Origin: Lachnospiraceae bacterium
GTDB taxonomy: Bacteria; Bacillota; Clostridia; Lachnospirales; Lachnospiraceae
Assembly (NCBI GenBank): GCA_015057325.1
Contig: SVEQ01000003.1
Span: 1 to 64,000, forward strand
DNA length: 64,000 nt
Direction of reading: 5' to 3'
Under the pieces are notes generated by a model, which saw only the letters and a list, made by a program, of their open reading frames with translations, had not been told where the DNA came from and did not search any database. Both the position numbers and the translations under genes were made by a program. The stretch's first letter is position 1, and the number at the start of each line of letters is the position of its first letter. This document shows positions 1-64,000 of this stretch, piece by piece.

Positions 1-6
1 ACATTC

Positions 7-76
7 TGACACAGGATATGCATACATCTGATAATCTATACGCGTCCGTCATATATAAAAGTGCATTAAACAGCAA
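7..76. repeat. Inverted-repeat copy A (partner of 6029-6098)
   Basis: These 70 bases match the reverse complement of 6029-6098 at 69 of 70 positions; the only difference is A versus C in the GAT(A/C)TGC segment. The outer end reads TTGCTGTTTAAT on the minus strand, the same end as the palindromic element at 6029-6478. Identity stops at base 7: the six visible bases before it do not match. The copy sits just past the terminator of the 108-716 gene. With its partner it brackets about 5.95 kb carrying the cellobiose phosphorylase and pnp genes. The repeat is seen directly; what it does is unknown. Confidence 0.9.
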
Positions 77-79
77 TAT

Positions 80-110
80 TAAAAAAGAGAAAGGGCTCGC
101 CCTTTCTCTA
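80..110 (-). terminator. Rho-independent terminator after the 202-residue membrane protein gene
   Basis: A perfect 11-bp stem (AGAGAAAGGGC with GCCCTTTCTCT) with a 2-base loop is followed on the minus strand by seven T. The stem overlaps the stop codon of the gene ending at 108. Confidence 0.9.
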
Positions 111-716
111 TCGCACAATGCCGACTACCAGGAATAAAAACACCATAAACATCACAATGAATATTCCGGAAAATATTGTGCCCACACGCTCTTTTTTTAT
201 TGCAAGAATAATACCCATTACTGCAACTATTAATCCTAGTGCAAATAATATAAGTTTCTTAGTTGCTAATTGTTTATATGAAATCTCAAGGCAATAGTCC
301 ACCCCTATCGGATATTCCATACCAACAATCTGGCTTGCCCTATTTGCGAGTTCATCTCTCACGTCAAAATCTTCAACTCTAACAGCTAATGCTGTAAACT
401 CTAATCCGTTAGCATTTAACGACTTAAAATCAGAACCAAAATTCTCATTAAGCCACTTTTTAGGCGCTCGAATAATATAAGCGTTTTCTGAATCCTTTTC
501 CACACCGACATAATAGTAATCCTTGCCAATAGGAATCAATCCGTTAATCGAATGCTCAATTGTAAGAATCTCCCCTGCCTGATCAATATTTACAGTATGA
601 AGATCCTTCTTGTTATTAAGTGCCAATATAGGCTGTACCAACAAAACATAAATCAACGCTGCTATCAGTACAATACCACCAAACACATATAAAATCTTTT
701 TTCCAATCTCCTTCAT
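108..716 (-). CDS. Membrane protein of unknown function, three predicted TM segments
   Basis: A 202-residue protein that I do not recognise. A hydrophobic segment at about residues 9-30 is followed by a hydrophilic stretch of roughly 120 residues, probably extracytoplasmic, and then by two adjacent hydrophobic segments at about 153-172 and 178-200. There is no cysteine pair, nucleotide-binding motif or other catalytic signature. The start is supported by AAGGAGG seven bases upstream of the ATG. It lies 12 bases downstream of the zinc-ribbon membrane protein gene on the same strand, so the two are probably co-transcribed and may work together at the membrane. Its terminator overlaps the stop codon. 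Confidence 0.75.
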   Translation of the reverse strand: MKEIGKKILYVFGGIVLIAALIYVLLVQPILALNNKKDLHTVNIDQAGEILTIEHSINGLIPIGKDYYYVGVEKDSENAYIIRAPKKWLNENFGSDFKSLNANGLEFTALAVRVEDFDVRDELANRASQIVGMEYPIGVDYCLEISYKQLATKKLILFALGLIVAVMGIILAIKKERVGTIFSGIFIVMFMVFLFLVVGIVR

Positions 717-728
717 CCTTAAGCCTCC

Positions 729-1208
729 TTATAAGTATTTGTCAGGCACTCTATAGCCTAAGTCCTGTAATGTAAATGCATAACTTTTATCACTAAGTCG
801 TTTCTCCGACTCTTGAAACAATCTCTCGTATTTCGCTTTCTTTTTTCCTGAAACAATATAAATTATTTCAAAAATTCCACCCAATATAACAAGCCCTCCG
901 ATACCCGCAATCACTGAAGGCATAAACCATTGCGTTTCTGCCGGCGCTTTTATGTCATACATTCCAAAAAGATATATTCCACGCCACAACAGCAAACCTC
1001 CAAAAATAACAAGTACAATATATGATTTGATACTGAATAAACGTGCCGGAACCCCTTCTATTGCAACCTCATGAAATCTCGGGTCTGCGTATCTCGTGTA
1101 ACATTTCGGACATTGTTTGATAGGACTTCCATATCTATGAAATCCCGGCTCATCATACGATAATAATTTCTTGCCACATTTTTTACAAACTATTTTGACT
1201 TTAGCCAT
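729..1208 (-). CDS. Zinc-ribbon membrane protein, function unknown
   Basis: A 159-residue protein starting MAKVKIVCKKCGKK. I chose the ATG at 1208 because GGAGAG lies about eight bases upstream; an in-frame start farther up would add 21 residues without a good ribosome site. The N-terminus carries two CxxC knuckles (CKKC near residue 8 and CPKC near residue 33), the pattern of a small zinc ribbon. Two hydrophobic segments follow, near residues 60-80 and 95-120, and then a charged C-terminal tail. Proteins of this shape are common in Lachnospiraceae and mostly uncharacterised. It is co-directional and nearly contiguous with the membrane protein gene downstream. I propose no function beyond metal binding and membrane location. 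Confidence 0.75.
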   Translation of the reverse strand: MAKVKIVCKKCGKKLLSYDEPGFHRYGSPIKQCPKCYTRYADPRFHEVAIEGVPARLFSIKSYIVLVIFGGLLLWRGIYLFGMYDIKAPAETQWFMPSVIAGIGGLVILGGIFEIIYIVSGKKKAKYERLFQESEKRLSDKSYAFTLQDLGYRVPDKYL

Positions 1209-1242
1209 TACTATTCTCTCCAAATATACGTATAACCAGAAT

Positions 1243-1278
1243 AAGGGCCGGTTACAAAAAACTTGTAGCACGACCCTT
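1243..1278 (-). terminator. Hairpin after the cellobiose phosphorylase gene
   Basis: An 8-bp stem (AAGGGTCG with CGGCCCTT on the minus strand, one G.T pair) encloses a loop that can itself pair. It lies between the cellobiose phosphorylase stop and the next gene. The downstream T-tract is poor, so termination is uncertain. Confidence 0.4.
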
Positions 1279-1289
1279 ATATGTACTAA

Positions 1290-3686
1290 TTATAATTCGA
1301 CAACAACCTCATTGTTATCTACAAGTTTAGAAGCATCAATGTAATTGCCATCAAGTACTTCACCGTTTAATGTAAGCTTTGTAACGCCCGACTGCTTACC
1401 GTTAGGATTCTTAACGGTAATATGCATATGCTTACCTCTGAAATCCTTGTCGATAGTTATTTCTTTCCACTCTGAAGAAATAGCAGGGTCAAGTTTGATT
1501 CCGTTAAAGTCCGGACGAAGTCCCAAAATACCCTCAACGCAACCAACCATAACAGTTGAAGCTGTACCTGTAAGCCAATGAACATGAGCACGTCCCTCGA
1601 AAGGTGAATCAGTACTCTCTGTAAACTGACCATGGCAGTATGGCTCAAGCTTTCTTATCTCTGCCTTATCATTCATTGATGCAGGTGATGACTCATTGAA
1701 ATACTCAAATGCTCTGTCACCATGTCCCATGAGTGATTCTGCAAGAATTATCCAACCCTGCGGCTGAGAGAATATACCACCATTCTCCTTTGTAGAAGGG
1801 TTGAACAATAACATAAGTGCTCCATCAAATGCATGATCAACATATGAAGGTGCCATAAGTCTTACACCGTAAGGTGTATTCAACTCTCTGTGTACAGACT
1901 CAAGTGCAAGTTCAGCCTGCTCTTTTGAAGCAAGTCCTGATATAACTGCCCATGACTGTGGATTAAGCCACATATTAGCCTCAGGATCATTCTTAGAACC
2001 GATAATCTGTCCGTCTTCCTTATATCCACGAACGAATCTGTCATCTTCCCAGCATGTATCCTGGATTATATCACCAAGTTCTTTCTGTACTTTATCAAGA
2101 TATGCGATATACTCGGTATCATTTTTTCTTTCAGAGAATTCTCTGATAACTGTCATCGCATAGTAAAGCTGCATTGCAACGAAGCTTGACTCACCCTGCT
2201 TACCAAGTCTTAAGCAGTCATTCCAGTCAGCATGAAGTCCTGCCGGCATCTTGTGATTACCAAGATGATTCATAGAGAAATCAATCGCACGCTTCAAATG
2301 CTCATATACTGTACCCTCGCCGCCGTTGGCAAATACGATAACCTCATCGATGAAGTCTACATTGCCTGACTCTGCGATATATTTATATACTGTAGGGAAT
2401 AACCAAAGTGCATCATCTGCACGATATGCAGGATGTCCTGTAGCCTTAACGTAAGAAGGATCATCAGGTGTATCCTCGTGACCTGCATTATGGTTAAACT
2501 TAACAAGTGGAAGTCCACCACCGTTGTCAACCTGAGCTGATAACATGAAACGAATCTTCTCAAGTGCCATCTCCGGATTAAGATGGATAATACCCTGAAT
2601 ATCCTGAACCGTATCACGATATCCGTATCCGTTTCTAAGTCCACAGTATGTAAATGAAGCCGCACGCGACCATATAAATGTCATGAAGCACTGGTAAGCG
2701 TTCCATGTATTAATCATGTTGTTAAAGCTCTCTGAAGGAGTGTTAACCTGAAGATGACTAAGCTGTCCGTGCCAGTAAGTAATAAGCTCTTGCACTTCTT
2801 TGTCTGTTACAGCTTCAACATCTTTGTATCCGTCAATGATGCTCTTGGCAGTCTTGTCATCCTTCATACCGAGAACAAATGTGATAACCTTCTCTTCACC
2901 GGCTGCAAGTGTAATCTTAGTATGAAGTCCACCACAACCGTTAGAGTTATAGTTAAGTGTGTTGTCACACTGACCGTTCTCTACTGCAACAGGATTAGCA
3001 TATCCGTGATATCTTCCGATGAAGCTTTCCTTATCACCGTTGTAAGAAGCTACCGGATTACCTGCAAGTCCGAAAAAACGTGATGTATTCTGGTTGCCAT
3101 CAACGTCTGACTTGATATTCTCATTTATCGTCTGATAAATAAATGTATCCTTGAAATATGTCTTTGTTATGAACAATGTGTACTGAAGATTAACCTGATC
3201 CTGCTCATAATTACAATCATTGGTAAACTCAGCATATCCGAAAACAGAAAGATTCTTCGGCTTATCAGATGTGTTCTTAACCTTAAGTCTCCATACTTCA
3301 TATGTTTTATTAAGAGGTACATAATATAACGCTTCAGAATGTACTCCCTCATAATCTGCCATGATATTGGTATATCCTGTACCGTGGTGACACTCACTCT
3401 TATATTTATCAAGAGGTTTGCCTACAGGCTGCCATGATGCAGACCAGTAATCCTTTGTATCATCATCTCTCAAATAAATGTATCTTCCGGGCTGATCAAA
3501 CTGATTGAATATGTAACGAAGTATTCTTCCGTGCGCGCCACTCTTCTCAAAACTGTAACCACCCGCATTATTTGAGATAATCGCACCATATGCCGGTGAG
3601 CCAAGATAATTAGTCCATGGTGCCGGTGTGTCCGGCTTTGTAATAACGTATTCCTTTGCTTTCTCGTCAAAGTAACCGTATTGCAT
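1290..3686 (-). CDS. cbp: Cellobiose phosphorylase (GH94)
   Basis: A 798-residue protein, close to the usual family length of about 810. It starts MQYGYFDEKAKEYVITKPDT, typical of intracellular cellobiose phosphorylases. The enzyme cleaves cellobiose with phosphate to give glucose 1-phosphate and glucose, saving ATP. An N-terminal beta-sandwich (residues 1-270) is followed by a helical linker and an (alpha/alpha)6 barrel. The barrel carries the ADWNDCL motif with Asp487 and Asp490, where the catalytic general acid of GH94 lies. There is no signal peptide, so it acts in the cytoplasm. It is downstream of pnp behind a hairpin, so it is probably a separate unit. Other GH94 substrates such as cellodextrin or laminaribiose are possible but less likely given the length and N-terminus. 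Confidence 0.93.
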   Translation of the reverse strand: MQYGYFDEKAKEYVITKPDTPAPWTNYLGSPAYGAIISNNAGGYSFEKSGAHGRILRYIFNQFDQPGRYIYLRDDDTKDYWSASWQPVGKPLDKYKSECHHGTGYTNIMADYEGVHSEALYYVPLNKTYEVWRLKVKNTSDKPKNLSVFGYAEFTNDCNYEQDQVNLQYTLFITKTYFKDTFIYQTINENIKSDVDGNQNTSRFFGLAGNPVASYNGDKESFIGRYHGYANPVAVENGQCDNTLNYNSNGCGGLHTKITLAAGEEKVITFVLGMKDDKTAKSIIDGYKDVEAVTDKEVQELITYWHGQLSHLQVNTPSESFNNMINTWNAYQCFMTFIWSRAASFTYCGLRNGYGYRDTVQDIQGIIHLNPEMALEKIRFMLSAQVDNGGGLPLVKFNHNAGHEDTPDDPSYVKATGHPAYRADDALWLFPTVYKYIAESGNVDFIDEVIVFANGGEGTVYEHLKRAIDFSMNHLGNHKMPAGLHADWNDCLRLGKQGESSFVAMQLYYAMTVIREFSERKNDTEYIAYLDKVQKELGDIIQDTCWEDDRFVRGYKEDGQIIGSKNDPEANMWLNPQSWAVISGLASKEQAELALESVHRELNTPYGVRLMAPSYVDHAFDGALMLLFNPSTKENGGIFSQPQGWIILAESLMGHGDRAFEYFNESSPASMNDKAEIRKLEPYCHGQFTESTDSPFEGRAHVHWLTGTASTVMVGCVEGILGLRPDFNGIKLDPAISSEWKEITIDKDFRGKHMHITVKNPNGKQSGVTKLTLNGEVLDGNYIDASKLVDNNEVVVEL

Positions 3687-3723
3687 ATACCATACCTCCT
3701 TAAAGTTATAATATTATTCAACA

Positions 3724-3761
3724 AATGCGAAACTTACTGACATACCAATAAGCTTCGCATT
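3724..3761 (-). terminator. Hairpin downstream of pnp
   Basis: On the minus strand an AATGCGAA/TTCGCATT stem, extended by CTTA/TAAG across a mismatch, lies between the pnp stop and the cbp start. The tail is AT-rich without a clean T-run, so this may be a weak terminator or an mRNA-stability hairpin. Confidence 0.5.
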
Positions 3762-3773
3762 CAACATTTTAAA

Positions 3774-5867
3774 TTACGCTTCCTCTACTGCATCCTTAAG
3801 GCTTAAGCTAATCTTGCCCATACGGTCTATCTCAAGAACCTTAACCTTAACTTCGTCTCCGATGTTAACAACATCCTCAACCTTAGCTACACGTTCTTTT
3901 GAAAGCTTTGAAATGTGGATAAGTCCGTCCTTGTTAGGTGCAAGCTCAACGAATGCTCCGAAGTTCATGATACGAACAACCTTACCTTCGTAAATCTTAC
4001 CAACCTCAATAGGATCAACAATTGAATGAATTGTCTTAAGTGCTTTGTCGATACCCTCCTGATCTACGCCACATACAAAGATGTTACCTTCATCATCGAT
4101 ATCAATCTTAACACCTGTCTCATCAATGATTGCGTTGATTGTCTTACCGCGCTGTCCGATAACCTCACCGATCTTCTCAGGATCAATCTTGATCTGAGAA
4201 ATCTTAGGTGCAAGTGCTCCAACAGTCTCACGAGGCTTAGCGATTGCCTTTGACATTACTTCATCCATAATGTAAAGTCTTGCTTCTCTTGTACGACGAA
4301 TAGCCTCCTCAACGATAGGTCTTGTAAGACCATGAATCTTGATATCCATCTGGATAGCTGTAATACCGTCATGTGTACCTGTTACCTTGAAGTCCATGTC
4401 TCCGAAGAAGTCCTCAAGACCCTGGATATCAGTAAGTACGATATAATCATCATCAGTATCTCCTGTTACAAGACCACATGAGATACCTGCAACCATCTTC
4501 TTAAGAGGTACACCTGCTGCCATAAGTGACATACATGATGCACAAGTTGAACCCATTGATGTAGAACCGTTTGACTCAAATGTCTCTGATACGGAACGGA
4601 TTGCATATGGGAACTCTTCTTCTGAAGGTAAAACTGCAAGAAGTGCACGTTCAGCCAAAGCACCATGTCCAATCTCACGACGTCCAGGTCCTCTTGAAGG
4701 CTTTGTCTCACCTACAGAGTATGAAGGGAAATTGTACTGATGCATATATCTCTTATTAGTCTCTAACATATTAAGACCATCAATCTTCTGTGCCTCTGAT
4801 AAAGGTGCAAGTGTTGTTACATTACAAATCTGTGTTTGACCACGAGTAAACATTGCAGAACCATGAACACGAGGAATGATATCAATCTCTGCTGCAAGTG
4901 GACGAATCTGTGAAATTGCACGGCCGTCCGGACGCTTGTGGTCTTTAAGAATCATTTTACGAACAGTCTTCTTCTGATACTGGTAGATTGCCTCACCAAG
5001 AACTGCAAGCCACTCCTCATTATCAGCGAACTTCTCTTCTAACTTCTCTGTAATCTGACGGATGTTCTCCTCTCGAACCTGCTTCTCATCTGTAAATACA
5101 GCTTTCTCCATCTCCTCAGGAGGAACAACCTCTTTGATTGCTGCGAATAATTCCTCAGGAACTGCGCAGCTTGTGTATGCATGCTTAGGCTTACCACACT
5201 CAGCAACTATCTTGTTGATGAAAGCAATTACATCCTGGTTAATTGCATGTGCAGCGTAAATAGCCTCAATCATCTTATCCTCAGGAACCTCGTTAGCTCC
5301 TGCCTCAATCATAATAACCTTCTCTGCTGTTGAAGCAACTGTAAGCTTCAAGTCAGATATGGCATTTTGAGCCTCATTAGGGTTGAATACGAACTCTCCA
5401 TCGATAAGACCAACCTGTGTTGTAGCACATGGTCCGTCAAACGGGATATCAGAAATTGCTGTTGCGATTGCTGAACCAAGCATAGCTGTAAGCTCAGGTG
5501 AACACTCAGGATCAACCGACATTACAAGGTTATTAAGTGTAACATCATTTCTGTAATCCTTAGGGAATAATGGTCTCATAGGACGGTCGATAACACGTGA
5601 TGTAAGGATAGCATTCTCGCTTGCCTTACCCTCTCTCTTGTTAAATCCTCCCGGAATCTTACCAACTGAATATAACTTCTCCTCATACTCAACTGATAAT
5701 GGGAAGAAATCGATTCCCTCTCTTGGCTTCTCAGAAGCTGTTGCAGTTGATAATACAACTGTGTCTCCATAGTGCATAAATGCTGCACCGTTAGCTTGTG
5801 CTGCAACTCTGCCGACGTCAACTCTTAACTTTCTTCCGGCAAGGTCCATTTCGAATGTCTTGTACAT
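3774..5867 (-). CDS. pnp: Polyribonucleotide nucleotidyltransferase (PNPase)
   Basis: A 697-residue protein, the normal length. It degrades RNA 3' to 5' by phosphorolysis and acts in mRNA turnover. Two RNase PH domains (about 10-210 and 310-540) flank an all-helical region. A KH domain with the GQRGKTIN loop lies near residue 565, and a C-terminal S1 domain at about 620-690. I chose the ATG at 5867 (MYKTFEMDL) because AAGGAG lies eight bases upstream; a start 29 codons farther up has no ribosome site and lies in the leader. The usual upstream neighbour rpsO is absent here. Transcription probably begins at the promoter at 5993-6022, leaving a leader of over 100 bases, where PNPase autoregulation is known to act in other bacteria. 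Confidence 0.97.
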   Translation of the reverse strand: MYKTFEMDLAGRKLRVDVGRVAAQANGAAFMHYGDTVVLSTATASEKPREGIDFFPLSVEYEEKLYSVGKIPGGFNKREGKASENAILTSRVIDRPMRPLFPKDYRNDVTLNNLVMSVDPECSPELTAMLGSAIATAISDIPFDGPCATTQVGLIDGEFVFNPNEAQNAISDLKLTVASTAEKVIMIEAGANEVPEDKMIEAIYAAHAINQDVIAFINKIVAECGKPKHAYTSCAVPEELFAAIKEVVPPEEMEKAVFTDEKQVREENIRQITEKLEEKFADNEEWLAVLGEAIYQYQKKTVRKMILKDHKRPDGRAISQIRPLAAEIDIIPRVHGSAMFTRGQTQICNVTTLAPLSEAQKIDGLNMLETNKRYMHQYNFPSYSVGETKPSRGPGRREIGHGALAERALLAVLPSEEEFPYAIRSVSETFESNGSTSMGSTCASCMSLMAAGVPLKKMVAGISCGLVTGDTDDDYIVLTDIQGLEDFFGDMDFKVTGTHDGITAIQMDIKIHGLTRPIVEEAIRRTREARLYIMDEVMSKAIAKPRETVGALAPKISQIKIDPEKIGEVIGQRGKTINAIIDETGVKIDIDDEGNIFVCGVDQEGIDKALKTIHSIVDPIEVGKIYEGKVVRIMNFGAFVELAPNKDGLIHISKLSKERVAKVEDVVNIGDEVKVKVLEIDRMGKISLSLKDAVEEA

Positions 5868-5992
5868 AACATTTCTCCTTTTGATAAATAATTTTGTAAT
5901 TAAGACACCGAAACAACTGAACTGACGGCATTTCCACTCTAAAAATGTCACCACTTCAGAAGTCTCGGCTGCGTCTTATCACAATCTTAAAA

Positions 5993-6022
5993 ATTATACC
6001 ATACAACGAACCAAACTGTAAA
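5993..6022 (-). promoter_or_regulatory. Predicted sigma-A promoter of pnp
   Basis: On the minus strand TTTACA (6017-6022) and TATAAT (5993-5998) are separated by 18 bases. The hexamers lie just outside the edge of the palindromic element at 6029, and transcription would run into a leader of about 120 bases before pnp. Confidence 0.65.
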
Positions 6023-6028
6023 GATATT

Positions 6029-6478
6029 TTGCTGTTTAATGCACTTTTATATATGACGGACGCGTATAGATTATCAGATGTATGCAGATCCTGTGTCAAA
6101 TTAACTGTTATATACATTTTCAAAACGGACGCATAACAAATTGTCGATATATTACATTCTGTGTGACGAGACATACGGACATAAGAGTTTCTAGTTATCT
6201 CGGTGACATTATGATATTGTACGCGGCACTGTTCCAATTCGACATCCTGTCTCAATGGAACATGCCGAACATCCATGTTCGGCAGCCGCTGTCTACTCAT
6301 CGATATACCAAGAAACTCTAATATCCTCCTGAATGTCACACAGAATGTAATACACAACAATTCTTTATGCTGCCGTTCGTTTAGTAATGTATATAACAAT
6401 CTTTGCGACACAGGATATTGCACACACAGATAATCTCACGCTGTTTCGTTATGTACGAAAGTGCATCAAATCAGCCAA
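6029..6478. repeat. Large imperfect palindrome E1, about 450 bp
   Basis: The two halves pair almost throughout. 6029-6098 pairs with 6405-6478. TGTTATATACATT (left) recurs in the right half in inverted orientation. ATTACATTCTGTGTGAC (6151-6167) is a perfect 17-bp partner of 6335-6351. AGAGTTTCT (6187-6195) pairs with 6310-6318. The apex (about 6213-6295) adds two local hairpins, TGTTCCA/TGGAACA and TGCCGAAC/GTTCGGCA, inside a GCGGC/GCCGC stem, giving a branched tip. The arms differ at many positions yet keep pairing. The outer end reads TTGCTGTTTAATGCAC. I see no convincing coding frame, transposase or target duplication. It could be a MITE-like element or a structured RNA. Confidence 0.85.
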
Positions 6479-6527
6479 CACGTAACGTTTGCGACAATGC
6501 GAGCCGTTCACGGCGAGTCGCGTCTGG

Positions 6528-6761
6528 CGTCCGTTTAGGGACATTTTCTTGCGAAACTTCATAGCGTATATCATGCGTCGAATTATGTTGCAGTATCCAT
6601 AAGCAGGTCCTTTTTGACCGCCGGTACTTAGTGAACACAACGTGTGAACTTAGTACCGTTGCGCTCAAAACGGGCGGAAGCGTGCCTGCGTTGGAACTGC
6701 AATCATATGAGACGCATTAAAGACACATAAAGTTTCGTTTTAAAATGTAACTAAACAGCAA
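6528..6761. repeat. Second large imperfect palindrome E2, about 230 bp
   Basis: The left arm (6533-6619) and right arm (6668-6756) pair over most of their length. Matched blocks include GTTTAG, ACATTTT, CGAAACTT, ATGCGTC, TTGCAG, TCCA, GCAGG and CCGCC. The tip is the separate CTTAG-type hairpin at 6622-6658. The right end reads TTGCTGTTTAG on the minus strand, sharing ten bases with the E1 end. The segment is richer in G+C than its surroundings. Between E1 and E2, 6490-6520 can form a GCGAC/GTCGC hairpin with an inner GCCG/CGGC stem. No coding frame is convincing. Confidence 0.8.
6622..6658 (+). repeat. CTTAG-type hairpin at the tip of E2
   Basis: The architecture is CGGTACT, T.T mismatch, AGT, tandem G.A, ACAC, loop AAC, GTGT, tandem G.A, ACT, T.T, AGTACCG. 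It matches the hairpins following thl and tsf (30042-30123 and 36120-36216), but here the CTTAG orientation is on the plus strand and no gene precedes it. Confidence 0.75.
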
Positions 6762-6770
6762 TTTACCGTC

Positions 6771-6799
6771 TTGCGTACTCAACCATGACATGATATAAT
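6771..6799 (+). promoter_or_regulatory. Predicted sigma-A promoter of the malic enzyme gene
   Basis: TTGCGT (6771-6776) and TATAAT (6794-6799) are 17 bases apart, about 47 bases upstream of the ATG at 6847. The promoter begins ten bases past the end of palindrome E2. Confidence 0.75.
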
Positions 6800-6846
6800 T
6801 TGCAAAGTTGTTTTAAGATACATTTTTACGAAAAGAGGTATATATA

Positions 6847-7998
6847 ATGGACGTTTATGAGAAGTCACTTAAGTTACACGAAGAATGGGCCGGCAAAATG
6901 GACACTGTTCCAAAATGCAGCGTTGCAACAAGAGAGGATTTGTCACTCGCTTATACTCCTGGTGTTGCAGAGCCTTGTAGAAAGATTGCAGACAATCCTG
7001 AAGACGTATATAAGTACACCCAAAAGGGTAACACTATCGCTGTTGTTTCTGACGGAAGTGCCGTTCTTGGTCTTGGAAATATCGGTGCTGCAGCAGCTAT
7101 GCCTGTTATGGAAGGAAAGGCTGTTCTTTTCAAATCATTCGGTAATGTTAATGCAGTTCCTATTTGTTTGGATACTCAGGATACAGATGAGATTGTTGAT
7201 ACAGTTATCCGTATCGCACCTGCATTTGGTGGTATCAATTTGGAAGACATTTCAGCTCCAAGATGTTTCGAGATTGAGCAGAGATTAAATGATGCCCTTG
7301 ACATTCCTATTTTCCATGATGACCAGCACGGAACAGCAATCGTAGTTCTTGCAGGTATCATTAATGCCCTTAAGGTTACAGGTAAGAAGAAGGAAGAATG
7401 TCGTATCGTAGTTAACGGTGCAGGTTCTGCCGGTGTAGCAATTACTAAGTTATTACTCTCATACGGATTTAAATATATCACTATGCTTAACAGCAAGGGA
7501 ATTATTCATAAGGATTCAGACAGACTTAACTGGATGCAGAAGGAAATGACAAAGGTTACTAACCTTGAGAATAAAACAGGCGGACTTGCAGAGGCAATGG
7601 TTGGCGCTGATATTTTCATCGGTGTATCTGCTCCTGATATCGTATCAGAGGATATGGTTCGTTCAATGAATACAGATCCTATTCTCTTTGCTCTTGCAAA
7701 TCCTGTACCGGAGATTATGCCGGACAAAGCTAAAGCAGCAGGTGCAAGAATTGTCGGAACAGGACGTTCAGACTTCCCTAACCAGGTTAACAACGTTGTT
7801 GCATTCCCGGGAATATTCAGGGGTGCTTTAGAGGGACGTGCTTCAATCATTACCGAAGAAATGAAACTTGCTGCCGCTATCGCTTTGGCAGGACTTGTTT
7901 CAGATGAAGACCTTTGCGAGGACTTCATTATGCCTGAAGCATTTGATCCTAGAGTTGCAGATGTTGTAAGCGAAGCAGTTAAAGCTCACATCAAGTAA
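6847..7998 (+). CDS. Malic enzyme, short bacterial type (oxaloacetate-decarboxylating malate dehydrogenase)
   Basis: A 383-residue protein. It converts malate to pyruvate and CO2 with reduction of NAD(P)+. It has the short-type N-terminal catalytic domain with the YTPGVAEPC loop (near residue 38), [11 protein letters not shown] and the metal-binding FHDDQHGTA block, followed by a Rossmann domain with [11 protein letters not shown] near residue 180. It lacks the C-terminal phosphotransacetylase-like extension of the long MaeB enzymes, so it resembles the B. subtilis YtsJ group. I cannot fix cofactor preference. The start has an AAGAGG ribosome site and its own promoter. The DUF4364 gene follows after 15 bases, so the two form an operon closed by the terminator at 8521. 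Confidence 0.95.
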
Positions 7999-8013
7999 TT
8001 AACGAGGTATATC

Positions 8014-8535
8014 ATGACAAGCGAAGGACTGGTTTTATACAAGCTTATGGTCTTGTATATGCTTAATCGTGTGGATTTTCCTTTAACCACATCCCAGATT
8101 TCACAATTTATTTTGGAATATAATTCAACTGCATTTTTCGACTTGCAAATTGCTCTTAACGAGTTGGTAGACAGCGACTTTATCAAACCAAAGATTGAGC
8201 GCAACCACACTCTTTACGAAATCACCGAGCAAGGCAAGGAAGCCGTTGAATTGTTTGAGTTTAAAATTGCAGACTCAATTAAGATGTCTATTCTTAATTA
8301 TTTGAAGGAACAAAAGATTGAGCTTCGTAACGAATCGGCAATATCATCAGACTATTACCCATCCGGTAATGAATATATTGCTCAGTGTTCAATCAAAGAG
8401 AAATCTCAAACTTTGTTAGAAATAAAAATTGCAGTTCCGACTATTGAACAGGCAATTCATATATGCGATTCTTGGAAAGAAAAGAACGAAACGATTTATC
8501 AATACCTTATAACACAAGTATGGCAGGAGGATTAA
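8014..8535 (+). CDS. DUF4364 family protein, winged-helix-like
   Basis: A 173-residue cytoplasmic protein. The N-terminal 75 residues (LYKLMVLYMLNRVDFPLTTS and the following ALNELVDSDFI and YEITEQGKEAV segments) look like a winged helix of the PadR/MarR kind. The remainder is the conserved domain of DUF4364, common in Clostridia and of unknown role. It is translationally close to malic enzyme (15-base gap) and may regulate it or simply share transcription. The stop codon falls in the loop of the terminator hairpin. DNA binding is inference from the fold-like pattern, not shown. Confidence 0.8.
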   Translation: MTSEGLVLYKLMVLYMLNRVDFPLTTSQISQFILEYNSTAFFDLQIALNELVDSDFIKPKIERNHTLYEITEQGKEAVELFEFKIADSIKMSILNYLKEQKIELRNESAISSDYYPSGNEYIAQCSIKEKSQTLLEIKIAVPTIEQAIHICDSWKEKNETIYQYLITQVWQED

Positions 8536-8551
8536 CCTCCTGCCATATTTT
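8521..8551. terminator. Terminator between convergent DUF4364 and engB genes
   Basis: A perfect 10-bp stem TGGCAGGAGG/CCTCCTGCCA has a 5-base loop. On the plus strand it is followed by TATTTTTATT, a good tail. On the minus strand the tail is TACTTGTGTT, so it may serve engB weakly as well. Confidence 0.88.
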
Positions 8552-9135
8552 TATTGTATGTTCTCTTCAATGAAATCAAGTATTTCATCACGCCCCTGCT
8601 TGGTAAGCGCAGAATATGCAAACATCATATCCTCGGAATCCATACCCAATTTCTTTCTGATAGCACTCATATTCTTATGATATTGAGAGCGTTTAATCTT
8701 ATCCAGCTTTGTCGCAATAATAACAGGAGAAAAACCACTCTCTACAATCCAGTCATACATCATTTTGTCATTTGCCGACGGATCATGACGAATATCCACA
8801 AGCAAAAATACCAAAACCAGTTTCTCGGAATTGTTAAGATAACGCTCTATCATTTTGCCCCAGTTTTCACGCTCTTTTGCAGAAACCTTGGCATATCCGT
8901 ATCCCGGAAGGTCAACAAAGTAAAACTGTTCATTAATATTATAGAAATTAATGGTCTGCGTTTTACCCGGAGTTGATGATGTTCTCGCAAGCGCCTTTCT
9001 ATTAAGCAAACCGTTAATAAGTGACGACTTGCCGACATTGGATTTGCCCGCAAACGCTATCTCTATCTTGTCATTTTTCGGCAGTGTACTTGTAATACCA
9101 CAAACCGTTTCAAGTTGTGCACTCTTAATAACCAT
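8551..9135 (-). CDS. engB: Ribosome-assembly GTPase EngB (YsxC/YihA)
   Basis: A 194-residue TRAFAC-class GTPase needed for late assembly of the 50S subunit. Motifs in order are G1 GKSNVGKSS (near residue 31), G2 threonine in STPGKTQT, G3 DLPG, G4 TKLDK and G5 SAL. Length is typical. The start has AAGGAG eight bases upstream. It is the last gene of the tig-clpP-clpX-lon-engB run, with an 11-base gap after lon, the conserved arrangement in many Firmicutes. Confidence 0.96.
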   Translation of the reverse strand: MVIKSAQLETVCGITSTLPKNDKIEIAFAGKSNVGKSSLINGLLNRKALARTSSTPGKTQTINFYNINEQFYFVDLPGYGYAKVSAKERENWGKMIERYLNNSEKLVLVFLLVDIRHDPSANDKMMYDWIVESGFSPVIIATKLDKIKRSQYHKNMSAIRKKLGMDSEDMMFAYSALTKQGRDEILDFIEENIQ

Positions 9136-9146
9136 TACATTACTCC

Positions 9147-11504
9147 TTATTTCTTTCCTGTGTTTTTCAATGCAAATGTTCTCTTAACAATGCCATGTTC
9201 TATTACTTCCTCAAATCTGCTGACATAGATAATGTCAAGTCCTGATTTAATCTCATCTTCTATCTCGCTAACATTTCTCTCATTCTCTGCCGGCACAAGA
9301 ACTTTCGTAAGTCCTGCATTCTTGGCAGCCAATAATTTTTCTTTGAGCCCACCTATAGGAAGCACGTTACCTTTGAGTGTTATTTCACCTGTCATTGCAA
9401 GCTTTCCGTCCACTTCACGATTAAGCAATGCCGAATACATTGCAAGTGCCATTGTAATACCTGCCGACGGACCATCCTTAGGCGTTGCGCCTTCCGGTAC
9501 ATGAACATGAACTATATGCTTCTCAAAGTATTCATCCGGAAGTTTCTTAATCTCCGGTAATGTTCTTACGCACGAAAGCGCAATTTTAGCCGACTCTTTC
9601 ATAACATCGCCGAGATTACCTGTAAGAGTAAGTTCCCCCTTGCCATCAAGAAGATTAACCTCAACCTGTAATGTGTCACCACCAACCTTGGTCCACGCAA
9701 GTCCATTGACAATACCAACCTTAGACTTAAGGTCTGAATCATCAGCACGATATTTCCACACTCCAAGCAAGTCAGGCAATTTCTTAGGGGTAACATTTAA
9801 CGACTTAAACTCACCTGTAAGTATTCCTCGAGCTGCTTTTTGCATCAATCTTCCAATAAGTCTTTCTAACTGACGAACGCCTGCTTCCTTCGTGTAGTGT
9901 TGGATAAGTTCATGTATAGCATCATCAGTTATCTTAAACTGCGATTTCTTAAGTCCATTCTTGGCAAGCTGCTTTGGAACAAGATAAAGCTTAGCAATAT
10001 GGAACTTCTCATTCTCTGTATAACTGTTAACCTCTATAATCTCCATACGGTCACGAAGCGGCGCAGGGATATCCGATGCGTCATTGGCTGTAGCAATAAA
10101 AAGTACATGCGACAAATCAACCGGCACCTCAAAATAGTGGTCAACAAAAGCAACATTCTGTTCTCCGTCTAAAACCTCTAAAAGTGCTGAAGCGGTATCG
10201 CCCTTGTAGTCACTTCCCGTCTTGTCAATCTCATCAAGAAGTATAAGCGGATTATTAACACCAGATTTAGAAATAGCAGTACAAATACGACCCGGCATGG
10301 CACCTATATATGTCTTTCTATGTCCGCGTATTTCAGCCTCATCACGCACTCCGCCAAGAGAAACTCTTGCATACTTCTTATGAAGTGCATCCGCAATAGA
10401 ATGTGCAATCGAGGTTTTTCCGGTACCCGGAGGTCCTACAAGACACAGAATCGGTGAGTCCTTTCTATCGCTTAATGTTCTAACCGCCATGTAATCGACA
10501 ATTCTCTCTTTTATCTTATCAAGACCATAATGATCCTTCTCAAGCTTATCTATTATACTGTTCAAATCCTTATTATCAACATTTTCCGCATTCCAAGGAT
10601 ATTCCAATAAAGTCTCAATATAGTTACGAAGAACCGCACTCTCTGATGATGAATAAGAAAGATTGCAAAATCTCTTAATCTCCTTCTCAAGCTTATCGCG
10701 GACTTCTTTTGGAGGATTAACCTCATCAAGCTTCTCAAGATAATGTTTTCCTTCATCTTCTATGTCGGCATCTCCAAGTTCTTTATGTATAAGCTTCATT
10801 TGTTCACGAAGCACATATTCCTTCTGATTCTGGCTGACATTGTCTCTTAGTTTTTCACCAAGGTCAACTCTTATTTCATTAACAGATATTTCATCTGTAA
10901 CAAACGATATAAGTTTATCTACTCTCTCATCTACACAAGGTGATTTTAATATTTCTAATTTCTGCTTAAGATCAAGAATCGTCGTTCCCGCAGTAATATC
11001 TACAAGCTGTTTTAAATCATTAATTCTAATTAACGTCTCATATATACGGTTATCCGGAAACATATTAAGTTCGTTACAACGCTTAATTAAATCACGAAGT
11101 ATCTTTATCCTTGCTTTTGTCTCATTAGCAGTAAAAGACGACTTCTTCTCCTTGATATTTGAAACTACAACCTGATAATAATCATCCGTTTTCTTGATTT
11201 TTTTGATGGTTGCACGTTTTCTAACCTCAAGTAATACCCTTACTACTCCGCCTGACAACTTCAATATCTGCTTAACGAACGCAATCGTACCGTAATGATA
11301 CAATTCACTCATTGCAACATCTTTCGATAAATGATCCACTTTGGCAGTGGCAACAAACAATTCTTTATTTTCTTGTAATGCCGTTGTAACACCTTTAACC
11401 GACATATTCTGTTTAACATCAAGATGCAACGTTGTATCCGGCATTAATGCCATATCCTTAAGCACCAATAACGGAATCCAACACTCTTCCTTTGCTTCCC
11501 TCAT
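9147..11504 (-). CDS. lon: ATP-dependent protease Lon (LonA)
   Basis: A 785-residue LonA protease degrading misfolded and regulatory proteins in the cytoplasm. An N-terminal substrate-recognition domain (about 1-200) and a coiled-coil region are followed by an AAA+ module with Walker A GPPGTGKT and Walker B LILLDEIDK. The C-terminal protease domain has the catalytic Ser680 in PKDGPSAGIT, followed by the conserved lysine. I chose the ATG at 11504 (MREAKEECW), which has a GAGAGG site upstream; an alternative 19 codons earlier has none. A terminator-like hairpin separates it from clpX, so lon probably has partly independent expression, consistent with a heat-shock gene. Confidence 0.97.
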   Translation of the reverse strand: MREAKEECWIPLLVLKDMALMPDTTLHLDVKQNMSVKGVTTALQENKELFVATAKVDHLSKDVAMSELYHYGTIAFVKQILKLSGGVVRVLLEVRKRATIKKIKKTDDYYQVVVSNIKEKKSSFTANETKARIKILRDLIKRCNELNMFPDNRIYETLIRINDLKQLVDITAGTTILDLKQKLEILKSPCVDERVDKLISFVTDEISVNEIRVDLGEKLRDNVSQNQKEYVLREQMKLIHKELGDADIEDEGKHYLEKLDEVNPPKEVRDKLEKEIKRFCNLSYSSSESAVLRNYIETLLEYPWNAENVDNKDLNSIIDKLEKDHYGLDKIKERIVDYMAVRTLSDRKDSPILCLVGPPGTGKTSIAHSIADALHKKYARVSLGGVRDEAEIRGHRKTYIGAMPGRICTAISKSGVNNPLILLDEIDKTGSDYKGDTASALLEVLDGEQNVAFVDHYFEVPVDLSHVLFIATANDASDIPAPLRDRMEIIEVNSYTENEKFHIAKLYLVPKQLAKNGLKKSQFKITDDAIHELIQHYTKEAGVRQLERLIGRLMQKAARGILTGEFKSLNVTPKKLPDLLGVWKYRADDSDLKSKVGIVNGLAWTKVGGDTLQVEVNLLDGKGELTLTGNLGDVMKESAKIALSCVRTLPEIKKLPDEYFEKHIVHVHVPEGATPKDGPSAGITMALAMYSALLNREVDGKLAMTGEITLKGNVLPIGGLKEKLLAAKNAGLTKVLVPAENERNVSEIEDEIKSGLDIIYVSRFEEVIEHGIVKRTFALKNTGKK

Positions 11505-11533
11505 ACAAAAACCTCTCAGATAACAAGATAAAA

Positions 11534-11562
11534 AATGGAACCTGTAATATACAAGTTCCATT
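11534..11562 (-). terminator. Terminator-like hairpin between clpX and lon
   Basis: The minus-strand stem AATGGAAC/GTTCCATT has an inner TGTA/TACA extension and is followed at once by TTTTTTATC. It would end or attenuate transcripts from clpX before lon. Confidence 0.75.
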
Positions 11563-11580
11563 CTAACAATTTTTTAATAA

Positions 11581-12873
11581 TTATGCAATCTCACCACTGT
11601 TTTTCTTAGAATGACGCTTAACAAATGTCTTTCTAGGTCTTGGTGTATCTGAATATATAATTTCAGGCTGGCCTGTACCTTCGACAGTTTCCTTTGTAAT
11701 GATACATTTTGAAATAGTATCATCGGAAGGAATCTCGTACATAAGGTCATTAACACTCTTCTCAATAATAGATCTAAGACCTCTGGCACCGGTCTTACGT
11801 TCCATAGTTTCTTTTGCAATAGCTCTAAGTGCATCTTCCTCAAATGAAAGTTCAACGCCATCGAGTTCAAATAACTTCTTATACTGCTTACAAATAGCAC
11901 TCTTAGGCTCTGTAAGTATTCTCATAAGAGCATCTTCATCCAAAAGATCAAGAGTAACCGTAACAGGCACACGTCCAATGAACTCAGGAATAAGACCGTA
12001 CTTCACATAGTCGGCCGGTGTAACCTGTTTCAATATCTCACCGACATTTTCTTCCATCTTATCGGCAAGTTCGGCACCAAAACCGATTGACTTCTTTCCA
12101 ACACGATTTTCGATTACTTTCTCTAATCCATCAAATGCACCACCGCAAATGAAAAGAATGTTACTTGTATCAATCTGAATAAACTCCTGATGTGGATGTT
12201 TTCTTCCACCTTGAGGAGGTACGGAAGCAACCGTTCCCTCAATAATCTTAAGAAGTGCCTGCTGTACGCCTTCACCGCTTACATCTCTTGTAATGGAAAC
12301 ATTTTCAGATTTCTTGGTAATCTTATCAATCTCATCAATATAAATGATACCATGCTGAGCTCTCTCAATATCATAGTCAGCCGCCTGAATAATCTTAAGA
12401 AGAATATTCTCAACATCTTCGCCGACATAACCTGCTTCTGTAAGTGCCGTAGCATCTGCAATTGCAAATGGTACATTAAGAAGTTTGGCCAAGGTCTGTG
12501 CAAGATATGTCTTACCGGAACCGGTAGGACCTACCATAATAATATTACTCTTTTGAAGTTCAACATCAAAATCCTTGTCAGACAATATTCTCTTGTAGTG
12601 ATTATAAACAGCAACAGAAAGAACCTTCTTAGCTTCATCCTGACCAATCACATAGTCATCAAGGAACTCCTTAATTTCTTTGGGTCTTAAGAGATTAATC
12701 TCTGTTGACTCACTATAGTCATCAAGTTCATCCTCGATTATTTCAGAACAAACCTCAATACATTCATCACAAATATACACATTCTGTCCGGCAATAAGTT
12801 TTCTTACCTGATCTTGTGTCTTATTACAAAATGAACAACGTAATGGTTTTCTGTCATCTCCACGAATAGCCAT
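11581..12873 (-). CDS. clpX: ATP-dependent Clp protease ATP-binding subunit ClpX
   Basis: A 430-residue AAA+ unfoldase that feeds substrates to ClpP. The N-terminal zinc-binding domain has CSFC and CDEC pairs (about residues 13-16 and 35-38). Walker A is GPTGSGKT, Walker [10 protein letters not shown], and the pore-loop GYVGED is present, as is the IGF loop for ClpP docking (KKSIGFG). Length is normal. GAGG lies seven bases before the ATG. It lies 25 bases after clpP, so translation is probably coupled within the operon. Confidence 0.97.
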
Positions 12874-12898
12874 AGCTACACCTCGATTTCATAAAATC

Positions 12899-13498
12899 TT
12901 ATTTCAAAGCATCTCTGTTCTCAATAACAGTATCGATAAGTCCGTATTCTTTTGCCTGAAGAGCTGTAAGCCAGTTATCTCTGTCTGTATCCTTCTCAAT
13001 AACCTCATAAGGCTTACCTGTCTCTTTTGCAAGAATCTCATTAATCTTACGCTTTGTATGAAGGATATGCGCTGTTGTAATTTCCATATCACTAGCCTGA
13101 CTTCCACTAGGCATACCACCCATCGGCTGATGAATCATAATCTCTGCATTAGGAAGCGCCATACGCTTACCGGGTGCACCACCGGCAAGAAGGAATGCTC
13201 CCATACTTGCAGCCATACCAACACAAATTGTAGAAACATCACACTTAATATAATTCATTGTATCAAATATACCAAAGCCGGCAGATACTGAACCACCCGG
13301 ACTATTGATATAAAAATGTATATCCTTTTTAGGATCTTCTGATTCAAGGAACAAAAGCTGTGCTATAACAAGGCTTGCAGTTGTATCATTAACCTCTTCA
13401 CCAAGGAATATGATACGTTCCTTAAGTAATCTGGAATAAATGTCATAGGAACGCTCGCCTCTGCTTGTTTGTTCAATGACATAAGGGACTAAACTCAT
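12899..13498 (-). CDS. clpP: ATP-dependent Clp protease proteolytic subunit ClpP
   Basis: A 199-residue serine peptidase that assembles as a double heptamer and degrades proteins unfolded by ClpX or ClpC. The catalytic triad is visible: Ser98 in GMAASMGAF, His123 in MIHQPMGG, and an aspartate in the TDRDNW segment. The processing region at the N-terminus ([20 protein letters not shown]) is typical. AAGGAGGG lies seven bases before the start. The flanking tig and clpX genes are the standard neighbours. Confidence 0.97.
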
Positions 13499-13524
13499 TG
13501 TAAAACCCTCCTTAAATACATTGA

Positions 13525-14811
13525 TTATTTTTCAACTGCAGCATCGCGTACAAGGTCTACTGCCTTCTGAACTGCAATATCATTCTTGATTGCTTCCTTC
13601 TCGGAATCGCCAACTAACTCAGTAAGCTTCTCAACTTCCATCTGGTAAGTCTCAGCCATCTTCTTGAGTTCCTCATTAAGCTCATCCTCAGAAACTTCAA
13701 TATTCTCCGCCTTTGCAACTGCCTCAAGAACAAGACGTGACTTAATACGTCTTAATGCCTCAGGCTCAGCTGTCTCCATAAACTTCTCTTTTGACATACC
13801 TGAGAACTGGAAGTACTGATCAATAGAAAGACCCTGATAGCTTAACTGCTGAGCAAACTCATTCATCATCTGCTCTTTCTGTGTATTAATCATTGGTTCA
13901 GGAATATCCATCTTTGCGTCCTCGATAATCTTATCAACAACACGGCTTTCCTTCTCATTCTTTGCTTCTTTCTCTTTCTTTACCTTGAGTGTTGCCTTCA
14001 AATCCTCTTTGTATTCATCTAATGTATCAAACTCTGAAACATCTGATGCAAAATCATCATCTAACTCAGGAAGTTGAGTCTCCTTGATTCCGTTAAGCTT
14101 ACACTTAAATACAGCCGGCTTACCTGCAAGATCTGTTGCCTGATAATCCTCAGGGAATGTTACATTAACATCAAACTCATCGTCGATGTTCTTTCCAACA
14201 ATCTGATCCTCGAATGTATCGATAAATGAATGAGAACCAAGCTTCAACTGATAATTCTCGCCCTTACCACCTTCAAATGCAACGCCGTCAACAAATCCCT
14301 CGAAATCAATAGTTACTTCGTCGTCAAGCTTAGCTGCACGATCCTCTACAGGAACGTTTCTTGCATTCTGTTTCTGCTCGTTAAGAAGTGCTGCCTGTAC
14401 ATCCTCATCAGAAACCTCAGCATCAACCTTCTCAATCTCTACGCCTTTGTACTTACCAAGAGTAACTTCAGGCTTAACTGCAACAAGTGCTGTATAAATA
14501 AAATCTTTTCCCTTTTCCATCTGCTCAACGTCGATTTCAGGACGTGATACGATATCAAGACCACTCTCATCCATAGCGTCTGCATAGGTCTTCTCTATAC
14601 AAGTATTAGCTGCATCCTCATAGAATAATTCAGGGCCGTAAGCTTTCTCCAAATAATTCTGAGGTACCTTACCCTTACGGAATCCAGGCACTGAAAATTT
14701 GCCTTTTTTCTTATTATAAGACTCCTTCATTCCTGCAATAAAATCCTCTGCAGGTACCGTAACGGTAAGCTTAGCCATATTGTTCTCAAGATTATCTACT
14801 GTTAAATTCAT
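13525..14811 (-). CDS. tig: Trigger factor, ribosome-associated chaperone and prolyl isomerase
   Basis: A 428-residue protein binding nascent chains at the ribosomal exit tunnel. It has an N-terminal ribosome-binding domain with the signature GFRKGKVP (near residue 42), a central FKBP-type isomerase domain (about 150-245) and a long helical C-terminal domain. I chose the ATG at 14811 (MNLTVDNL) because AGGAGG lies 11 bases upstream; a methionine three codons earlier is only two bases from that site. The resulting length equals that of well-studied homologues. It is the first gene of the clp-lon operon, behind a strong predicted promoter. Confidence 0.96.
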
Positions 14812-14849
14812 GTTTAACATTTCCTCCTTACTCTGCACAATTAACACAC

Positions 14850-14878
14850 ATTATAGCATGAGGTATATACAATGTCTA
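14850..14878 (-). promoter_or_regulatory. Predicted sigma-A promoter of tig-clpP-clpX
   Basis: On the minus strand TAGACA (14873-14878), a 17-base spacer and TATAAT (14850-14855) lie about 40 bases upstream of the tig start. I saw no CIRCE or CtsR box nearby. Confidence 0.75.
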
Positions 14879-14939
14879 GTATTTATTTATAAAAGTGTAG
14901 TATGTATTTTTTAGCATTTTTTAAATCAAAAAATAGAAA

Positions 14940-14983
14940 GAAGCCGTAATCTACCTTTAGTTCAAAAAGCAAATTACGACTTC
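14940..14983 (-). terminator. Terminator of the small spore protein gene
   Basis: On the minus strand a GAAGTCGTAAT/ATTACGGCTTC stem (one mismatch) is followed by TTTCTATTTTTTG. It lies about 60 bases after the spore protein stop. Confidence 0.75.
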
Positions 14984-15040
14984 ATTCATTGTGCAGATGT
15001 TTTTCAATCTACAATCGGCTCAAAACCATTTGAACAGCAA

Positions 15041-15229
15041 TTACTTACCTGCCATCTGGTTCATCTGAGCTTCTACTAACTTCTTTGTCATCTGACCACC
15101 AACTGATCCTGTCTCTCTTGAAGTAAGATCACCGTTGTAGCCGTTCTTAAGAGAAACACCTACTTCAGATGCACACTCCATCTTGAAACGATTCAAAGCG
15201 TCAGATTTCTTGCTAGAATTGTTTGACAT
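15041..15229 (-). CDS. Alpha/beta-type small acid-soluble spore protein
   Basis: A 62-residue DNA-binding protein that coats and protects DNA in spores. It shows the family pattern: LNRFKMECASEVGVSL (GPR protease region), NGYNGDLTSRETGSVGGQM (conserved DNA-binding core) and a polar C-terminus. The position where most members read E-I-A or E-F-A at the GPR cleavage site here reads E-C-A, a mild deviation. I chose the ATG at 15229 because GGAGGG lies seven bases upstream. It stands alone between two terminator-like hairpins, as these genes usually do, and is probably read by a sporulation sigma factor, though I could not define the promoter. It implies that the lineage keeps at least part of a sporulation programme. 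Confidence 0.92.
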   Translation of the reverse strand: MSNNSSKKSDALNRFKMECASEVGVSLKNGYNGDLTSRETGSVGGQMTKKLVEAQMNQMAGK

Positions 15230-15332
15230 AACAGTTCCCTCCAAATCTATATATTTAAGACATCCTTGTGTCTTGAAAATAGTATTTGCAGGGAACTGAT
15301 ATTTATGAAGGTAATTCCTTCCAATTATTAAA

Positions 15333-18300
15333 TTATTCTTTCATCTTCTTTCTCAATACGATAAATGCTGCACATGACATTGTCATTATCGCAAAGAGCA
15401 TTACAATTGGTGTTGCATCTCCGGTCTTAGCATAACCCGAACTTGTAAGTGAGCCAACAGTTGATGCTGTCGAAGAATCTTTTGGTTTCTTTGACTTGTC
15501 TTTTATCTCAGAAACATCCTCATCATCGTCATCATCTGTAGATGGCTTTGGTGTTATAGTAACAGGTGTTTCTTTGCCTGAATCCGGAATAATCGGTGTT
15601 ATAACACCTGTATCCTGTTGAACAGTACTCTGTTGTGTTGTTGCTTCTTCATTATTAACAGTATAAAGTACTGCATATGTTGAGAATTGGTTCGTTGAAA
15701 TTGTATATGTGTTAGGATTACTATCCTCGTCAACAAGTACACTTCCAAGGAAGTTCTCACCGTCATTATGAATACGAACAACCTGCAATCCCGGCTTACC
15801 TGCAATGGAACCAAGAGGTATCGTCACAGATATATGTGCAGGATTAGCAAGGTTAGTGACCTTACTCTGTGTAACATTACCTGCCGGATCTGTTACTATC
15901 TTATACAAAGACAAATCAAGATATGCAGCTACAACCTTATTGCTGTCTGTAACAGCATACATAGCCGATATTTCTTCTGAAGATACACTCGTCTTTGGCA
16001 TAAGTGTTGCATATAATCTAAACTCAACCGTTCCGTTATTATCGATAAGTTTTCTATCATCTGCCGTAAAGTTAATGTAATCATCTGTAAAGATTGTGTC
16101 CATTCCATCAGCAGTTACATTTGGTGTATCAGATGTTGTTATAACAACTGATGTATTCTTACCCGAAAGAACAAGATCAATATAATGCAACGGATATACA
16201 ATCATGCCGTTATCAATAAGCAATCTCATATTCTTAGAGTATGTGCCGTCTGTAGCTACAATATTATAATTACCATCAGGCAAATTATCAAACGTAAACT
16301 CTGAACCGGCAGCAACTTCTTTTGCCATTATGCAGATACCGCCTTCAAATATACCAACAGTTATTGAACCATCCGAACCATCATCATATCTTGCCATACC
16401 GACAACGGATATTCCTGCCTGCGAATCTGATACCGTTCTAAAATATCCTTCATACTCAAGAACTTCGTTAGCATCTGAAACAGCTGTAATCTTATAAGCA
16501 TAAGAGGTAGCAGGTGAAAGTCCGGAAAGAACTGCTGAAACAGCCTTGCCATCTGTAGTAACTACTTCTGCTGAATCCGCCTCAGTATACTCTTCATCAG
16601 AAACTTTCTTATACGCAACAGCCGTTGACTTAATATCAAACGTTCCTTTGATAATATTAGCACCTACAGTTGCGGTATTATCGGTAAGATTTGTTATGGC
16701 TTTAATCTTCATGCTCATTGGTGTAAATGCAGTCTTGTCAGATGCATTGCCCGCATTATCTGCAGCTTGAATTGAATAGTCGCCTACTTCGTCAATAACA
16801 AAACTTCCCTTATAACCATTAGATATAGCCTCTATTGTGGCATCAAGTTTCTGATTGCCATGCATAACTTCTATTGTCTTTGAGTTAACACCACTTGTAG
16901 CATCTGTCACAGTGAAGTTAACGATAACACTTGAATTACTTCCTTTTTCAGTATAGAAGTCGATCTTAGGTTCGGTACAGTCAATCTTAATTGTTTTGAT
17001 GTCACTATGGTCATTGTCTTCACAATTAGTATGACAATATACATTTGATATACTCTTTGCCCATGCGTTGATATACCACACACCATCATCAGAAAGACTA
17101 ATCTTTTCAGAATCCTTTGTTGAACTTATATCATTCTTATTATATTTGAATGATGATTCTCCTTCTTTCCATATTCTGTAACTTGTTGTTACATCTGTAG
17201 GAGTAACCCCTGCGCCTTCATCAACCGACTTGATATTTTTAATTGTTACCGACGGAACTATATCACCCTTCTTGTACCAACCATCAAGACCATTAGGCTC
17301 TTCAGGAGCAAAGGTAATATACTTGTTAGGACAATCCGGAACAGTTGTTGATATCTTCTGAATATTCCATGTCTTTCTTGTAATGTTCTCTGCATTATCG
17401 GAAAGTTCTAATGTATAAGAACCTTTTGTTGTTGCATTGATAGAAACAGTATATTTATTACCTGTTTGTTTCTCATACTTCAAATTATCAGTAACCCCAT
17501 CAGGTCCTGTTACTGACGCATACTTAATATCACTTAAGTCATCCCATACAAGAACATCTATATTAGTATTATTGGTCCATGTATTTTCGTCAAACGAAGT
17601 TTCATATTCAGGCGCAACATCATCAATCTTAAACTCAACTGATTTTTGAGTCGCCTTCTCATTACCCGCATTGTCATATACAACTGCATATACGGAAACA
17701 TTATTGGTATTTATTCCCTTAGCGACAAGTTCTGAACCAAGAAGACTACATGTATATGCTTTAGGAGTTATACCATCACTTTCCATGTTGCTTATTGTCT
17801 TACTGTCACCGTGAATTTCATCAGTTCTAAATAATGTATCATTGACATACCATTCTATTCTTTCCAATCCGGAAACAGTATCGGAAACACTAACTCTGGC
17901 TTCACAATGGTTATAATATCTGCCGGCAGCGCCTACAATCTTATCCTTATTTTCTCCATAATATATAGCCAAACCACCAACTGTAGGTCCTTCCTCTTCT
18001 ACACTCCACTCATAGTCATCCTTTGTGTTACCATCCGGTCTAAGAATATAATCAGCACTTTGATTACCTGCCGTATCAACCGCACGGAACTTGATAACAC
18101 CTGTTCTATCTTTGTCTGCAGCAGTAAGTGCATCTCTCAACACAGAAATTGTTGCAACACCTGTAGTTTGATCAAACAATACCGGATTAGAATCATTTAT
18201 AGAATTACCAAACAATCCGTAATACAGTTTGTTAACACCTGACGTAGTATCTTCAAACTTAATATTAATTGTTACCTGTTTTTTGATATATGTACCAAAA

Positions 18301-21062
18301 TCAAGAACACTTCCTGCTCCGGCAAAATAAAGCCCCGGTGTCGGTGATGTAGATGAACTATATGCCACCTCATCAATAGAGTATCCAACATAATTAGGTG
18401 CTGTAATATCGTACTTAACTGTAAGACTGCCTACATCGGTAATAGCACCCGGATACTCAACACCATTATCATCTGTTCCTTTACCGGAAAGGTTCCTTAA
18501 TCTTATCTTCAACGTACCGTTCTTTGAGTATTCAGAATATTCCTCTTTGATAGGAAGTCCTGCACCAATTGCTCCGGTTTCCCAAGTTGCACCACCATCA
18601 GTAGATACTTCTACTGTATCATAACCGTTTTGAGCTTTAATTGTCGCATCAGCTGCAGTATAATAATCATCTGTTTTTGAACCGGCATCAAAGTAATAGT
18701 TCGTATCAAGATGCGGTTTCTCTTTGGTAACAGTAAAACTACCCTCCGTAATATTAACATCATAATTACTTGCACCTGCAGTAGCCTTCACCAGATATGT
18801 TCCTGCTTTCTCATAATCATCAGAAGTTGCAGTTGGTCTGTTTGTTGATAACGTAAGATTAAGTACTGTTTTTAAATCTTTACCTTCATCTTCCGCAAGG
18901 ATACCGTAAACATCATTATGATGAGCTGAAGATTTGTCTTCTGTAACACTGAAGTCAGGATTCTTCTCACCTGCTTTTACAGAAGTTTTGTCCGCTGACG
19001 TAACAACCCATACAGGTCTCGGTGTAATTGAACCTGTTACTTCTTGAGGACATGTATACTTCTGTGCTTCAGGATCTGAAGCATCGCCATTTACTTTTAT
19101 AACAGGGTTAATCAATTCAATTACCTTATTATCACCAACGTCAGCATCCTGATAATGTGCACCATCACAACTAACAGTAAGTGTCGGTTCTCCTTCAACC
19201 TCATAAGTCAATGGGAAATTGGCATTAACCGTTGTTTTGGCATCGTAAGGCTTAGTTGTATATGCCAATCCTTTAAGTTTAATTGCTTTATTGTTAATAG
19301 TAAAATTAATCGTAAAGTCTTCACTTGATGAATTATCGGAATTAGTAACGGTAATTTTAAGACTTGTTGAACCGACTTTGTTGCCCAAACCATTTGTATC
19401 ATCTTTGGCAAGATATTGTACATATACACCATTTGCAGGTTGAACAATTACATTAATACCATATGCTTTAACCTTATTAATCTCTGACGAATCACATGAA
19501 TATGCAAGTTTACCGCTGTTTGCTGAATCTGCATAACTTGAATGTTCAAATTGAGCTTTTATTTGTGTGGGTTCAGAATCATATTTCTTATATGTTTTAA
19601 CAAAGTTAGTCTGCTGTCCATCAACCAAAACAATATCATCATCATCATATTGAGGATATAATGTAAGTGGCGAACCGCTAACAGAAGCATCATACAAAGT
19701 TTTTCTGATTGCCGGATAATTATCAAGAAGTTGCCCCTTTGTAACTGTATTAGTAGTTTGACCCACTAACCATTCGTCCTTAACCTTCTTACCAACTTTA
19801 TTGTCTGCTATTATATTGCTGGCAACAGTATAGTTACCTGCCCCATACTTTGGATGATCTGTGGTTGTCTCACCATCGGCCACACCGTCATGGTCATAAA
19901 TAATATCGTATGACAAACCATCCCAAACAAACGTGATTGTATGCTTTGGTGTATTGCCTGTTATTGTAATATTTGCAGTAGCTTCTTTGGTAGACTCATT
20001 AAAATTAACAACTGCGCTAGCACTTGTAGATTCGCTGGCATTAGTTAATTTGTAACCATGTCTGTATATAGAAGAAAGTGAAATGTTCGCAGAAATGTTA
20101 CCGCTTTCATCTGTATCAACATTAACCTGGGTAGCATATTCATCTGTACCCAAAGCAACCGGAGTGCCTCCAAACGTAAAACTACATGGGTCATCACTGT
20201 CACAATTGCGCTTAATCGTTATATCATATTTTGTTAATACTCTCTTTAAATAGAGATGCACTCTACCATCACTTGATATAGGTACATTACTCATATCTGT
20301 ATATTCATTATTGTAATTGTTATCTGCATACCATTTGTTAAGGACATTGTAGCAACCGCCAACACCTACACTCTCCGATGCCTGAAATTGACTTAATATA
20401 CTTGTAAGTGTCTTGCCGTCTTTTCCTGCTTTGCCCAAATTACAAGTTGTTCCATCCGAATTAGGCTCAAAATAAAATGTTGCCTGATATCCACCTGTTG
20501 ATGTACCACCTTCATTACCTGTAGAATCTGAAGTAACAACTACTTCTACATAATTCGGGTCAGTATTGGACTCGATTTCTTCTTCTTCAATACCCCAATC
20601 AGTTGTATCAGGACCCGCAACAGAAGCATCAGACTCTGAAGTACCTTCTGTAGAATTAACAACATCATTCATTGTATCTTCTTCAATAGTATCTGCATTA
20701 TCAGAACTTTCTGTTATATCAGTTGTTTCTTGAGCAGGCTCCGCCTGTTCATCAGAAGACTTGTCTTCTTTTGCTTCCTGAGCAGACTCTTTGTCATCAG
20801 CCTGTAATTGCTGCTGAAAAACAAGTGTCTCTTCTGTATCAATAAGTTCTGTAGCTGAAGAAGTGAGGAAATAAGATTGGGAAACAAGCATAACCATAAC
20901 CATAATAAGCGCAACTACCCTCTTACCGGCACCTGTGCTCCATGAGAAGAAATATCCAATTACACTTATAATCGCAACAAGTGCAAGTGCAGGATACGTT
21001 AATAACTTATGCTTCTTTGCTACTCCTAATAATTTCTCGATAATTCTTTCTTTCAGATTCAT
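15333..21062 (-). CDS. Giant cell-surface protein with Ig-like repeats and a sortase-type C-terminus
   Basis: A 1909-residue protein. Hydrophobic segments lie near residues 22-43 and 50-68, so secretion may use a long signal or leave an N-terminal anchor. An acidic, serine/threonine-rich stretch (about 80-190) and an InlB B-repeat-like segment (about 200-280) follow. Next come MBG/YDG-like modules and several Ig-like modules marked by DTAGN, DNAGN and DNAEN endings, then a fibronectin-III-like module near 1480-1570. The C-terminus is a Pro/Asp/Lys-rich spacer, then AKTGD, a hydrophobic segment and the tail RKKMKE. That is a sortase signal except that the usual LP before xTG is YA. I took the ATG at 21062 (AGAGG eight bases upstream). 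Probably a wall-attached adhesin or carbohydrate-binding protein; the ligand is unknown. Confidence 0.8.
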   Translation of the reverse strand: MNLKERIIEKLLGVAKKHKLLTYPALALVAIISVIGYFFSWSTGAGKRVVALIMVMVMLVSQSYFLTSSATELIDTEETLVFQQQLQADDKESAQEAKEDKSSDEQAEPAQETTDITESSDNADTIEEDTMNDVVNSTEGTSESDASVAGPDTTDWGIEEEEIESNTDPNYVEVVVTSDSTGNEGGTSTGGYQATFYFEPNSDGTTCNLGKAGKDGKTLTSILSQFQASESVGVGGCYNVLNKWYADNNYNNEYTDMSNVPISSDGRVHLYLKRVLTKYDITIKRNCDSDDPCSFTFGGTPVALGTDEYATQVNVDTDESGNISANISLSSIYRHGYKLTNASESTSASAVVNFNESTKEATANITITGNTPKHTITFVWDGLSYDIIYDHDGVADGETTTDHPKYGAGNYTVASNIIADNKVGKKVKDEWLVGQTTNTVTKGQLLDNYPAIRKTLYDASVSGSPLTLYPQYDDDDIVLVDGQQTNFVKTYKKYDSEPTQIKAQFEHSSYADSANSGKLAYSCDSSEINKVKAYGINVIVQPANGVYVQYLAKDDTNGLGNKVGSTSLKITVTNSDNSSSEDFTINFTINNKAIKLKGLAYTTKPYDAKTTVNANFPLTYEVEGEPTLTVSCDGAHYQDADVGDNKVIELINPVIKVNGDASDPEAQKYTCPQEVTGSITPRPVWVVTSADKTSVKAGEKNPDFSVTEDKSSAHHNDVYGILAEDEGKDLKTVLNLTLSTNRPTATSDDYEKAGTYLVKATAGASNYDVNITEGSFTVTKEKPHLDTNYYFDAGSKTDDYYTAADATIKAQNGYDTVEVSTDGGATWETGAIGAGLPIKEEYSEYSKNGTLKIRLRNLSGKGTDDNGVEYPGAITDVGSLTVKYDITAPNYVGYSIDEVAYSSSTSPTPGLYFAGAGSVLDFGTYIKKQVTINIKFEDTTSGVNKLYYGLFGNSINDSNPVLFDQTTGVATISVLRDALTAADKDRTGVIKFRAVDTAGNQSADYILRPDGNTKDDYEWSVEEEGPTVGGLAIYYGENKDKIVGAAGRYYNHCEARVSVSDTVSGLERIEWYVNDTLFRTDEIHGDSKTISNMESDGITPKAYTCSLLGSELVAKGINTNNVSVYAVVYDNAGNEKATQKSVEFKIDDVAPEYETSFDENTWTNNTNIDVLVWDDLSDIKYASVTGPDGVTDNLKYEKQTGNKYTVSINATTKGSYTLELSDNAENITRKTWNIQKISTTVPDCPNKYITFAPEEPNGLDGWYKKGDIVPSVTIKNIKSVDEGAGVTPTDVTTSYRIWKEGESSFKYNKNDISSTKDSEKISLSDDGVWYINAWAKSISNVYCHTNCEDNDHSDIKTIKIDCTEPKIDFYTEKGSNSSVIVNFTVTDATSGVNSKTIEVMHGNQKLDATIEAISNGYKGSFVIDEVGDYSIQAADNAGNASDKTAFTPMSMKIKAITNLTDNTATVGANIIKGTFDIKSTAVAYKKVSDEEYTEADSAEVVTTDGKAVSAVLSGLSPATSYAYKITAVSDANEVLEYEGYFRTVSDSQAGISVVGMARYDDGSDGSITVGIFEGGICIMAKEVAAGSEFTFDNLPDGNYNIVATDGTYSKNMRLLIDNGMIVYPLHYIDLVLSGKNTSVVITTSDTPNVTADGMDTIFTDDYINFTADDRKLIDNNGTVEFRLYATLMPKTSVSSEEISAMYAVTDSNKVVAAYLDLSLYKIVTDPAGNVTQSKVTNLANPAHISVTIPLGSIAGKPGLQVVRIHNDGENFLGSVLVDEDSNPNTYTISTNQFSTYAVLYTVNNEEATTQQSTVQQDTGVITPIIPDSGKETPVTITPKPSTDDDDDEDVSEIKDKSKKPKDSSTASTVGSLTSSGYAKTGDATPIVMLFAIMTMSCAAFIVLRKKMKE

Positions 21063-21465
21063 CCCAATCACCTCTTAATCTTCATTCTATCTAAAGCAAA
21101 ATTGTCATAATTAGATACTATTATAGTAATCTATATGTATATATCGTCATAACAAAACACATAGTTAATAGTGTATGAGTTATAAATGCACGCAAAAAAG
21201 AAACCGCATGCACGATAATTACTGTAAGTATATCATATAATAACAGTAATGAAAAGAATTTTATTGCAATTTTCACAAATTACATGGTAATTTTATGTAA
21301 ACAGCACAATATATTGTATCTGAAGCATTTATTATCAGTATGTTTCACTTGACAAATTTCAGTTTAATGTTACTATTAAATGCGATGCAATTATATAAGG
21401 AAACAATCTTTTAATGTTTCCGCACAAAACAATAAGAAAAATAAAGAAAAAAGAGGTATTAAGTC
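21063..21465. other. Divergent spacer between the surface protein gene and ptb
   Basis: About 400 AT-rich bases. I see two short palindromes that could be operators: TTACTGT/ACAGTAA (21219-21249, 17-base gap) and AAATTAC-ATG-GTAATTT (21277-21293). There is also a ptb promoter (21349-21376) and a GGAAAC/GTTTCC hairpin in the ptb leader (about 21399-21420). A TATAAT lies on the minus strand near 21120 for the surface protein gene but without a good -35. No coding frame is convincing here. Confidence 0.5.
21349..21376 (+). promoter_or_regulatory. Predicted sigma-A promoter of ptb-buk
   Basis: TTGACA (21349-21354) and TACTAT (21371-21376) are 16 bases apart, about 90 bases upstream of the ptb ATG. 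Confidence 0.65.
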
Positions 21466-22380
21466 ATGGCAAAAACATTTGACGATTTGCTCAAAAAAGT
21501 TGCAGCTTGCCCTACTAAGAAGGTTGCAGTTGCAGTTGCTCAGGATGATGCTGTCTTAGAGGCAGTTGCAGAAGCTAAGAAACGCGGTATCGCAGAGGCT
21601 ATTCTTGTTGGTGATGAGGACAAGATTAAAGAGGTTGCTGCTTCTATAAGCATGGACCTTTCAGGTTATGAAATAATCGACGTAAAAGATGATTATGAGG
21701 CTGCTCTTACAGCTGTTAAACTTGTACACGACGGCAAAGCTGATATGTATATGAAAGGACTTATCGATACTAAATCATTCTTAAAGAGCGTACTTGACAA
21801 AGAGGTAGGTCTTCGTACAGACAAGACTCTCTCTCATGTATGTATATTTGACATCGAAGGTCACGAGGGACTTCTCTTCCTTTCCGATGTTGCATTTATA
21901 CCTTACCCTGACCTTGAGACAAAGGCTAATATCATTAGAAATACAGTAGAGATTGCTCATGCTTGCGGTATTGAGAATCCTAAGGTTGCTCCTCTTGCAG
22001 CAGTTGAGGTTGTTAACCCTAAGATGCCTGTTACTGTAGAGGCTGAGGAACTTACAAAGATGAATGAGCGTGGCGAGATTACAGGATGTATCATCGACGG
22101 TCCTCTTTCATACGACCTTGCAACAGATTCAGAAGCTGCTCGTCATAAGGGTGCTACAGACCGTAAGATTGTTGGTGATGCTGACATTCTTCTCTTCCCT
22201 GACATTCATGCAGGTAACATTACTTACAAAGCACTCGTTCACAATTCAAAGAGTGTTAACGGTAACGTACTTACAGGAACAAAGGCTCCTGTAATCCTTA
22301 CATCACGTTCCGATGATTTTGAGACTAAGGTAAACTCTCTTGCAGTTGGTGCAGTTGTTGCCGAAGCTCTTAACAAATAA
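21466..22380 (+). CDS. ptb: Phosphate butyryltransferase
   Basis: A 304-residue enzyme of the phosphate acetyl/butyryltransferase family. It exchanges CoA of butyryl-CoA for phosphate, giving butyryl phosphate. The family pattern is clear: [39 protein letters not shown], and the C-terminal [18 protein letters not shown] with [18 protein letters not shown]. Length (about 300) is that of Ptb rather than the longer Pta. The next gene, butyrate kinase, starts 28 bases later, the standard ptb-buk arrangement that makes ATP in the last two steps of butyrate formation. AAGAGG precedes the start. Use of branched or other acyl-CoA substrates is possible. Confidence 0.95.
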
Positions 22381-22408
22381 TTACATGTTCTACAAGGAGG
22401 ATATGAAT

Positions 22409-23476
22409 ATGGCTTACAAGATTTTGATTATTAACCCGGGTTCTACATCAACAAAGATTGGTGTATACGAAGACGAAAAACAGATTTTTGAAGAGACATT
22501 AAGACATCCTACAGAGGAAATCGCAAAATACGCTTCTATTATTGACCAGAAAGATTTCCGTAAGGAAGTAATCCTTAAAGTTCTTGCAGATAACAACTTC
22601 GATATTAAGGATTTAGATGTAGTTGTTGGTCGTGGTGGACTTTTAAAACCTATTCCGGGTGGTACATACGCAGTAACTGATGATTTACTTGAGGACCTTA
22701 AGATTGGTAAGCAGGGACAGCACGCATCTAACTTAGGTGGTATCCTTGCAAAGGAAATCGGTGATGAAGTTGGTGTTCCTTCATACATCGTTGATCCTGT
22801 TGTTGTTGATGAGTTAGAGCCTGTTGCAAGATATTCAGGTATGCCTGAGCTTCCAAGAAGAAGTATCTTCCACGCTCTTAATCAGAAAGCTGTTGCTAAG
22901 CGTTATGCAAAAGAAATCGGCAAATCATATGATGAACTTAGCTTAATCGTAATCCATATGGGTGGCGGTGTTTCAGTCGGCGCTCATAAGAACGGTAAGG
23001 TTGTTGATGTTAATAACATCCTTGACGGTGAGGGTGCTTTCTCTCCTGAACGTGCAGGTACAGTTCCTGTCGGTGACCTTATCAAACTTTGCTACTCTGG
23101 CAAATATACAGAGAAAGAAATCTACAAGAAAATCTGCGGTAACGGCGGATTTAACGGATATATCGGAAGCAACGATATGAGAGATCTTATCAAATGGAAA
23201 GCTGAAGGCAACGTTGAAGCTGCTAACCTTATTGATGCATTCCATTATCAGATTGCAAAGGATGCAGGTGCTATGGCTGCTGTTCTTAACGGTAAGGTAG
23301 ATCAGATTATATGTACAGGCGGTATCGCATACGGCGAAGATACAATCAATGCTTTAAAAGAAAAGCTTGGTTGGATTGCAGACTTTACTGTATATCCGGG
23401 TGAGGATGAGCTTCTTGCTCTTGCCCAGGGTGCACTTCGTGTAATGAACGGCGAAGAGGAAGCCAAAGTATATTAA
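22409..23476 (+). CDS. buk: Butyrate kinase
   Basis: A 355-residue ASKHA-fold kinase converting butyryl phosphate and ADP to butyrate and ATP. The phosphate-1 loop is [14 protein letters not shown] at the N-terminus. Further motifs are [35 protein letters not shown] (phosphate-2), [15 protein letters not shown] and the C-terminal GGIAYGE adenosine motif. I chose the ATG at 22409 because AAGGAGG lies eight bases upstream; two earlier in-frame starts are too close to or before that site. The gene ends with a strong terminator. Together with Ptb it is the alternative to the butyryl-CoA:acetate CoA-transferase route, which is not seen in this window. Confidence 0.96.
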
Positions 23477-23496
23477 TAACTTACACTCAATATTTT

Positions 23497-23531
23497 AAGT
23501 GCTGCATGCATTATGCAGCACTTATTTTTTT
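23497..23531 (+). terminator. Terminator of ptb-buk
   Basis: A perfect 11-bp stem AAGTGCTGCAT/ATGCAGCACTT has a 5-base loop and is followed by ATTTTTTT. Confidence 0.92.
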
Positions 23532-23540
23532 GTAATATAA

Positions 23541-23571
23541 AAGGAGTGAGTTATTATCAAACTCACTCCTT
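23541..23571 (-). terminator. Terminator of the purine permease gene
   Basis: A perfect 12-bp stem AAGGAGTGAGTT/AACTCACTCCTT lies 18 bases after the permease stop. On the minus strand it is followed by TTTATATTAC, and the T-rich complement of the buk terminator tail lies beyond. Confidence 0.85.
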
Positions 23572-23589
23572 GAATGCATCTTAATTATA

Positions 23590-25032
23590 TTACATTGTTA
23601 CAAAGATGAATTTCAATACGAAAAGTGCTGCAATAATTGTGATTACAACGTCCTTCTTCTGATATCTTCCTGTAAATAATGTAATAATTACATATGCAAT
23701 AGCACCGATACCGATACCGTTTGCGATTGAATATGTAAGAGGCATCATGATAAGTGCAAGGAATGCAGGAACTGCTGAAGCTATATCATCCATATCAACC
23801 TTAGCAAAACTCTTCATCATAAGAACACCAACATAAATAAGCGCCGGTGCTGTAGCTGCACTAGGAATCATGCTTGCAAGAGGGCTTAAGAATAAGCAAA
23901 GTGCGAAGCAGATTGAAGTAACAACACTTGCAAGACCTGTTCTTGCTCCTGCTGCAACACCTGACGATGACTCAACGAATGTTGTACATGTAGATGTACC
24001 GAGAGCCGCACCACATACTGTTGCAATAGAGTCACAAAGCATTGATTTATTAACATTGATAGGATCACCGTTCTCATCAAGCATTCCTGCCTGAGAAGCT
24101 GTACCATATAATGTTCCAATAGTATCGAACATATCTACAAGACAGAAAGTGATGATGAGCATTACTGCATTAAATACACCACCTACAGGCGCGCTTACAA
24201 ATGCATCTGACCATGCCTTACCATCAAGAAGACCAACAACACCAACTGAACCAAAATCTCTGAATGTCTGGCCGATAGCGCTTACATCAAAGCTTGGAAC
24301 CTGGTTCATAAATACATAGTAAATAACTGATGTAAGAAGAATAGAAATAATAACACTACCCTTAATCTTATACTTCTCAAATACAGCTATAAGCAAAAGT
24401 CCAATAAATGCTGCAATAGCAGGAGCATAATCAGCCCATTTACCACCGTGAATATCTACAAACTGTACGAATGTGTACTGATTAGCCTGAATAAGACCTG
24501 CATTTTTCATACCAATCATTGCTATGAAAAGACCGATACCTGCGGGAATTGCTTTCTTCAAACATTCCGGCATAGCCTTGGCAATGTACTCTCTCGCACC
24601 CGTTACCGAAAGGAATAAAAATACAAGACCGGATACAAATATTATAACCATACCTGCATGATATCCCTCAATAACATCAACTCCACCAAATACTGATGCT
24701 GAAATGAAACATGTACAGAAGAATGCGTTAAGACCCATTCCACAAGCCTGTGCATAAGGCATGTTAGCAAGAAACGCCATAAGCAGCGTACCTATAATCG
24801 CACCTAATATTGAAGCAACAAATACAGAGTTCCAAATCTGTCCAAGCTGTCCTGCAACGTCAATTCCTGCTTCAGCTGCAGCTCCGGCAAGCCAACCTGT
24901 TGCACCTTCACCTGCAACCTGATTAGGATTAACAAAAACTATGTATGCCATTGCAAAGAAAGTTGTTAATCCACCGATAATCTCCATTTTAACCGAAGAT
25001 CCTCTCTCTTTAATTTTAAAGAATTTATCCAT
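23590..25032 (-). CDS. NCS2-family purine permease (AzgA/PbuG-like)
   Basis: A 480-residue polytopic membrane protein with about 12-14 hydrophobic segments. The start MDKFFKIKERGSSVKMEIIG, the motif GLTTFFAMAYIVFVNP and the QACGMGLNAFF segment mark the AzgA-like branch of the nucleobase:cation symporters, which carry adenine, guanine or hypoxanthine. The TSTCTTFVESSSGVAAGART block is the conserved central signature. GGAG lies ten bases before the ATG. It is downstream of etfA behind a terminator-like hairpin. The leader of about 110 bases does not show a purine riboswitch. The exact substrate cannot be read from sequence alone. Confidence 0.9.
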   Translation of the reverse strand: MDKFFKIKERGSSVKMEIIGGLTTFFAMAYIVFVNPNQVAGEGATGWLAGAAAEAGIDVAGQLGQIWNSVFVASILGAIIGTLLMAFLANMPYAQACGMGLNAFFCTCFISASVFGGVDVIEGYHAGMVIIFVSGLVFLFLSVTGAREYIAKAMPECLKKAIPAGIGLFIAMIGMKNAGLIQANQYTFVQFVDIHGGKWADYAPAIAAFIGLLLIAVFEKYKIKGSVIISILLTSVIYYVFMNQVPSFDVSAIGQTFRDFGSVGVVGLLDGKAWSDAFVSAPVGGVFNAVMLIITFCLVDMFDTIGTLYGTASQAGMLDENGDPINVNKSMLCDSIATVCGAALGTSTCTTFVESSSGVAAGARTGLASVVTSICFALCLFLSPLASMIPSAATAPALIYVGVLMMKSFAKVDMDDIASAVPAFLALIMMPLTYSIANGIGIGAIAYVIITLFTGRYQKKDVVITIIAALFVLKFIFVTM

Positions 25033-25055
25033 TGTTAAATCTCCTTTTTTATATA

Positions 25056-25091
25056 TTGCTGTTTAATTAAATATCATTGATTAAACAGCAA
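25056..25091. repeat. Perfect palindrome of the TTGCTGTTTAAT end sequence
   Basis: TTGCTGTTTAAT and its exact reverse complement form a 12-bp stem around 12 bases. These 12 bases are the same as the outer end of palindrome E1 and of copy A at 7-76. It lies between etfA and the permease gene and touches the etfA terminator hairpin. It may be a minimal remnant or solo end of the E1/E2 element family, or a leader hairpin of the permease; coincidence is not excluded. Confidence 0.7.
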
Positions 25092-25120
25092 ATGCCGGAT
25101 ATCAACGATATCCGGCATTT
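25090..25120 (-). terminator. Hairpin terminating the butyryl-CoA operon
   Basis: A perfect 14-bp stem AAATGCCGGATATC/GATATCCGGCATTT has a 3-base loop and lies 21 bases after the etfA stop. The minus-strand tail TTTGCTGTTT is only partly T-rich. Confidence 0.75.
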
Positions 25121-25141
25121 GGTTGTATAGCACAGCATCAA

Positions 25142-26200
25142 TTACTTATTAGCAACCTCAGCCTTAATAGCTTCTGTAAGCTGAGGAACGATCTTGTTAA
25201 GATCTCCAACGATACCGTAATCAGCTACATCAAAGATAGGAGCATCCTCATCTTTGTTGATTGCAATAATAACGTCTGACTCCTCCATACCGGCAACGTG
25301 CTGAATAGCACCTGAAATACCGATTGCAAAGTAAACGTTAGGACGAACTGTCTTACCTGTCTGTCCAACCTGATGATCAACTGAAAGCCATCCGTTCTCA
25401 ACAACTGCACGAGAACATGAAACCTCTCCACCGATTGCATCTGCAAGATCTCTTAAAAGTTTGAAGTTCTCTTCGCTTCCTACTCCACGACCACCTGATA
25501 CAAGGATCTTAGCTGACTGAATGTCAACTGTTTCCTTAACAGACTTAACAACCTCAAGAATCTCAACATACTTGTTGTCAGGTGTGAATCCAGGATTGAA
25601 CTCAATAACCTCTGCCTTAGCACCGGCAATCGGAGCAATCTTCTGCATAACACCCGGACGAACTGTAGCCATCTGAGGACGGTTGTTAGGACATGCAATA
25701 GTAGCAATTGTGTTACCACCAAATGCAGGACGTGTCATAAGCAACTGATTATGCTTCTGCTCCTGATTTGGAATAGGATTAAGCGGGAAGTCACCAATCT
25801 CAAGTACTGTACAGTCAGCTGTAAGACCTGTCTGAACACGTGCAGATACACGAGGTCCTAAGTCACGTCCGATAGCTGTTGCACCAACCAACATGATGTC
25901 CGGCTTATACTCATTAATTACAGATGCAAGTGCATGTGTGTAAGGCTCTGTTCTGTAATCCTTAAGTTCAGGATCATCAACAACGATAACCTTATCAGCA
26001 CCATACTCTGCCAACTGATCAGCAAGTCCCTTGATTCCTGAACCAAGTAATACTGCTGTAACGTCTGTTGAAAGTGCTGCTGCAAGCTCTTTGGCCTTAC
26101 CAAGAAGCTCGAATGCAATACCACTAATTTCATTATCTACCTGCTGAGCGTATACGTAAACACCCTTATACTCAGCGATCTGTTCGTTTGTTAATTCCAT
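25142..26200 (-). CDS. etfA: Electron transfer flavoprotein, alpha subunit
   Basis: A 352-residue subunit that carries the shuttling FAD. The C-terminal FAD domain shows ILVSGGRGVGSEENFKLL, EVSCSRAVVENGWL, QVGQTGKTVRPNVYFAIGIS and a downstream ISGAIQHVAGMEESDVIIAIN block. The N-terminal domain (residues 1-200) has an EtfA alpha/beta fold without the ferredoxin extension some clostridial homologues carry. With EtfB and Bcd it is expected to form the complex that oxidises NADH while reducing crotonyl-CoA and ferredoxin (flavin bifurcation, known for clostridial homologues). It is the last gene of thl-crt-hbd-bcd-etfB-etfA, 28 bases after etfB. Confidence 0.96.
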   Translation of the reverse strand: MELTNEQIAEYKGVYVYAQQVDNEISGIAFELLGKAKELAAALSTDVTAVLLGSGIKGLADQLAEYGADKVIVVDDPELKDYRTEPYTHALASVINEYKPDIMLVGATAIGRDLGPRVSARVQTGLTADCTVLEIGDFPLNPIPNQEQKHNQLLMTRPAFGGNTIATIACPNNRPQMATVRPGVMQKIAPIAGAKAEVIEFNPGFTPDNKYVEILEVVKSVKETVDIQSAKILVSGGRGVGSEENFKLLRDLADAIGGEVSCSRAVVENGWLSVDHQVGQTGKTVRPNVYFAIGISGAIQHVAGMEESDVIIAINKDEDAPIFDVADYGIVGDLNKIVPQLTEAIKAEVANK

Positions 26201-26228
26201 TCTATTGTCACCTCTTTCCCTTTCTTCA

Positions 26229-27017
26229 TCAGATAATATGCTTAGTTACTAACTTATCCATAATGTAACTAACTGCTTCATCTGCTGATTCCGGAGCTAC
26301 CTTTTCACCGGCACCCTTACGAACCTTATCAGATGCCTTAGCAATCTTTGTAGGAGAACCCTTAAGTCCTAAGTTACCGTCATCGATATCCTTAAGATCT
26401 GCTCTTCCCCATACAGTAAGCTCTGCGTCTACTGCATCGAAGATTCCGCCCGGTGTCATGTAACGAGGCTCATTTAACTCAGCAAGTGCTGTAAGAAGAC
26501 AAGGAAGCTGTGCCTTTAAGATGTGATGTCTGTCCTCATACTGACGCTTAACTGTGATTGACTTATCATCAACTGCAACGATCTCTTCTGCGTAAGAAAT
26601 TACAGGAAGTCCAAGATGCTCTGCGATCTGAGGACCAACCTGAGCTGTATCACCATCGATAGCCTGACGACCTGTGATAACAAGATCATAATCAAGGTTA
26701 CGAAGTGCTCCTGCAAGAGTTGTTGATGTTGCCCATGTATCTGCACCACCAAGTACACGGTCTGTTACAAGGATTCCCTTGTCAGCGCCCATAGCAAGTG
26801 CTTCACGAAGAACATCCTCAGCCTTAGGAAGTCCCATTGTTACAACAGTAACCTCTGCACCATACTGATCCTTAAGACGAAGTGCAGCCTCAAGACCTGC
26901 CTTATCATCAGGATTCATAATTGTGAGCATTGCTGCTCTATTCAAAGTACCATCCGGATTGAACTCAACTCCACCCTTTGTATCAGGTACCTGCTTAACA
27001 CATACAACTATTTTCAC
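26229..27017 (-). CDS. etfB: Electron transfer flavoprotein, beta subunit
   Basis: A 262-residue subunit. It starts MKIVVCVKQVPDTKGGVEFN and contains NPDDKAGLEAALRLKD, VTMGLPKAEDVLREALAMGAD, and GRQAIDGDTAQVGPQIAEHLGLP, the ETF beta signature lining the second nucleotide site. In bifurcating complexes this subunit holds FAD rather than AMP. It sits 13 bases after bcd and directly before etfA, and is translated from a GGAGG-type site. It works with Bcd and EtfA in the cytoplasm. Confidence 0.96.
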   Translation of the reverse strand: MKIVVCVKQVPDTKGGVEFNPDGTLNRAAMLTIMNPDDKAGLEAALRLKDQYGAEVTVVTMGLPKAEDVLREALAMGADKGILVTDRVLGGADTWATSTTLAGALRNLDYDLVITGRQAIDGDTAQVGPQIAEHLGLPVISYAEEIVAVDDKSITVKRQYEDRHHILKAQLPCLLTALAELNEPRYMTPGGIFDAVDAELTVWGRADLKDIDDGNLGLKGSPTKIAKASDKVRKGAGEKVAPESADEAVSYIMDKLVTKHII

Positions 27018-27030
27018 GTCTAATTACCTC

Positions 27031-28203
27031 CTATTTCAAAAGATTAGCTGAGATAACCATACGCTGAACTTCTGAAGTACCTTCGTAGATCTCTGTGATC
27101 TTAGCATCTCTCATCATACGCTCAACGTCATACTCTCTAATATAACCATAACCACCGTGTAACTGAACAGCCTTTGTTGTAACTTCCATAGCAACCTCTG
27201 CTGCATAAAGCTTAGCCATAGCTGCTTCCTCAGAATAAGAAATCTTAGGATTTGTCTGATACTCAGCCTTCTTCATTGCTGCCTTATATACAAGCATCTT
27301 AGCAGCCTCTACCTTGGTAGCCATGTCTGCCAACTGGAACTGTGTATTCTGGAACTGAGCAATGCTTCTGCCGAACTGCTTTCTCTCCTTAACGTATGCA
27401 ACAGTTGCCTCTAAAGCTCCCTCTGCAATACCAAGAGCCTGAGCAGCGATACCGATACGTCCACCATCAAGAGTATGCATAGCAATCTGGAATCCCTTAC
27501 CCTTCTGTCCGAGGAGATTATCCTTAGGAATACGGCAATCTGTGAAGATAAGCTCATATGTAGAAGAACCACGAATACCCATCTTCTTCTCTTTTGTACC
27601 GAATGTAAATCCAGGAGTTCCCTTCTCTACGATGAATGCTGAAATCTCTTTCATCATTCTTCCACGCTTCTCAACCTTACCTGTTACAGCAATTACAATA
27701 TATACGTCAGCTTCTTTACCGTTAGTAATGAAACATTTTGAACCATTTAAAACCCACTCATTAGTAGCCTCGTCAAGAACTGCCTTTGTCTGCTGTCCCT
27801 GAGCGTCTGTACCTGCACCCGGCTCAGTAAGACCAAATGCTCCGAGCTTCTTACCTGATGCAAGATCAGGAAGATACTTCTGCTTCTGCTCCTCTGTACC
27901 ATATGTCTGAATAGGATCAACACAAAGAGATGTATGAGCTGATACGATAACACCTGTAGTACCGCATACCTTTGAAAGCTCTTCTACACACATAACGTAT
28001 GTTAAAGGATCACATCCCTGTCCACCGTACTCCTTAGGAACCGGAATTCCAAGGAATCCGCTCTTAGCCATCTTCTCGACAGTTGCTTTCGGGAACTTTT
28101 CTTCCTCGTCAGTCTCCTGAGCAAGTGGCTTCGCTTCATTCTCGGCAAACTCTCTGAAAAGAGTTCTTGCCATCTCATGTTTCTTGCTTAATACGAAATC
28201 CAT
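27031..28203 (-). CDS. bcd: Butyryl-CoA dehydrogenase
   Basis: A 390-residue acyl-CoA dehydrogenase reducing crotonyl-CoA to butyryl-CoA. Visible motifs are GAFGLTEPGAGTDAQ (flavin-binding), KCFITNGKEADVY, the LDGGRIGIAAQALGIAEGA helix, and the C-terminal LHGGYGYIREYDVERMMRDA. The catalytic base Glu374 lies in IYEGTSEVQR. Length and start (MDFVLSKKHEMARTLFREFA) are typical of the short-chain clostridial enzyme. It lies upstream of etfB with a 13-base gap. A 99-base spacer separates it from hbd; this holds a strong hairpin between 11-base direct repeats, so bcd-etfBA levels may be set separately from the upstream genes. Confidence 0.96.
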   Translation of the reverse strand: MDFVLSKKHEMARTLFREFAENEAKPLAQETDEEEKFPKATVEKMAKSGFLGIPVPKEYGGQGCDPLTYVMCVEELSKVCGTTGVIVSAHTSLCVDPIQTYGTEEQKQKYLPDLASGKKLGAFGLTEPGAGTDAQGQQTKAVLDEATNEWVLNGSKCFITNGKEADVYIVIAVTGKVEKRGRMMKEISAFIVEKGTPGFTFGTKEKKMGIRGSSTYELIFTDCRIPKDNLLGQKGKGFQIAMHTLDGGRIGIAAQALGIAEGALEATVAYVKERKQFGRSIAQFQNTQFQLADMATKVEAAKMLVYKAAMKKAEYQTNPKISYSEEAAMAKLYAAEVAMEVTTKAVQLHGGYGYIREYDVERMMRDAKITEIYEGTSEVQRMVISANLLK

Positions 28204-28227
28204 TTATATATTTCCTCCTGCTAATAT

Positions 28228-28290
28228 TATAATCATTAAACGGTGATTGCAAAGTCGTCAAGCAACTCGCAATCACCTGTATAATCATTA
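28228..28290 (-). repeat. Intercistronic hairpin framed by 11-base direct repeats (hbd-bcd)
   Basis: The 9-bp stem GGTGATTGC/GCAATCACC (28242-28277) lies between two copies of TATAATCATTA at 28228-28238 and 28280-28290. No T-tract follows, so it is not an ordinary terminator. It lies just before the bcd ribosome site and could be a processing or stability element, or a small insertion with its target duplication. Confidence 0.7.
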
Positions 28291-28302
28291 GATAATTAAA
28301 AA

Positions 28303-29175
28303 TTAAAGCTCGTCAACCGGTGTCTTTGTACGATCTGCGTTATAAACGTAGAATCCCTTACCGCTCTTAACACCTAAGTTACCACCACGAACCATCTTAC
28401 GAAGAAGTGGACATGCACGATACTTAGAATCGCCTGTCTCCTTGTAAAGAACGTCCATGATAGCAAGACAAATATCAAGACCTACGAAATCACCAAGCTC
28501 AAGAGGTCCCATCGGATGATTAGCACCGAGCTTCATAGCTGCATCAATACCAGCGATGTTAGAAACACCTTCCATCTTGATAAATGCTGCTTCATTAATC
28601 ATAGGGATAAGAATACGGTTAACAACGAAACCAGCAGCCTCGTTAACCTGTACAGGAGTCTTACCAATCTCCTCTGAAATCTTCTTAATCTTCTCTACTG
28701 TCTCATCAGGAGTGTTAACACCTGCGATAACCTCGATAAGTTTCATACGGTCAGCAGGATTGAAGAAATGCATACCAACCATAGGACGAGTAAGTCCGTT
28801 ACCAATCTCTGTGATTGAAAGACTTGATGTGTTAGATGCGAAAATACATCCTTCCTTACAAATCTTGTCAAGTTCAGAAAATGTTGTCTTCTTAACTTCC
28901 ATATCCTCAAATGCAGCTTCAACGATCAAATCGCAATCTGCACAAAGATCTTCTTTAAGACCAGCAGTGATGCTTGAAAGAATACCATCAACCTGCTCCT
29001 GTGTCATTTTTCCTTTTTCAACAAGTCTTGCATAACCTTTTGCAATCTTGTCCTTTCCGCCATCAGCCCACTCCTGCTTAATATCACAGAGTGCAACCTC
29101 ATAACCGTCAACCATAGCGAATGCCTTAGCAATTCCCTGTCCCATGGTACCTGCGCCAATTACGCCTACCTTCAT
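28303..29175 (-). CDS. hbd: 3-Hydroxybutyryl-CoA dehydrogenase
   Basis: A 290-residue enzyme reducing acetoacetyl-CoA to 3-hydroxybutyryl-CoA with NAD(P)H. The Rossmann motif GAGTMGQGIAKAF is at residue 7. FASNTSSLSITEI and the catalytic histidine in MVGMHFFNPADRMKLIEVI (near residue 138) follow. The C-terminal dimerisation domain contains AGFVVNRILIPMINEA and LGANHPMGPLELGDFVGLD. Length is standard for the stand-alone clostridial enzyme. It lies 23 bases after crt in the thl-crt-hbd-bcd-etfBA order. Confidence 0.97.
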   Translation of the reverse strand: MKVGVIGAGTMGQGIAKAFAMVDGYEVALCDIKQEWADGGKDKIAKGYARLVEKGKMTQEQVDGILSSITAGLKEDLCADCDLIVEAAFEDMEVKKTTFSELDKICKEGCIFASNTSSLSITEIGNGLTRPMVGMHFFNPADRMKLIEVIAGVNTPDETVEKIKKISEEIGKTPVQVNEAAGFVVNRILIPMINEAAFIKMEGVSNIAGIDAAMKLGANHPMGPLELGDFVGLDICLAIMDVLYKETGDSKYRACPLLRKMVRGGNLGVKSGKGFYVYNADRTKTPVDEL

Positions 29176-29198
29176 GCTTGTATCCTCCTTAAAATTAA

Positions 29199-29990
29199 TT
29201 ACTTATTCTGGAAAGGCACAACTTTAAGTTTCTTCTCTTTGTCTTTCTCTAAGAAGTTACCCATACCTGCCTTCTGATCCTCTGTCTCGAAGCAGTCACC
29301 GAAAAGCTTCTCCTCGATAACGATAGCTTCGTCCATATCAACCTGTAAACCGTCATTGATTGCTTTCTTGCAGTTACGAACAGCGATAGGTGCATTAGCT
29401 GCAATACCTGCTGCCATCTTCTTAGCCTGCTCCATAAGCTCTGCTGCCGGATATACAGCATTAACAAGTCCGATACGATATGCTTCGTCAGCCTTGATAT
29501 TTCTAGCTGTGTAAATCATCTGCTTAGCCATTCCTGCGCCAACCAAACGTGCAAGTCTCTGTGTTCCACCAAATCCAGGTGTAATACCAAGACCAACCTC
29601 AGGCTGACCAAAAATTGCATTCTCAGAACAGATTCTGATATCACAACTCATTGAAATCTCACATCCTCCGCCAAGTGCAAAACCGTTAACGGCTGCAATA
29701 ACCGGAATAGGGAATGTTTCAAGCTTTCTAAATACATCATTACCCTTCTTACCGAAAGCCTCACCCTCTGCCTTAGTAAGTGTAGACATCTCTCCGATAT
29801 CAGCACCTGCAACAAAGGACTTCTCACCTGCACCTGTAAGAATAAGTGCTCTTGTTGTATCAAGATTGATTGAATCAAGGGTTTCATTTAACTCATCAAG
29901 CACCTGTGAATTAAGTGCATTGAGTGCCTGCGGACGATTGATAGTGATAACACCAACAAATCCTTCCTGCTCATATGTGATAAATTCCAT
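29199..29990 (-). CDS. crt: 3-Hydroxybutyryl-CoA dehydratase (crotonase)
   Basis: A 263-residue enoyl-CoA hydratase family enzyme converting 3-hydroxybutyryl-CoA to crotonyl-CoA. It has the oxyanion-hole segment AGADIGEM (near residue 62), NGFALGGGCEISMSCD (near 105) and GQPEVGLGITPGFGGTQRLARLVG (near 132), with the two catalytic glutamates in GGGCE and QPEVG. The C-terminal helical trimerisation region is complete. It follows thl after 140 bases that hold two CTTAG-type hairpins; AGGAG precedes the start. Confidence 0.96.
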   Translation of the reverse strand: MEFITYEQEGFVGVITINRPQALNALNSQVLDELNETLDSINLDTTRALILTGAGEKSFVAGADIGEMSTLTKAEGEAFGKKGNDVFRKLETFPIPVIAAVNGFALGGGCEISMSCDIRICSENAIFGQPEVGLGITPGFGGTQRLARLVGAGMAKQMIYTARNIKADEAYRIGLVNAVYPAAELMEQAKKMAAGIAANAPIAVRNCKKAINDGLQVDMDEAIVIEEKLFGDCFETEDQKAGMGNFLEKDKEKKLKVVPFQNK

Positions 29991-30041
29991 TGAATTAATC
30001 TCCTTCTATATAGTCATTATGTCAAAATTAGTCTCCAGCTT

Positions 30042-30123
30042 ACTAAGCTCACAAATGTTCGCTAAGTGCGCTTGTATGGCTACGACTAAGTTCAAACTTC
30101 GCAGTTGCTCGTTTTCACTAAGT
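30042..30123 (-). repeat. Pair of CTTAG-type hairpins between thl and crt
   Basis: On the minus strand the first hairpin (30123-30085) begins 7 bases after the thl stop: ACT, T.T, AGT, tandem G.A, AAAC, an inner GAGC-AACT-GCGA loop, GTTT, tandem G.A, ACT, T.T, AGT. A 17-base spacer follows, then a second hairpin (30067-30042): ACT, T.T, AGC, G.A, ACA, TTT, TGT, G.A, GCT, T.T, AGT. AGC/GCT here versus AGT/ACT elsewhere is a compensatory change. The same two-hairpin layout follows tsf at 36120-36216. Confidence 0.85.
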
Positions 30124-30130
30124 TCTCTGC

Positions 30131-31324
30131 TCAACGCTCAACGATGGTTGCACAACCCATACCGCCACCGATACAAAGTGTAGCAAGACCCTTCTTAGCG
30201 TCCATATCTTCCATCTCATGAAGAAGTGTAACAAGGATACGACAGCCTGAAGCTCCAACAGGATGTCCAAGTGCAATAGCACCTCCACGAGGATTAAGCT
30301 GCTTAGCAACATCAATTCCAAGATCCTTACCAACTGCTACTGACTGTGCAGCAAATGCCTCATTAGCCTCGATAACATCGAAGTCTTCGATCTTGTAATC
30401 AGCCTTAGCCATAGCCTTCTTTGTAGCTGCAACAGGTCCAACACCCATGATTGAAGGATCAACACCTGCAAGTGCACCTGCAACAAATGTAGCCATAGGC
30501 TTAACACCTAACTCCTTAGCCTTCTCCTCAGACATAACAACAACTGCAGCAGCACCGTCGTTAATTCCTGAAGCATTACCTGCTGTAACAACTCCGTCCG
30601 GATAAAGTGCACGAAGCTTAGCAAGTGACTCAGCAGTAACTCCGCTTCTTACGCCCTCATCTGTATCGAAGATAACTGTCTCTTTCTTCTTCTTGATCTC
30701 AACAGGAACGATCTCTCTCTTGAACTTGCCTTCAGCGATTGCCTTCTCAGCCTTGTTCTGTGAGTTAGCTGCGAACTCGTCAAGCTCCTCACGAGTAAGC
30801 TTCCACTGTTCAGCTACATTGTCAGCTGTCTTAATCATATGATAATCATTAAATGCATCCCAAAGAGCATCCTTAACCATTGTATCAACCAATGCTCCCT
30901 GACTCTGGCTAGGCCATGTCATTCTGTATCCGTAACGTCCGTTAGGAAGGGCAAATGGTGCCATTGACATGTTCTCCATACCACCTGCAACAACAATATC
31001 AGCATCTCCTGCCTTAATCATCTGTGCTGCCATGTTAACGCAGTTAAGACCTGAACCACAAACAACGTTAACTGTAACTGCAGGACACTCGATAGGAAGT
31101 CCGGCCTTAAGTGATGCCTGACGTGCAACGTTCTGTCCAAGACCTGCCTGGATTACACAACCCATGTAAACCTGATCAACCTGATCTGCAGGTACGCCTG
31201 CACGGTTAAGAGCCTCCTTAATTACTATTGCTCCAAGCTCTGCAGCAGGAGTTGTTGATAAAGAACCACCCATGGTTCCGATTGCTGTACGACAAGCGCC
31301 AGCGATTACAACTTTTTTTGACAT
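30131..31324 (-). CDS. thl: Acetyl-CoA acetyltransferase (thiolase)
   Basis: A 397-residue biosynthetic thiolase condensing two acetyl-CoA to acetoacetyl-CoA, the first step of the butyrate route. Acylated Cys89 lies in [11 protein letters not shown], the histidine in [12 protein letters not shown] and the second cysteine in LCIGGGMG. I chose the ATG at 31324 ([16 protein letters not shown]), which has CGGAGG ten bases upstream; a start 27 codons earlier lies in the leader. It is the first gene of the operon, behind a predicted promoter that overlaps the scr terminator. Two structured hairpins follow directly after the stop codon. Confidence 0.97.
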
Positions 31325-31395
31325 AATATAAAATCCTCCGTTTGAAATTTTGCGTTTGTAAGAGTCGTCCTTCTCAACCACGCAATCTGTCAACC

Positions 31396-31424
31396 ATAAT
31401 AACACAAACAGGGGATATTTGCAA
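31396..31424 (-). promoter_or_regulatory. Predicted promoter of the thl-crt-hbd-bcd-etfBA operon
   Basis: TTGCAA (31419-31424) and TATTAT (31396-31401) on the minus strand are 17 bases apart. The -35 lies inside the scr terminator hairpin, about 70 bases upstream of thl. Confidence 0.5.
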
Positions 31425-31437
31425 CCAAATATCCCCT
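31410..31437 (-). terminator. Terminator of the sucrose operon
   Basis: A perfect 12-bp stem AGGGGATATTTG/CAAATATCCCCT with a 4-base loop lies 57 bases after the scrK stop. The minus-strand tail GTTTGTGTTATT is moderately T-rich. Confidence 0.7.
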
Positions 31438-31493
31438 TAAAAACATTAAAAAAATGAATAAATTATCGTAAAAAAAATTGATAAAATGCAACA

Positions 31494-32453
31494 TTATTCC
31501 TCACTCATATCATTTAGTGAAGGATACGACTCTATTGCACCGTTTTTCATAACACTTTTTGCGCAATAAAGATTGGAAAAATCTAACATTTCTTTTAAGT
31601 CCGCTTCCGTCAAGTCCTCAATTCTCTTATCATCACCGAGTTTTTCCGACAAACTGTACAAGAAAGAACCGATAAACGCATCTCCCGCACCGGTAGTATC
31701 TAACGCATCAACCTTGACTCCATTTGACTTAGCGGTCTCACTCTTAGTATATGCACAAGCACCGTCAGCACCCTTTGTATATACTACAAGCTTAACATCA
31801 CCCTTAAAGAGACTCTTGATTGCCTCCTCTTCGTCTTTGATACCGGTTATGAACTCTAACTCCTCATCCGAAACCTTTAAAACATCAGCATATGGCAAAA
31901 ACTCAACTACCGCTTCCTTAAGCGCCTCTTTTGTAGGCCACAAATTAAATCTTAGGTTCGGATCAAAACTAACTAATGCACCCTTGCTTTTTGCAAATGA
32001 AATAGCCTTTTTGTGAGCTTCCTTCATCGGAAAGTTACCAAGACTTACGGAACACATATGAAGCGCAAACGCACCCTCAAACCAATTCTCCTGTATCTGC
32101 TCTGCGCTAAGAAGCATATCGGCACTTGGCTTTCTGTAAAAAGAAAACTCTCTGTTACCGTCAGACTGCAATGCCACAAAAGCAAGTGCAGTATTAGCTT
32201 CATCAGTTCTTTGTATGTATTCACAACCAATATTAAAACTTAAGAAAGTCTCAATTATCTTCTCACCAAACGGGTCATTGCCAAGCTGGGTTATCATTTG
32301 CGACTGACCTGAAAGTTTTGAAAATGCACCGCACACATTAGCTGGTGCGCCACCTACTATCGGCATAAAAGCAGCGACACTTCTAATCGGCTTATCTGTC
32401 TCAGTAGGAATCATATCTATTAAAGCTTCACCTATTCCAATTAACTTACACAT
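31494..32453 (-). CDS. scrK: Fructokinase (PfkB family)
   Basis: A 319-residue ribokinase-family sugar kinase phosphorylating the fructose released by sucrose-6-phosphate hydrolase. It has the N-terminal signature GGAPANVCGAFSKLSG (near residue 34) and the C-terminal signature DTTGAGDAFIGSFL with the catalytic aspartate near residue 256. The substrate is inferred from context: it overlaps the 3' end of the GH32 gene by 13 bases and is the last gene of the scrA-scrB-scrK operon. Without that context other sugars would be possible. Confidence 0.92.
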   Translation of the reverse strand: MCKLIGIGEALIDMIPTETDKPIRSVAAFMPIVGGAPANVCGAFSKLSGQSQMITQLGNDPFGEKIIETFLSFNIGCEYIQRTDEANTALAFVALQSDGNREFSFYRKPSADMLLSAEQIQENWFEGAFALHMCSVSLGNFPMKEAHKKAISFAKSKGALVSFDPNLRFNLWPTKEALKEAVVEFLPYADVLKVSDEELEFITGIKDEEEAIKSLFKGDVKLVVYTKGADGACAYTKSETAKSNGVKVDALDTTGAGDAFIGSFLYSLSEKLGDDKRIEDLTEADLKEMLDFSNLYCAKSVMKNGAIESYPSLNDMSEE

Positions 32454-33934
32454 TGGTAATCCTCCACACCAAATCCATTATAAGGAAACTCGATATTCAT
32501 TGATTTCATAGGAAATACCGTAATATCCGCTCCCTTTGTATCAAAGGAAAGCACTGTTCCTTTATCCTTCTTGTAGTAGCGGGTTGTAAACACCTGCTCA
32601 CCATCATTAATATAATACTCTATTATTGACGAATCTACAAGTATTCGGAGTGATTTAACATATGAAATATACGACTTTCTGATATCGCGGCCCTTTCCGC
32701 ATTCTTCATCAAGTGTAAGTTCTATATCCTGTCCTGTATAAGTAAATGTTACACCATCCGCAACTGTAATTGAAAATGGCTCTGTGCATTTATCTTCATC
32801 AAATTTGCAGACTACGTCAAGGCAATCACGCTCACATGATAATCTGTCCCACTTAACACGAAGTCCGTCGCCCAATCTCATCGAATCCACTTCCTTGACA
32901 GGTGTCTGGAATACTTTCTTGTTTCCGTCTGATGCCACATCAACACGAAGTTGTCTTGGCACAGTCAGGCAATGCTGCCAGTTCTCCGTTTCTGCCTCAC
33001 CATTGGTATATCTTGCATCCGGCATTCCTGCCCATCCAATAAGGATACGTCTTCCGTCATCATCAAGGAAAGTCTGTGGGGCATAGAAATCAAATCCCAT
33101 ATCCCATTCAACAAACTTATCTTCGTCAATTACCCTAGGCTCTGCCTCATCACAAACAACATAGCCCGACTGATAAATGTTCTGGAATTTGTACTTACCC
33201 GACTCAAGACCCTGCGGTGAAAATGATACAACATGCTTATCATCAAGAACAAAGTAGTCCGGGCACTCCCACATATATGCAAAAGGCTTCTTTGAACTTA
33301 TTTCTCCGGACAAGGACCATTTATACATATCGTTCGAACTGTACACAAGGATTCTTCCGTTATCATCTGATGTTCTTGCTCCGAGAACCATGTAATATGT
33401 ACCATTTTCGCACCACACTTTGGGATCTCTTATATGACAACTGTAACCTTCAGGATACTCGTCGGTATCTATAACTACACTCTTTTGTGTAAATGTTCTG
33501 CCGTCTTTACTTTCGACAAGAACAGTATCCGCACGTCTTCCTGAATAAGTATAGTCATAATTGCCCTCAAGCTTGACATTACCGGTATAGAATATGTGCA
33601 TTCCTTTTTCATCAACGTATGCACTACCGGAATACACTCCGTCTTTGTCAAAGTCTTCATCAGGAACAAATGGGGCCCCAAGATATGTGTAGTTGACAAA
33701 ATCCTTTGTAACATAATGTCCCCAGACTTTCATTCCGCCGGAAACCTCAAGGGGCGAATACTGAAAGAATATGTGGTACTCTCCCTTGTACTTGCAAAGA
33801 CCATTTGGATCATTTAACCAGCCGGTAGGTGGCATAAGATGAAAACCGTTTCTATAAAGACACGAGCAATCATTAACAGCGCAATCCTCTGCATAACTAA
33901 TTAAACTTTGTATTCTTTCATATTCCTGATTCAT
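32441..33934 (-). CDS. scrB: Sucrose-6-phosphate hydrolase (GH32)
   Basis: A 497-residue cytoplasmic enzyme splitting sucrose 6-phosphate into glucose 6-phosphate and fructose. The beta-propeller carries the nucleophile Asp42 in WLNDPNG, the transition-state residue in HIRDPKVW and the acid/base glutamate in MWECPDYF. A C-terminal beta-sandwich completes it. There is no signal peptide. I chose the ATG at 33934 (MNQEYERIQ), preceded by AAGGAG; an earlier in-frame start lies ten codons upstream in the gap after the PTS gene. Its place between a PTS permease and a fructokinase supports the phosphorylated substrate. Confidence 0.94.
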   Translation of the reverse strand: MNQEYERIQSLISYAEDCAVNDCSCLYRNGFHLMPPTGWLNDPNGLCKYKGEYHIFFQYSPLEVSGGMKVWGHYVTKDFVNYTYLGAPFVPDEDFDKDGVYSGSAYVDEKGMHIFYTGNVKLEGNYDYTYSGRRADTVLVESKDGRTFTQKSVVIDTDEYPEGYSCHIRDPKVWCENGTYYMVLGARTSDDNGRILVYSSNDMYKWSLSGEISSKKPFAYMWECPDYFVLDDKHVVSFSPQGLESGKYKFQNIYQSGYVVCDEAEPRVIDEDKFVEWDMGFDFYAPQTFLDDDGRRILIGWAGMPDARYTNGEAETENWQHCLTVPRQLRVDVASDGNKKVFQTPVKEVDSMRLGDGLRVKWDRLSCERDCLDVVCKFDEDKCTEPFSITVADGVTFTYTGQDIELTLDEECGKGRDIRKSYISYVKSLRILVDSSIIEYYINDGEQVFTTRYYKKDKGTVLSFDTKGADITVFPMKSMNIEFPYNGFGVEDYQCVS

Positions 33935-33991
33935 ACTTAAACTCCTTCTAAAAAAGTCGCACAATTACGTTGGTTACTTCTTAACTATTAG

Positions 33992-35854
33992 TTACTTTTT
34001 AACTTTGATAATTGCTTCAGAAGAGTTGGTCTGACCGAGTTTAATACCGTTTACCTCCTCATAATCATCTGTATTGGTTACTATTACAGGTGTTGTTACA
34101 TCGTAACCTGCTGCCTTAACAGCATCAAGGTCAACAGTAAGCAAAAGCTGTCCGCATGTTACTCTGTCTCCCTCTGATACGTGAGCCATAAATCCCTTAC
34201 CATCAAGCTCAACTGTGTTAATTCCAACATGGATAAGTACTTCTAAGCCATCCTCATTCGAAAGTCCTACTGCATGTTTTGTATCAAAAAGTGTTGTTAC
34301 TTCACCGTCGAACGGTGCATACAACTTGCCTTCTTCAGGAATAATTCCAACTCCTTTTCCAAGAACCTCACCTGCAAAAGTCTCATCATCAACAGATGAA
34401 AGTGGAACAACCTCGCCCTTAAAAGGTGCATATATTGTGTCTTTATCTGTTTCTTTCTTTGCTACTTTTTCTGTCTTTCCAGCAGGAGTCTCATCTTTAT
34501 AAAGAATCCATGAAATTGTAAATGCTACCACAACCGCTACAACCATGATGAGTAGATATGAAACTGTATTGTCTGTTGTAATAAGGAAACCGAAAAGTCC
34601 TGTTATTCCGTAAGCAGAAGCTCCGATTCCTGTTATACCTGCAACGAGTGCTCCACACGCACCACCGACACAACCTGCGATAAATGGTTTAACATATCTG
34701 ATATTTACACCGAAGATAGCAGGCTCTGTAATTCCAAGGAAAGCTGAAAGCGATGCAGGAAGTGCCAAAGACTTTGTCTTCTGGTTCTTTGTCTTAAGTG
34801 CAAGTGCTAAAGCTGCTGCACCCTGTGCTACGTTTGCTGCTGTTGCGATAGGCATCCATGTGTTAACACCGTTTGCAGAAAGAAGTCCTGCCTCAAGTGC
34901 GTTGTACATATGATGAACACCTGCTACAACTGTAGGTGCATATACGGCGCCACAAAGCATTGCGCCGATTCCGTAAGGAATGTTGATAAGATACTCTACT
35001 CCTGAAAGAACACCATTCTCTAATGTTGAGAAGATAGGTCCGATAATTGTAAGTGTAAGGTAACCTGTAACAAGTACTGTAACAAGCGGTGTTACAAACA
35101 AATCTATGATCTCAGGTACTATCTTATGAAGTTTTTTCTCAAGCATTGACATAAACCAAACTGCTATTACAACCGGAATAACATGTCCCTGATAACCAAC
35201 AAGGTTAATGTCGTAAAGACCAAACCAAGCTGTTGCGGAAGGTATTGTGCCTTCATAACCTGCAACGCTCCATGCGTTAACAAGATCAGGATGAATCATA
35301 ATCATACCGATTACCGCACCAAGGAACTGATTACCTCCAAATACCTTAGCAGCACTTACTGCAATAAGTATTGGTAAGAATACAAATGATGCATTTGAGA
35401 ATAAATGAATAATTGTATAAGTTCCTGACTCTGCCATAGCAGGGAATACTTTACTTAAGCCTTCCAAAAGTCCCATCAAAAGACCACTGGCAACGATTGC
35501 CGGAATGATTGGTACAAATACATCACCAAGTGTCTTGATCGCACGAAGGAATACGTTCTGCTTGCTGGCTGCCGCCTGCTTAACATCTTCCTTGGTTGCA
35601 CCGGTAATTCCTGCTGCTGCAATGAACTCCTCGTACACTTTGTTAACAATTCCTGTTCCAAATATTATCTGAAGCTGACCGGAAGCTTCAAATACTCCCT
35701 TAACTCCATCAATATTCTCCAATGCCTCTTTGCTACATTTTGCATTGTCTGCAATTACAAGGCGAAGTCTTGTTGCACAATGAGCTGCCGAAACTATATT
35801 GTCGCTTCCGCCTATGTTTTCAAGAACCTCTAAAGCCGCTTTCTTGTAATCCAT
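33992..35854 (-). CDS. scrA: Sucrose-specific PTS enzyme IIBCA
   Basis: A 620-residue membrane permease that imports and phosphorylates sucrose. Domains run IIB (residues 1-90, phosphocysteine Cys26 in AAHCATRLR), IIC (about 100-455, roughly ten TM segments, with the GITEPAIFGVN motif) and IIA of the glucose type (about 480-620, phosphohistidine His542 in VLIHVGINTVEL). I chose the ATG at 35854 because GGAGGG lies eight bases before it; a methionine two codons earlier is only two bases from that site. It is the first gene of the operon and follows two LacI-type operators. Beta-glucoside or trehalose permeases share this layout, but the GH32 and fructokinase partners favour sucrose. Confidence 0.92.
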   Translation of the reverse strand: MDYKKAALEVLENIGGSDNIVSAAHCATRLRLVIADNAKCSKEALENIDGVKGVFEASGQLQIIFGTGIVNKVYEEFIAAAGITGATKEDVKQAAASKQNVFLRAIKTLGDVFVPIIPAIVASGLLMGLLEGLSKVFPAMAESGTYTIIHLFSNASFVFLPILIAVSAAKVFGGNQFLGAVIGMIMIHPDLVNAWSVAGYEGTIPSATAWFGLYDINLVGYQGHVIPVVIAVWFMSMLEKKLHKIVPEIIDLFVTPLVTVLVTGYLTLTIIGPIFSTLENGVLSGVEYLINIPYGIGAMLCGAVYAPTVVAGVHHMYNALEAGLLSANGVNTWMPIATAANVAQGAAALALALKTKNQKTKSLALPASLSAFLGITEPAIFGVNIRYVKPFIAGCVGGACGALVAGITGIGASAYGITGLFGFLITTDNTVSYLLIMVVAVVVAFTISWILYKDETPAGKTEKVAKKETDKDTIYAPFKGEVVPLSSVDDETFAGEVLGKGVGIIPEEGKLYAPFDGEVTTLFDTKHAVGLSNEDGLEVLIHVGINTVELDGKGFMAHVSEGDRVTCGQLLLTVDLDAVKAAGYDVTTPVIVTNTDDYEEVNGIKLGQTNSSEAIIKVKK

Positions 35855-35879
35855 GATCATGCCCTCCTTTAATTTTTCT

Positions 35880-35994
35880 TGTGTAATCGTTCTCACATCA
35901 TTTAAAAAATAAATAGAACTTCATACACATTTTTGAATTGTGGTATCGTTCTCACTTTATATACTCATTATAGCAGATTATTCATGTTTGTAAA
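35880..35994 (-). promoter_or_regulatory. Promoter and two LacI-type operators of the sucrose operon
   Basis: On the minus strand TTTACA (35989-35994), 16 bases and TATAAT (35967-35972) form the promoter. Two related sites with GTGAGAACGAT lie at 35939-35956, just after the -10, and at 35880-35897, 59 bases farther down. Each is a pseudo-palindrome around a central CG, as in LacI/ScrR operators. Two spaced sites suggest repression, perhaps with looping. No regulator gene is in the window. Confidence 0.65.
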
Positions 35995-36054
35995 TAGCAA
36001 TTTTGCACAAGGATTTTCAAATTTGATTAGGCGAAATAACCAAAGCAAAAAAAT

Positions 36055-36085
36055 ACCCCTAAACTACATATAGTAGCTTAGGGGT
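36055..36085 (-). terminator. Terminator of rpsB-tsf
   Basis: On the minus strand ACCCCTAA/TTAGGGGT with an inner CTAC/GTAG stem is followed by a run of seven T. It lies about 130 bases after the tsf stop, beyond the CTTAG hairpins. Confidence 0.92.
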
Positions 36086-36119
36086 TAGAAAACATATATA
36101 TTATGCGTTTAGTCGATTT

Positions 36120-36216
36120 ACTAAGTTCATACTACGCCTTCAGCTTGTATTCACTAAGTGCATCGACATGGTTCCTCACTAAACTCGAATTTCGCTTACG
36201 CTCATTCTCATTAAGT
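36120..36216 (-). repeat. Pair of CTTAG-type hairpins after tsf
   Basis: On the minus strand hairpin 1 (36216-36178) starts two bases after the tsf stop: ACT, T.T, AAT, G.A, GAAT, an inner GAGC-GTAA-GCGA loop (GNRA-type tetraloop), ATTC, G.A, GTT, T.T, AGT. After 18 bases comes hairpin 2 (36159-36120): ACT, T.T, AGT, G.A, ATAC, loop, GTAT, G.A, ACT, T.T, AGT. The variable stems differ from those after thl yet still pair. A normal terminator follows, so these are not needed for termination. Confidence 0.85.
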
Positions 36217-36218
36217 GA

Positions 36219-37151
36219 TTAACGCATCTGTGCTGCAACCTCAGCTGCGAAGTCCTCGTTCTTCTTCTCAAGACCTTCACCTGTCTCAAAACGAACGAAT
36301 CTCTTAAGAGTAACTGTAGAACCAACTTCCTTAGAAACAGCCTCAAGATACTTACCAACTGTCTCCTTGTTCTCAGCCTTAACATACTCCTGCTCTAAGA
36401 GACAAACCTCTTTAAGCTCCTTGTTAAGACGTCCCTCGATCATCTTCTCGATGATGTTCTCAGGCTTGTTAGCATTCTTAGGATCGTTCTTAGCCTGTGC
36501 CATAAGAATCTCTTTCTCATGTGCCTTATAATCATCAGGAACTTCATCAGTTGAAACATACTTAGGATTAAGAGCTGCAATCTGCATTGCTACATTCTTA
36601 AGTGCTTCTTTAACTGCCTCAGAGTTGTTATCTGTAGCAGCTTCTACTAAAACACCAATCTTACCACCAGCGTGGATGTATGAAACAACGATACCGTCAG
36701 TTGAAACAATCTTCTCGAATCTTCTGATGTTCATGTTCTCACCGATTTTAGCAATCATTGCTGCATGCTTGTCAGCAACAGTCATTGATGTATCAAGTGC
36801 CCATGCTTCAGCCTTGAATGCCTCAACATCTGCAGCATCTGAGTTAGAAACCTGCTCAACAACTTCCTTAACATATGTCTGGAATACTTCGTTCTTAGCA
36901 ACGAAATCTGTCTCAGCATTAACCTCTACGATAGCTGCTGTCTTGTCATCAGCCTTGATTGTTGTTGCAACAATACCCTCAGCAGCGATTCTTCCAGCTT
37001 TCTTCTGAGCTGTTGCAAGACCCTTCTCACGAAGGAACTCAATTGCCTTATCAAAATCACCGTCAGTCTCTGTAAGAGCCTTCTTACAGTCCATCATACC
37101 TGCACCGGTCTGCTCTCTTAAATCTTTAACCATACTTGCTGTAATAGCCAT
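36219..37151 (-). CDS. tsf: Translation elongation factor Ts
   Basis: A 310-residue nucleotide-exchange factor for EF-Tu. The N-terminal UBA-like domain holds the signature LREQTGAGMMDCKKAL (residues 9-24), and the TDFVAKNEVF motif near residue 80 contacts EF-Tu. The core and coiled-coil regions are complete. It lies 34 bases after rpsB, the usual partner. Its stop codon is followed after two bases by a pair of structured hairpins and then by a strong terminator. Confidence 0.97.
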   Translation of the reverse strand: MAITASMVKDLREQTGAGMMDCKKALTETDGDFDKAIEFLREKGLATAQKKAGRIAAEGIVATTIKADDKTAAIVEVNAETDFVAKNEVFQTYVKEVVEQVSNSDAADVEAFKAEAWALDTSMTVADKHAAMIAKIGENMNIRRFEKIVSTDGIVVSYIHAGGKIGVLVEAATDNNSEAVKEALKNVAMQIAALNPKYVSTDEVPDDYKAHEKEILMAQAKNDPKNANKPENIIEKMIEGRLNKELKEVCLLEQEYVKAENKETVGKYLEAVSKEVGSTVTLKRFVRFETGEGLEKKNEDFAAEVAAQMR

Positions 37152-37185
37152 TTTAACATTCCTCCAAAATCTATATTCTTAATAA

Positions 37186-37914
37186 TTATGCCTCTTCAGC
37201 CTCTGCCTCTTCAACATCAGCTACAGCATCTGCTCCCTGATTAGCCTCGATAACTGCATCAGCCATCTTAGAAACGATAAGCTTAACAGCACGAATAGCA
37301 TCATCATTACCAGGAATTACATAATCAAGCTCTTCAGGATCACAGTTAGTATCTGCAATACCTACAAGAGGAATTCCAAGTGAATGAGCTTCCTGAATAC
37401 AAATTCTCTCTTTACGAGGATCTACAACAAAGATCATGTCAGGTGCGCCACCCATATCCTTAATTCCGCCGAGGTTCTTTGTAAGCTTATCCATCTCCTT
37501 ACGGATCTTGATAACCTCTTTCTTAGGAAGAACATCAAAAGTTCCATCCTCTTCCATCTGCTCGTACTTCTTAAGTGTAGCGATACGTGTCTCGATAGTG
37601 CTCCAGTTTGTGAGCATACCACCTAACCATCTCTCATTTACAAAATACATACCACAACGCTCTGCCTCACTCTTGATTGAGTCCTGAGCCTGCTTCTTAG
37701 TTCCGACAAAAAGAATCTTTCCGCCTTCCATAGCACACTTCTTGATTGCTTCGTAAGCTTCGTCTACCTTACCAACAGACTTCTGTAAGTCGATGATGTA
37801 GATTCCGTTACGCTCAGTATAAATGTACTCAGCCATTTTAGGGTTCCATCTTCTTGTCTGGTGTCCGAAATGTACACCTGCTTCAAGCAACTGCTTCATT
37901 GAAATAACGCTCAT
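37186..37914 (-). CDS. rpsB: 30S ribosomal protein S2
   Basis: A 242-residue protein. It starts [20 protein letters not shown], with [14 protein letters not shown] and [12 protein letters not shown] following, and ends in an acidic tail (VEEAEAEEA). I chose the ATG at 37914 because AGGAGG lies seven bases upstream; a frame opening 26 codons earlier is leader sequence. The leader between the promoter near 38100 and the start is about 170 bases, where S2 autoregulation is known in other bacteria. Confidence 0.97.
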
Positions 37915-38057
37915 AATTGTACCTCCTGGTTTACTACTTCCAACGGTTTCAAAACTTAGAAACGACTCTGTGTCTCGCGTCCATGAACACAAATCCGCAA
38001 CCGACTAAGCATTCACCGCTGTGTATAATATTATTGTTTGACTCATACATACAAAAA

Positions 38058-38091
38058 CCACTCGTTTCCGTACGCAGACGTCAACGAGTGG
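38058..38091 (-). terminator. Terminator or attenuator hairpin before rpsB
   Basis: A perfect 9-bp stem CCACTCGTT/AACGAGTGG is followed on the minus strand by TTTTTGT. It lies about 75 bases after the aroF stop, directly downstream of the -10 at 38093. It can end aroF transcripts or, for rpsB transcripts starting there, act at the very 5' end. Confidence 0.75.
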
Positions 38092-38092
38092 T

Positions 38093-38121
38093 ATTATAAC
38101 ACAATATATTTCCAAGCACAA
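38093..38121 (-). promoter_or_regulatory. Predicted promoter of rpsB-tsf
   Basis: TTGTGC (38116-38121) and TATAAT (38093-38098) on the minus strand are 17 bases apart. The expected start point falls within the hairpin at 38058-38091. Confidence 0.6.
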
Positions 38122-38165
38122 GAACTTTTTTTAATTTGTATCATTTATAAATGATACTGTACAAA

Positions 38166-39197
38166 TTAGAGTAATTCTGCCATCTCAAGCAGTAATCTTT
38201 CAGACTTGTCCCATCCAAGACAAGGGTCTGTTATCGACTGTCCATAGCAACCACCGCCAACAGGCTGATTGCCGTCTTCTATATAAGACTCAATCATAAC
38301 ACCTTTGACAAGCTTGTTAACATCCTCGCTATGTCTCATGCTGTGAAGAATCTCTTTTACGATTCTTGGCTGCTGATCCCACTTCTTTCCTGAATTGTTG
38401 TGATTAGCATCAACGATAACTGCAGGATTTTTCAAATTAGGGAACTTCTCATACGCCTCATGTAATCTTATAAGATCTTCATAGTGATAGTTTGGTGATG
38501 AAACACCGTATCTGTTAAGTGACCCACGAAGTATGCAATGTGTAAGCGGATTGCCGTCCGACTTAACCTCCCAGCCCGCAGTCATGAATGTATGCTTAGA
38601 CTGACCTGCAATACATGAGTTCATCATAACGGTATAGTCACCTGATGTTGGGTTCTTCATTCCAACAGGAACATCAATACCGGAAGCGGTAAGTCTGTGC
38701 GACTGATTCTCAACAGAACGAGCACCTACCGCAACATACGAAAGAATGTCTGACATATAATTCCAGTTGTCGGAATACAACATCTCATCAGCAGCGGTAA
38801 GTCCTGACTCTCTTATTGAGTCGATATGCATTTTACGGATTGCCTTAAGACCTTCAATAAAGTTAGGCTTCTCCTCAGGGTTTGGCTGATGAAGCATTCC
38901 CTTATATCCGGAACCGTTAGTTCTTGGTTTGTTAGTATATATTCTCGGAATAATGATAATTTTATCCTTAATCTTTTCCTGAACCTTTGAAAGACGTGTT
39001 GTGTAATCAACAACCGCCTCCTCATTATCCGCAGAACAAGGACCGATAATTGCAAGGAACTTATCCGACTCACCTGTAAAAACCTTAGCAATCTCCTTGT
39101 CTCTTTCTTCTTTAATTTTGGTAAGTTCCTCACTCATCGGAAACAATTCCTTGATTTCCTCTGCCGAAGGTACCTGAAAAATATAATGCAATCCCAT
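38166..39197 (-). CDS. aroF: 3-Deoxy-7-phosphoheptulonate synthase, type I (AroF/G/H class)
   Basis: A 343-residue enzyme condensing phosphoenolpyruvate and erythrose 4-phosphate, the first step of aromatic amino acid synthesis. Motifs are LAIIGPCSAD (near residue 50), PRIYTNKPRTNGSGYKG, the KNPTSGDY block, HCILRGS and VIVDANHNNSGKKWDQQ, with metal ligands in the last. The N-terminal extension used for feedback binding in the E. coli isozymes is present but short. The paralogue letter cannot be assigned; aroF is used generically. It lies 52 bases after a CobW-type gene. No T-box or Trp leader is seen in that gap. Confidence 0.93.
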   Translation of the reverse strand: MGLHYIFQVPSAEEIKELFPMSEELTKIKEERDKEIAKVFTGESDKFLAIIGPCSADNEEAVVDYTTRLSKVQEKIKDKIIIIPRIYTNKPRTNGSGYKGMLHQPNPEEKPNFIEGLKAIRKMHIDSIRESGLTAADEMLYSDNWNYMSDILSYVAVGARSVENQSHRLTASGIDVPVGMKNPTSGDYTVMMNSCIAGQSKHTFMTAGWEVKSDGNPLTHCILRGSLNRYGVSSPNYHYEDLIRLHEAYEKFPNLKNPAVIVDANHNNSGKKWDQQPRIVKEILHSMRHSEDVNKLVKGVMIESYIEDGNQPVGGGCYGQSITDPCLGWDKSERLLLEMAELL

Positions 39198-39249
39198 GTC
39201 TTAATCTCCTCTTTCGTCTATGCATACAGTAATGGATTATCAACTTAAC

Positions 39250-40203
39250 TTAAAAATATACAACCTCTTCGTCAGGCTTCTTAGCCTTTTCAATTTTTTG
39301 TGCATAAAGAACAGGACCATCACCTTCAAACTCAGGATAATACTCACATTTAATCTTTGCAGTAACCGTTACCCATTCCTTATCATTAAGATTAGGTGTT
39401 TCCATACTTACACATTTAAAGCCCAAAAATGTTATATCTTCAGCACAACATGTCATTGCAAAGCGTCCCGGCACAAAGGCTTTACCCTTATACTGCGGTG
39501 CTTTGTACACCTGGCCTTTGAACTTAACAACCTTATCAATATACTTAACGACATTATCAGATGCATCAATATAGAATATTCCAAAATCATCATCTTCTAT
39601 CTCGACAACATCAGCATCCAAATCATACGGAATCTCTATCTCACCGTTATCAATCTGTGCCTTGCCACTAACATGCTCGTATACAATCTGGCTGCGACGA
39701 TTTAAGGTCTTAACAGCCATTCTAAGAGTATTAATATCTGTATCATCCGTACAACGGTTAAAGATAACCATATCCGCATTCTGGATATGCTCCGCCATTA
39801 ATGATTTCATATTGTTGTTATATACTGTAAATGTTGAAGCATCCACAAGTGTTATGACCTGAATAATTGTCCAACCCTTTGGAACACGAATGTCAAACAG
39901 TTTCTGAAGCTGCCACATTCCGTTATATTCAATTACAACCTGTTTCGGATTATACTCATCTTGAAGGTCTAACAGCTTTTCGGTATTAACATCCTCTTCT
40001 TCAAGATATACAAGATTAATATTTCTCTTTTTAAGTTCTGCCTCGTCATACTCTTCTATTCCCTCTTCGGTCGCTATCAAAAGAGTAGGTTCCCCTTGAG
40101 TAAACTCTCTTTCTATCAAAGTCTGACTTGCAAATCTTGTTTTTCCTGACTCAAGAAAACCCATAAATACAAATACAGGGATTTCTTTTTCCTGCTTAAA
40201 CAT
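39250..40203 (-). CDS. CobW-like GTPase fused to a TIGR03943/DUF1980-like domain
   Basis: A 317-residue protein. The N-terminal half is a G3E-type GTPase with Walker A FMGFLESGKTRF and VVIEYNGMWQ at the place of the family E-SG motif; the CxCC metal-binding motif is missing and the guanine motif is weak (FNRCTD). The C-terminal part (about 210-310) carries KGQVYKAPQYKGKAFVPGRF and MTCCAED, like the C-terminal domain of the YcgQ/TIGR03943 proteins that pair with YcgR permeases. I took the ATG at 40203 (AAAGGA upstream); one six codons earlier is possible. It follows a second CobW gene, and a Zur-like box precedes it. A metal-chaperone role, probably zinc, is inference. Confidence 0.78.
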   Translation of the reverse strand: MFKQEKEIPVFVFMGFLESGKTRFASQTLIEREFTQGEPTLLIATEEGIEEYDEAELKKRNINLVYLEEEDVNTEKLLDLQDEYNPKQVVIEYNGMWQLQKLFDIRVPKGWTIIQVITLVDASTFTVYNNNMKSLMAEHIQNADMVIFNRCTDDTDINTLRMAVKTLNRRSQIVYEHVSGKAQIDNGEIEIPYDLDADVVEIEDDDFGIFYIDASDNVVKYIDKVVKFKGQVYKAPQYKGKAFVPGRFAMTCCAEDITFLGFKCVSMETPNLNDKEWVTVTAKIKCEYYPEFEGDGPVLYAQKIEKAKKPDEEVVYF

Positions 40204-40232
40204 AATATCTGTTCCTTTCATGATTGTATGCT

Positions 40233-40247
40233 AATCAATAATTACGA
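40233..40247 (-). promoter_or_regulatory. Possible Zur box before the fused CobW gene
   Basis: The minus strand reads TCGTAATTATTGATT; the first 11 bases match the TCGTAATnATTACGA core of Firmicute Zur operators, and the other half is degenerate. It lies 30 bases upstream of the start. No Zur gene is in the window. Confidence 0.4.
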
Positions 40248-40290
40248 GATGTTTATTATTGTTATACATATCGTATGGTTTCGCAGTTAA

Positions 40291-41532
40291 TCAAACACGG
40301 AATAACTCCGCCACCTTATCTTCTTTAAGTTCACTTCCGATAACACAAAGTTTACCTGTAACATCAGGCTGTCCGTCACGAACTTCAAACTCTTCAGGAG
40401 TCAAATCAAAGTATATCCAACCGCCCTCGCTGTTTGGAACCATTCCCTTCGCACGAAGAATAATTCCATATTCCTTACTATCTTCAGAATCAGCAAGTTT
40501 TTTGAGAATATCTTCAATCTCAGCCTTTGTATATTTGTTAGCAGTCTCTTTACCCCAACTTGTAAATACATCATCTGCATGATGATGGTGATGATGGTCA
40601 TGATCGTGACAACCGCAATCATGGTTGTGATGGTGTTCGTGCTCATCGTGATCATGATGCTCGTGATGATGGTCATGATCATCGTGGTCATGATGCTCGT
40701 GATGATGCTCATGCTCATCGTGGTCATGATGCTCGTGATGATGCTCATGCTCATCGTGGTCATGATGCTCGTGATGATGCTCATGCTCATCGTGGTCATG
40801 ATGTTCGTGATGATGCTCATGCTCATCGTGGTCGTGATGTTCGTGATGATGGTCATGATCACACTCATCACCATGCTCATGTACGTGTCCACATGTAGGA
40901 CAAACCTTTGCCTCCTCAAGGAGCTGCTCAACAAGGGACTTCTCGCCCTCCATAGCATCAACAATCTGCTTGCCATTAATATCATCCCAAGGTGTTGTAA
41001 TAACTGTCGCTTTGTCATTATGCTCCTTAAGCATATTAACAACTGCATTTAACTTATCATCATCGAGTTTTTGAGATCGACTAAGTATAATTGTTCCTGC
41101 ACTCTCTACCTGATTGTTAAAGAACTCTCCAAAGTTCTTCATATACATTTTGCACTTTGTAGCATCAACAACCGTTGAAGCAGAATTAATCTCAATTTCT
41201 GCTTCATGAAGGTCTGCAACCGCCTTCATAACATCAGAAAGCTTACCTACGCCCGAAGGCTCTATAATAATTCTGTCTGGTGTGTAATCATGAAGCACCT
41301 GCTCAAGCGCCTTACCAAAATCACCAACAAGCGAACAACAAATACAACCTGAGTTCATCTCATTAATCTGAACTCCCGCATCCTTGAGAAATCCACCGTC
41401 AATTCCTATCTCGCCAAACTCATTCTCAATAAGTACAAGTTTCTCACCCTCAAAGCCTTCAGCAATCAACTTCTTGATAAGTGTTGTCTTGCCGGCACCA
41501 AGAAATCCGGAAATAATATCAACTTTTGTCAT
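40291..41532 (-). CDS. CobW/ZNG1-type metallochaperone GTPase with a His-rich repeat
   Basis: A 413-residue G3E GTPase. Motifs are Walker A GFLGAGKTT (residue 9), the metal-binding GCICCSL near residue 62, and IIIEPSGVGK. The linker (about residues 214-315) is extraordinarily rich in His, Asp and Glu, including six tandem 12-residue units of the HHHEHHDHDEHE type, then HDCGCHDHDHHHHHH; CPTCGHVHEH precedes it. The C-terminal CobW_C domain (about 325-413) is complete. Such proteins deliver or store zinc, cobalt or nickel. The next gene is another CobW-type GTPase. The promoter is at 41599-41627. Metal identity is not decidable from sequence; the Zur-like box downstream favours zinc. Confidence 0.92.
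   Translation of the reverse strand: MTKVDIISGFLGAGKTTLIKKLIAEGFEGEKLVLIENEFGEIGIDGGFLKDAGVQINEMNSGCICCSLVGDFGKALEQVLHDYTPDRIIIEPSGVGKLSDVMKAVADLHEAEIEINSASTVVDATKCKMYMKNFGEFFNNQVESAGTIILSRSQKLDDDKLNAVVNMLKEHNDKATVITTPWDDINGKQIVDAMEGEKSLVEQLLEEAKVCPTCGHVHEHGDECDHDHHHEHHDHDEHEHHHEHHDHDEHEHHHEHHDHDEHEHHHEHHDHDEHEHHHEHHDHDDHDHHHEHHDHDEHEHHHNHDCGCHDHDHHHHHHADDVFTSWGKETANKYTKAEIEDILKKLADSEDSKEYGIILRAKGMVPNSEGGWIYFDLTPEEFEVRDGQPDVTGKLCVIGSELKEDKVAELFRV
40636..40851 (-). repeat. Six 36-bp tandem repeats encoding the His-rich linker
   Basis: The period is exactly 36 bases, six units, each coding 12 residues of His, Asp and Glu. Units 1-4 and 6 encode the same protein unit; unit 5 has two Glu to Asp changes. 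Near-identity at the DNA level suggests recent expansion and possible length variation by slippage. Confidence 0.92.
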
Positions 41533-41598
41533 TGTGTTTTCCTCCTATAATTAAAATGAAACGATTTAACGCCTCGTTATCAACAAAAACCATTATGT

Positions 41599-41627
41599 AT
41601 TATAATCAACCAAATGTGAAATTACAA
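41599..41627 (-). promoter_or_regulatory. Predicted promoter of the CobW gene pair
   Basis: TTGTAA (41622-41627), 17 bases and TATAAT (41599-41604) on the minus strand, about 65 bases upstream of the His-rich CobW gene. Confidence 0.6.
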
Positions 41628-41662
41628 TGATAAAATTCCCAACTGACAAAACATCACAAAAT

Positions 41663-42748
41663 CTACACAATTACACGGTCGATTGTCGCACCTCCCACAA
41701 CGACATCCCCATCATAAAAAACCACTGCCTGTCCGGGTGTTATTGCTCTTACAGGTTCGTTAAATGAGCACAAAAGTTCATCTTCTCCCGTCCTTCTGAC
41801 GGTACACGGTGCACCCTTATGAGAATAGCGAATCTTTGCGGTAACATTTATCGGACTGTCAATGTTATCAATAGACATAAGATTAATCTTTGATGCAATA
41901 AGTTCGTTATGGAACGTATCTGTATTATCACCTATTACAACTTCGTTTGTCTCAGGTCTTATATCCACAACAAAAACAGGCTTACCCATAGAAAGATTAA
42001 GCCCCTTTCTCTGTCCGATTGTATAATGAATTATTCCCTTGTGTCTTCCAAGTATATTGCCTTTAATATCAACAAAATTACCGCTTTGAAAATGCTTTCC
42101 TGAATTCTTTTCAATATAGCCCGCATAATCGTTATCCGGCACAAAGCAGATTTCCTGACTGTCAGGCTTGTTAGCCGTAATAAGTCCAATCTTACTTGCT
42201 ATTTCTCTTATTTCATCCTTCTCGTACTCACCAACAGGCATAAGCGTACGAGACAACTGCTCCTGAGTTAAATTATAAAGAGCATATGTCTGGTCCTTCT
42301 TATCAGTCTTAGACTTTGCAATTGCATATCTGCCATTATCAAGATGAACAACCTTTGCGTAATGACCGGTTGCAATGTAATCACAATCTATCTCCATACA
42401 ACGAGTAAGCAACGCTTCCCATTTGACGTATCTGTTACAGGCAATACATGGATTAGGAGTACGACCTAAGGCATACTCCTTCATAAAATACTCTATTACA
42501 TTCTCATTGAACTCACGTTTAAAGTTCATAACATAGTGAGGAATCTCCAGCATATCTGCAACACGCCTTGCATCATCAACAGCAGAAAGTCCGCAACAGC
42601 CACCATTTTCAGAAACAGTCTCCGTCTCTTCATCCTGCCATATCTGCATAGTTACACCTATTACATCATATCCCTGTTCTTTTAATAAATATGCCGCCAC
42701 TGATGAATCAACTCCGCCCGACATACCTACGGCAACTTTCTTTTTCAC
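41663..42748 (-). CDS. mnmA: tRNA-specific 2-thiouridylase MnmA
   Basis: A 361-residue enzyme that adds sulfur to U34 of Lys, Glu and Gln tRNAs, using persulfide sulfur from a cysteine desulfurase. The PP-loop [15 protein letters not shown] is at residue 8. The two catalytic cysteines are in [12 protein letters not shown] and [13 protein letters not shown] central tRNA-binding domain and a C-terminal beta-barrel ending in [18 protein letters not shown] complete the protein. It lies 17 bases after the membrane GGDEF-like gene and is the last gene of a run that begins with nifS, so sulfur donor and acceptor flank a signalling cassette. Confidence 0.96.
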
Positions 42749-42765
42749 GTTATTTCTCCAATTCT

Positions 42766-44904
42766 TTACTGCGGATTACCCGCTTTTTCTTTTTGATTCT
42801 TGCGCATAAGTTCATTGGCATGACGAATAACGGTTGATAAATCCATCGTTCCAAATGTACAATATACAGCGCCGATAAATGCTTCCAGTTCTTTGTGATT
42901 CATCTGTTTTCTTACTCTGTCAACATCATTGTCAAAAATCGTCTCGTCGGACTCAAAGCCAAACGCAACAAGTTCTGAGCTACCGACATGATAAACATTA
43001 TCTTCCCCGAATATATCTCGCAATATATCTGCCATTTCAACAAGCTTTTTATCTCCGGATTCAAGACTTTGCAAATCATTAATTTCACTTTCATCATTTA
43101 TCTTACATACAAGATAACCGAAAGCGGACGACATATCAAGCCCCGATTCGATATATTCTTTGTAAGCGCGACGATTAAGTGCACCTGATAAAGGATCATT
43201 ATAGCTATAGAATTTAAGTCTTTTTTGTTCATCACGTCTTGTTATAACTTGTGCTAGGAAAAATGAATTAATACCAATAATTTCAGATGTATCCTCTAGC
43301 AAATCTTTGGGAACATCTATAAGCACAAACAATCCAACAATCTTATTATTGTCAAGTAGTGGACTTGCCACCATACTTTCAACATTATTTGTCTTTAATA
43401 TATTGTACAAGGTTGTATTAAACGACTTGTATTTTTCAATATCATCTACAATCAGCCTACCGTTATTAGCAGTAAATGTATCATATAACTCATCAACAAA
43501 ACCATTATACGGCAAGTAAAGCAGGTCTATTTTTTCATTAACACGTCCGCCATTTAACCAATGATTGGTTACTCTGAACTTTCCATTAGTATGTTCCTCA
43601 AATACAAGAATTGCCCTTACTTTTAACTGCTCACCCATATAATCCAGCATGGATTTAATACTATTCTCGGGCGAATCCGACGATATGGCATATTGCATTG
43701 TTTTGTTAATGAAAAGGTCTCTTTCAATAGTTTGCTGACTTCTTGTCCACCATTTAAGAAATCTGAATAACATTATTATAACAAGCAACAAAGTAACTAT
43801 TCGTGTAACTCGGCCATAACTATTACCTGAGAGTATTTCCATTCGTAATAACATAAAGTCTGCAAATACACTAGCCCAAAAAATCGTTACTCCAACAAAG
43901 AAATACTTCATATTAGCAGCTATTCCCTTGCCTTTACAATAAATTGTATTATCAATTGTTATGACATTAATAAAGACAAATATGGTTACTACAAAAACTA
44001 CCAATGCACGAGGATATGACTTTGACATATCGATATTAAACAAATATCTACGACTTATTAAAGTAGCCACAAGTATAACAGAAAGCCAAAATGCAATACG
44101 TTCATAAATAGCCTTTTTTTGTGCTGTTAATGAATTAAGAAATCTAACCAAAGGAAAACCGAAAAAGAATATAACTATTCTATCCAGAGCTCTCCATAAA
44201 TATATATGTCCCGTAAACAACTGCATAAACTTTGTATCTATAAAAAGCCAAAAACCGAGTATAAATGACGCATATCCAAGAGAAGCAATATCAAACAGTA
44301 AACGTGACTTATCAGCAATACAAAAATAAATAAGTATAAGCACTACTCCTAAAAACATAATAAGTGCAGACGCCGAAACCGAAAAAAGCATATCCACTAC
44401 TGTCATATGAATATAGTCGCGGGCCGGACTTATATAAGGATTAATTATTCTTGCTCCACAAAAATGATCACATACACCTTCATATATGATTTTTACTGTT
44501 TTTCCGCTTTCGCTCTCACACAATCCTACTTCATTATATGAACTTCCATAACTTACACCACTAAGATTCTCACGCGATTTAAAAGAGAACTTTTCCTCAT
44601 CGTCAACCCATACCGAAAAATTAACATTAAGCGCCTCAAAACACAAACAATCGTTATCGTTAATGTCTTCCGGCAATTTTTTTTCAAGAACAACTTTACC
44701 TAAATTTTCTTTATTGCTGATATCGTTAATGTTAATTGTTTCTGTTGAGTTGATAATCCAGCCGTCCGAAAAATCTCGAATATTCTCTCTATAGTCTTTG
44801 TTGAAAGTATCAGTTGAAACAATAATATATGCTATAGCAAACAATGACAAAAAAGCAAATGCTATAGAATATATTCTTTTAATCAAGGCTTCTCTGTTCT
44901 CCAT
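42766..44904 (-). CDS. Membrane sensor with GAF-like and degenerate GGDEF domains
   Basis: A 712-residue protein. After an N-terminal TM helix comes an extracytoplasmic region of about 140 residues, then about seven TM helices (roughly 175-390), a 7TMR-DISM-like layout. A GAF-like domain (about 405-565) and a C-terminal diguanylate-cyclase fold (about 575-700) follow. In the latter the GGDEF motif reads GSSEL (residues 641-645), so it should not make c-di-GMP; it may bind a nucleotide or act structurally. It lies 30 bases after the DegV-containing kinase gene and 17 bases before mnmA, within one apparent operon. Its ligand and output are unknown. Confidence 0.8.
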
Positions 44905-44934
44905 AATTATCCCCTTCTCGCAAAACTTTCAAAA

Positions 44935-47900
44935 CTATCTGGCTATATTATCTATAACTTTTATTATTTCATCAAATGCCTGACGTTCTAAACATCCTTT
45001 AAGAATATCTAATCTATCCATATCAATTTCGGGTATCTCATATTCTTCTACTTCGGCAAGTGCAGATTCTATCATAGAAACATCCTGACTACTTGCACCT
45101 TCTCTTATCACCTCATATACACTTTCAATTATCTCATCGATAAAATCATCTTGTATAAAAGTATCTGATATTTCTTCAGGACTATCTTCTACTTCTTTGA
45201 TAACCGCTCCAAATATTTCATCAAGCGGTTTTTCAAGATCTCTATATGCCTTTATAAGACCGGCATGATGTTCATTAATATAATCAATGTTATGTTCTTT
45301 ACCTGCATTTTCAAGAGCTTGTGCATCATCAGCTATACCTGTTGCACCAATAAGTCTTGCCGAACTTTTCATTGCATGAACTTTGATTGTATAATTATCC
45401 CAATCTTCTGCATTATAATACCCTTCCAATTCCGAAGCACGCTCATCAATGGACTCGTGGAATATTTCAAGAACTGCTTTTAACGAGTCTTCCGAACCGC
45501 AACTGGCGATTGCACTCTCATAGTCAATTCCATCAATGTCTATAAACCACTCCGTTTTGTCCGTATACGATTCATTATTGTCCAAGGAATCCACGCTTAT
45601 GTTATCATCATTTTCAGCTTCGTACTCAACATCATTTGACATGCGTTCTATTTGTTCCTCTTCATAATCATCTTCACTCACAAGCATAGAACTTAGATTG
45701 TAAGAATATTCTCCTTTGTCAAAATACATAAGTCCGAAAGCACCGGAACCGCAATTAAGTGCGAGAACAGCTGAAGATTTCTGAAATACAATATTTTTGA
45801 ATTTGAATCTCTTTTTAATCCTCATCTCAATTTTTGCAAGATCTGAAACGGACTGATCTGAATATACTACAAAAATAACATCAAGATCAGGATTAGCTAC
45901 TCGAGGCAATGCATAATCAACAAATTTCATGTAGCATCTTTCACGCTCACCCAAACTAAGTCTTCCAATAGCATACTTACCATTTTTATACCTAATATAT
46001 GGCCATATGCTTAAAGTCCTCATGATGTCTTCAACACCCTTGCCAAATGCATCTATTCTATGAACAAAATATGAGCCGTCAGCAATAACCCCACAATGAA
46101 CACTTTCGCTTGCCTTTTGTAATTCCTCTATAATTCTTTCTACTGTTGATCCTCTTGCAGACATACGCTGTGCCAACAAAACAAGCATACCAAGGGCACT
46201 CGAATTAGTCTTTGAATCAAACACCTTAACATTCTCATATGACTTTGCAGCTTCAAACGCGTGCTCATAATCATGACTTACAGCACTTGAAACAGCCACA
46301 TATATAACATTGTGTGCTTTCTTTAATTCCTCGCCAAAAAACTTCTCATAAGCTTCTACTGAAGCGGGCTCTGAACTAAAAACAGCTCCTTCTTTCATGT
46401 ACCTTAATAATTCATCTGTTTCCGCCTCAACCCCATCATAATATGTATTGCCATTACCACGAATAATGAACGGTATTGTATCAATCTGGTACTGTTTAAG
46501 AACACTTTTAGGTAAATCGCACAAACTTCCTGTAGTAACTAATACAGGTAACTTTCTACTGTAGCCTCTTGCTGTATTCATTGAAAGCTTAGTTATATCC
46601 GTTCCTTTTGCAGTAACAATCTTTGTCTGAGGAAGATGTAACAGCAACTTATCCTCGAGTTGTTTTGCAGATACCGGCTTAACAAGATAATCGTCAAATC
46701 CGCTCCTTGCATACAGTTCTGTATTCTCACTTCCCGCATTGGCAGTAAGAACAATTACAGGTATTCTGTTATTAAGTCCTCCTACCTGTTTTCTTATACG
46801 CTGAAGACACTCTATACCATCCATTTCAGGCATTAAATGATCCATAAGAATCACATCATAGTGTTCTGTAAGAGTTTTGACAAGTGCCTGCTCGCCACTT
46901 TTTACCGTATCAACACTAATCTCTGTCCCGATAAGAAGCTTACGCTCAACTTCGAGATTCATTTCATTATCATCAACTATAAGTATTCTTGCCTCAGGCG
47001 CAGTAAACTCTGCCTCATAGCCGCCGGCTCTTTCACTCTTACTTAATTCAGTTATATTAATATTACCGACTGCATCAGAATTCGTAACCTTCTGTCTAAG
47101 AGTTACCGTAAATGTCGAGCCTTGTCCATACACACTGTTAACTGTTACTCTACCACCCATCAGATCAACAAGCTGCTTAACGATAGAAAGGCCAAGTCCT
47201 GTACCTTCAATTCTTGAGTTTTTCTCCTCATCAACTCTCTGAAATGCGTCAAAAAGATACGGAATTGCATCCTGCTTAATACCCATACCTGTATCAATAA
47301 CCGAAAACATAAGGACAACCTGATTATCAATAATATCTTCTTTCTCAACATGAAGGGTTACTGTTCCATGATTGGTGTATTTAACTGCATTATTAAGTAA
47401 ATTAACAAGAATTTGTTTGATACGAACCTCGTCACCAAAAAGTTCTACCGGAACAGAAGGATCAATCTCAATTTTAAGCTCTATCCCCTTCTGCTCAACC
47501 CTCATCCACATCATATTAACAATCTCAGACACAAGAGAAGCAATATTATAATTAACCGGAACTATATCCATCTTACCTGCCTCAATTTTGGAAAAATCCA
47601 AAATATCATTAATGAGTGCAAGAAGCATTCTTCCGGCACCCTGAATATTACCGGCATCTCTTATAATCTCGTCAGAAGCATCAGGTTGTCTTAAAATAAT
47701 CTCATTTAATCCAAGAATCGAATTAATAGGAGTTCTAAGTTCGTGACTCATACTTGAAAAGAAACGATTTTGAGACATATTGAGTTCTTCAACCTTCTTC
47801 GTCTCTTCTCTTGCTCTTTTGTTCTCCTCTAAGAAAAGAAGATTTTGAAACCATGTCATAACAAAGCATACATATCCGACCTCGATAACAGCAAGAGCCG

Positions 47901-48381
47901 AATCTAAATACATAGTTGCACCCGAATGATGATAAACAAGTTCAGGATGATAATAACCAACAGAGAACAAGATAATAATTATTACCGTCAATGATGCTAA
48001 CATTCCTGCACGCCACCACCCCGAAAGCACAAGTCCTACATAAAGGTAACTAAATACAAGCCATGGAATACCACCGCCTTCAATACCTCCGCCAAATATA
48101 AATGTTATTGGCATAATAACAAAAATAAGCCCCAAAGAAATTACTCTTGTTGCAGTATCTATCTTTTGAAATTTTACTCCACAAAAAGTTGTAACAGGTG
48201 TAAATACCATAGTGGCAATAAGTACCATTATTTCGATAATATTATCGCTGTAAATAATATCTCCAATCAAGGCAAACATAGCAATACCCATTGCAGTTAT
48301 TGTAAGTACAATGAACACTCGCTCTTTTAGGCTTCTTTTCGAATCTGAAATCAGAGATCTAATCTTAGCATCTATTTTCAT
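44935..48381 (-). CDS. Hybrid histidine kinase with receiver, DegV-type and Hpt domains
   Basis: A 1148-residue protein. Five to six TM helices (about 20-180) are followed by a HisKA domain (phospho-His213 in MSHELRTPINS) and an HATPase domain (about 315-430; NLLNNAVKYT and GTGLGLSIVKQL). A receiver (about 462-580, Asp514 in LMDHLMPEMDG) follows. Residues about 609-890 match the DegV fatty-acid-binding fold: TTGSLCDLPKSVL, TYYDGVEAETDELL, the FSSEPASVEAYEKFF serine motif, VAVSSAVSHDYEHAF and VKVFDSKTNSSALGM. An acidic linker leads to an Hpt domain (about 965-1060, His1002 in KVHAMKSSARLIGA) and a helical tail. The start codon overlaps the preceding kinase gene by four bases, so translation is coupled. 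Lipid sensing is inference. Confidence 0.88.
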   Translation of the reverse strand: MKIDAKIRSLISDSKRSLKERVFIVLTITAMGIAMFALIGDIIYSDNIIEIMVLIATMVFTPVTTFCGVKFQKIDTATRVISLGLIFVIMPITFIFGGGIEGGGIPWLVFSYLYVGLVLSGWWRAGMLASLTVIIIILFSVGYYHPELVYHHSGATMYLDSALAVIEVGYVCFVMTWFQNLLFLEENKRAREETKKVEELNMSQNRFFSSMSHELRTPINSILGLNEIILRQPDASDEIIRDAGNIQGAGRMLLALINDILDFSKIEAGKMDIVPVNYNIASLVSEIVNMMWMRVEQKGIELKIEIDPSVPVELFGDEVRIKQILVNLLNNAVKYTNHGTVTLHVEKEDIIDNQVVLMFSVIDTGMGIKQDAIPYLFDAFQRVDEEKNSRIEGTGLGLSIVKQLVDLMGGRVTVNSVYGQGSTFTVTLRQKVTNSDAVGNINITELSKSERAGGYEAEFTAPEARILIVDDNEMNLEVERKLLIGTEISVDTVKSGEQALVKTLTEHYDVILMDHLMPEMDGIECLQRIRKQVGGLNNRIPVIVLTANAGSENTELYARSGFDDYLVKPVSAKQLEDKLLLHLPQTKIVTAKGTDITKLSMNTARGYSRKLPVLVTTGSLCDLPKSVLKQYQIDTIPFIIRGNGNTYYDGVEAETDELLRYMKEGAVFSSEPASVEAYEKFFGEELKKAHNVIYVAVSSAVSHDYEHAFEAAKSYENVKVFDSKTNSSALGMLVLLAQRMSARGSTVERIIEELQKASESVHCGVIADGSYFVHRIDAFGKGVEDIMRTLSIWPYIRYKNGKYAIGRLSLGERERCYMKFVDYALPRVANPDLDVIFVVYSDQSVSDLAKIEMRIKKRFKFKNIVFQKSSAVLALNCGSGAFGLMYFDKGEYSYNLSSMLVSEDDYEEEQIERMSNDVEYEAENDDNISVDSLDNNESYTDKTEWFIDIDGIDYESAIASCGSEDSLKAVLEIFHESIDERASELEGYYNAEDWDNYTIKVHAMKSSARLIGATGIADDAQALENAGKEHNIDYINEHHAGLIKAYRDLEKPLDEIFGAVIKEVEDSPEEISDTFIQDDFIDEIIESVYEVIREGASSQDVSMIESALAEVEEYEIPEIDMDRLDILKGCLERQAFDEIIKVIDNIAR

Positions 48382-50438
48382 GATCTGTTACCTCCTTTTG
48401 TAATACTTGGAAGTACCTTATTCATCGTACGTTCAAAATCATTTATATTAATAGGCTTACTTATAAAACCATCAAAACCTTCTTTCATAAACATCTGTCT
48501 TGCGCCACTTATTGCATTAGCAGTAAGCGCAATAATACAAATATTTTTCATCTGTGAAGATGCCATATCCTTAAGTCTCTTCATTGCCTCAACTCCGTCC
48601 ATTTCCGGCATCATGTGATCCATGAATATTACATCATAGTAGTTCTCAGAGAACTTCTCCAGCGATTCCTTTCCGCTTGCCGCAGTATCAACAATCATAT
48701 TGTATTCCTTAAAAATTCCTGAGGCTACAACGAGGTTCATAGGTTCATCATCAACAACAAGCACTTTAAGACCGTCAAGTATTGGCTTTGATGAGTCGTT
48801 ATTAACAGGCATTTGAGTCAGACTCATATCACCATTAAGAATCTTAACAACCGGATATGCATATATAGGCTTCGGCATAGCAATTACGTGACTTCTTGAG
48901 TGCACCAAAAAATCATCATGTGCCGATACCGCAACAGAAATATCTTGCCGAGATACTTCATCAAAAAAATCCTGTGCAGACAAATATTCATCCTCACCTG
49001 TAAAAATATGGGTAATATTACCGCGCTCCAATAATTTTTTAAGTTCAGTAATACTTGGAGCAAAATACAAATTAACTCTGCATCCCGATGCAATATTGGT
49101 TGCCATATTCTTATAAAACTCTCTAATTTCCGGAAGATTATATTTGCCGGGAACAATATGAAATACCGCATTAATAAAACGTTTAGACTCAACTGCTAGA
49201 CATGGTGAAGGTTCTATAACCTCCTGCGCAATACTTACATGTACAGTTGTTCCTCTTCCTCTCTCGCTATCGATTGAAACAAAACCGTTCATTTTTCTAA
49301 CAAATCCATACACAATAGGAAGTCCAAGTCCTATACCGCCCGTACTTCTGTTTCTTCTTCTGTCAATCTGATATATACCTTCCGATAGCTTATCAATATC
49401 CTTTTTTGTCATTCCAATTCCCGTATCTGTTACTTCGATAACAAGGTTAAGCCCAAAATCATGCCTGATACACGATACTTTAAGGCAGATTCCCCCTCTT
49501 CTTGTAAATTTTACCGCATTGCTTAGGAGATGCTTAATAATCTTGCTGATTTTGTTATAATCACCTTTAAGTATTGTCGGAACGTTAGGGTCTAAATCCA
49601 CAATAAGTTCAAGCCCATTATTGTGCTCTTTTATATTATATTCAGCAATAATATCATTAAGGACAGACAAAATCATATACTTGTCCTCCTCAAGTATTAC
49701 ATTTCCTCGCTGAATCTCACTATAATCTTGAATATCTTCTATCTGACTTGAAAGACGTAGTCCTGCATCTCTTATTGATGAAACGTCTTCTCTTGTCTCT
49801 TTATTAAGAATAATAGTTGATAAACCGTTAATCACATTAACAGGTGTTCTGAGCTCGTGAGAAATATTAACCAGAAAATCTTCCATTTCAAGCTTATCGT
49901 ATTCTTTCTCTTTATTTCTACGCTTTAATTCGTCACTGTCCTTATGCCCACTTTTGACAACTTCGCACAAACCCCTATATATGCAAAACATTGCAATACA
50001 ATGCAAAATGATCCTTGAAGTGTTAAGCGAATCAAACATAAAATCCTTTGATTGGAAAGCAAGACAAATCTGCAAAAGTATTAAGCAGAAAAACTCAGCA
50101 AGAATTAAGGTAAGTAATTCCTTACGCTTAAGAAGTGTTATCGTAACCATTAAAAGGGTTGAGATTACGATAATATCAAAGAAACTTGATGCATGAACCC
50201 CATGAAAAAAGGCTACAAGCATTGAAAAAATAATATAATAATTCTCTCTAAAAATAATACTGCCTCGTTGCGACATATGTATAATCCATGACGCAACAAG
50301 ACCAATTACAATAAGAGGTGGAACCCAAAATTCCCACCCCTGAGATACGCTTTCTATAATTGCCCCCAAACACGCAACCGTAACTATCGAAAGGACAAAA
50401 TTGTGTACTCTTGCATTCTTAGTTGTGTAATCTTCCAA
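48378..50438 (-). CDS. Hybrid histidine kinase with a pseudo-receiver and a receiver
   Basis: A 686-residue protein. About five TM helices (residues 15-160) have little extracytoplasmic sequence. HisKA has His194 in ISHELRTPVNV. The HATPase domain (about 245-400) has HLLSNAVKFTRRG, DTGIGM and GGIGLGLPIVYG. A region at about 430-540 has the size and pattern of a receiver but lacks the acidic pocket. The C-terminal receiver (about 557-675) has VVDDEP and Asp607 in FMDHMMPEMDG. There is no Hpt domain; the next gene, overlapping by ATGA, supplies one, so a His-Asp-His relay across the two proteins is plausible. The response regulator gene ends 25 bases upstream. Confidence 0.9.
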   Translation of the reverse strand: MEDYTTKNARVHNFVLSIVTVACLGAIIESVSQGWEFWVPPLIVIGLVASWIIHMSQRGSIIFRENYYIIFSMLVAFFHGVHASSFFDIIVISTLLMVTITLLKRKELLTLILAEFFCLILLQICLAFQSKDFMFDSLNTSRIILHCIAMFCIYRGLCEVVKSGHKDSDELKRRNKEKEYDKLEMEDFLVNISHELRTPVNVINGLSTIILNKETREDVSSIRDAGLRLSSQIEDIQDYSEIQRGNVILEEDKYMILSVLNDIIAEYNIKEHNNGLELIVDLDPNVPTILKGDYNKISKIIKHLLSNAVKFTRRGGICLKVSCIRHDFGLNLVIEVTDTGIGMTKKDIDKLSEGIYQIDRRRNRSTGGIGLGLPIVYGFVRKMNGFVSIDSERGRGTTVHVSIAQEVIEPSPCLAVESKRFINAVFHIVPGKYNLPEIREFYKNMATNIASGCRVNLYFAPSITELKKLLERGNITHIFTGEDEYLSAQDFFDEVSRQDISVAVSAHDDFLVHSRSHVIAMPKPIYAYPVVKILNGDMSLTQMPVNNDSSKPILDGLKVLVVDDEPMNLVVASGIFKEYNMIVDTAASGKESLEKFSENYYDVIFMDHMMPEMDGVEAMKRLKDMASSQMKNICIIALTANAISGARQMFMKEGFDGFISKPININDFERTMNKVLPSITKGGNRS

Positions 50439-50463
50439 TACATTATACCCCCATTATAATACA

Positions 50464-51201
50464 TCAAAACTGTTCCTTAATTTTGTTAAGCAATTTATCC
50501 CTTGATGTATTTTTCAAAAAATACCCATCTCCATTAAGTTCGTTGAGTTCGCTTACTGCTTTCTCAGAACTAACTCCTGTTAAAAATACAATAGGAATTT
50601 CTGCAAGTTCCGGTTTCTCCTTAATCATACGAAATACCTGCGGTCCGTTAAACCCGGGCATTTCATAATCAAGCAAAATAAGATCTACATTGTTCTTACT
50701 AAGAAATGAGACAACTTCCGAACTCTCGTTAACCATTGCAACCTTGTAGAAATCTTTAATCCAAGTCTTGACAATTCTGGCATACGAAGGATCATCATCA
50801 ACAATAAGAACATTCTTCGTATCGTCCTTATACTTCTCATGCTTAATTGCTGCCATAAGTGTATGCAGGTCAAGCGGTCTGTCAACCCATGGAAACTCTG
50901 AAAGAGAAGGCATCTTATCAATAAAATCCTTGTGATATTTCTTTTCCCCAATCAAAACAATATCACTCGTATTTTTAACAAGAATATCCGAAAGCCTTAA
51001 AATCTCATCAAAAACAGGACGGCTGTCCATCACATCAACGGGAAGATACAAAAGATAAGTACGCCCATCCACACTTATCTGCGTTTGCAAATCATCCCCG
51101 GCTACTGTACTTACATCATACCCCAAAGACGTAAGTTTCTTTTCTACAACCTTAAGGACAATACTGTATTGATTAGAAACAATAACAATACTATTCTCCA
51201 T
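50464..51201 (-). CDS. Response regulator: pseudo-receiver plus receiver, no output domain
   Basis: A 245-residue protein. The first half (about 1-125) resembles a receiver but lacks the acidic triad and phospho-acceptor. The second half (about 129-245) is a true receiver: VLIVDDDPSYARIV, Asp178 in LILLDYEMPGFNG, the threonine in VFLTG and a C-terminal lysine in YFLKN. No DNA-binding or enzymatic domain follows, so it probably acts by protein contact or as a phosphate shuttle. It is the first signalling gene after nifS (60-base gap containing two TTGACA hexamers but no well-spaced -10). Confidence 0.88.
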   Translation of the reverse strand: MENSIVIVSNQYSIVLKVVEKKLTSLGYDVSTVAGDDLQTQISVDGRTYLLYLPVDVMDSRPVFDEILRLSDILVKNTSDIVLIGEKKYHKDFIDKMPSLSEFPWVDRPLDLHTLMAAIKHEKYKDDTKNVLIVDDDPSYARIVKTWIKDFYKVAMVNESSEVVSFLSKNNVDLILLDYEMPGFNGPQVFRMIKEKPELAEIPIVFLTGVSSEKAVSELNELNGDGYFLKNTSRDKLLNKIKEQF

Positions 51202-51261
51202 TACACCACCCCTTTTTCATATATAATATTGTCAACCACAAGGCTTTATTTGTCAAGTGAA

Positions 51262-52443
51262 TTATGTGTTACCTTTTATAAAATCTTCGTATTGCGGAGA
51301 CTTTTCACGGAGCTTTGCCACATGCATTTTAATTCGGTCTACAACATAGTCTATTTGACTTAAAGTATTCTCATATCCTAAAGTAAATCTAATAGTTCCG
51401 TATGCAATGTCGTAAGGCAAACCAATGGCAAGTAACACATGTGACGGCGATGCCAAACCGGAAGTACAGGCCGACCCTGCCGAAGCACATATTCCGTCCA
51501 TATCAAGCATTACCAGTAATGATTCTCCCTGGACAAATTGAAAACTTACATTAACGTTATTAGGAAGACGTCTTATTCTATGTCCGTTAAGCCTAACATA
51601 TGGTATTTCATTTATAATTCTTTCAATCATATAATCACGAAGTTTGACTTCTTGTTTTATTCTTTCTTGCATAGTATTAAATGATACATCAACCGCTTTT
51701 GAAAGACCTATGATTGCAGGAACATTTTCAGTGCCGGCACGTAGTCCTTCTTCCTGTGCACCACCGTGAATGAAGCTCTCTATATTAACCCCTTTTCGAA
51801 TATAAAGAAAACCTATTCCTTTAGGTCCTCGTAATTTGTGTCCACTTGCCGAGAGCATAGCTATGTTACATTCATCAACATCTATGGGAATCTGTCCATA
51901 TGCCTGCACGGCATCTGTATGAAACAAAATATTATATCGCCTTGCAATTTCACCAATTTCTTTGATTGGTTGTATCGTGCCAATCTCATTATTTGCATAC
52001 ATGATAGAAATAAGTATTGTATCCTTTCTAATTGCACTTTTTACTTTTTCCGGCCTTATTATTCCATTTTCATCGGCATCCAAATAGGTTATGTCATAAC
52101 CATGTTTTTTTAGATAATCACACGTATGTATAATTGCATGATGTTCTATCTTGGAAGTTATAATATGTCCTCTTTCATACAGACAAGCTATACCTTTTAG
52201 AGCCCAGTTATCTGCCTCAGTACCACCTGCTGTAAAATAAATGTTACCGGTTTTTGCATTTAAACTATTAACAATTTTTCTTCTGCATTCTTCTATCGCC
52301 GACCTGTTTTTCTGGGCTATTATATATTGGCTTGAAGGATTTCCATACTGCATTGAAAAATACGGTAGCATCGAGGCAACAACCTCCGGCCTTGTTGCAG
52401 TTGTTGCCGCATGATCCATATAAATAATCTGTTTATCAGACAT
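51262..52443 (-). CDS. nifS: Cysteine desulfurase (NifS/IscS family)
   Basis: A 393-residue PLP enzyme releasing sulfur from cysteine as a persulfide. It starts with IIYMDHAATTATRPEVV. The histidine stacking on PLP is in IEHHAI, PLP-binding Lys203 is in SGHKLRGPKGIGFLY, and the reactive Cys326 is in SAGSACTSGLASPSHVL, the group I pattern with an extended loop. It is the promoter-proximal gene of a run ending in mnmA, which uses its sulfur for tRNA thiolation; in many Clostridia these two genes are neighbours. Here 8.5 kb of signalling genes lie between. Divergent from the SpoVB-like gene. Confidence 0.95.
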   Translation of the reverse strand: MSDKQIIYMDHAATTATRPEVVASMLPYFSMQYGNPSSQYIIAQKNRSAIEECRRKIVNSLNAKTGNIYFTAGGTEADNWALKGIACLYERGHIITSKIEHHAIIHTCDYLKKHGYDITYLDADENGIIRPEKVKSAIRKDTILISIMYANNEIGTIQPIKEIGEIARRYNILFHTDAVQAYGQIPIDVDECNIAMLSASGHKLRGPKGIGFLYIRKGVNIESFIHGGAQEEGLRAGTENVPAIIGLSKAVDVSFNTMQERIKQEVKLRDYMIERIINEIPYVRLNGHRIRRLPNNVNVSFQFVQGESLLVMLDMDGICASAGSACTSGLASPSHVLLAIGLPYDIAYGTIRFTLGYENTLSQIDYVVDRIKMHVAKLREKSPQYEDFIKGNT

Positions 52444-52530
52444 ATAATCACCTCTTTTTAGTTAAACATATGGAATAATTATCTTCCCATTACATAGAAT
52501 TGTTATAAGCCGATTAAGAAGGTATTTGCT

Positions 52531-54063
52531 ATGTATGAAATACTATCAAAAAGTATGAAGAATCCAATCTTAAAAGGAACGCTGATTCTAACAATCACCG
52601 GTCTTTTAACAAGATTTTTCGGCTTCTATAATAGAATATTCTTAAGTAACTTAATTGGTGCGAAAGAACTCGGCATATACCAACTTGTTTTCCCTGTTTA
52701 TATGATAATTTTCTCTTTTACAACTTTGGGAAACGAACTTGCACTTACAAGAATCACCTCCGAATATGTCGGAAGAAATGAAAATAAAAGTGCACAAACC
52801 TTTTTTAAAATCTGTCTTTTTTATAACATTGTTTTGGGAATGTGTTCAGCTACAGTTTTATACTTTTTTGCTGATGAGATATCGCTTAAAATTCTAAATA
52901 CCGATTCGTGCGGCAATTGTCTTAAAGTTATTTGTTTGGGTATTCCTTTTATGGCTGCAAAAGGTGCTATTCATGGGTATTTTTTAGGACTTGAACGATC
53001 AGACGTACATGGAATTTCAGATTTCATAGAACAAATCGCAAAAATTGGCGGTGTGTATTTACTTGCTACATTTATTGCAGTTAAAAACAGTCATCACGCT
53101 TCTTTTGCAATAATCGGAATTGTTATCGGAGAAATCATTTCTTTTATATACTCTGCAATAATGTTACTCATAAATAATAAATGCAAACAAAACATTTACG
53201 GACAATCAATAAAAACAACTACTGCCTTCTCTATCTTTCTAAAAGAATCCATGCCGCTTACAGCAAATAGATTTGCAATTACACTATTACAAGGTATCGA
53301 GGCTGTACTTATTCCTTCAATGCTTCTTGCCTATTATAATGATTCGTCAATAAGCCTGTCTGTATACGGTATTTTTACCGGAATGGCTTTCCCTTTCATT
53401 ATGTTTCCTGCAACAATTACAAACTCATTATCAGTAATGCTTATGCCTGCAGTATCAAGTGCAAGTTCAGGACTAAAAAATGATTACCTGTCAAAACTTT
53501 GTGAAAGAAGTATTCGCTTTTGCCTTTTAATCGGTCTCTTTTTTGGGGTAACATTTTATATATTTGGAAACAGTATCGGAACGCTGATTTTCAACAACAA
53601 AGAAGCCGGTATATTTCTATACCGACTCTCTTTCTTATGTCCTCTTATTTACCTTGCAACCACTCAGGCAAGCGCCTTAAATGGGCTTGGGCTTGCCACC
53701 CATAATCTTATACTTACCATTCTTTCAACTGCCATACGCCTATCCTTCATTTTAACAACTATACCCAAAATCGGTATGAAAGGATATGTCGTAGGACTTT
53801 TTGTAAGTTATCTTTTTCTTACATATGCATCTCTTAACAAACTCAAGAAAAATGTAATATTTGAACTTAAAATGTTAAGAGATATTATTGTCCCGTTTGC
53901 ATTCTTCTTAATAACCGGAGTAGTCACTTACATATTCTACGATATATTGACCGCACATCTAAATAATATGTTACGTCTTCCAATCCTTCTTGCATCTCTT
54001 TTGTTATATGGTACTGTGTGCTTTGTATGCTTTGGAATACGGCTTGTTAAGCATCCTTGTTAA
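52531..54063 (+). CDS. SpoVB/MurJ-like lipid-linked oligosaccharide flippase
   Basis: A 510-residue polytopic membrane protein with about 14 TM helices and the N-terminal motif LILTITGLLTRFFGFYNRIFLSNLIGAKELGIYQ split across helices 1 and 2, typical of the SpoVB branch of the MOP superfamily. Members move lipid-linked precursors across the membrane; SpoVB is needed for spore cortex in Bacillus. AGAAGG lies eight bases before the ATG. Its 3' end overlaps the convergent sensor gene by 17 bases, so antisense effects are possible. Capsule or peptidoglycan precursor transport is an alternative to a sporulation role. Confidence 0.88.
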   Translation: MYEILSKSMKNPILKGTLILTITGLLTRFFGFYNRIFLSNLIGAKELGIYQLVFPVYMIIFSFTTLGNELALTRITSEYVGRNENKSAQTFFKICLFYNIVLGMCSATVLYFFADEISLKILNTDSCGNCLKVICLGIPFMAAKGAIHGYFLGLERSDVHGISDFIEQIAKIGGVYLLATFIAVKNSHHASFAIIGIVIGEIISFIYSAIMLLINNKCKQNIYGQSIKTTTAFSIFLKESMPLTANRFAITLLQGIEAVLIPSMLLAYYNDSSISLSVYGIFTGMAFPFIMFPATITNSLSVMLMPAVSSASSGLKNDYLSKLCERSIRFCLLIGLFFGVTFYIFGNSIGTLIFNNKEAGIFLYRLSFLCPLIYLATTQASALNGLGLATHNLILTILSTAIRLSFILTTIPKIGMKGYVVGLFVSYLFLTYASLNKLKKNVIFELKMLRDIIVPFAFFLITGVVTYIFYDILTAHLNNMLRLPILLASLLLYGTVCFVCFGIRLVKHPC

Positions 54064-55216
54064 CCTTAAACTTACCAACCTGACTTCTATGCTCAATTGC
54101 AATCTCATTCTGATAATCTGATGATATAGCAATCTGCTCCATATAAGTTGACATATTAAGAAGTTCCTGCTGCATTTCTTCTGAGTAAATACTGCTCTTT
54201 TCAACTCCGTCAAACAAAGCCTTCAACAATAAAGTTACATCAGAAGGCAAATCCTTATCACGCAATACCTCTTTGATTCCCTTGATAAAATCCGCCTGTT
54301 CCTTGCTTGATTTCATAATTTCAAGGCTCATTTTCTCAATGCGATCCTTAGACTTTCTGATAGCCTCTGAAACCTCTTTTCCTGTATCACTGATTGTCTC
54401 AGACTCTTCAACAATCTTCTCTACAAGGTCTCTTATCATAAACTGAGATTCATTAAGAGCTTTATTCGTAATTCCAAACTCATCAGGGCTCTTATCATCC
54501 ATATCCTCTGATACATTATACTCGGATATACGCTTTGCCCATCTTTGAATGACATTAAGTTTTGAAATGAAACTGTTACTAACCTGTAGAGCAACAACAA
54601 TTGACAATGCAAAAATAACAATTAGTGTAATCGTCAGAAAAAGAATGATTTTGCTGTATATCCTATAGTTTTCCATATTTTTCTTGTCAGCATTCGCAGA
54701 GGCTGCACCTGCTGCTTCGTCAAGAAGATTATACATATCATGCTCAGGCATATGAATATCTACGTCATAATATTTCATCGCCTCATCGTATTTCCCATCA
54801 AGCGCATACGCCATGTAAGTATCAATACGATTATTGATATCCTCCATACTGACTTTGAACTGTTCATATACTTTTTTCTCATTATCATCAGAATTGAGTG
54901 CCTCGTATTCTGCCATAAGTTTCTCGTTATCCTTGCGGATATCTGCAATCATCTGTGCATATTCTTCTCTCGTAATGCCACCTATTTCTCGTATCATACC
55001 GACGGCACAATGATCTATCTGACGCAGATTGATATTAATTGTGTTAAGATAATCTACCGAAACAAGATTGTTCTTGTATATGGTATTACCGTTATTATAT
55101 ACCTTTCTAACATAATATAAGCTTCCTACAGAAACACTTGCAAACAAAAAAACTATAAGAAAATAACTGAAAAGAAGTCTTATTTTAATACTTTTATGCC
55201 ATCTTATCTTTCCCAT
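54047..55216 (-). CDS. Chemoreceptor-like sensor (4HB_MCP type) without a signalling domain
   Basis: A 389-residue protein with an N-terminal TM helix (about 12-35), a four-helix-bundle sensor (about 40-190), a second TM helix (about 192-215) and a HAMP-like segment (about 216-270). Only about 120 residues of helical, coiled-coil-like sequence remain. The conserved hairpin tip of methyl-accepting proteins is not seen, so it probably does not contact CheA. I took the ATG at 55216, seven bases after GGAGG; a GTG lies two codons earlier. It starts 11 bases after the EAL protein gene, suggesting it senses a signal for, or is regulated with, that phosphodiesterase. Confidence 0.82.
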   Translation of the reverse strand: MGKIRWHKSIKIRLLFSYFLIVFLFASVSVGSLYYVRKVYNNGNTIYKNNLVSVDYLNTININLRQIDHCAVGMIREIGGITREEYAQMIADIRKDNEKLMAEYEALNSDDNEKKVYEQFKVSMEDINNRIDTYMAYALDGKYDEAMKYYDVDIHMPEHDMYNLLDEAAGAASANADKKNMENYRIYSKIILFLTITLIVIFALSIVVALQVSNSFISKLNVIQRWAKRISEYNVSEDMDDKSPDEFGITNKALNESQFMIRDLVEKIVEESETISDTGKEVSEAIRKSKDRIEKMSLEIMKSSKEQADFIKGIKEVLRDKDLPSDVTLLLKALFDGVEKSSIYSEEMQQELLNMSTYMEQIAISSDYQNEIAIEHRSQVGKFKVNKDA

Positions 55217-55227
55217 GTACACCCCTC

Positions 55228-57192
55228 CTATGACTTTTTAGTATATTTGTCAGGATTAAGCTTTCTATCAAGATATTCTTCTTCTAAGCAGGTGAGAAGC
55301 TGATCTCTTGGTACAGGCCTCGAGAAATAAAAGCCCTGCAAATAATCAACTCCCATAGCTGTAAGAACTCCCGCCATTTCCATATCTTCAACACCTTCAG
55401 CAACAACATCAAGATGTATAGCTTTAAACATCGCAACCGTATGCTCAAGAATTGTCCTTGAAGTAACGTTCTTCATTGCTGCCCATACAATATACTTATC
55501 GAGCTTAACAATACTAAACGGCAAATCAACAATATAGTTGATATTCGAAAATCCCGAACCATAATCATCAAGTGAAAATGTTATATCGGAAAGCGACATT
55601 CTAGCCATGTTTCTAATAAGCTTTTCTTCCGAATCCGCTGCCGCACTCTCTGTTATCTCAAGATTAATCATAGTCGGCGAAACATTATGCTTTTCAAGTA
55701 TTCTTCTAATATCTCTGCATATATGATCCTGCATACATTGAACTACTGAAAGATTAACTTCAACAAACTCTATTCCTTTTTCTTTTAAGTTATGTTCTGA
55801 TATAAAAGTACAAACTTCATCAAGTACAATAAGTCCAATTTGAAGGATTGTTCCATTAACCTCTGCTATTCTTATAAACTCTTCAGGCGAGACATAACCA
55901 TAACCGTACACATTAAGTCTCGCAAGCGCCTCCATAGAGTGGAACTTTCCGGTATGAGTGTCCAATATCGGTTGATAGTGAACTTCAAAATGACCGGATT
56001 CAACTGCCTTAACCAACGCTCTCTCGATAGCTGATGAGCGCTTCAAATCCTCCGTAACATCCTCATCTACCTCAAGGAATCTGTCTCTACCCTTTTTCTT
56101 GACATTTACAATCGCATGTTCAAGTGTCTGAATAAGCGTTGTCTGATGAATATGTATAGTATGAAGAAGACAAATACATGCTGATAATTCAACTATTTCT
56201 TCCTCTATATGATATCTCTTCTTGATAATTCTTCGTATTCTGTCATGCTCCTTTGCTCCTTCTGTCTTTTCAGGAAGAACAACAAGGAATGTATCTCCAC
56301 CGTAACGGAACACTTCACTCTCATTGTATTCGTCAATCAAATTATCAACGAACATCCTCATCAATTCATTACCGCCATCAACTCCAAACCTCTCATTGAC
56401 AAGTTTGAAATTATCAAGAGCAATAACAAATATCTGTTCCGGAATATTCCTCTGTATTGCATTGTTAACATGCTGTATAAATGCTTCCCTGTTAAGAGCA
56501 CGCGTTATTGTATCCGAATAAATAACCTGACTTTGGTCTGTAACATACAAAAGCACCACCGACAACGCAGTTCCTACTCCCGATAGCATATATGTCGGTA
56601 AGAAATATTGAATTAAAACAGGTAACAGGGCACATGTAATAACAACAGCGATAATAATCATCTGTCTTATTCGTATTACATCTCTGTTGAAAAACATATA
56701 GACAATAGTACACAACAGATAAAACAACACATTTGCATATAAAAGCCAATGATATGTGCCGTGATGATAACCTGTATCATCGATATAAAATATATAATTT
56801 GTTAAAGGATTAAGCAAAACCGTAACAACGCCAATAAGACACGGCGTCCATGCTATCAAAAACAGCATGCTACCGCTAATTTCAATCTGCCTAACCTTCA
56901 TATAAACATATACAAGGAAAATAGTCGGAATTATAAATTGAATCGCCAGAAAAACGGCATTAAGCGCATAATTAAACGCATAAGGAACAGTCTTGTAATT
57001 AGCAATTGTATAACAAGTAATTACATCAAGACATGTATTAAAAAATGTAATTAAAATGTACACACGAAACATTTTGTTCTGATAATTGACAACTTCTTTT
57101 TTGCCAAAAATAAGCACAATTATAAACACCATGAATATAATTGTGCATATTTCAAAATCCACATTAAAAACCATAAAAAAAACCATCCCCAT
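55228..57192 (-). CDS. Membrane EAL phosphodiesterase with degenerate GGDEF
   Basis: A 654-residue protein. About seven TM helices (residues 8-210) precede a GGDEF domain whose motif reads GGDTF (298-302), so cyclase activity is unlikely. The EAL domain (about 395-640) is intact: SMEALARL (Glu421), VEVNLS, LEITESA, LDDYGSGFSN, VKLDKYI, AEGVED and LQGFYFSRP. It should hydrolyse c-di-GMP to pGpG, perhaps activated by GTP binding at the GGDEF remnant. The start is uncertain: three close methionines follow a terminator tail, and the one at 57174 has the best upstream G-run. It is co-transcribed with the four-helix sensor gene after an 11-base gap. Confidence 0.88.
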   Translation of the reverse strand: MGMVFFMVFNVDFEICTIIFMVFIIVLIFGKKEVVNYQNKMFRVYILITFFNTCLDVITCYTIANYKTVPYAFNYALNAVFLAIQFIIPTIFLVYVYMKVRQIEISGSMLFLIAWTPCLIGVVTVLLNPLTNYIFYIDDTGYHHGTYHWLLYANVLFYLLCTIVYMFFNRDVIRIRQMIIIAVVITCALLPVLIQYFLPTYMLSGVGTALSVVLLYVTDQSQVIYSDTITRALNREAFIQHVNNAIQRNIPEQIFVIALDNFKLVNERFGVDGGNELMRMFVDNLIDEYNESEVFRYGGDTFLVVLPEKTEGAKEHDRIRRIIKKRYHIEEEIVELSACICLLHTIHIHQTTLIQTLEHAIVNVKKKGRDRFLEVDEDVTEDLKRSSAIERALVKAVESGHFEVHYQPILDTHTGKFHSMEALARLNVYGYGYVSPEEFIRIAEVNGTILQIGLIVLDEVCTFISEHNLKEKGIEFVEVNLSVVQCMQDHICRDIRRILEKHNVSPTMINLEITESAAADSEEKLIRNMARMSLSDITFSLDDYGSGFSNINYIVDLPFSIVKLDKYIVWAAMKNVTSRTILEHTVAMFKAIHLDVVAEGVEDMEMAGVLTAMGVDYLQGFYFSRPVPRDQLLTCLEEEYLDRKLNPDKYTKKS

Positions 57193-57201
57193 AAAAGTAA
57201 A

Positions 57202-57249
57202 AACGCAATTACGTGACTGTTTGTTATAAACAGCCTACATAATTACGTT
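57202..57249 (-). terminator. Terminator after coaBC, directly before the EAL gene
   Basis: On the minus strand AACGTAATTATGT pairs with ACGTAATTGCGTT across a short mismatch to an inner CTGTTT/AAACAG stem, followed by TTTTACTTTT. The tail runs into the first methionine codon of the EAL gene, so that gene is read by read-through or from a promoter inside this 97-base gap. Confidence 0.8.
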
Positions 57250-57289
57250 TATTTTACCATACTTTACATAAAATATCTACAAAAAAAGA

Positions 57290-58483
57290 CTATTTTGTAA
57301 AAGACAAAACTTTATTAAGTATTCTTTCTGCGACCTCATCTTTGGTAAGAATTGGCAATTCTTCCGTTCCCGTCTTATCAATAAATGTTACCACATTGGT
57401 GTCAGTTTTAAATCCGGCACCTTTTACCTTTAAGTTATTGGCAACTATAAGGTCTGCGTTTTTGCTTTCAAGCTTCTTTTTGGCATTGTCTATAAGGTCC
57501 TTTGTCTCCATCGCAAAACCACAAAGTACCTGTCCTTCCTTCTTGTGCTCGCCAAGATACTTAAGTATATCTGTTGTTCTCTTAAGAGAAATGCTTAAGT
57601 CATCATCTTTTTTCTTAAGTTTGTCTTCTGCAACATTTACAGGAGTATAATCTGCAACCGCTGCGGCCTTAATAATTATATCTGCATCATCAGCGTATTT
57701 GATAACGGCATCAAACATATCCTGTGCACTAAGAACATCAACAACATTGACAAACGGTGGCTTTGCAATTGAGGTAGTTCCTGAAATAAGTGTAACATCC
57801 GCTCCTCTTTCCATTGCACATTTTGCAATTGCATATCCCATCTTACCGCTTGAATGGTTGGATATAAATCGAACCGGGTCAATCGCTTCTGTCGTTGGTC
57901 CCGCTGTAACTACAATCTTCTTACCTTTAAGGTCCTTTTCATAGTGAAGTTCACGCATAATATAAGCCATAAGCTCTTCCTCGGAGGGAAGTTTACCTGC
58001 ACCGGTGTCTCCGCACGCAAGATAACCTGTTGCAGGAGTTATTATATTATAACCGTATCCTTCAAGTTTCTTTAAATTATCCTGAACAATCGGATTTTCA
58101 TACATGTTGGTATTCATTGCAGGTGCGATGTATTTGGGTGCCTTGCATGCCATTATCGTAGTTGTAAGCATATCATCGGCAATACCGCCTGCTATTTTAC
58201 CGATAACATTGGCACTTGCAGGTGCAACCATGAATATATCAGCACGTTTTGCAAGGGCAACATGTTCAACATTAAATTGAAAATCTCTATCAAATGTATC
58301 TACAAGACATTTATTGTTGGTTAATGTCTCAAATGTAATCGGATTAATGAAATTGGTAGCATTTTTTGTCATTATTACATTGACGTCTGCATGCTGTTTA
58401 ACAAGCATACTTGCAAGATTTGCAATCTTATATGCGGCAATTGAGCCTGTGACGCCAAGGACGACGGTCTTACCCTTTAACAT
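57290..58483 (-). CDS. coaBC: Bifunctional phosphopantothenoylcysteine decarboxylase/synthetase (CoaBC)
   Basis: A 397-residue enzyme. The CoaC half (about 1-185) is a flavin decarboxylase with GVTGSIAAYK, the catalytic histidine in FNVEHVAL, the PAMNTNMYENP loop and CGDTGAGKLP. The CoaB half (about 190-397) carries VVTAGPTTEAIDPVRFISNHSSG split over its CTP-binding edge and AAAVADYTP. It forms and decarboxylates 4'-phosphopantothenoylcysteine on the way to CoA. I chose the ATG at 58483, eight bases after GAGG. It closes the panG-panB-panC-panD-coaBC run, 40 bases after panD. Confidence 0.95.
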   Translation of the reverse strand: MLKGKTVVLGVTGSIAAYKIANLASMLVKQHADVNVIMTKNATNFINPITFETLTNNKCLVDTFDRDFQFNVEHVALAKRADIFMVAPASANVIGKIAGGIADDMLTTTIMACKAPKYIAPAMNTNMYENPIVQDNLKKLEGYGYNIITPATGYLACGDTGAGKLPSEEELMAYIMRELHYEKDLKGKKIVVTAGPTTEAIDPVRFISNHSSGKMGYAIAKCAMERGADVTLISGTTSIAKPPFVNVVDVLSAQDMFDAVIKYADDADIIIKAAAVADYTPVNVAEDKLKKKDDDLSISLKRTTDILKYLGEHKKEGQVLCGFAMETKDLIDNAKKKLESKNADLIVANNLKVKGAGFKTDTNVVTFIDKTGTEELPILTKDEVAERILNKVLSFTK

Positions 58484-58523
58484 ATCTTTCACCTCTTTAT
58501 TTCATTTATTCATGCCTCGACTC

Positions 58524-58916
58524 CTACATAATAGGACTAAGTTCACCATGTTTCTCGTAGCGGGAAAGTTTTGCAATGTGGTTTTTGGCATCTACAAATA
58601 CCACGTGGGGTTTGTGTTCTTTGGCTTCTTCCGGTGTCATCTGGGCATAGCACATAATGATAACATGATCACCTACTGATACCTGACGAGCAGCGGCACC
58701 ATTTAAACATATCATACCGCTGTTCTCTTCTCCGGCAATAACGTATGTTTCAAAGCGATTTCCGTTCTCGACATCCGCTATCTGAACATATTCATACTCA
58801 AGTATTCCCGCTGCCTCCATAAGTACAGGATCAATTGTTATACTTCCGACATAGTTAAGCTCTGCCTGTACAACAACCGCACGATGAATCTTTCCTTTTA
58901 ACATATTAACCAACAT
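58524..58916 (-). CDS. panD: Aspartate 1-decarboxylase, pyruvoyl-dependent
   Basis: A 130-residue proenzyme making beta-alanine. Self-cleavage at Gly24-Ser25 ([10 protein letters not shown]) yields the pyruvoyl group; GAAAR and [10 protein letters not shown] are the other conserved parts. I chose the ATG at 58916: GGAGG is eight bases upstream and the cleavage site then falls at 24/25, as in the E. coli enzyme. It supplies beta-alanine to PanC, encoded 59 bases upstream in the same operon. Confidence 0.96.
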
Positions 58917-58975
58917 GAGTAAATCCTCCATAAAATCAAAACGTTTATCTTGTATTGTCCAATAATAATCTGTAA

Positions 58976-59818
58976 TTACATGATTATACGGTTATCAATA
59001 AGTCTTGTAGTTCCGATATAAACGGCAATCGCGATAAGCACTGCACCTTCAACCTTTTCTATTGGCTGAATTGTATCAAAGCTTACAACCTCAACATAAT
59101 CAATCTTTGCAAGTGGACAAGTGTTGAGCTTGTCTGTAATTATCTGCTTAACCTTGGCTGCATCCTTCTCTCCGCCATCGATTGCTTTCATCGCCTCTTC
59201 TAACGACTGATTAAGAATTACCGCCTGTGCACGCTCATCTGCAGAAAGGTACGTGTTTCTTGAACTCTTTGCAAGTCCGTCATCCTCACGAATTATAGGA
59301 CAACCGATAATCTCAATATCAAAATCAAGGTCAATAACCATTCTTCTTATGATTGCAAGCTGCTGAGCATCCTTCTGACCAAAGTAAGCTCTATCAGCCG
59401 GCATTATATGAAAAAGTTTAGATACAACTGTCTGAACACCGCGGAAATGTACGGGACGACTTGCACCGCAAAGTTTCTCCGGAAGTGTGTGCATATCTAC
59501 AAAACCACAGAAGTTAGGTCCATACATTTCTTCAACTTCAGGGTGGAATATAAGATCAACTCCCGTCTCCTCACAAATCTTTGAATCTCTGTCCAAATCT
59601 CTTGGATAATTATCAAGATCCTCATTCGGTCCAAACTGCATAGGATTAACAAATATACTTACGCATACCTTGTCATTTTCCTTTCTAGCTCTTTCAATAA
59701 GACTCTTATGTCCCTCATGAAGATATCCCATAGTAGGAACAAGACCTACGCTAAGTCCCTGCTTCTTCCATTCCTTAACCTGCGCTCTTGTATCTTTAAT
59801 ACTTCCTGATATTATCAT
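58976..59818 (-). CDS. panC: Pantothenate synthetase
   Basis: A 280-residue enzyme joining pantoate and beta-alanine with ATP. The nucleotidyltransferase HIGH-type motif is in [16 protein letters not shown] (near residue 30). Further motifs are [36 protein letters not shown] and SSRNTYLS (KMSKS-like loop). Length is typical. It follows panB by 23 bases and precedes panD. Confidence 0.96.
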
Positions 59819-59841
59819 TTTTTCATATTCCTTTCTACTCT

Positions 59842-60669
59842 TTAATATAATTTTGCAAGTACATCATCATCTATTGTATACTCGTGTTTTGTTTCAGGGA
59901 AAGTACCAGCCTTAACCTCTTTGTCATAATTAGCAAATGCTTCCTTCATAATTTCTCCGATATCGGCAAAACGCTTAACAAACTTCGGTGTGAAATCCGA
60001 GAACATACCAAGCATATCCTGATATACAAGCACCTGACCATCACATACATTTCCCGCGCCAATTCCGATTGTAGGAATTGAAAGTTCTTTTGTAACTATC
60101 TCTGCAATCTTAGAAGGGACACACTCAAGAACTACTGCAAATGCTCCGGCCTCCTCTAAAAGCTTGGCATCTTCTATCAACTTCTTAGCAGCTGCCTCCG
60201 TTTTTGCCTGTACCTTAAAGCCACCAAATGCATTGATTGACTGCGGTGTAAGACCAAGGTGTCCGCAAACAGGAATACCGCAATTAACAATTGCACGAAC
60301 CTGCTCTATAATCTCTCTTCCGCCTTCAAGCTTAACTGCCTGTGCGCGACCTTCCTTCATAAGGCGCCCCGCATTGACAACCGCATCATATACATTAGTC
60401 TGATAACTCATAAATGGCATATCGCACACAACAAGTGCATTCTTGGCACCACGTGAGACCGCCGCACAATGATGTATCATATCCTCCATCGTTACAGACA
60501 ACGTATCCTCGTATCCAAGAATTACATTGCCGAGTGAATCTCCAACAAGAATTGAATTAATTCCTGCCTCATCAATTAATTTGGCTGTTGAATAATCATA
60601 CGCCGTAAGCATTGTGAGCTTCTCGCCCTTTTCCTTTGCCTGCTTATATGTCATAACTGTATTCTTCAT
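59842..60669 (-). CDS. panB: 3-Methyl-2-oxobutanoate hydroxymethyltransferase
   Basis: A 275-residue (beta/alpha)8 enzyme making ketopantoate with methylene-tetrahydrofolate. The start contains [17 protein letters not shown]. Metal ligands lie in LVGDSLGNV and [10 protein letters not shown], with KLEGG and the [10 protein letters not shown] loop following. AGGAGG precedes the ATG. It follows the PanG-type gene by 52 bases; the two would give pantoate together. Confidence 0.96.
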
Positions 60670-60721
60670 AAACAGTCCTCCTTTATATTCTTATATACAG
60701 CATTAAATGCCTGTAATAATA

Positions 60722-61567
60722 TCATTCGTTTAATAATGCCTGTAAATGTGTGTAATCCCTGTCAGAATTTTTCTCTTTTGAAATATCAATTAGCACGTTG
60801 CCACACATTTTATATAGTTGCTTCTTGTCATCATCAAGCGAAGCTATGTGCTTTCTTACCGTTTCGATATCGTTGCGCTCGATTGGTCCTGTAAGTGCAG
60901 CTACTGTTCCGTCCTCAACTACATGAGCAACATTTTTCATAACAAGCATTTCTGTATATTGTCGTGCCTGTTCATCAGAAAAACCGCAATCCATAAGCAT
61001 CTTATATCCCGTATCAAGAATAGCAACCACGTGATTACTCAAAACACTTGCTGCCGCATGATATAGCGGTTTCTTTTCCTTCTCAATAGTCACAACCTCG
61101 TTGCCACAAGTTTCCAGCATTTTTTTCCACGCAGAAACTGCAAAGGGATGTCCCTCTAATGTGAAACAAACATTATTAAGTTGTTTGTAAACGGATTCTT
61201 TGTCGCTGAACGCGAATAATGGATGAATCGATATCGGATAACCACCGAAGTTTTCGATTCCTGAAAAAACATCAGATGATAAGGAGCCACTCAAATGACA
61301 GACTATCCTGCCTTTAATCATTGCTTTATCCAGGCTATCCCATACTTCCCTTATCGCTCCGTCAGGAGTCGATATGATTATGGAATCGCTCGCTGCCACT
61401 ACTTCGTTCGAAGTGTTATACATCTCCGTTTTCGTAAATGCAGCCGCCCATTTGGCTTCTTCTTCAATTAAACTGTTATATCCGGTAACTGTGACGTTAT
61501 TGCTAAGGGAAAGATATTTCCCAAGACTGCACCCCGCCTTACCGGCACCTATAAAACCTACTTTCAT
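60722..61567 (-). CDS. panG: Rossmann/DUF2520 protein, probable PanG-type ketopantoate reductase
   Basis: A 281-residue dehydrogenase-like protein. The nucleotide-binding motif GFIGAGKAGCSLGKYL is at residue 4 and SIIISTPDGAIREVW near 65. The C-terminal half is the DUF2520 helical domain with PLYHAAASVLSNHVVAILD and ALTGPIERND. A ketopantoate reductase of this type (PanG) is described from Francisella with relatives in Clostridia. No panE or ilvC is in the window, and this gene heads panB-panC-panD-coaBC, so it fills the one missing step. GAGGTG precedes the start. The function is inferred from context and family, not from a catalytic motif I could verify. Confidence 0.8.
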   Translation of the reverse strand: MKVGFIGAGKAGCSLGKYLSLSNNVTVTGYNSLIEEEAKWAAAFTKTEMYNTSNEVVAASDSIIISTPDGAIREVWDSLDKAMIKGRIVCHLSGSLSSDVFSGIENFGGYPISIHPLFAFSDKESVYKQLNNVCFTLEGHPFAVSAWKKMLETCGNEVVTIEKEKKPLYHAAASVLSNHVVAILDTGYKMLMDCGFSDEQARQYTEMLVMKNVAHVVEDGTVAALTGPIERNDIETVRKHIASLDDDKKQLYKMCGNVLIDISKEKNSDRDYTHLQALLNE

Positions 61568-61687
61568 GCTATCACCTCACTTTTTGTGAGTGAGCACATA
61601 TCATCGATGCAGTTTCATAAATGAATACCGCTCGGTTGTAATGTATCATTTATCCCTTATATATTCAAGTTCTTTTTTAGGTACAAT

Positions 61688-62785
61688 CTACTTTTTTACA
61701 ATAAACAGTATTTCGTTAACATACAATGACCTTCCATTTAGGTTTCTGGATGCTCTGTATGTATTATATTGTTTTTCAAGAACTTCAACCTTGCCAATCT
61801 TGTTAAGCATTTCTATCATTTCTTCTTTAGTTATAAATCCCTCGGAATTATACGATATCAAAAGATACTTTGTCTTAAGTTTCTTGCACAAATCCTCCAT
61901 AGAATTGAGTGCTTCTCTTTTTTTATTGTAGTTTGATCTGTTCCAGTCATTCGGAATACCGGACACTTGACTAACCTTATTCGGTTTTTTATAGTTATTA
62001 ATAAGATTGAGCATAAAGTAGTTAGAACCATACGGGTGTTGATTATATGGTGGGTCTATATATACTACATCAATATTTATCAACTCTTTTGCAAGTTCAT
62101 TAGCATCTTTCTTATAATTAACTACATTACATTCAAAATCACTAAATACAGGAAGTGGAATATTAATGTCTGCTTTTATTCTGGCAAGCGCATTTTCGCC
62201 CTGGCCGCCATATTGACCAATTCCTTTTTTATTCTTATAAAAACCTTTAAACACACCACCGGTATTATTCTTTATAGAAGCTTCCGATAAAAGCGGTGCA
62301 ATAAAAAACGGTTTTATATCATCAGGAAATGTTTCTATAATCTTTCTACACGTATCAATATAGTTAGCATTTCTTGTTGTGAAAAAAACTCTTTCACCTG
62401 CCTTGATATTATCTGTATCTAAAGGAGCATACATTTCGGATATAAAACCGCCATAAAGTCTTTTTGATAGTTTTTCCGTCAACAAATTATAATACTTTGC
62501 TAACCTATCCATATCAAGTTCACTCTTATTGGCAAGATAACATTTATTAATTGTATAAGAATAGTCTTCCAAATCATTGGTTATTAGTGTGTCCGAATAT
62601 TTTTTCAAATATCTTGCTACTATTCCCGACCCTGAAAAGATATCAACTATGGTTAATTTTTGTTTTTCGCAATCTTTCTGTATCTTTTCAATTGCCTCAC
62701 CGATAAAATCAAGCAATGATCTTTTGTTACCCAAGTAGGTAATGATTTGTTCTGTCAAAAATTGCTCATTATCGTTTTTTTTCAT
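61688..62785 (-). CDS. DNA adenine-N6 methyltransferase, D12/Dam-like, solitary
   Basis: A 365-residue alpha-class methyltransferase. The N-terminal YLGNKRSLLDFIGEAI segment (motif X-like) is followed by the SAM-binding VDIFSGSGIVARYLKKY (motif I, near residue 47), a long target-recognition region (about 90-235), and the catalytic DPPYNQHPYGSNYF (motif IV, near residue 245). I chose the ATG at 62785 with AAAGGTG upstream; a GTG lies three codons earlier. No restriction endonuclease gene is adjacent: the neighbours are a YhfC-like membrane protein and panG. It may be an orphan regulatory methylase or the remnant of a restriction system. Its recognition sequence is unknown. Confidence 0.88.
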   Translation of the reverse strand: MKKNDNEQFLTEQIITYLGNKRSLLDFIGEAIEKIQKDCEKQKLTIVDIFSGSGIVARYLKKYSDTLITNDLEDYSYTINKCYLANKSELDMDRLAKYYNLLTEKLSKRLYGGFISEMYAPLDTDNIKAGERVFFTTRNANYIDTCRKIIETFPDDIKPFFIAPLLSEASIKNNTGGVFKGFYKNKKGIGQYGGQGENALARIKADINIPLPVFSDFECNVVNYKKDANELAKELINIDVVYIDPPYNQHPYGSNYFMLNLINNYKKPNKVSQVSGIPNDWNRSNYNKKREALNSMEDLCKKLKTKYLLISYNSEGFITKEEMIEMLNKIGKVEVLEKQYNTYRASRNLNGRSLYVNEILFIVKK

Positions 62786-62798
62786 ATTGTTCACCTTT

Positions 62799-63551
62799 TT
62801 ACTTTTCGTACATTTTCCACTTCAAACTGTCAATTAAAATAAAGCATGCAAACGCTGCAGCAGAAAGAATCACGTATGACATAATTAAAGTTGTAGATCT
62901 GTCAAATACCTCCAGAAAATCTTCTGTTGAAAAAGCTATCAGAAATCCCGGAATAAATGCTGCCAAAGTCTGACATATAACCTTTGCAATACTACCTTTT
63001 ATTGTTGATTTCTGCTCGACATCATATATAAACATAACGATAAGTCCTGTTCCGATCACAGTAAGAAGCAAACGTTCAAATCCTGAAAGAACCATTTCGC
63101 TTGATGAGGTTGAAAGTTTTGTTGCTTCATTTTTCAAAACAGGTATAAGAGTTGCAACAAAGGGATACACAAGAAGAAAACCCGTCTCGCAAATCGTATA
63201 TCCAAGTCCCATGGAAAGTGCCTGTTTAAAAGTTATTTTTCTTCTGAAAATACCCAGCACAGTAATAATCTCAGGTATAATTGCAAGAATCGCACCACAT
63301 AATGCAACAAGTAAAAGATACGAAATATAATGGTTAATCATAAAAGAGTACAAGTTTGCTTTTTCAAACAAATACGCAAGTCCATGCTGCTTTACTCCCC
63401 ATTGCATTCCTGCATAAAACAAGGCTCCTAACAAGAATAAAACAAATATGCCACCACGTTCTCCTTTACCTTTAACAAAGATTACAAGCCATATTATTAA
63501 CGGTATTACAAAGCATGCAATTAAACTTCCAATCATTGAATATAGTTCCAT
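62799..63551 (-). CDS. Polytopic membrane protein, YhfC-like
   Basis: A 250-residue protein with about seven TM helices. The segment ALSMGLGYTICETGFLLVY in the fourth or fifth helix carries the glutamate expected in the YhfC family, predicted intramembrane endopeptidases, but I cannot confirm the rest of the active site. Paired substitutions could equally make it a transporter-like protein. GGAGG lies 12 bases before the chosen start, somewhat far; an ATG five codons later is possible. It ends 13 bases before the methyltransferase gene, so they are probably co-transcribed. Confidence 0.6.
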   Translation of the reverse strand: MELYSMIGSLIACFVIPLIIWLVIFVKGKGERGGIFVLFLLGALFYAGMQWGVKQHGLAYLFEKANLYSFMINHYISYLLLVALCGAILAIIPEIITVLGIFRRKITFKQALSMGLGYTICETGFLLVYPFVATLIPVLKNEATKLSTSSSEMVLSGFERLLLTVIGTGLIVMFIYDVEQKSTIKGSIAKVICQTLAAFIPGFLIAFSTEDFLEVFDRSTTLIMSYVILSAAAFACFILIDSLKWKMYEK

Positions 63552-63571
63552 AGTAATGTGATTCCTCCGTT

Positions 63572-63793
63572 TTAATGATGATAATTAGCAAGCCTTGATG
63601 TATACTCATTGGCTATGCTTTTATATTTGTTATAGTCTTTTTCCTTAAGACTTCCGTTGTCTTTAAGCTCATCCAACGTGCTATGCAGCTTCTTTAAAGC
63701 GTCATGCGCCTGATCCTTGTAATTATTTTCAAGGTTCATTTTCATTTCATTCATTATGCCTTCAATTTGTAATTTCACGCTTCTCTTAATCAT
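63572..63793 (-). CDS. Small helical protein of unknown function
   Basis: A 73-residue, highly charged protein, predicted to be almost entirely helical with heptad-like spacing, probably a two-helix coiled coil. There is no signal peptide and no cysteine. The ribosome site is a weak G-run ten bases upstream; an internal ATG at codon 14 has GAAGG just before it. It lies 20 bases upstream of the YhfC-like gene on the same strand. I do not recognise it. Confidence 0.6.
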   Translation of the reverse strand: MIKRSVKLQIEGIMNEMKMNLENNYKDQAHDALKKLHSTLDELKDNGSLKEKDYNKYKSIANEYTSRLANYHH

Positions 63794-63923
63794 GCAATCA
63801 CGCCCCCGTTTCTTTAATTCGTAACATCAAAGAATATTTGACATATTATAGTTATATATATTACCACAAATCAAAACAATTGTTTAGAAGAATATTAACA
63901 AATCATTATAAATGAGGTGTCTG

Positions 63924-64000
63924 ATGTCTGCTGTTTCCAAAATCCCCGTCGAGGTTTCCGGTGCATCACAATTTCACAAAGCTGGGATAACAGGACTTGG
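63924..64000 (+). CDS. Start of a probable S8 (subtilisin-like) peptidase, cut by the window edge
   Basis: GAGG lies six bases before an ATG that opens a frame running to the window end (25 full codons). The fragment ends FHKAGITGLG, which resembles the segment just before the catalytic aspartate strand of subtilases, where G-x-T-G-x-G-V is usual. There is no signal peptide, as in the cytoplasmic or spore-associated subtilases of Clostridia. TTGACA lies at 63838-63843 but its -10 is poorly spaced. The family call rests on a short segment. Confidence 0.45.
   Translation, partial: MSAVSKIPVEVSGASQFHKAGITGL

Follow-up and report, generated by a model that had tools for sequence, protein, structure and literature searches.

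A DegV/FakB-type domain embedded in a hybrid histidine kinase: a putative sensor in a proposed two-gene, one-Hpt phosphorelay of Lachnospiraceae

In a 64,000-nucleotide stretch of Lachnospiraceae DNA (contig SVEQ01000003.1; hereafter the window), a hybrid histidine kinase carries a genuine DegV/FakB fold within its phosphorelay architecture, between the receiver (REC) and a terminal Hpt domain, and is encoded as an overlapping gene pair with a second hybrid kinase (Table 1). Among relatives, each such pair of clear size has one Hpt-type tail, borne by either protein. We propose that a FakB-like carrier has here turned receptor in a two-gene phosphorelay with one shared Hpt, a reading that we believe and doubt in equal measure; the old carrier fold probably now serves as a putative sensor. 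Among the papers listed in searches of mostly open-access literature, none could be recognised from its title or the opening of its abstract as describing a histidine kinase with a DegV domain. If true, the proposal would provide histidine kinases with an intracellular lipid receptor built from a carrier of known chemistry, so that its ligand and mechanism would be open to the published FakB assays. There is also a physiological reason to seek such a sensor, since unsaturated fatty acids are described as toxic to Butyrivibrio fibrisolvens in the excerpted text of PMC2836310; another histidine kinase system, SaeRS, is inhibited by fatty acids according to an excerpt of PMC5539427.

Table 1. Features of the kinase pair and its neighbours in the window (coordinates along the forward strand)
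Feature	Coordinates	Strand	Length or residues	Basis or remarks
DegV hybrid histidine kinase (membrane helices-HisKA-HATPase-REC-DegV-Hpt)	44935..48381	-	1148 aa	Exact ORF, Pfam, NCBIfam
Five hydrophobic membrane segments of DegV kinase	47857..48330	-	residues 18-175	Hydropathy scan
HisKA of DegV kinase	47575..47772	-	residues 204-269	Pfam
HATPase_c of DegV kinase	47092..47436	-	residues 316-430	Pfam
Receiver (Response_reg) of DegV kinase	46648..46986	-	residues 466-578	Pfam
DegV domain	45718..46542	-	residues 614-888	Pfam, AlphaFold2, Foldseek, alignment to FakB1
Hpt of DegV kinase	45283..45474	-	residues 970-1033	Pfam, 34.5 bits (cut-off 24.6)
Partner hybrid kinase (five hydrophobic segments-HisKA-HATPase-REC, no Hpt)	48378..50438	-	686 aa	
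HisKA of partner	49704..49886	-		
HATPase of partner	49230..49565	-		
REC of partner	48432..48764	-		
Response regulator (REC in C-terminal half, no other Pfam domain)	50464..51201	-	245 aa	
Weak GGDEF domain protein, without GGDEF motif	42766..44904	-	712 aa	Pfam, 28.2 bits (cut-off 23.8)

The description of this protein in an earlier note, as a histidine kinase with an embedded DegV domain and a terminal Hpt, is borne out by Pfam, NCBIfam, AlphaFold2 and Foldseek. The DegV domain scores far beyond chance in Pfam (PF02645; 122.5 bits, cut-off 27; E 2.6e-35) and also exceeds the cut-off of NCBIfam TIGR00762 (136.4 against 99.7). An AlphaFold2 model of residues 606-900, built from 71 sequences, has a mean pLDDT of 91.5 and a pTM of 0.90, and its comparison with DegV/FakB structures, which the note had suggested, found the DegV fold: in Foldseek against the PDB, DegV/FakB chains are the first 45 among the 50 matches listed, the best of those listed being 4x9x (S. 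aureus MW1315, which we take to be FakB2; E 1.4e-23, TM 0.81/0.88). The window domain thus shares the fold of the FakB/DegV proteins (PF02645) over its whole length and differs from them in sitting within a histidine kinase, while the DegVs of its relatives lie in or beside one. The C-terminal DegV-like domain of FakA has a related fold, and an origin from it was rejected because the structural match is far weaker (6w6b, E 4.1e-7).

The HisKA His, the ATPase boxes, the REC Asp and the Hpt His of the DegV kinase are all intact. We compared 143 DegV kinases of this kind (95% non-redundant), retrieved with a REC-DegV query. Nearly all come from Lachnospiraceae, as do the best named matches, many of which have record titles that point to ruminants. 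These kinases occur in a long form, like that of the window, and a short form. The phospho-accepting His213 (codon 47743-47745) is His in all 139 relatives with a residue at this position (4 gaps), the Asn of the N box and the Gly and Asp residues in the G boxes are invariant wherever a residue is present, the receiver Asp514 (codon 46840-46842) is Asp in 142 of 142 relatives (1 gap), and the phospho-accepting residue of the Hpt, His1002 (codon 45376-45378), is conserved in all 84 long-form tails. The order HisKA-HATPase-REC-Hpt with its catalytic residues is common to hybrid kinases of the BarA, TorS and EvgS type, all of which carry an Hpt, and the NCBIfam TorS and BarA models align with the kinase part, with scores below their cut-offs. 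The DegV kinase departs from this type in having a DegV between REC and Hpt, and in belonging to an overlapping gene pair in which only one member carries the Hpt.

The partner kinase lies directly upstream, its stop overlapping the start of the DegV kinase by four bases (ATGA, 48378-48381). Neither the gene at 48378-50438 nor this overlap appeared in the earlier reading of the window. A partner scoring above 400 bits stands at position -1 in 124 of the 143 loci, and the overlap is exactly four bases in 74 of these 124 pairs; the other 19 loci, sorted by hand from the listing, comprise 12 cut by a contig end and 7 in which the partner is split, shortened or at position -2. The receiver Asp is present in 117 of 119 aligned partners (2 gaps); these 119 were chosen by their HisKA motif, and the HisKA His count among them is therefore built in.

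Among pairs of clear size, long DegV kinases are accompanied by a tailless partner in 71 of 71 cases, and short ones by a partner with an Hpt-type tail in 45 of 45. When a profile was made from the long-form tails, it matched 44 of the 45 tails on short-form partners but had no match in the short DegV kinases or in the long-form partners. The Hpt His is kept in 41 of the 45 partner tails and missing in 4. This arrangement resembles RcsC-RcsD, two adjacent kinase-like proteins, one of which carries the shared Hpt. However, the kinase domain of RcsD is degenerate, whereas both kinase cores of the DegV pair are intact, and, unlike in RcsCD, the Hpt occurs on either partner. If the proposal is true, this rule of one Hpt per pair, on whichever side, gives an exceptionally clear evolutionary trace of two kinases that work as a unit.

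The DegV follows the receiver in 141 of the 143 proteins (a set gathered, as stated, with a REC-DegV query), with a constant spacing of 25-34 residues. Embedding, as described in the earlier note, thus holds for the window and for this set but is not universal, as elsewhere the DegV is a separate gene adjoining the same kind of kinase, HK-REC-Hpt (loci L237, L246 and L247). At L245, a DegV-Hpt fusion lies between HK-REC and REC-GGDEF, and at L234, represented by a single draft genome, the DegV is N-terminal to membrane segments-HK-REC, and the locus also has an Hpt-like protein and a REC-REC-HD regulator, each encoded on its own. At another locus, L235, the frames are split, through either an error in the draft or genuine fission. 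The kinase-type DegVs share common descent: they form one clan (support 100/99), in which the separate-gene DegVs branch first and the remainder are grouped at 91/90. A free FakB-like carrier may have become a separate gene beside an HK-REC-Hpt kinase and later have been fused into a second kinase; the coexisting arrangements suggest such a route from metabolic carrier to signalling domain.

The serine motifs FSSEPAS and VAVSSAVS, singled out in the earlier note, do hold residues, Ser670 and Ser702, that correspond in the alignment to Thr62 and Ser95 of FakB1. The other aligned pairs of window and FakB1 residues are Cys763/Ala158, Ile776/Ser171, Ala778/Arg173, Leu810/Arg205, Asn876/His270 and Cys877/Leu271. 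Roles of Thr62, Ser95, Ser171, His270, Arg173 and Arg205 are published: in the excerpted text of PMC8892158, through which the mutational results of Broussard 2016 are also cited here, Thr62, Ser95 and His270 form the carboxylate network, Arg173 is a lid latch needed for phosphorylation, Arg205 serves FakA and membrane binding, and positions 158 and 271 line the FakB1 tunnel. Residues were counted in 136 kinase-type DegVs (85 long, 51 short) and 36 free DegVs. As in FakB, Ser/Thr occupies both head-group positions (62 and 95) in 84 of the 85 long forms, the window included; it does so in 20 of the 51 short forms, and the remaining 31 have lost the pair and kept the domain. By contrast with FakB, the FakA-docking Arg205, which 35 of the 36 free DegVs have, is found in 1/85 long and 1/51 short forms (Leu810 in the window); a role of the DegV as FakA substrate was rejected on this residue, kept in 2 of 136. 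His270 is replaced by Asn in 77/85 long and 46/51 short forms (123/136), which makes the DegV an unlikely phosphate acceptor, though conserved Asp residues stand elsewhere in the domain. Arg173 is kept in all 36 free DegVs, 14/85 long and 24/51 short forms, with Ala778 in the window, where an Arg three residues earlier means that the local alignment could be off. Cys is present at both positions 158 and 271 in 81/85 long forms, 0/51 short and 0/36 free, position 158 varying among the free DegVs too (His in 20/36); position 121 is Ala in 25/36 free DegVs, Leu/Ile/Val in 74/85 long and 51/51 short forms, and Asn in the window. With these three positions changed, the tunnel differs from that of FakB1. 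Retention of the lipid pocket across homologues, on which the earlier note had staked its reading, therefore holds for the Ser/Thr pair of the long forms but not for His270 and Arg173, nor for the pair in most short forms, and because of these losses, especially in the short forms, lipid binding should not be assumed for the whole family.

Alongside the observed domain order, fold, pairing, single tail per pair and residue changes, we suggest the following mechanism. Two intact hybrid kinases from an overlapping gene pair would share the single Hpt, and phosphate would most likely flow from the His of either kinase to a receiver Asp, then to the single Hpt His, and from there to free regulators encoded nearby. 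Free regulators are encoded within three genes of the pair at 101 of 140 loci; some carry GGDEF or HD domains of the type linked to cyclic-di-GMP, and a c-di-GMP output may be envisaged, though GGDEF genes are in the vicinity at just 36 of these 140 loci. In the long clade, that of the window, the DegV would most likely act in the cytoplasm and bind an acyl chain or some other hydrophobic acid there, since the carboxylate-holding Ser/Thr pair is kept, and the ligand-occupied domain would most likely alter kinase or phosphotransfer activity. The usual sensor position is N-terminal to membrane segments-HK-REC; the DegV of the one draft genome at L234 occupies it, but the location of the DegV after REC in nearly all proteins of this query-selected set stands against a receptor. 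The losses of His270 and Arg173, the altered tunnel, the low count of GGDEF neighbours, the four tails without the Hpt His and locus L249, within whose 15 kb no Hpt was found, also weigh against the proposed mechanism. We offer only tentatively, and rather doubt, the wider account in which a FakB-derived clan was released from service to the fatty-acid kinase and came to act as a swappable input for a relay of two kinases and one Hpt, its stages (free carrier, separate gene, fusion, Hpt switching sides) persisting in Lachnospiraceae, and in which rumen butyrivibrios would read intracellular acyl chains into cyclic-di-GMP.

The DegV might instead be a docking or scaffold module that keeps the second kinase, its partner or the Hpt together, and might bind no ligand, or none of importance. 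Retention of the domain in the 31 short forms without the Ser/Thr pair, its toleration in several positions, a separate gene included, and the constant REC-DegV spacing are all consistent with such a role, but the Ser/Thr pair of the long forms and the conserved Asn270 beside Cys271 have no obvious use in a scaffold alone, and we consider this role somewhat improbable. The domain could also be a receptor for something other than a fatty acid, either a thiol, redox or electrophile sensor working through Cys 158/271 or a site for another hydrophobic metabolite. The confinement of the Cys pair to long forms, the location of both positions along the FakB1 tunnel (PMC8892158, excerpt) and the replacement of His270 by Asn speak for this unlikely reading; the short forms lack the Cys pair, which thus is not the family's general mechanism.

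The position after REC is that of an output domain, and phosphorylation of the receiver could control lipid carriage by the DegV, which might, for instance, pass lipid to FakA or keep it back; a FakA-like protein is encoded in the genome. The near-complete loss of Arg205, which is needed for FakA binding, the separate response regulators encoded nearby and the N-terminal DegV at L234 make this very improbable. As for a chance or assembly-made fusion without significance, the draft state of many genomes is all that speaks for it. The architecture recurs, equally spaced, in 143 proteins and, where upstream DNA suffices, always beside the same partner, which refutes such a fusion to the point of near certainty. 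The preferred reading of the DegV therein remains that of a receptor derived from a FakB-like carrier.

The earlier note had raised, as speculation, a link to butyrate formation; the butyrate-type gene cluster at 25142-31405 is real, yet nothing seen connects it with the kinase pair, whose recurring neighbours are kinases, response regulators and GGDEF proteins, and the link was rejected. The weak GGDEF domain protein encoded at 42766-44904 is a possible, uncertain member of the system. The response regulator at 50464-51201 is a probable downstream partner of the kinase pair; regulators from its single-linkage cluster occur at 44 of the 143 loci.

The DegV domain that an earlier note had placed inside a histidine kinase, between receiver and Hpt domains, is confirmed by both Pfam and an AlphaFold2 model. 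The product of 1148 residues carries HisKA, HATPase_c, receiver, DegV (residues 614-888, E 2.6e-35) and Hpt domains, together with five hydrophobic segments in a hydropathy scan. The model of residues 606-900, built on a 71-sequence alignment, reached a mean pLDDT of 91.5 and a pTM of 0.90, and when it was compared with the PDB, the top 45 of the 50 matches listed were chains of DegV or FakB (fatty-acid carriers of the DegV fold), with the fatty-acid kinase FakA a far weaker match among the same 50. Its least confident stretch, domain residues 161-180, falls approximately at the position of the mobile lid of FakB1, Asp164-Lys186 according to PMC8892158.

Genes of the window and their features
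Feature	Coordinates	Strand	Remarks
DegV hybrid histidine kinase	44935-48381	(-)	ORF
Partner hybrid histidine kinase	48378-50438	(-)	Overlaps the DegV kinase start by ATGA
712-aa protein	42766-44904	(-)	Belongs to an eight-member cluster of neighbours in the set; GGDEF domain may be inactive, given its weak score and missing GGDEF motif
Metal-chaperone-like GTPase (by eye)	40291-41532	(-)	Long His/Asp/Glu repeat with HEHHDHDEHEHH units
Chemoreceptor-type 4HB sensor	54047-55222	(-)	Weak HAMP match; no methyl-accepting signalling domain in Pfam
GGDEF-EAL protein	55228-57192		Adjoins the 4HB sensor
Row of butyrate-type genes	25142-31405	(-)	Electron-transfer flavoprotein subunits, acyl-CoA dehydrogenase, 3-hydroxybutyryl-CoA dehydrogenase, enoyl-CoA hydratase, thiolase; best NCBIfam matches, most below curated cut-offs
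1912-aa ORF	15333-21071	(-)	No NCBIfam match at 1e-20

A search with the REC-DegV stretch as query located it in 43 of 299 genomes of the host's family, own genome counted (E 1e-60 or better), in 11 of 295 of its order (E 1e-45; ten of the family, including the own genome, and one of another family) and in 3 of 398 of its phylum, all three of the host's family. Of the ten DegV domains encoded by the own genome, five are free (stand-alone) in short frames and the other five lie in frames of 895-1150 aa; the genome has a single FakA-like protein. In a named collection, at least 532 stretches, which may include free DegVs, code for proteins related to the DegV query; the best 80 of these each hold a kinase-type frame, some cut short, and are labelled Lachnospiraceae, Butyrivibrio or Pseudobutyrivibrio (73), Oscillospiraceae (four), Eubacterium (two) and Clostridia (one). 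The genome searches contributed another 72 proteins, one of them the window's, for a total of 152, reduced to 143 at 95% identity. Wherever the alignment has a residue, the HisKA His (139/139) and the receiver Asp (142/142) are conserved. The order HK-REC-DegV, with 25-34 residues between REC and DegV, holds in 141 of the 143, the remaining two being frames cut short, and is partly built in because the set was collected by REC-DegV similarity. Two size classes stand out: 84 long forms of at least 1080 aa with an Hpt tail, the window's protein among them, and 51 short forms of 860-1000 aa without one; eight proteins lie outside both. The Hpt His is present in 84/84 long-form tails realigned alone (87/88 in the full-set alignment).

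Directly upstream on the same strand lies a second hybrid kinase, the partner, of a single family. It occupies position -1 with more than 400 bits at 124 of the 143 loci; at the other 19, a contig end cuts 12, and the partner is split, shortened or at -2 in 7. Pairs overlap by exactly four bases in 74 of the 124, and to any extent in 93. The receiver Asp is found in 117 of 119 aligned partners (two gaps); their His conservation is built in, as they were chosen by the HisKA motif. Conversely, full-length partner homologues mostly adjoin a kinase-type DegV, in a by-eye comparison over the same 299 genomes with at most three candidates scored per genome. Six doubtful loci (L234-L239) were fetched: a DegV is next door in L234, L235, L236 and L237, a contig end cuts L239, and L238 is a true exception, with no DegV within its 15 kb.

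Among 116 pairs of clear size, the partner stops at most 35 residues past the receiver lysine in 71/71 pairs with a long DegV kinase, and has 138-382 residues beyond it in 45/45 with a short one. Three pairs were excluded: L088 and L054, with cut or odd-sized DegV kinases and long-tailed partners, and L198, where a 472 aa fragment stands at -1. Of the 45 short-form partner tails, a profile of the long-form tail matches 44, and it has no match among short DegV kinases and long-form partners; the reverse profile, of short-form tails, gives 14 weak matches in this control set (best 25.8 bits), which we put down to the receiver end included in it. The Hpt His is present in 41/45 short-form partner tails; those without it belong to L073 and L095 and to the second copies at L041 and L044. 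Each pair thus has a single tail, which has switched between the two partners. Because most long forms make up one clade nested within the short forms in the 133-row tree, with the long form L065 apart at an unresolved fork, a single move of the Hpt between partners is likely, if not certain. At L041, in the own genome (G000:C22:36000-55000), a second, diverged copy of the DegV kinase gene lies within 10 kb of the first.

Twenty further loci, found through the partner search and a kinase-type DegV profile, include other arrangements. In L237, L246 and L247 the DegV is a separate gene immediately downstream of a partner HK-REC-Hpt, followed in L247 by a REC-GGDEF gene; L245 reads HK-REC, DegV-Hpt, REC-GGDEF, and L235 has HK-REC and DegV in separate frames. 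In L234 the DegV is N-terminal on a membrane HK-REC protein whose frame reaches the contig end, so that an Hpt may lie beyond it; a separate 123-aa gene there scores 22.6 bits for Hpt, slightly below the 24.6-bit cut-off, and the locus also encodes a REC-REC-HD protein. In L248 and L249 the DegV forms the end of a partner-type kinase in which the kinase match is weak and a receiver was not found; an Hpt is present in a different, upstream kinase of L248, and none was seen within the 15 kb of L249.

The first tree comprises 133 rows (FakB1 and 36 free DegV, 51/51 short, 45/85 long); in it, the kinase DegVs all lie to the same side of a branch supported by 99% SH-aLRT. A second, midpoint-rooted tree of 88 rows (33/36 free, after removal of three long-branch rows, plus four close free; 28/51 short plus three; 12/85 long; eight variants) separates free from kinase-type DegVs at 100/99, the three separate-gene DegVs diverging first and the remainder grouping at 91/90. 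The likely order of steps would run from a free carrier to a separate gene beside a kinase, then to fusion and finally to the Hpt move.

Residues at the ligand site and docking surface were counted in FakB1 numbering, checked by the aligned T62, S95, S171, R173, R205 and H270, which are the paper's positions. According to PMC8892158, Thr62, Ser95, Ser171 and His270 of FakB1 hold the fatty-acid carboxylate, Arg173 is a lid latch required for phosphorylation, and Arg205 serves FakA and membrane binding. The counts cover 36 free DegVs, biased towards the best Pfam scores, 85 long forms (one 1025 aa protein taken as long) and 51 short forms, leaving out one short-DegV row and six odd-sized proteins. 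In that order, Ser/Thr at both 62 and 95 occurs in 36/36, 84/85 and 20/51, Arg173 in 36/36, 14/85 and 24/51, Arg205 in 35/36, 1/85 and 1/51, and His270 in 32/36 (Tyr in the other four), 0/85 and 1/51. Asn at 270 (0/36, 77/85, 46/51), Cys271 (0/36, 84/85, 35/51) and Cys at 158 and 271 together (0/36, 81/85, 0/51) complete the picture. The window's domain has Ser62, Ser95, Ile171, Ala173, Leu205 and Asn270. Among the free DegVs fetched, the four nearest the kinase type (L250-L253) keep Arg173, Arg205 and His270 (4/4). In the three separate-gene DegVs, Arg205 is gone (3/3) and position 270 is Asn (3/3). Judging by these residues, the hand-over function of the carrier is lost in kinase-type DegVs; head-group binding looks retained in the long clade and is doubtful in the short one.

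Because both kinases are intact, each with a receiver, and the pair has a single Hpt, phosphate from both would converge on it. The DegV domain, in view of its descent from binding proteins, its occurrence as a separate gene and its sensor position in one genome, would most simply regulate this two-kinase relay in a ligand-dependent manner, the presumed ligand being an acyl chain. The DegV and hybrid-kinase halves are each of known kinds; among the papers listed in literature searches, none describes the two joined in a relay of two kinases and one Hpt.

Within three genes of the pair, 101 of 140 loci have a gene with a receiver but no match to a kinase, and 36 of 140 have a GGDEF protein, one of these being REC-GGDEF-REC. 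At long-form loci (e.g. L207, L208), clusters typified by a sodium:alanine symporter (36 loci) and by DUF6976 (18 loci) occur near the pair. Near the pair, some short-form loci (e.g. L106) have a gene of chemoreceptor type (cluster of 10) and one that is CheW-like by eye (cluster of 8).
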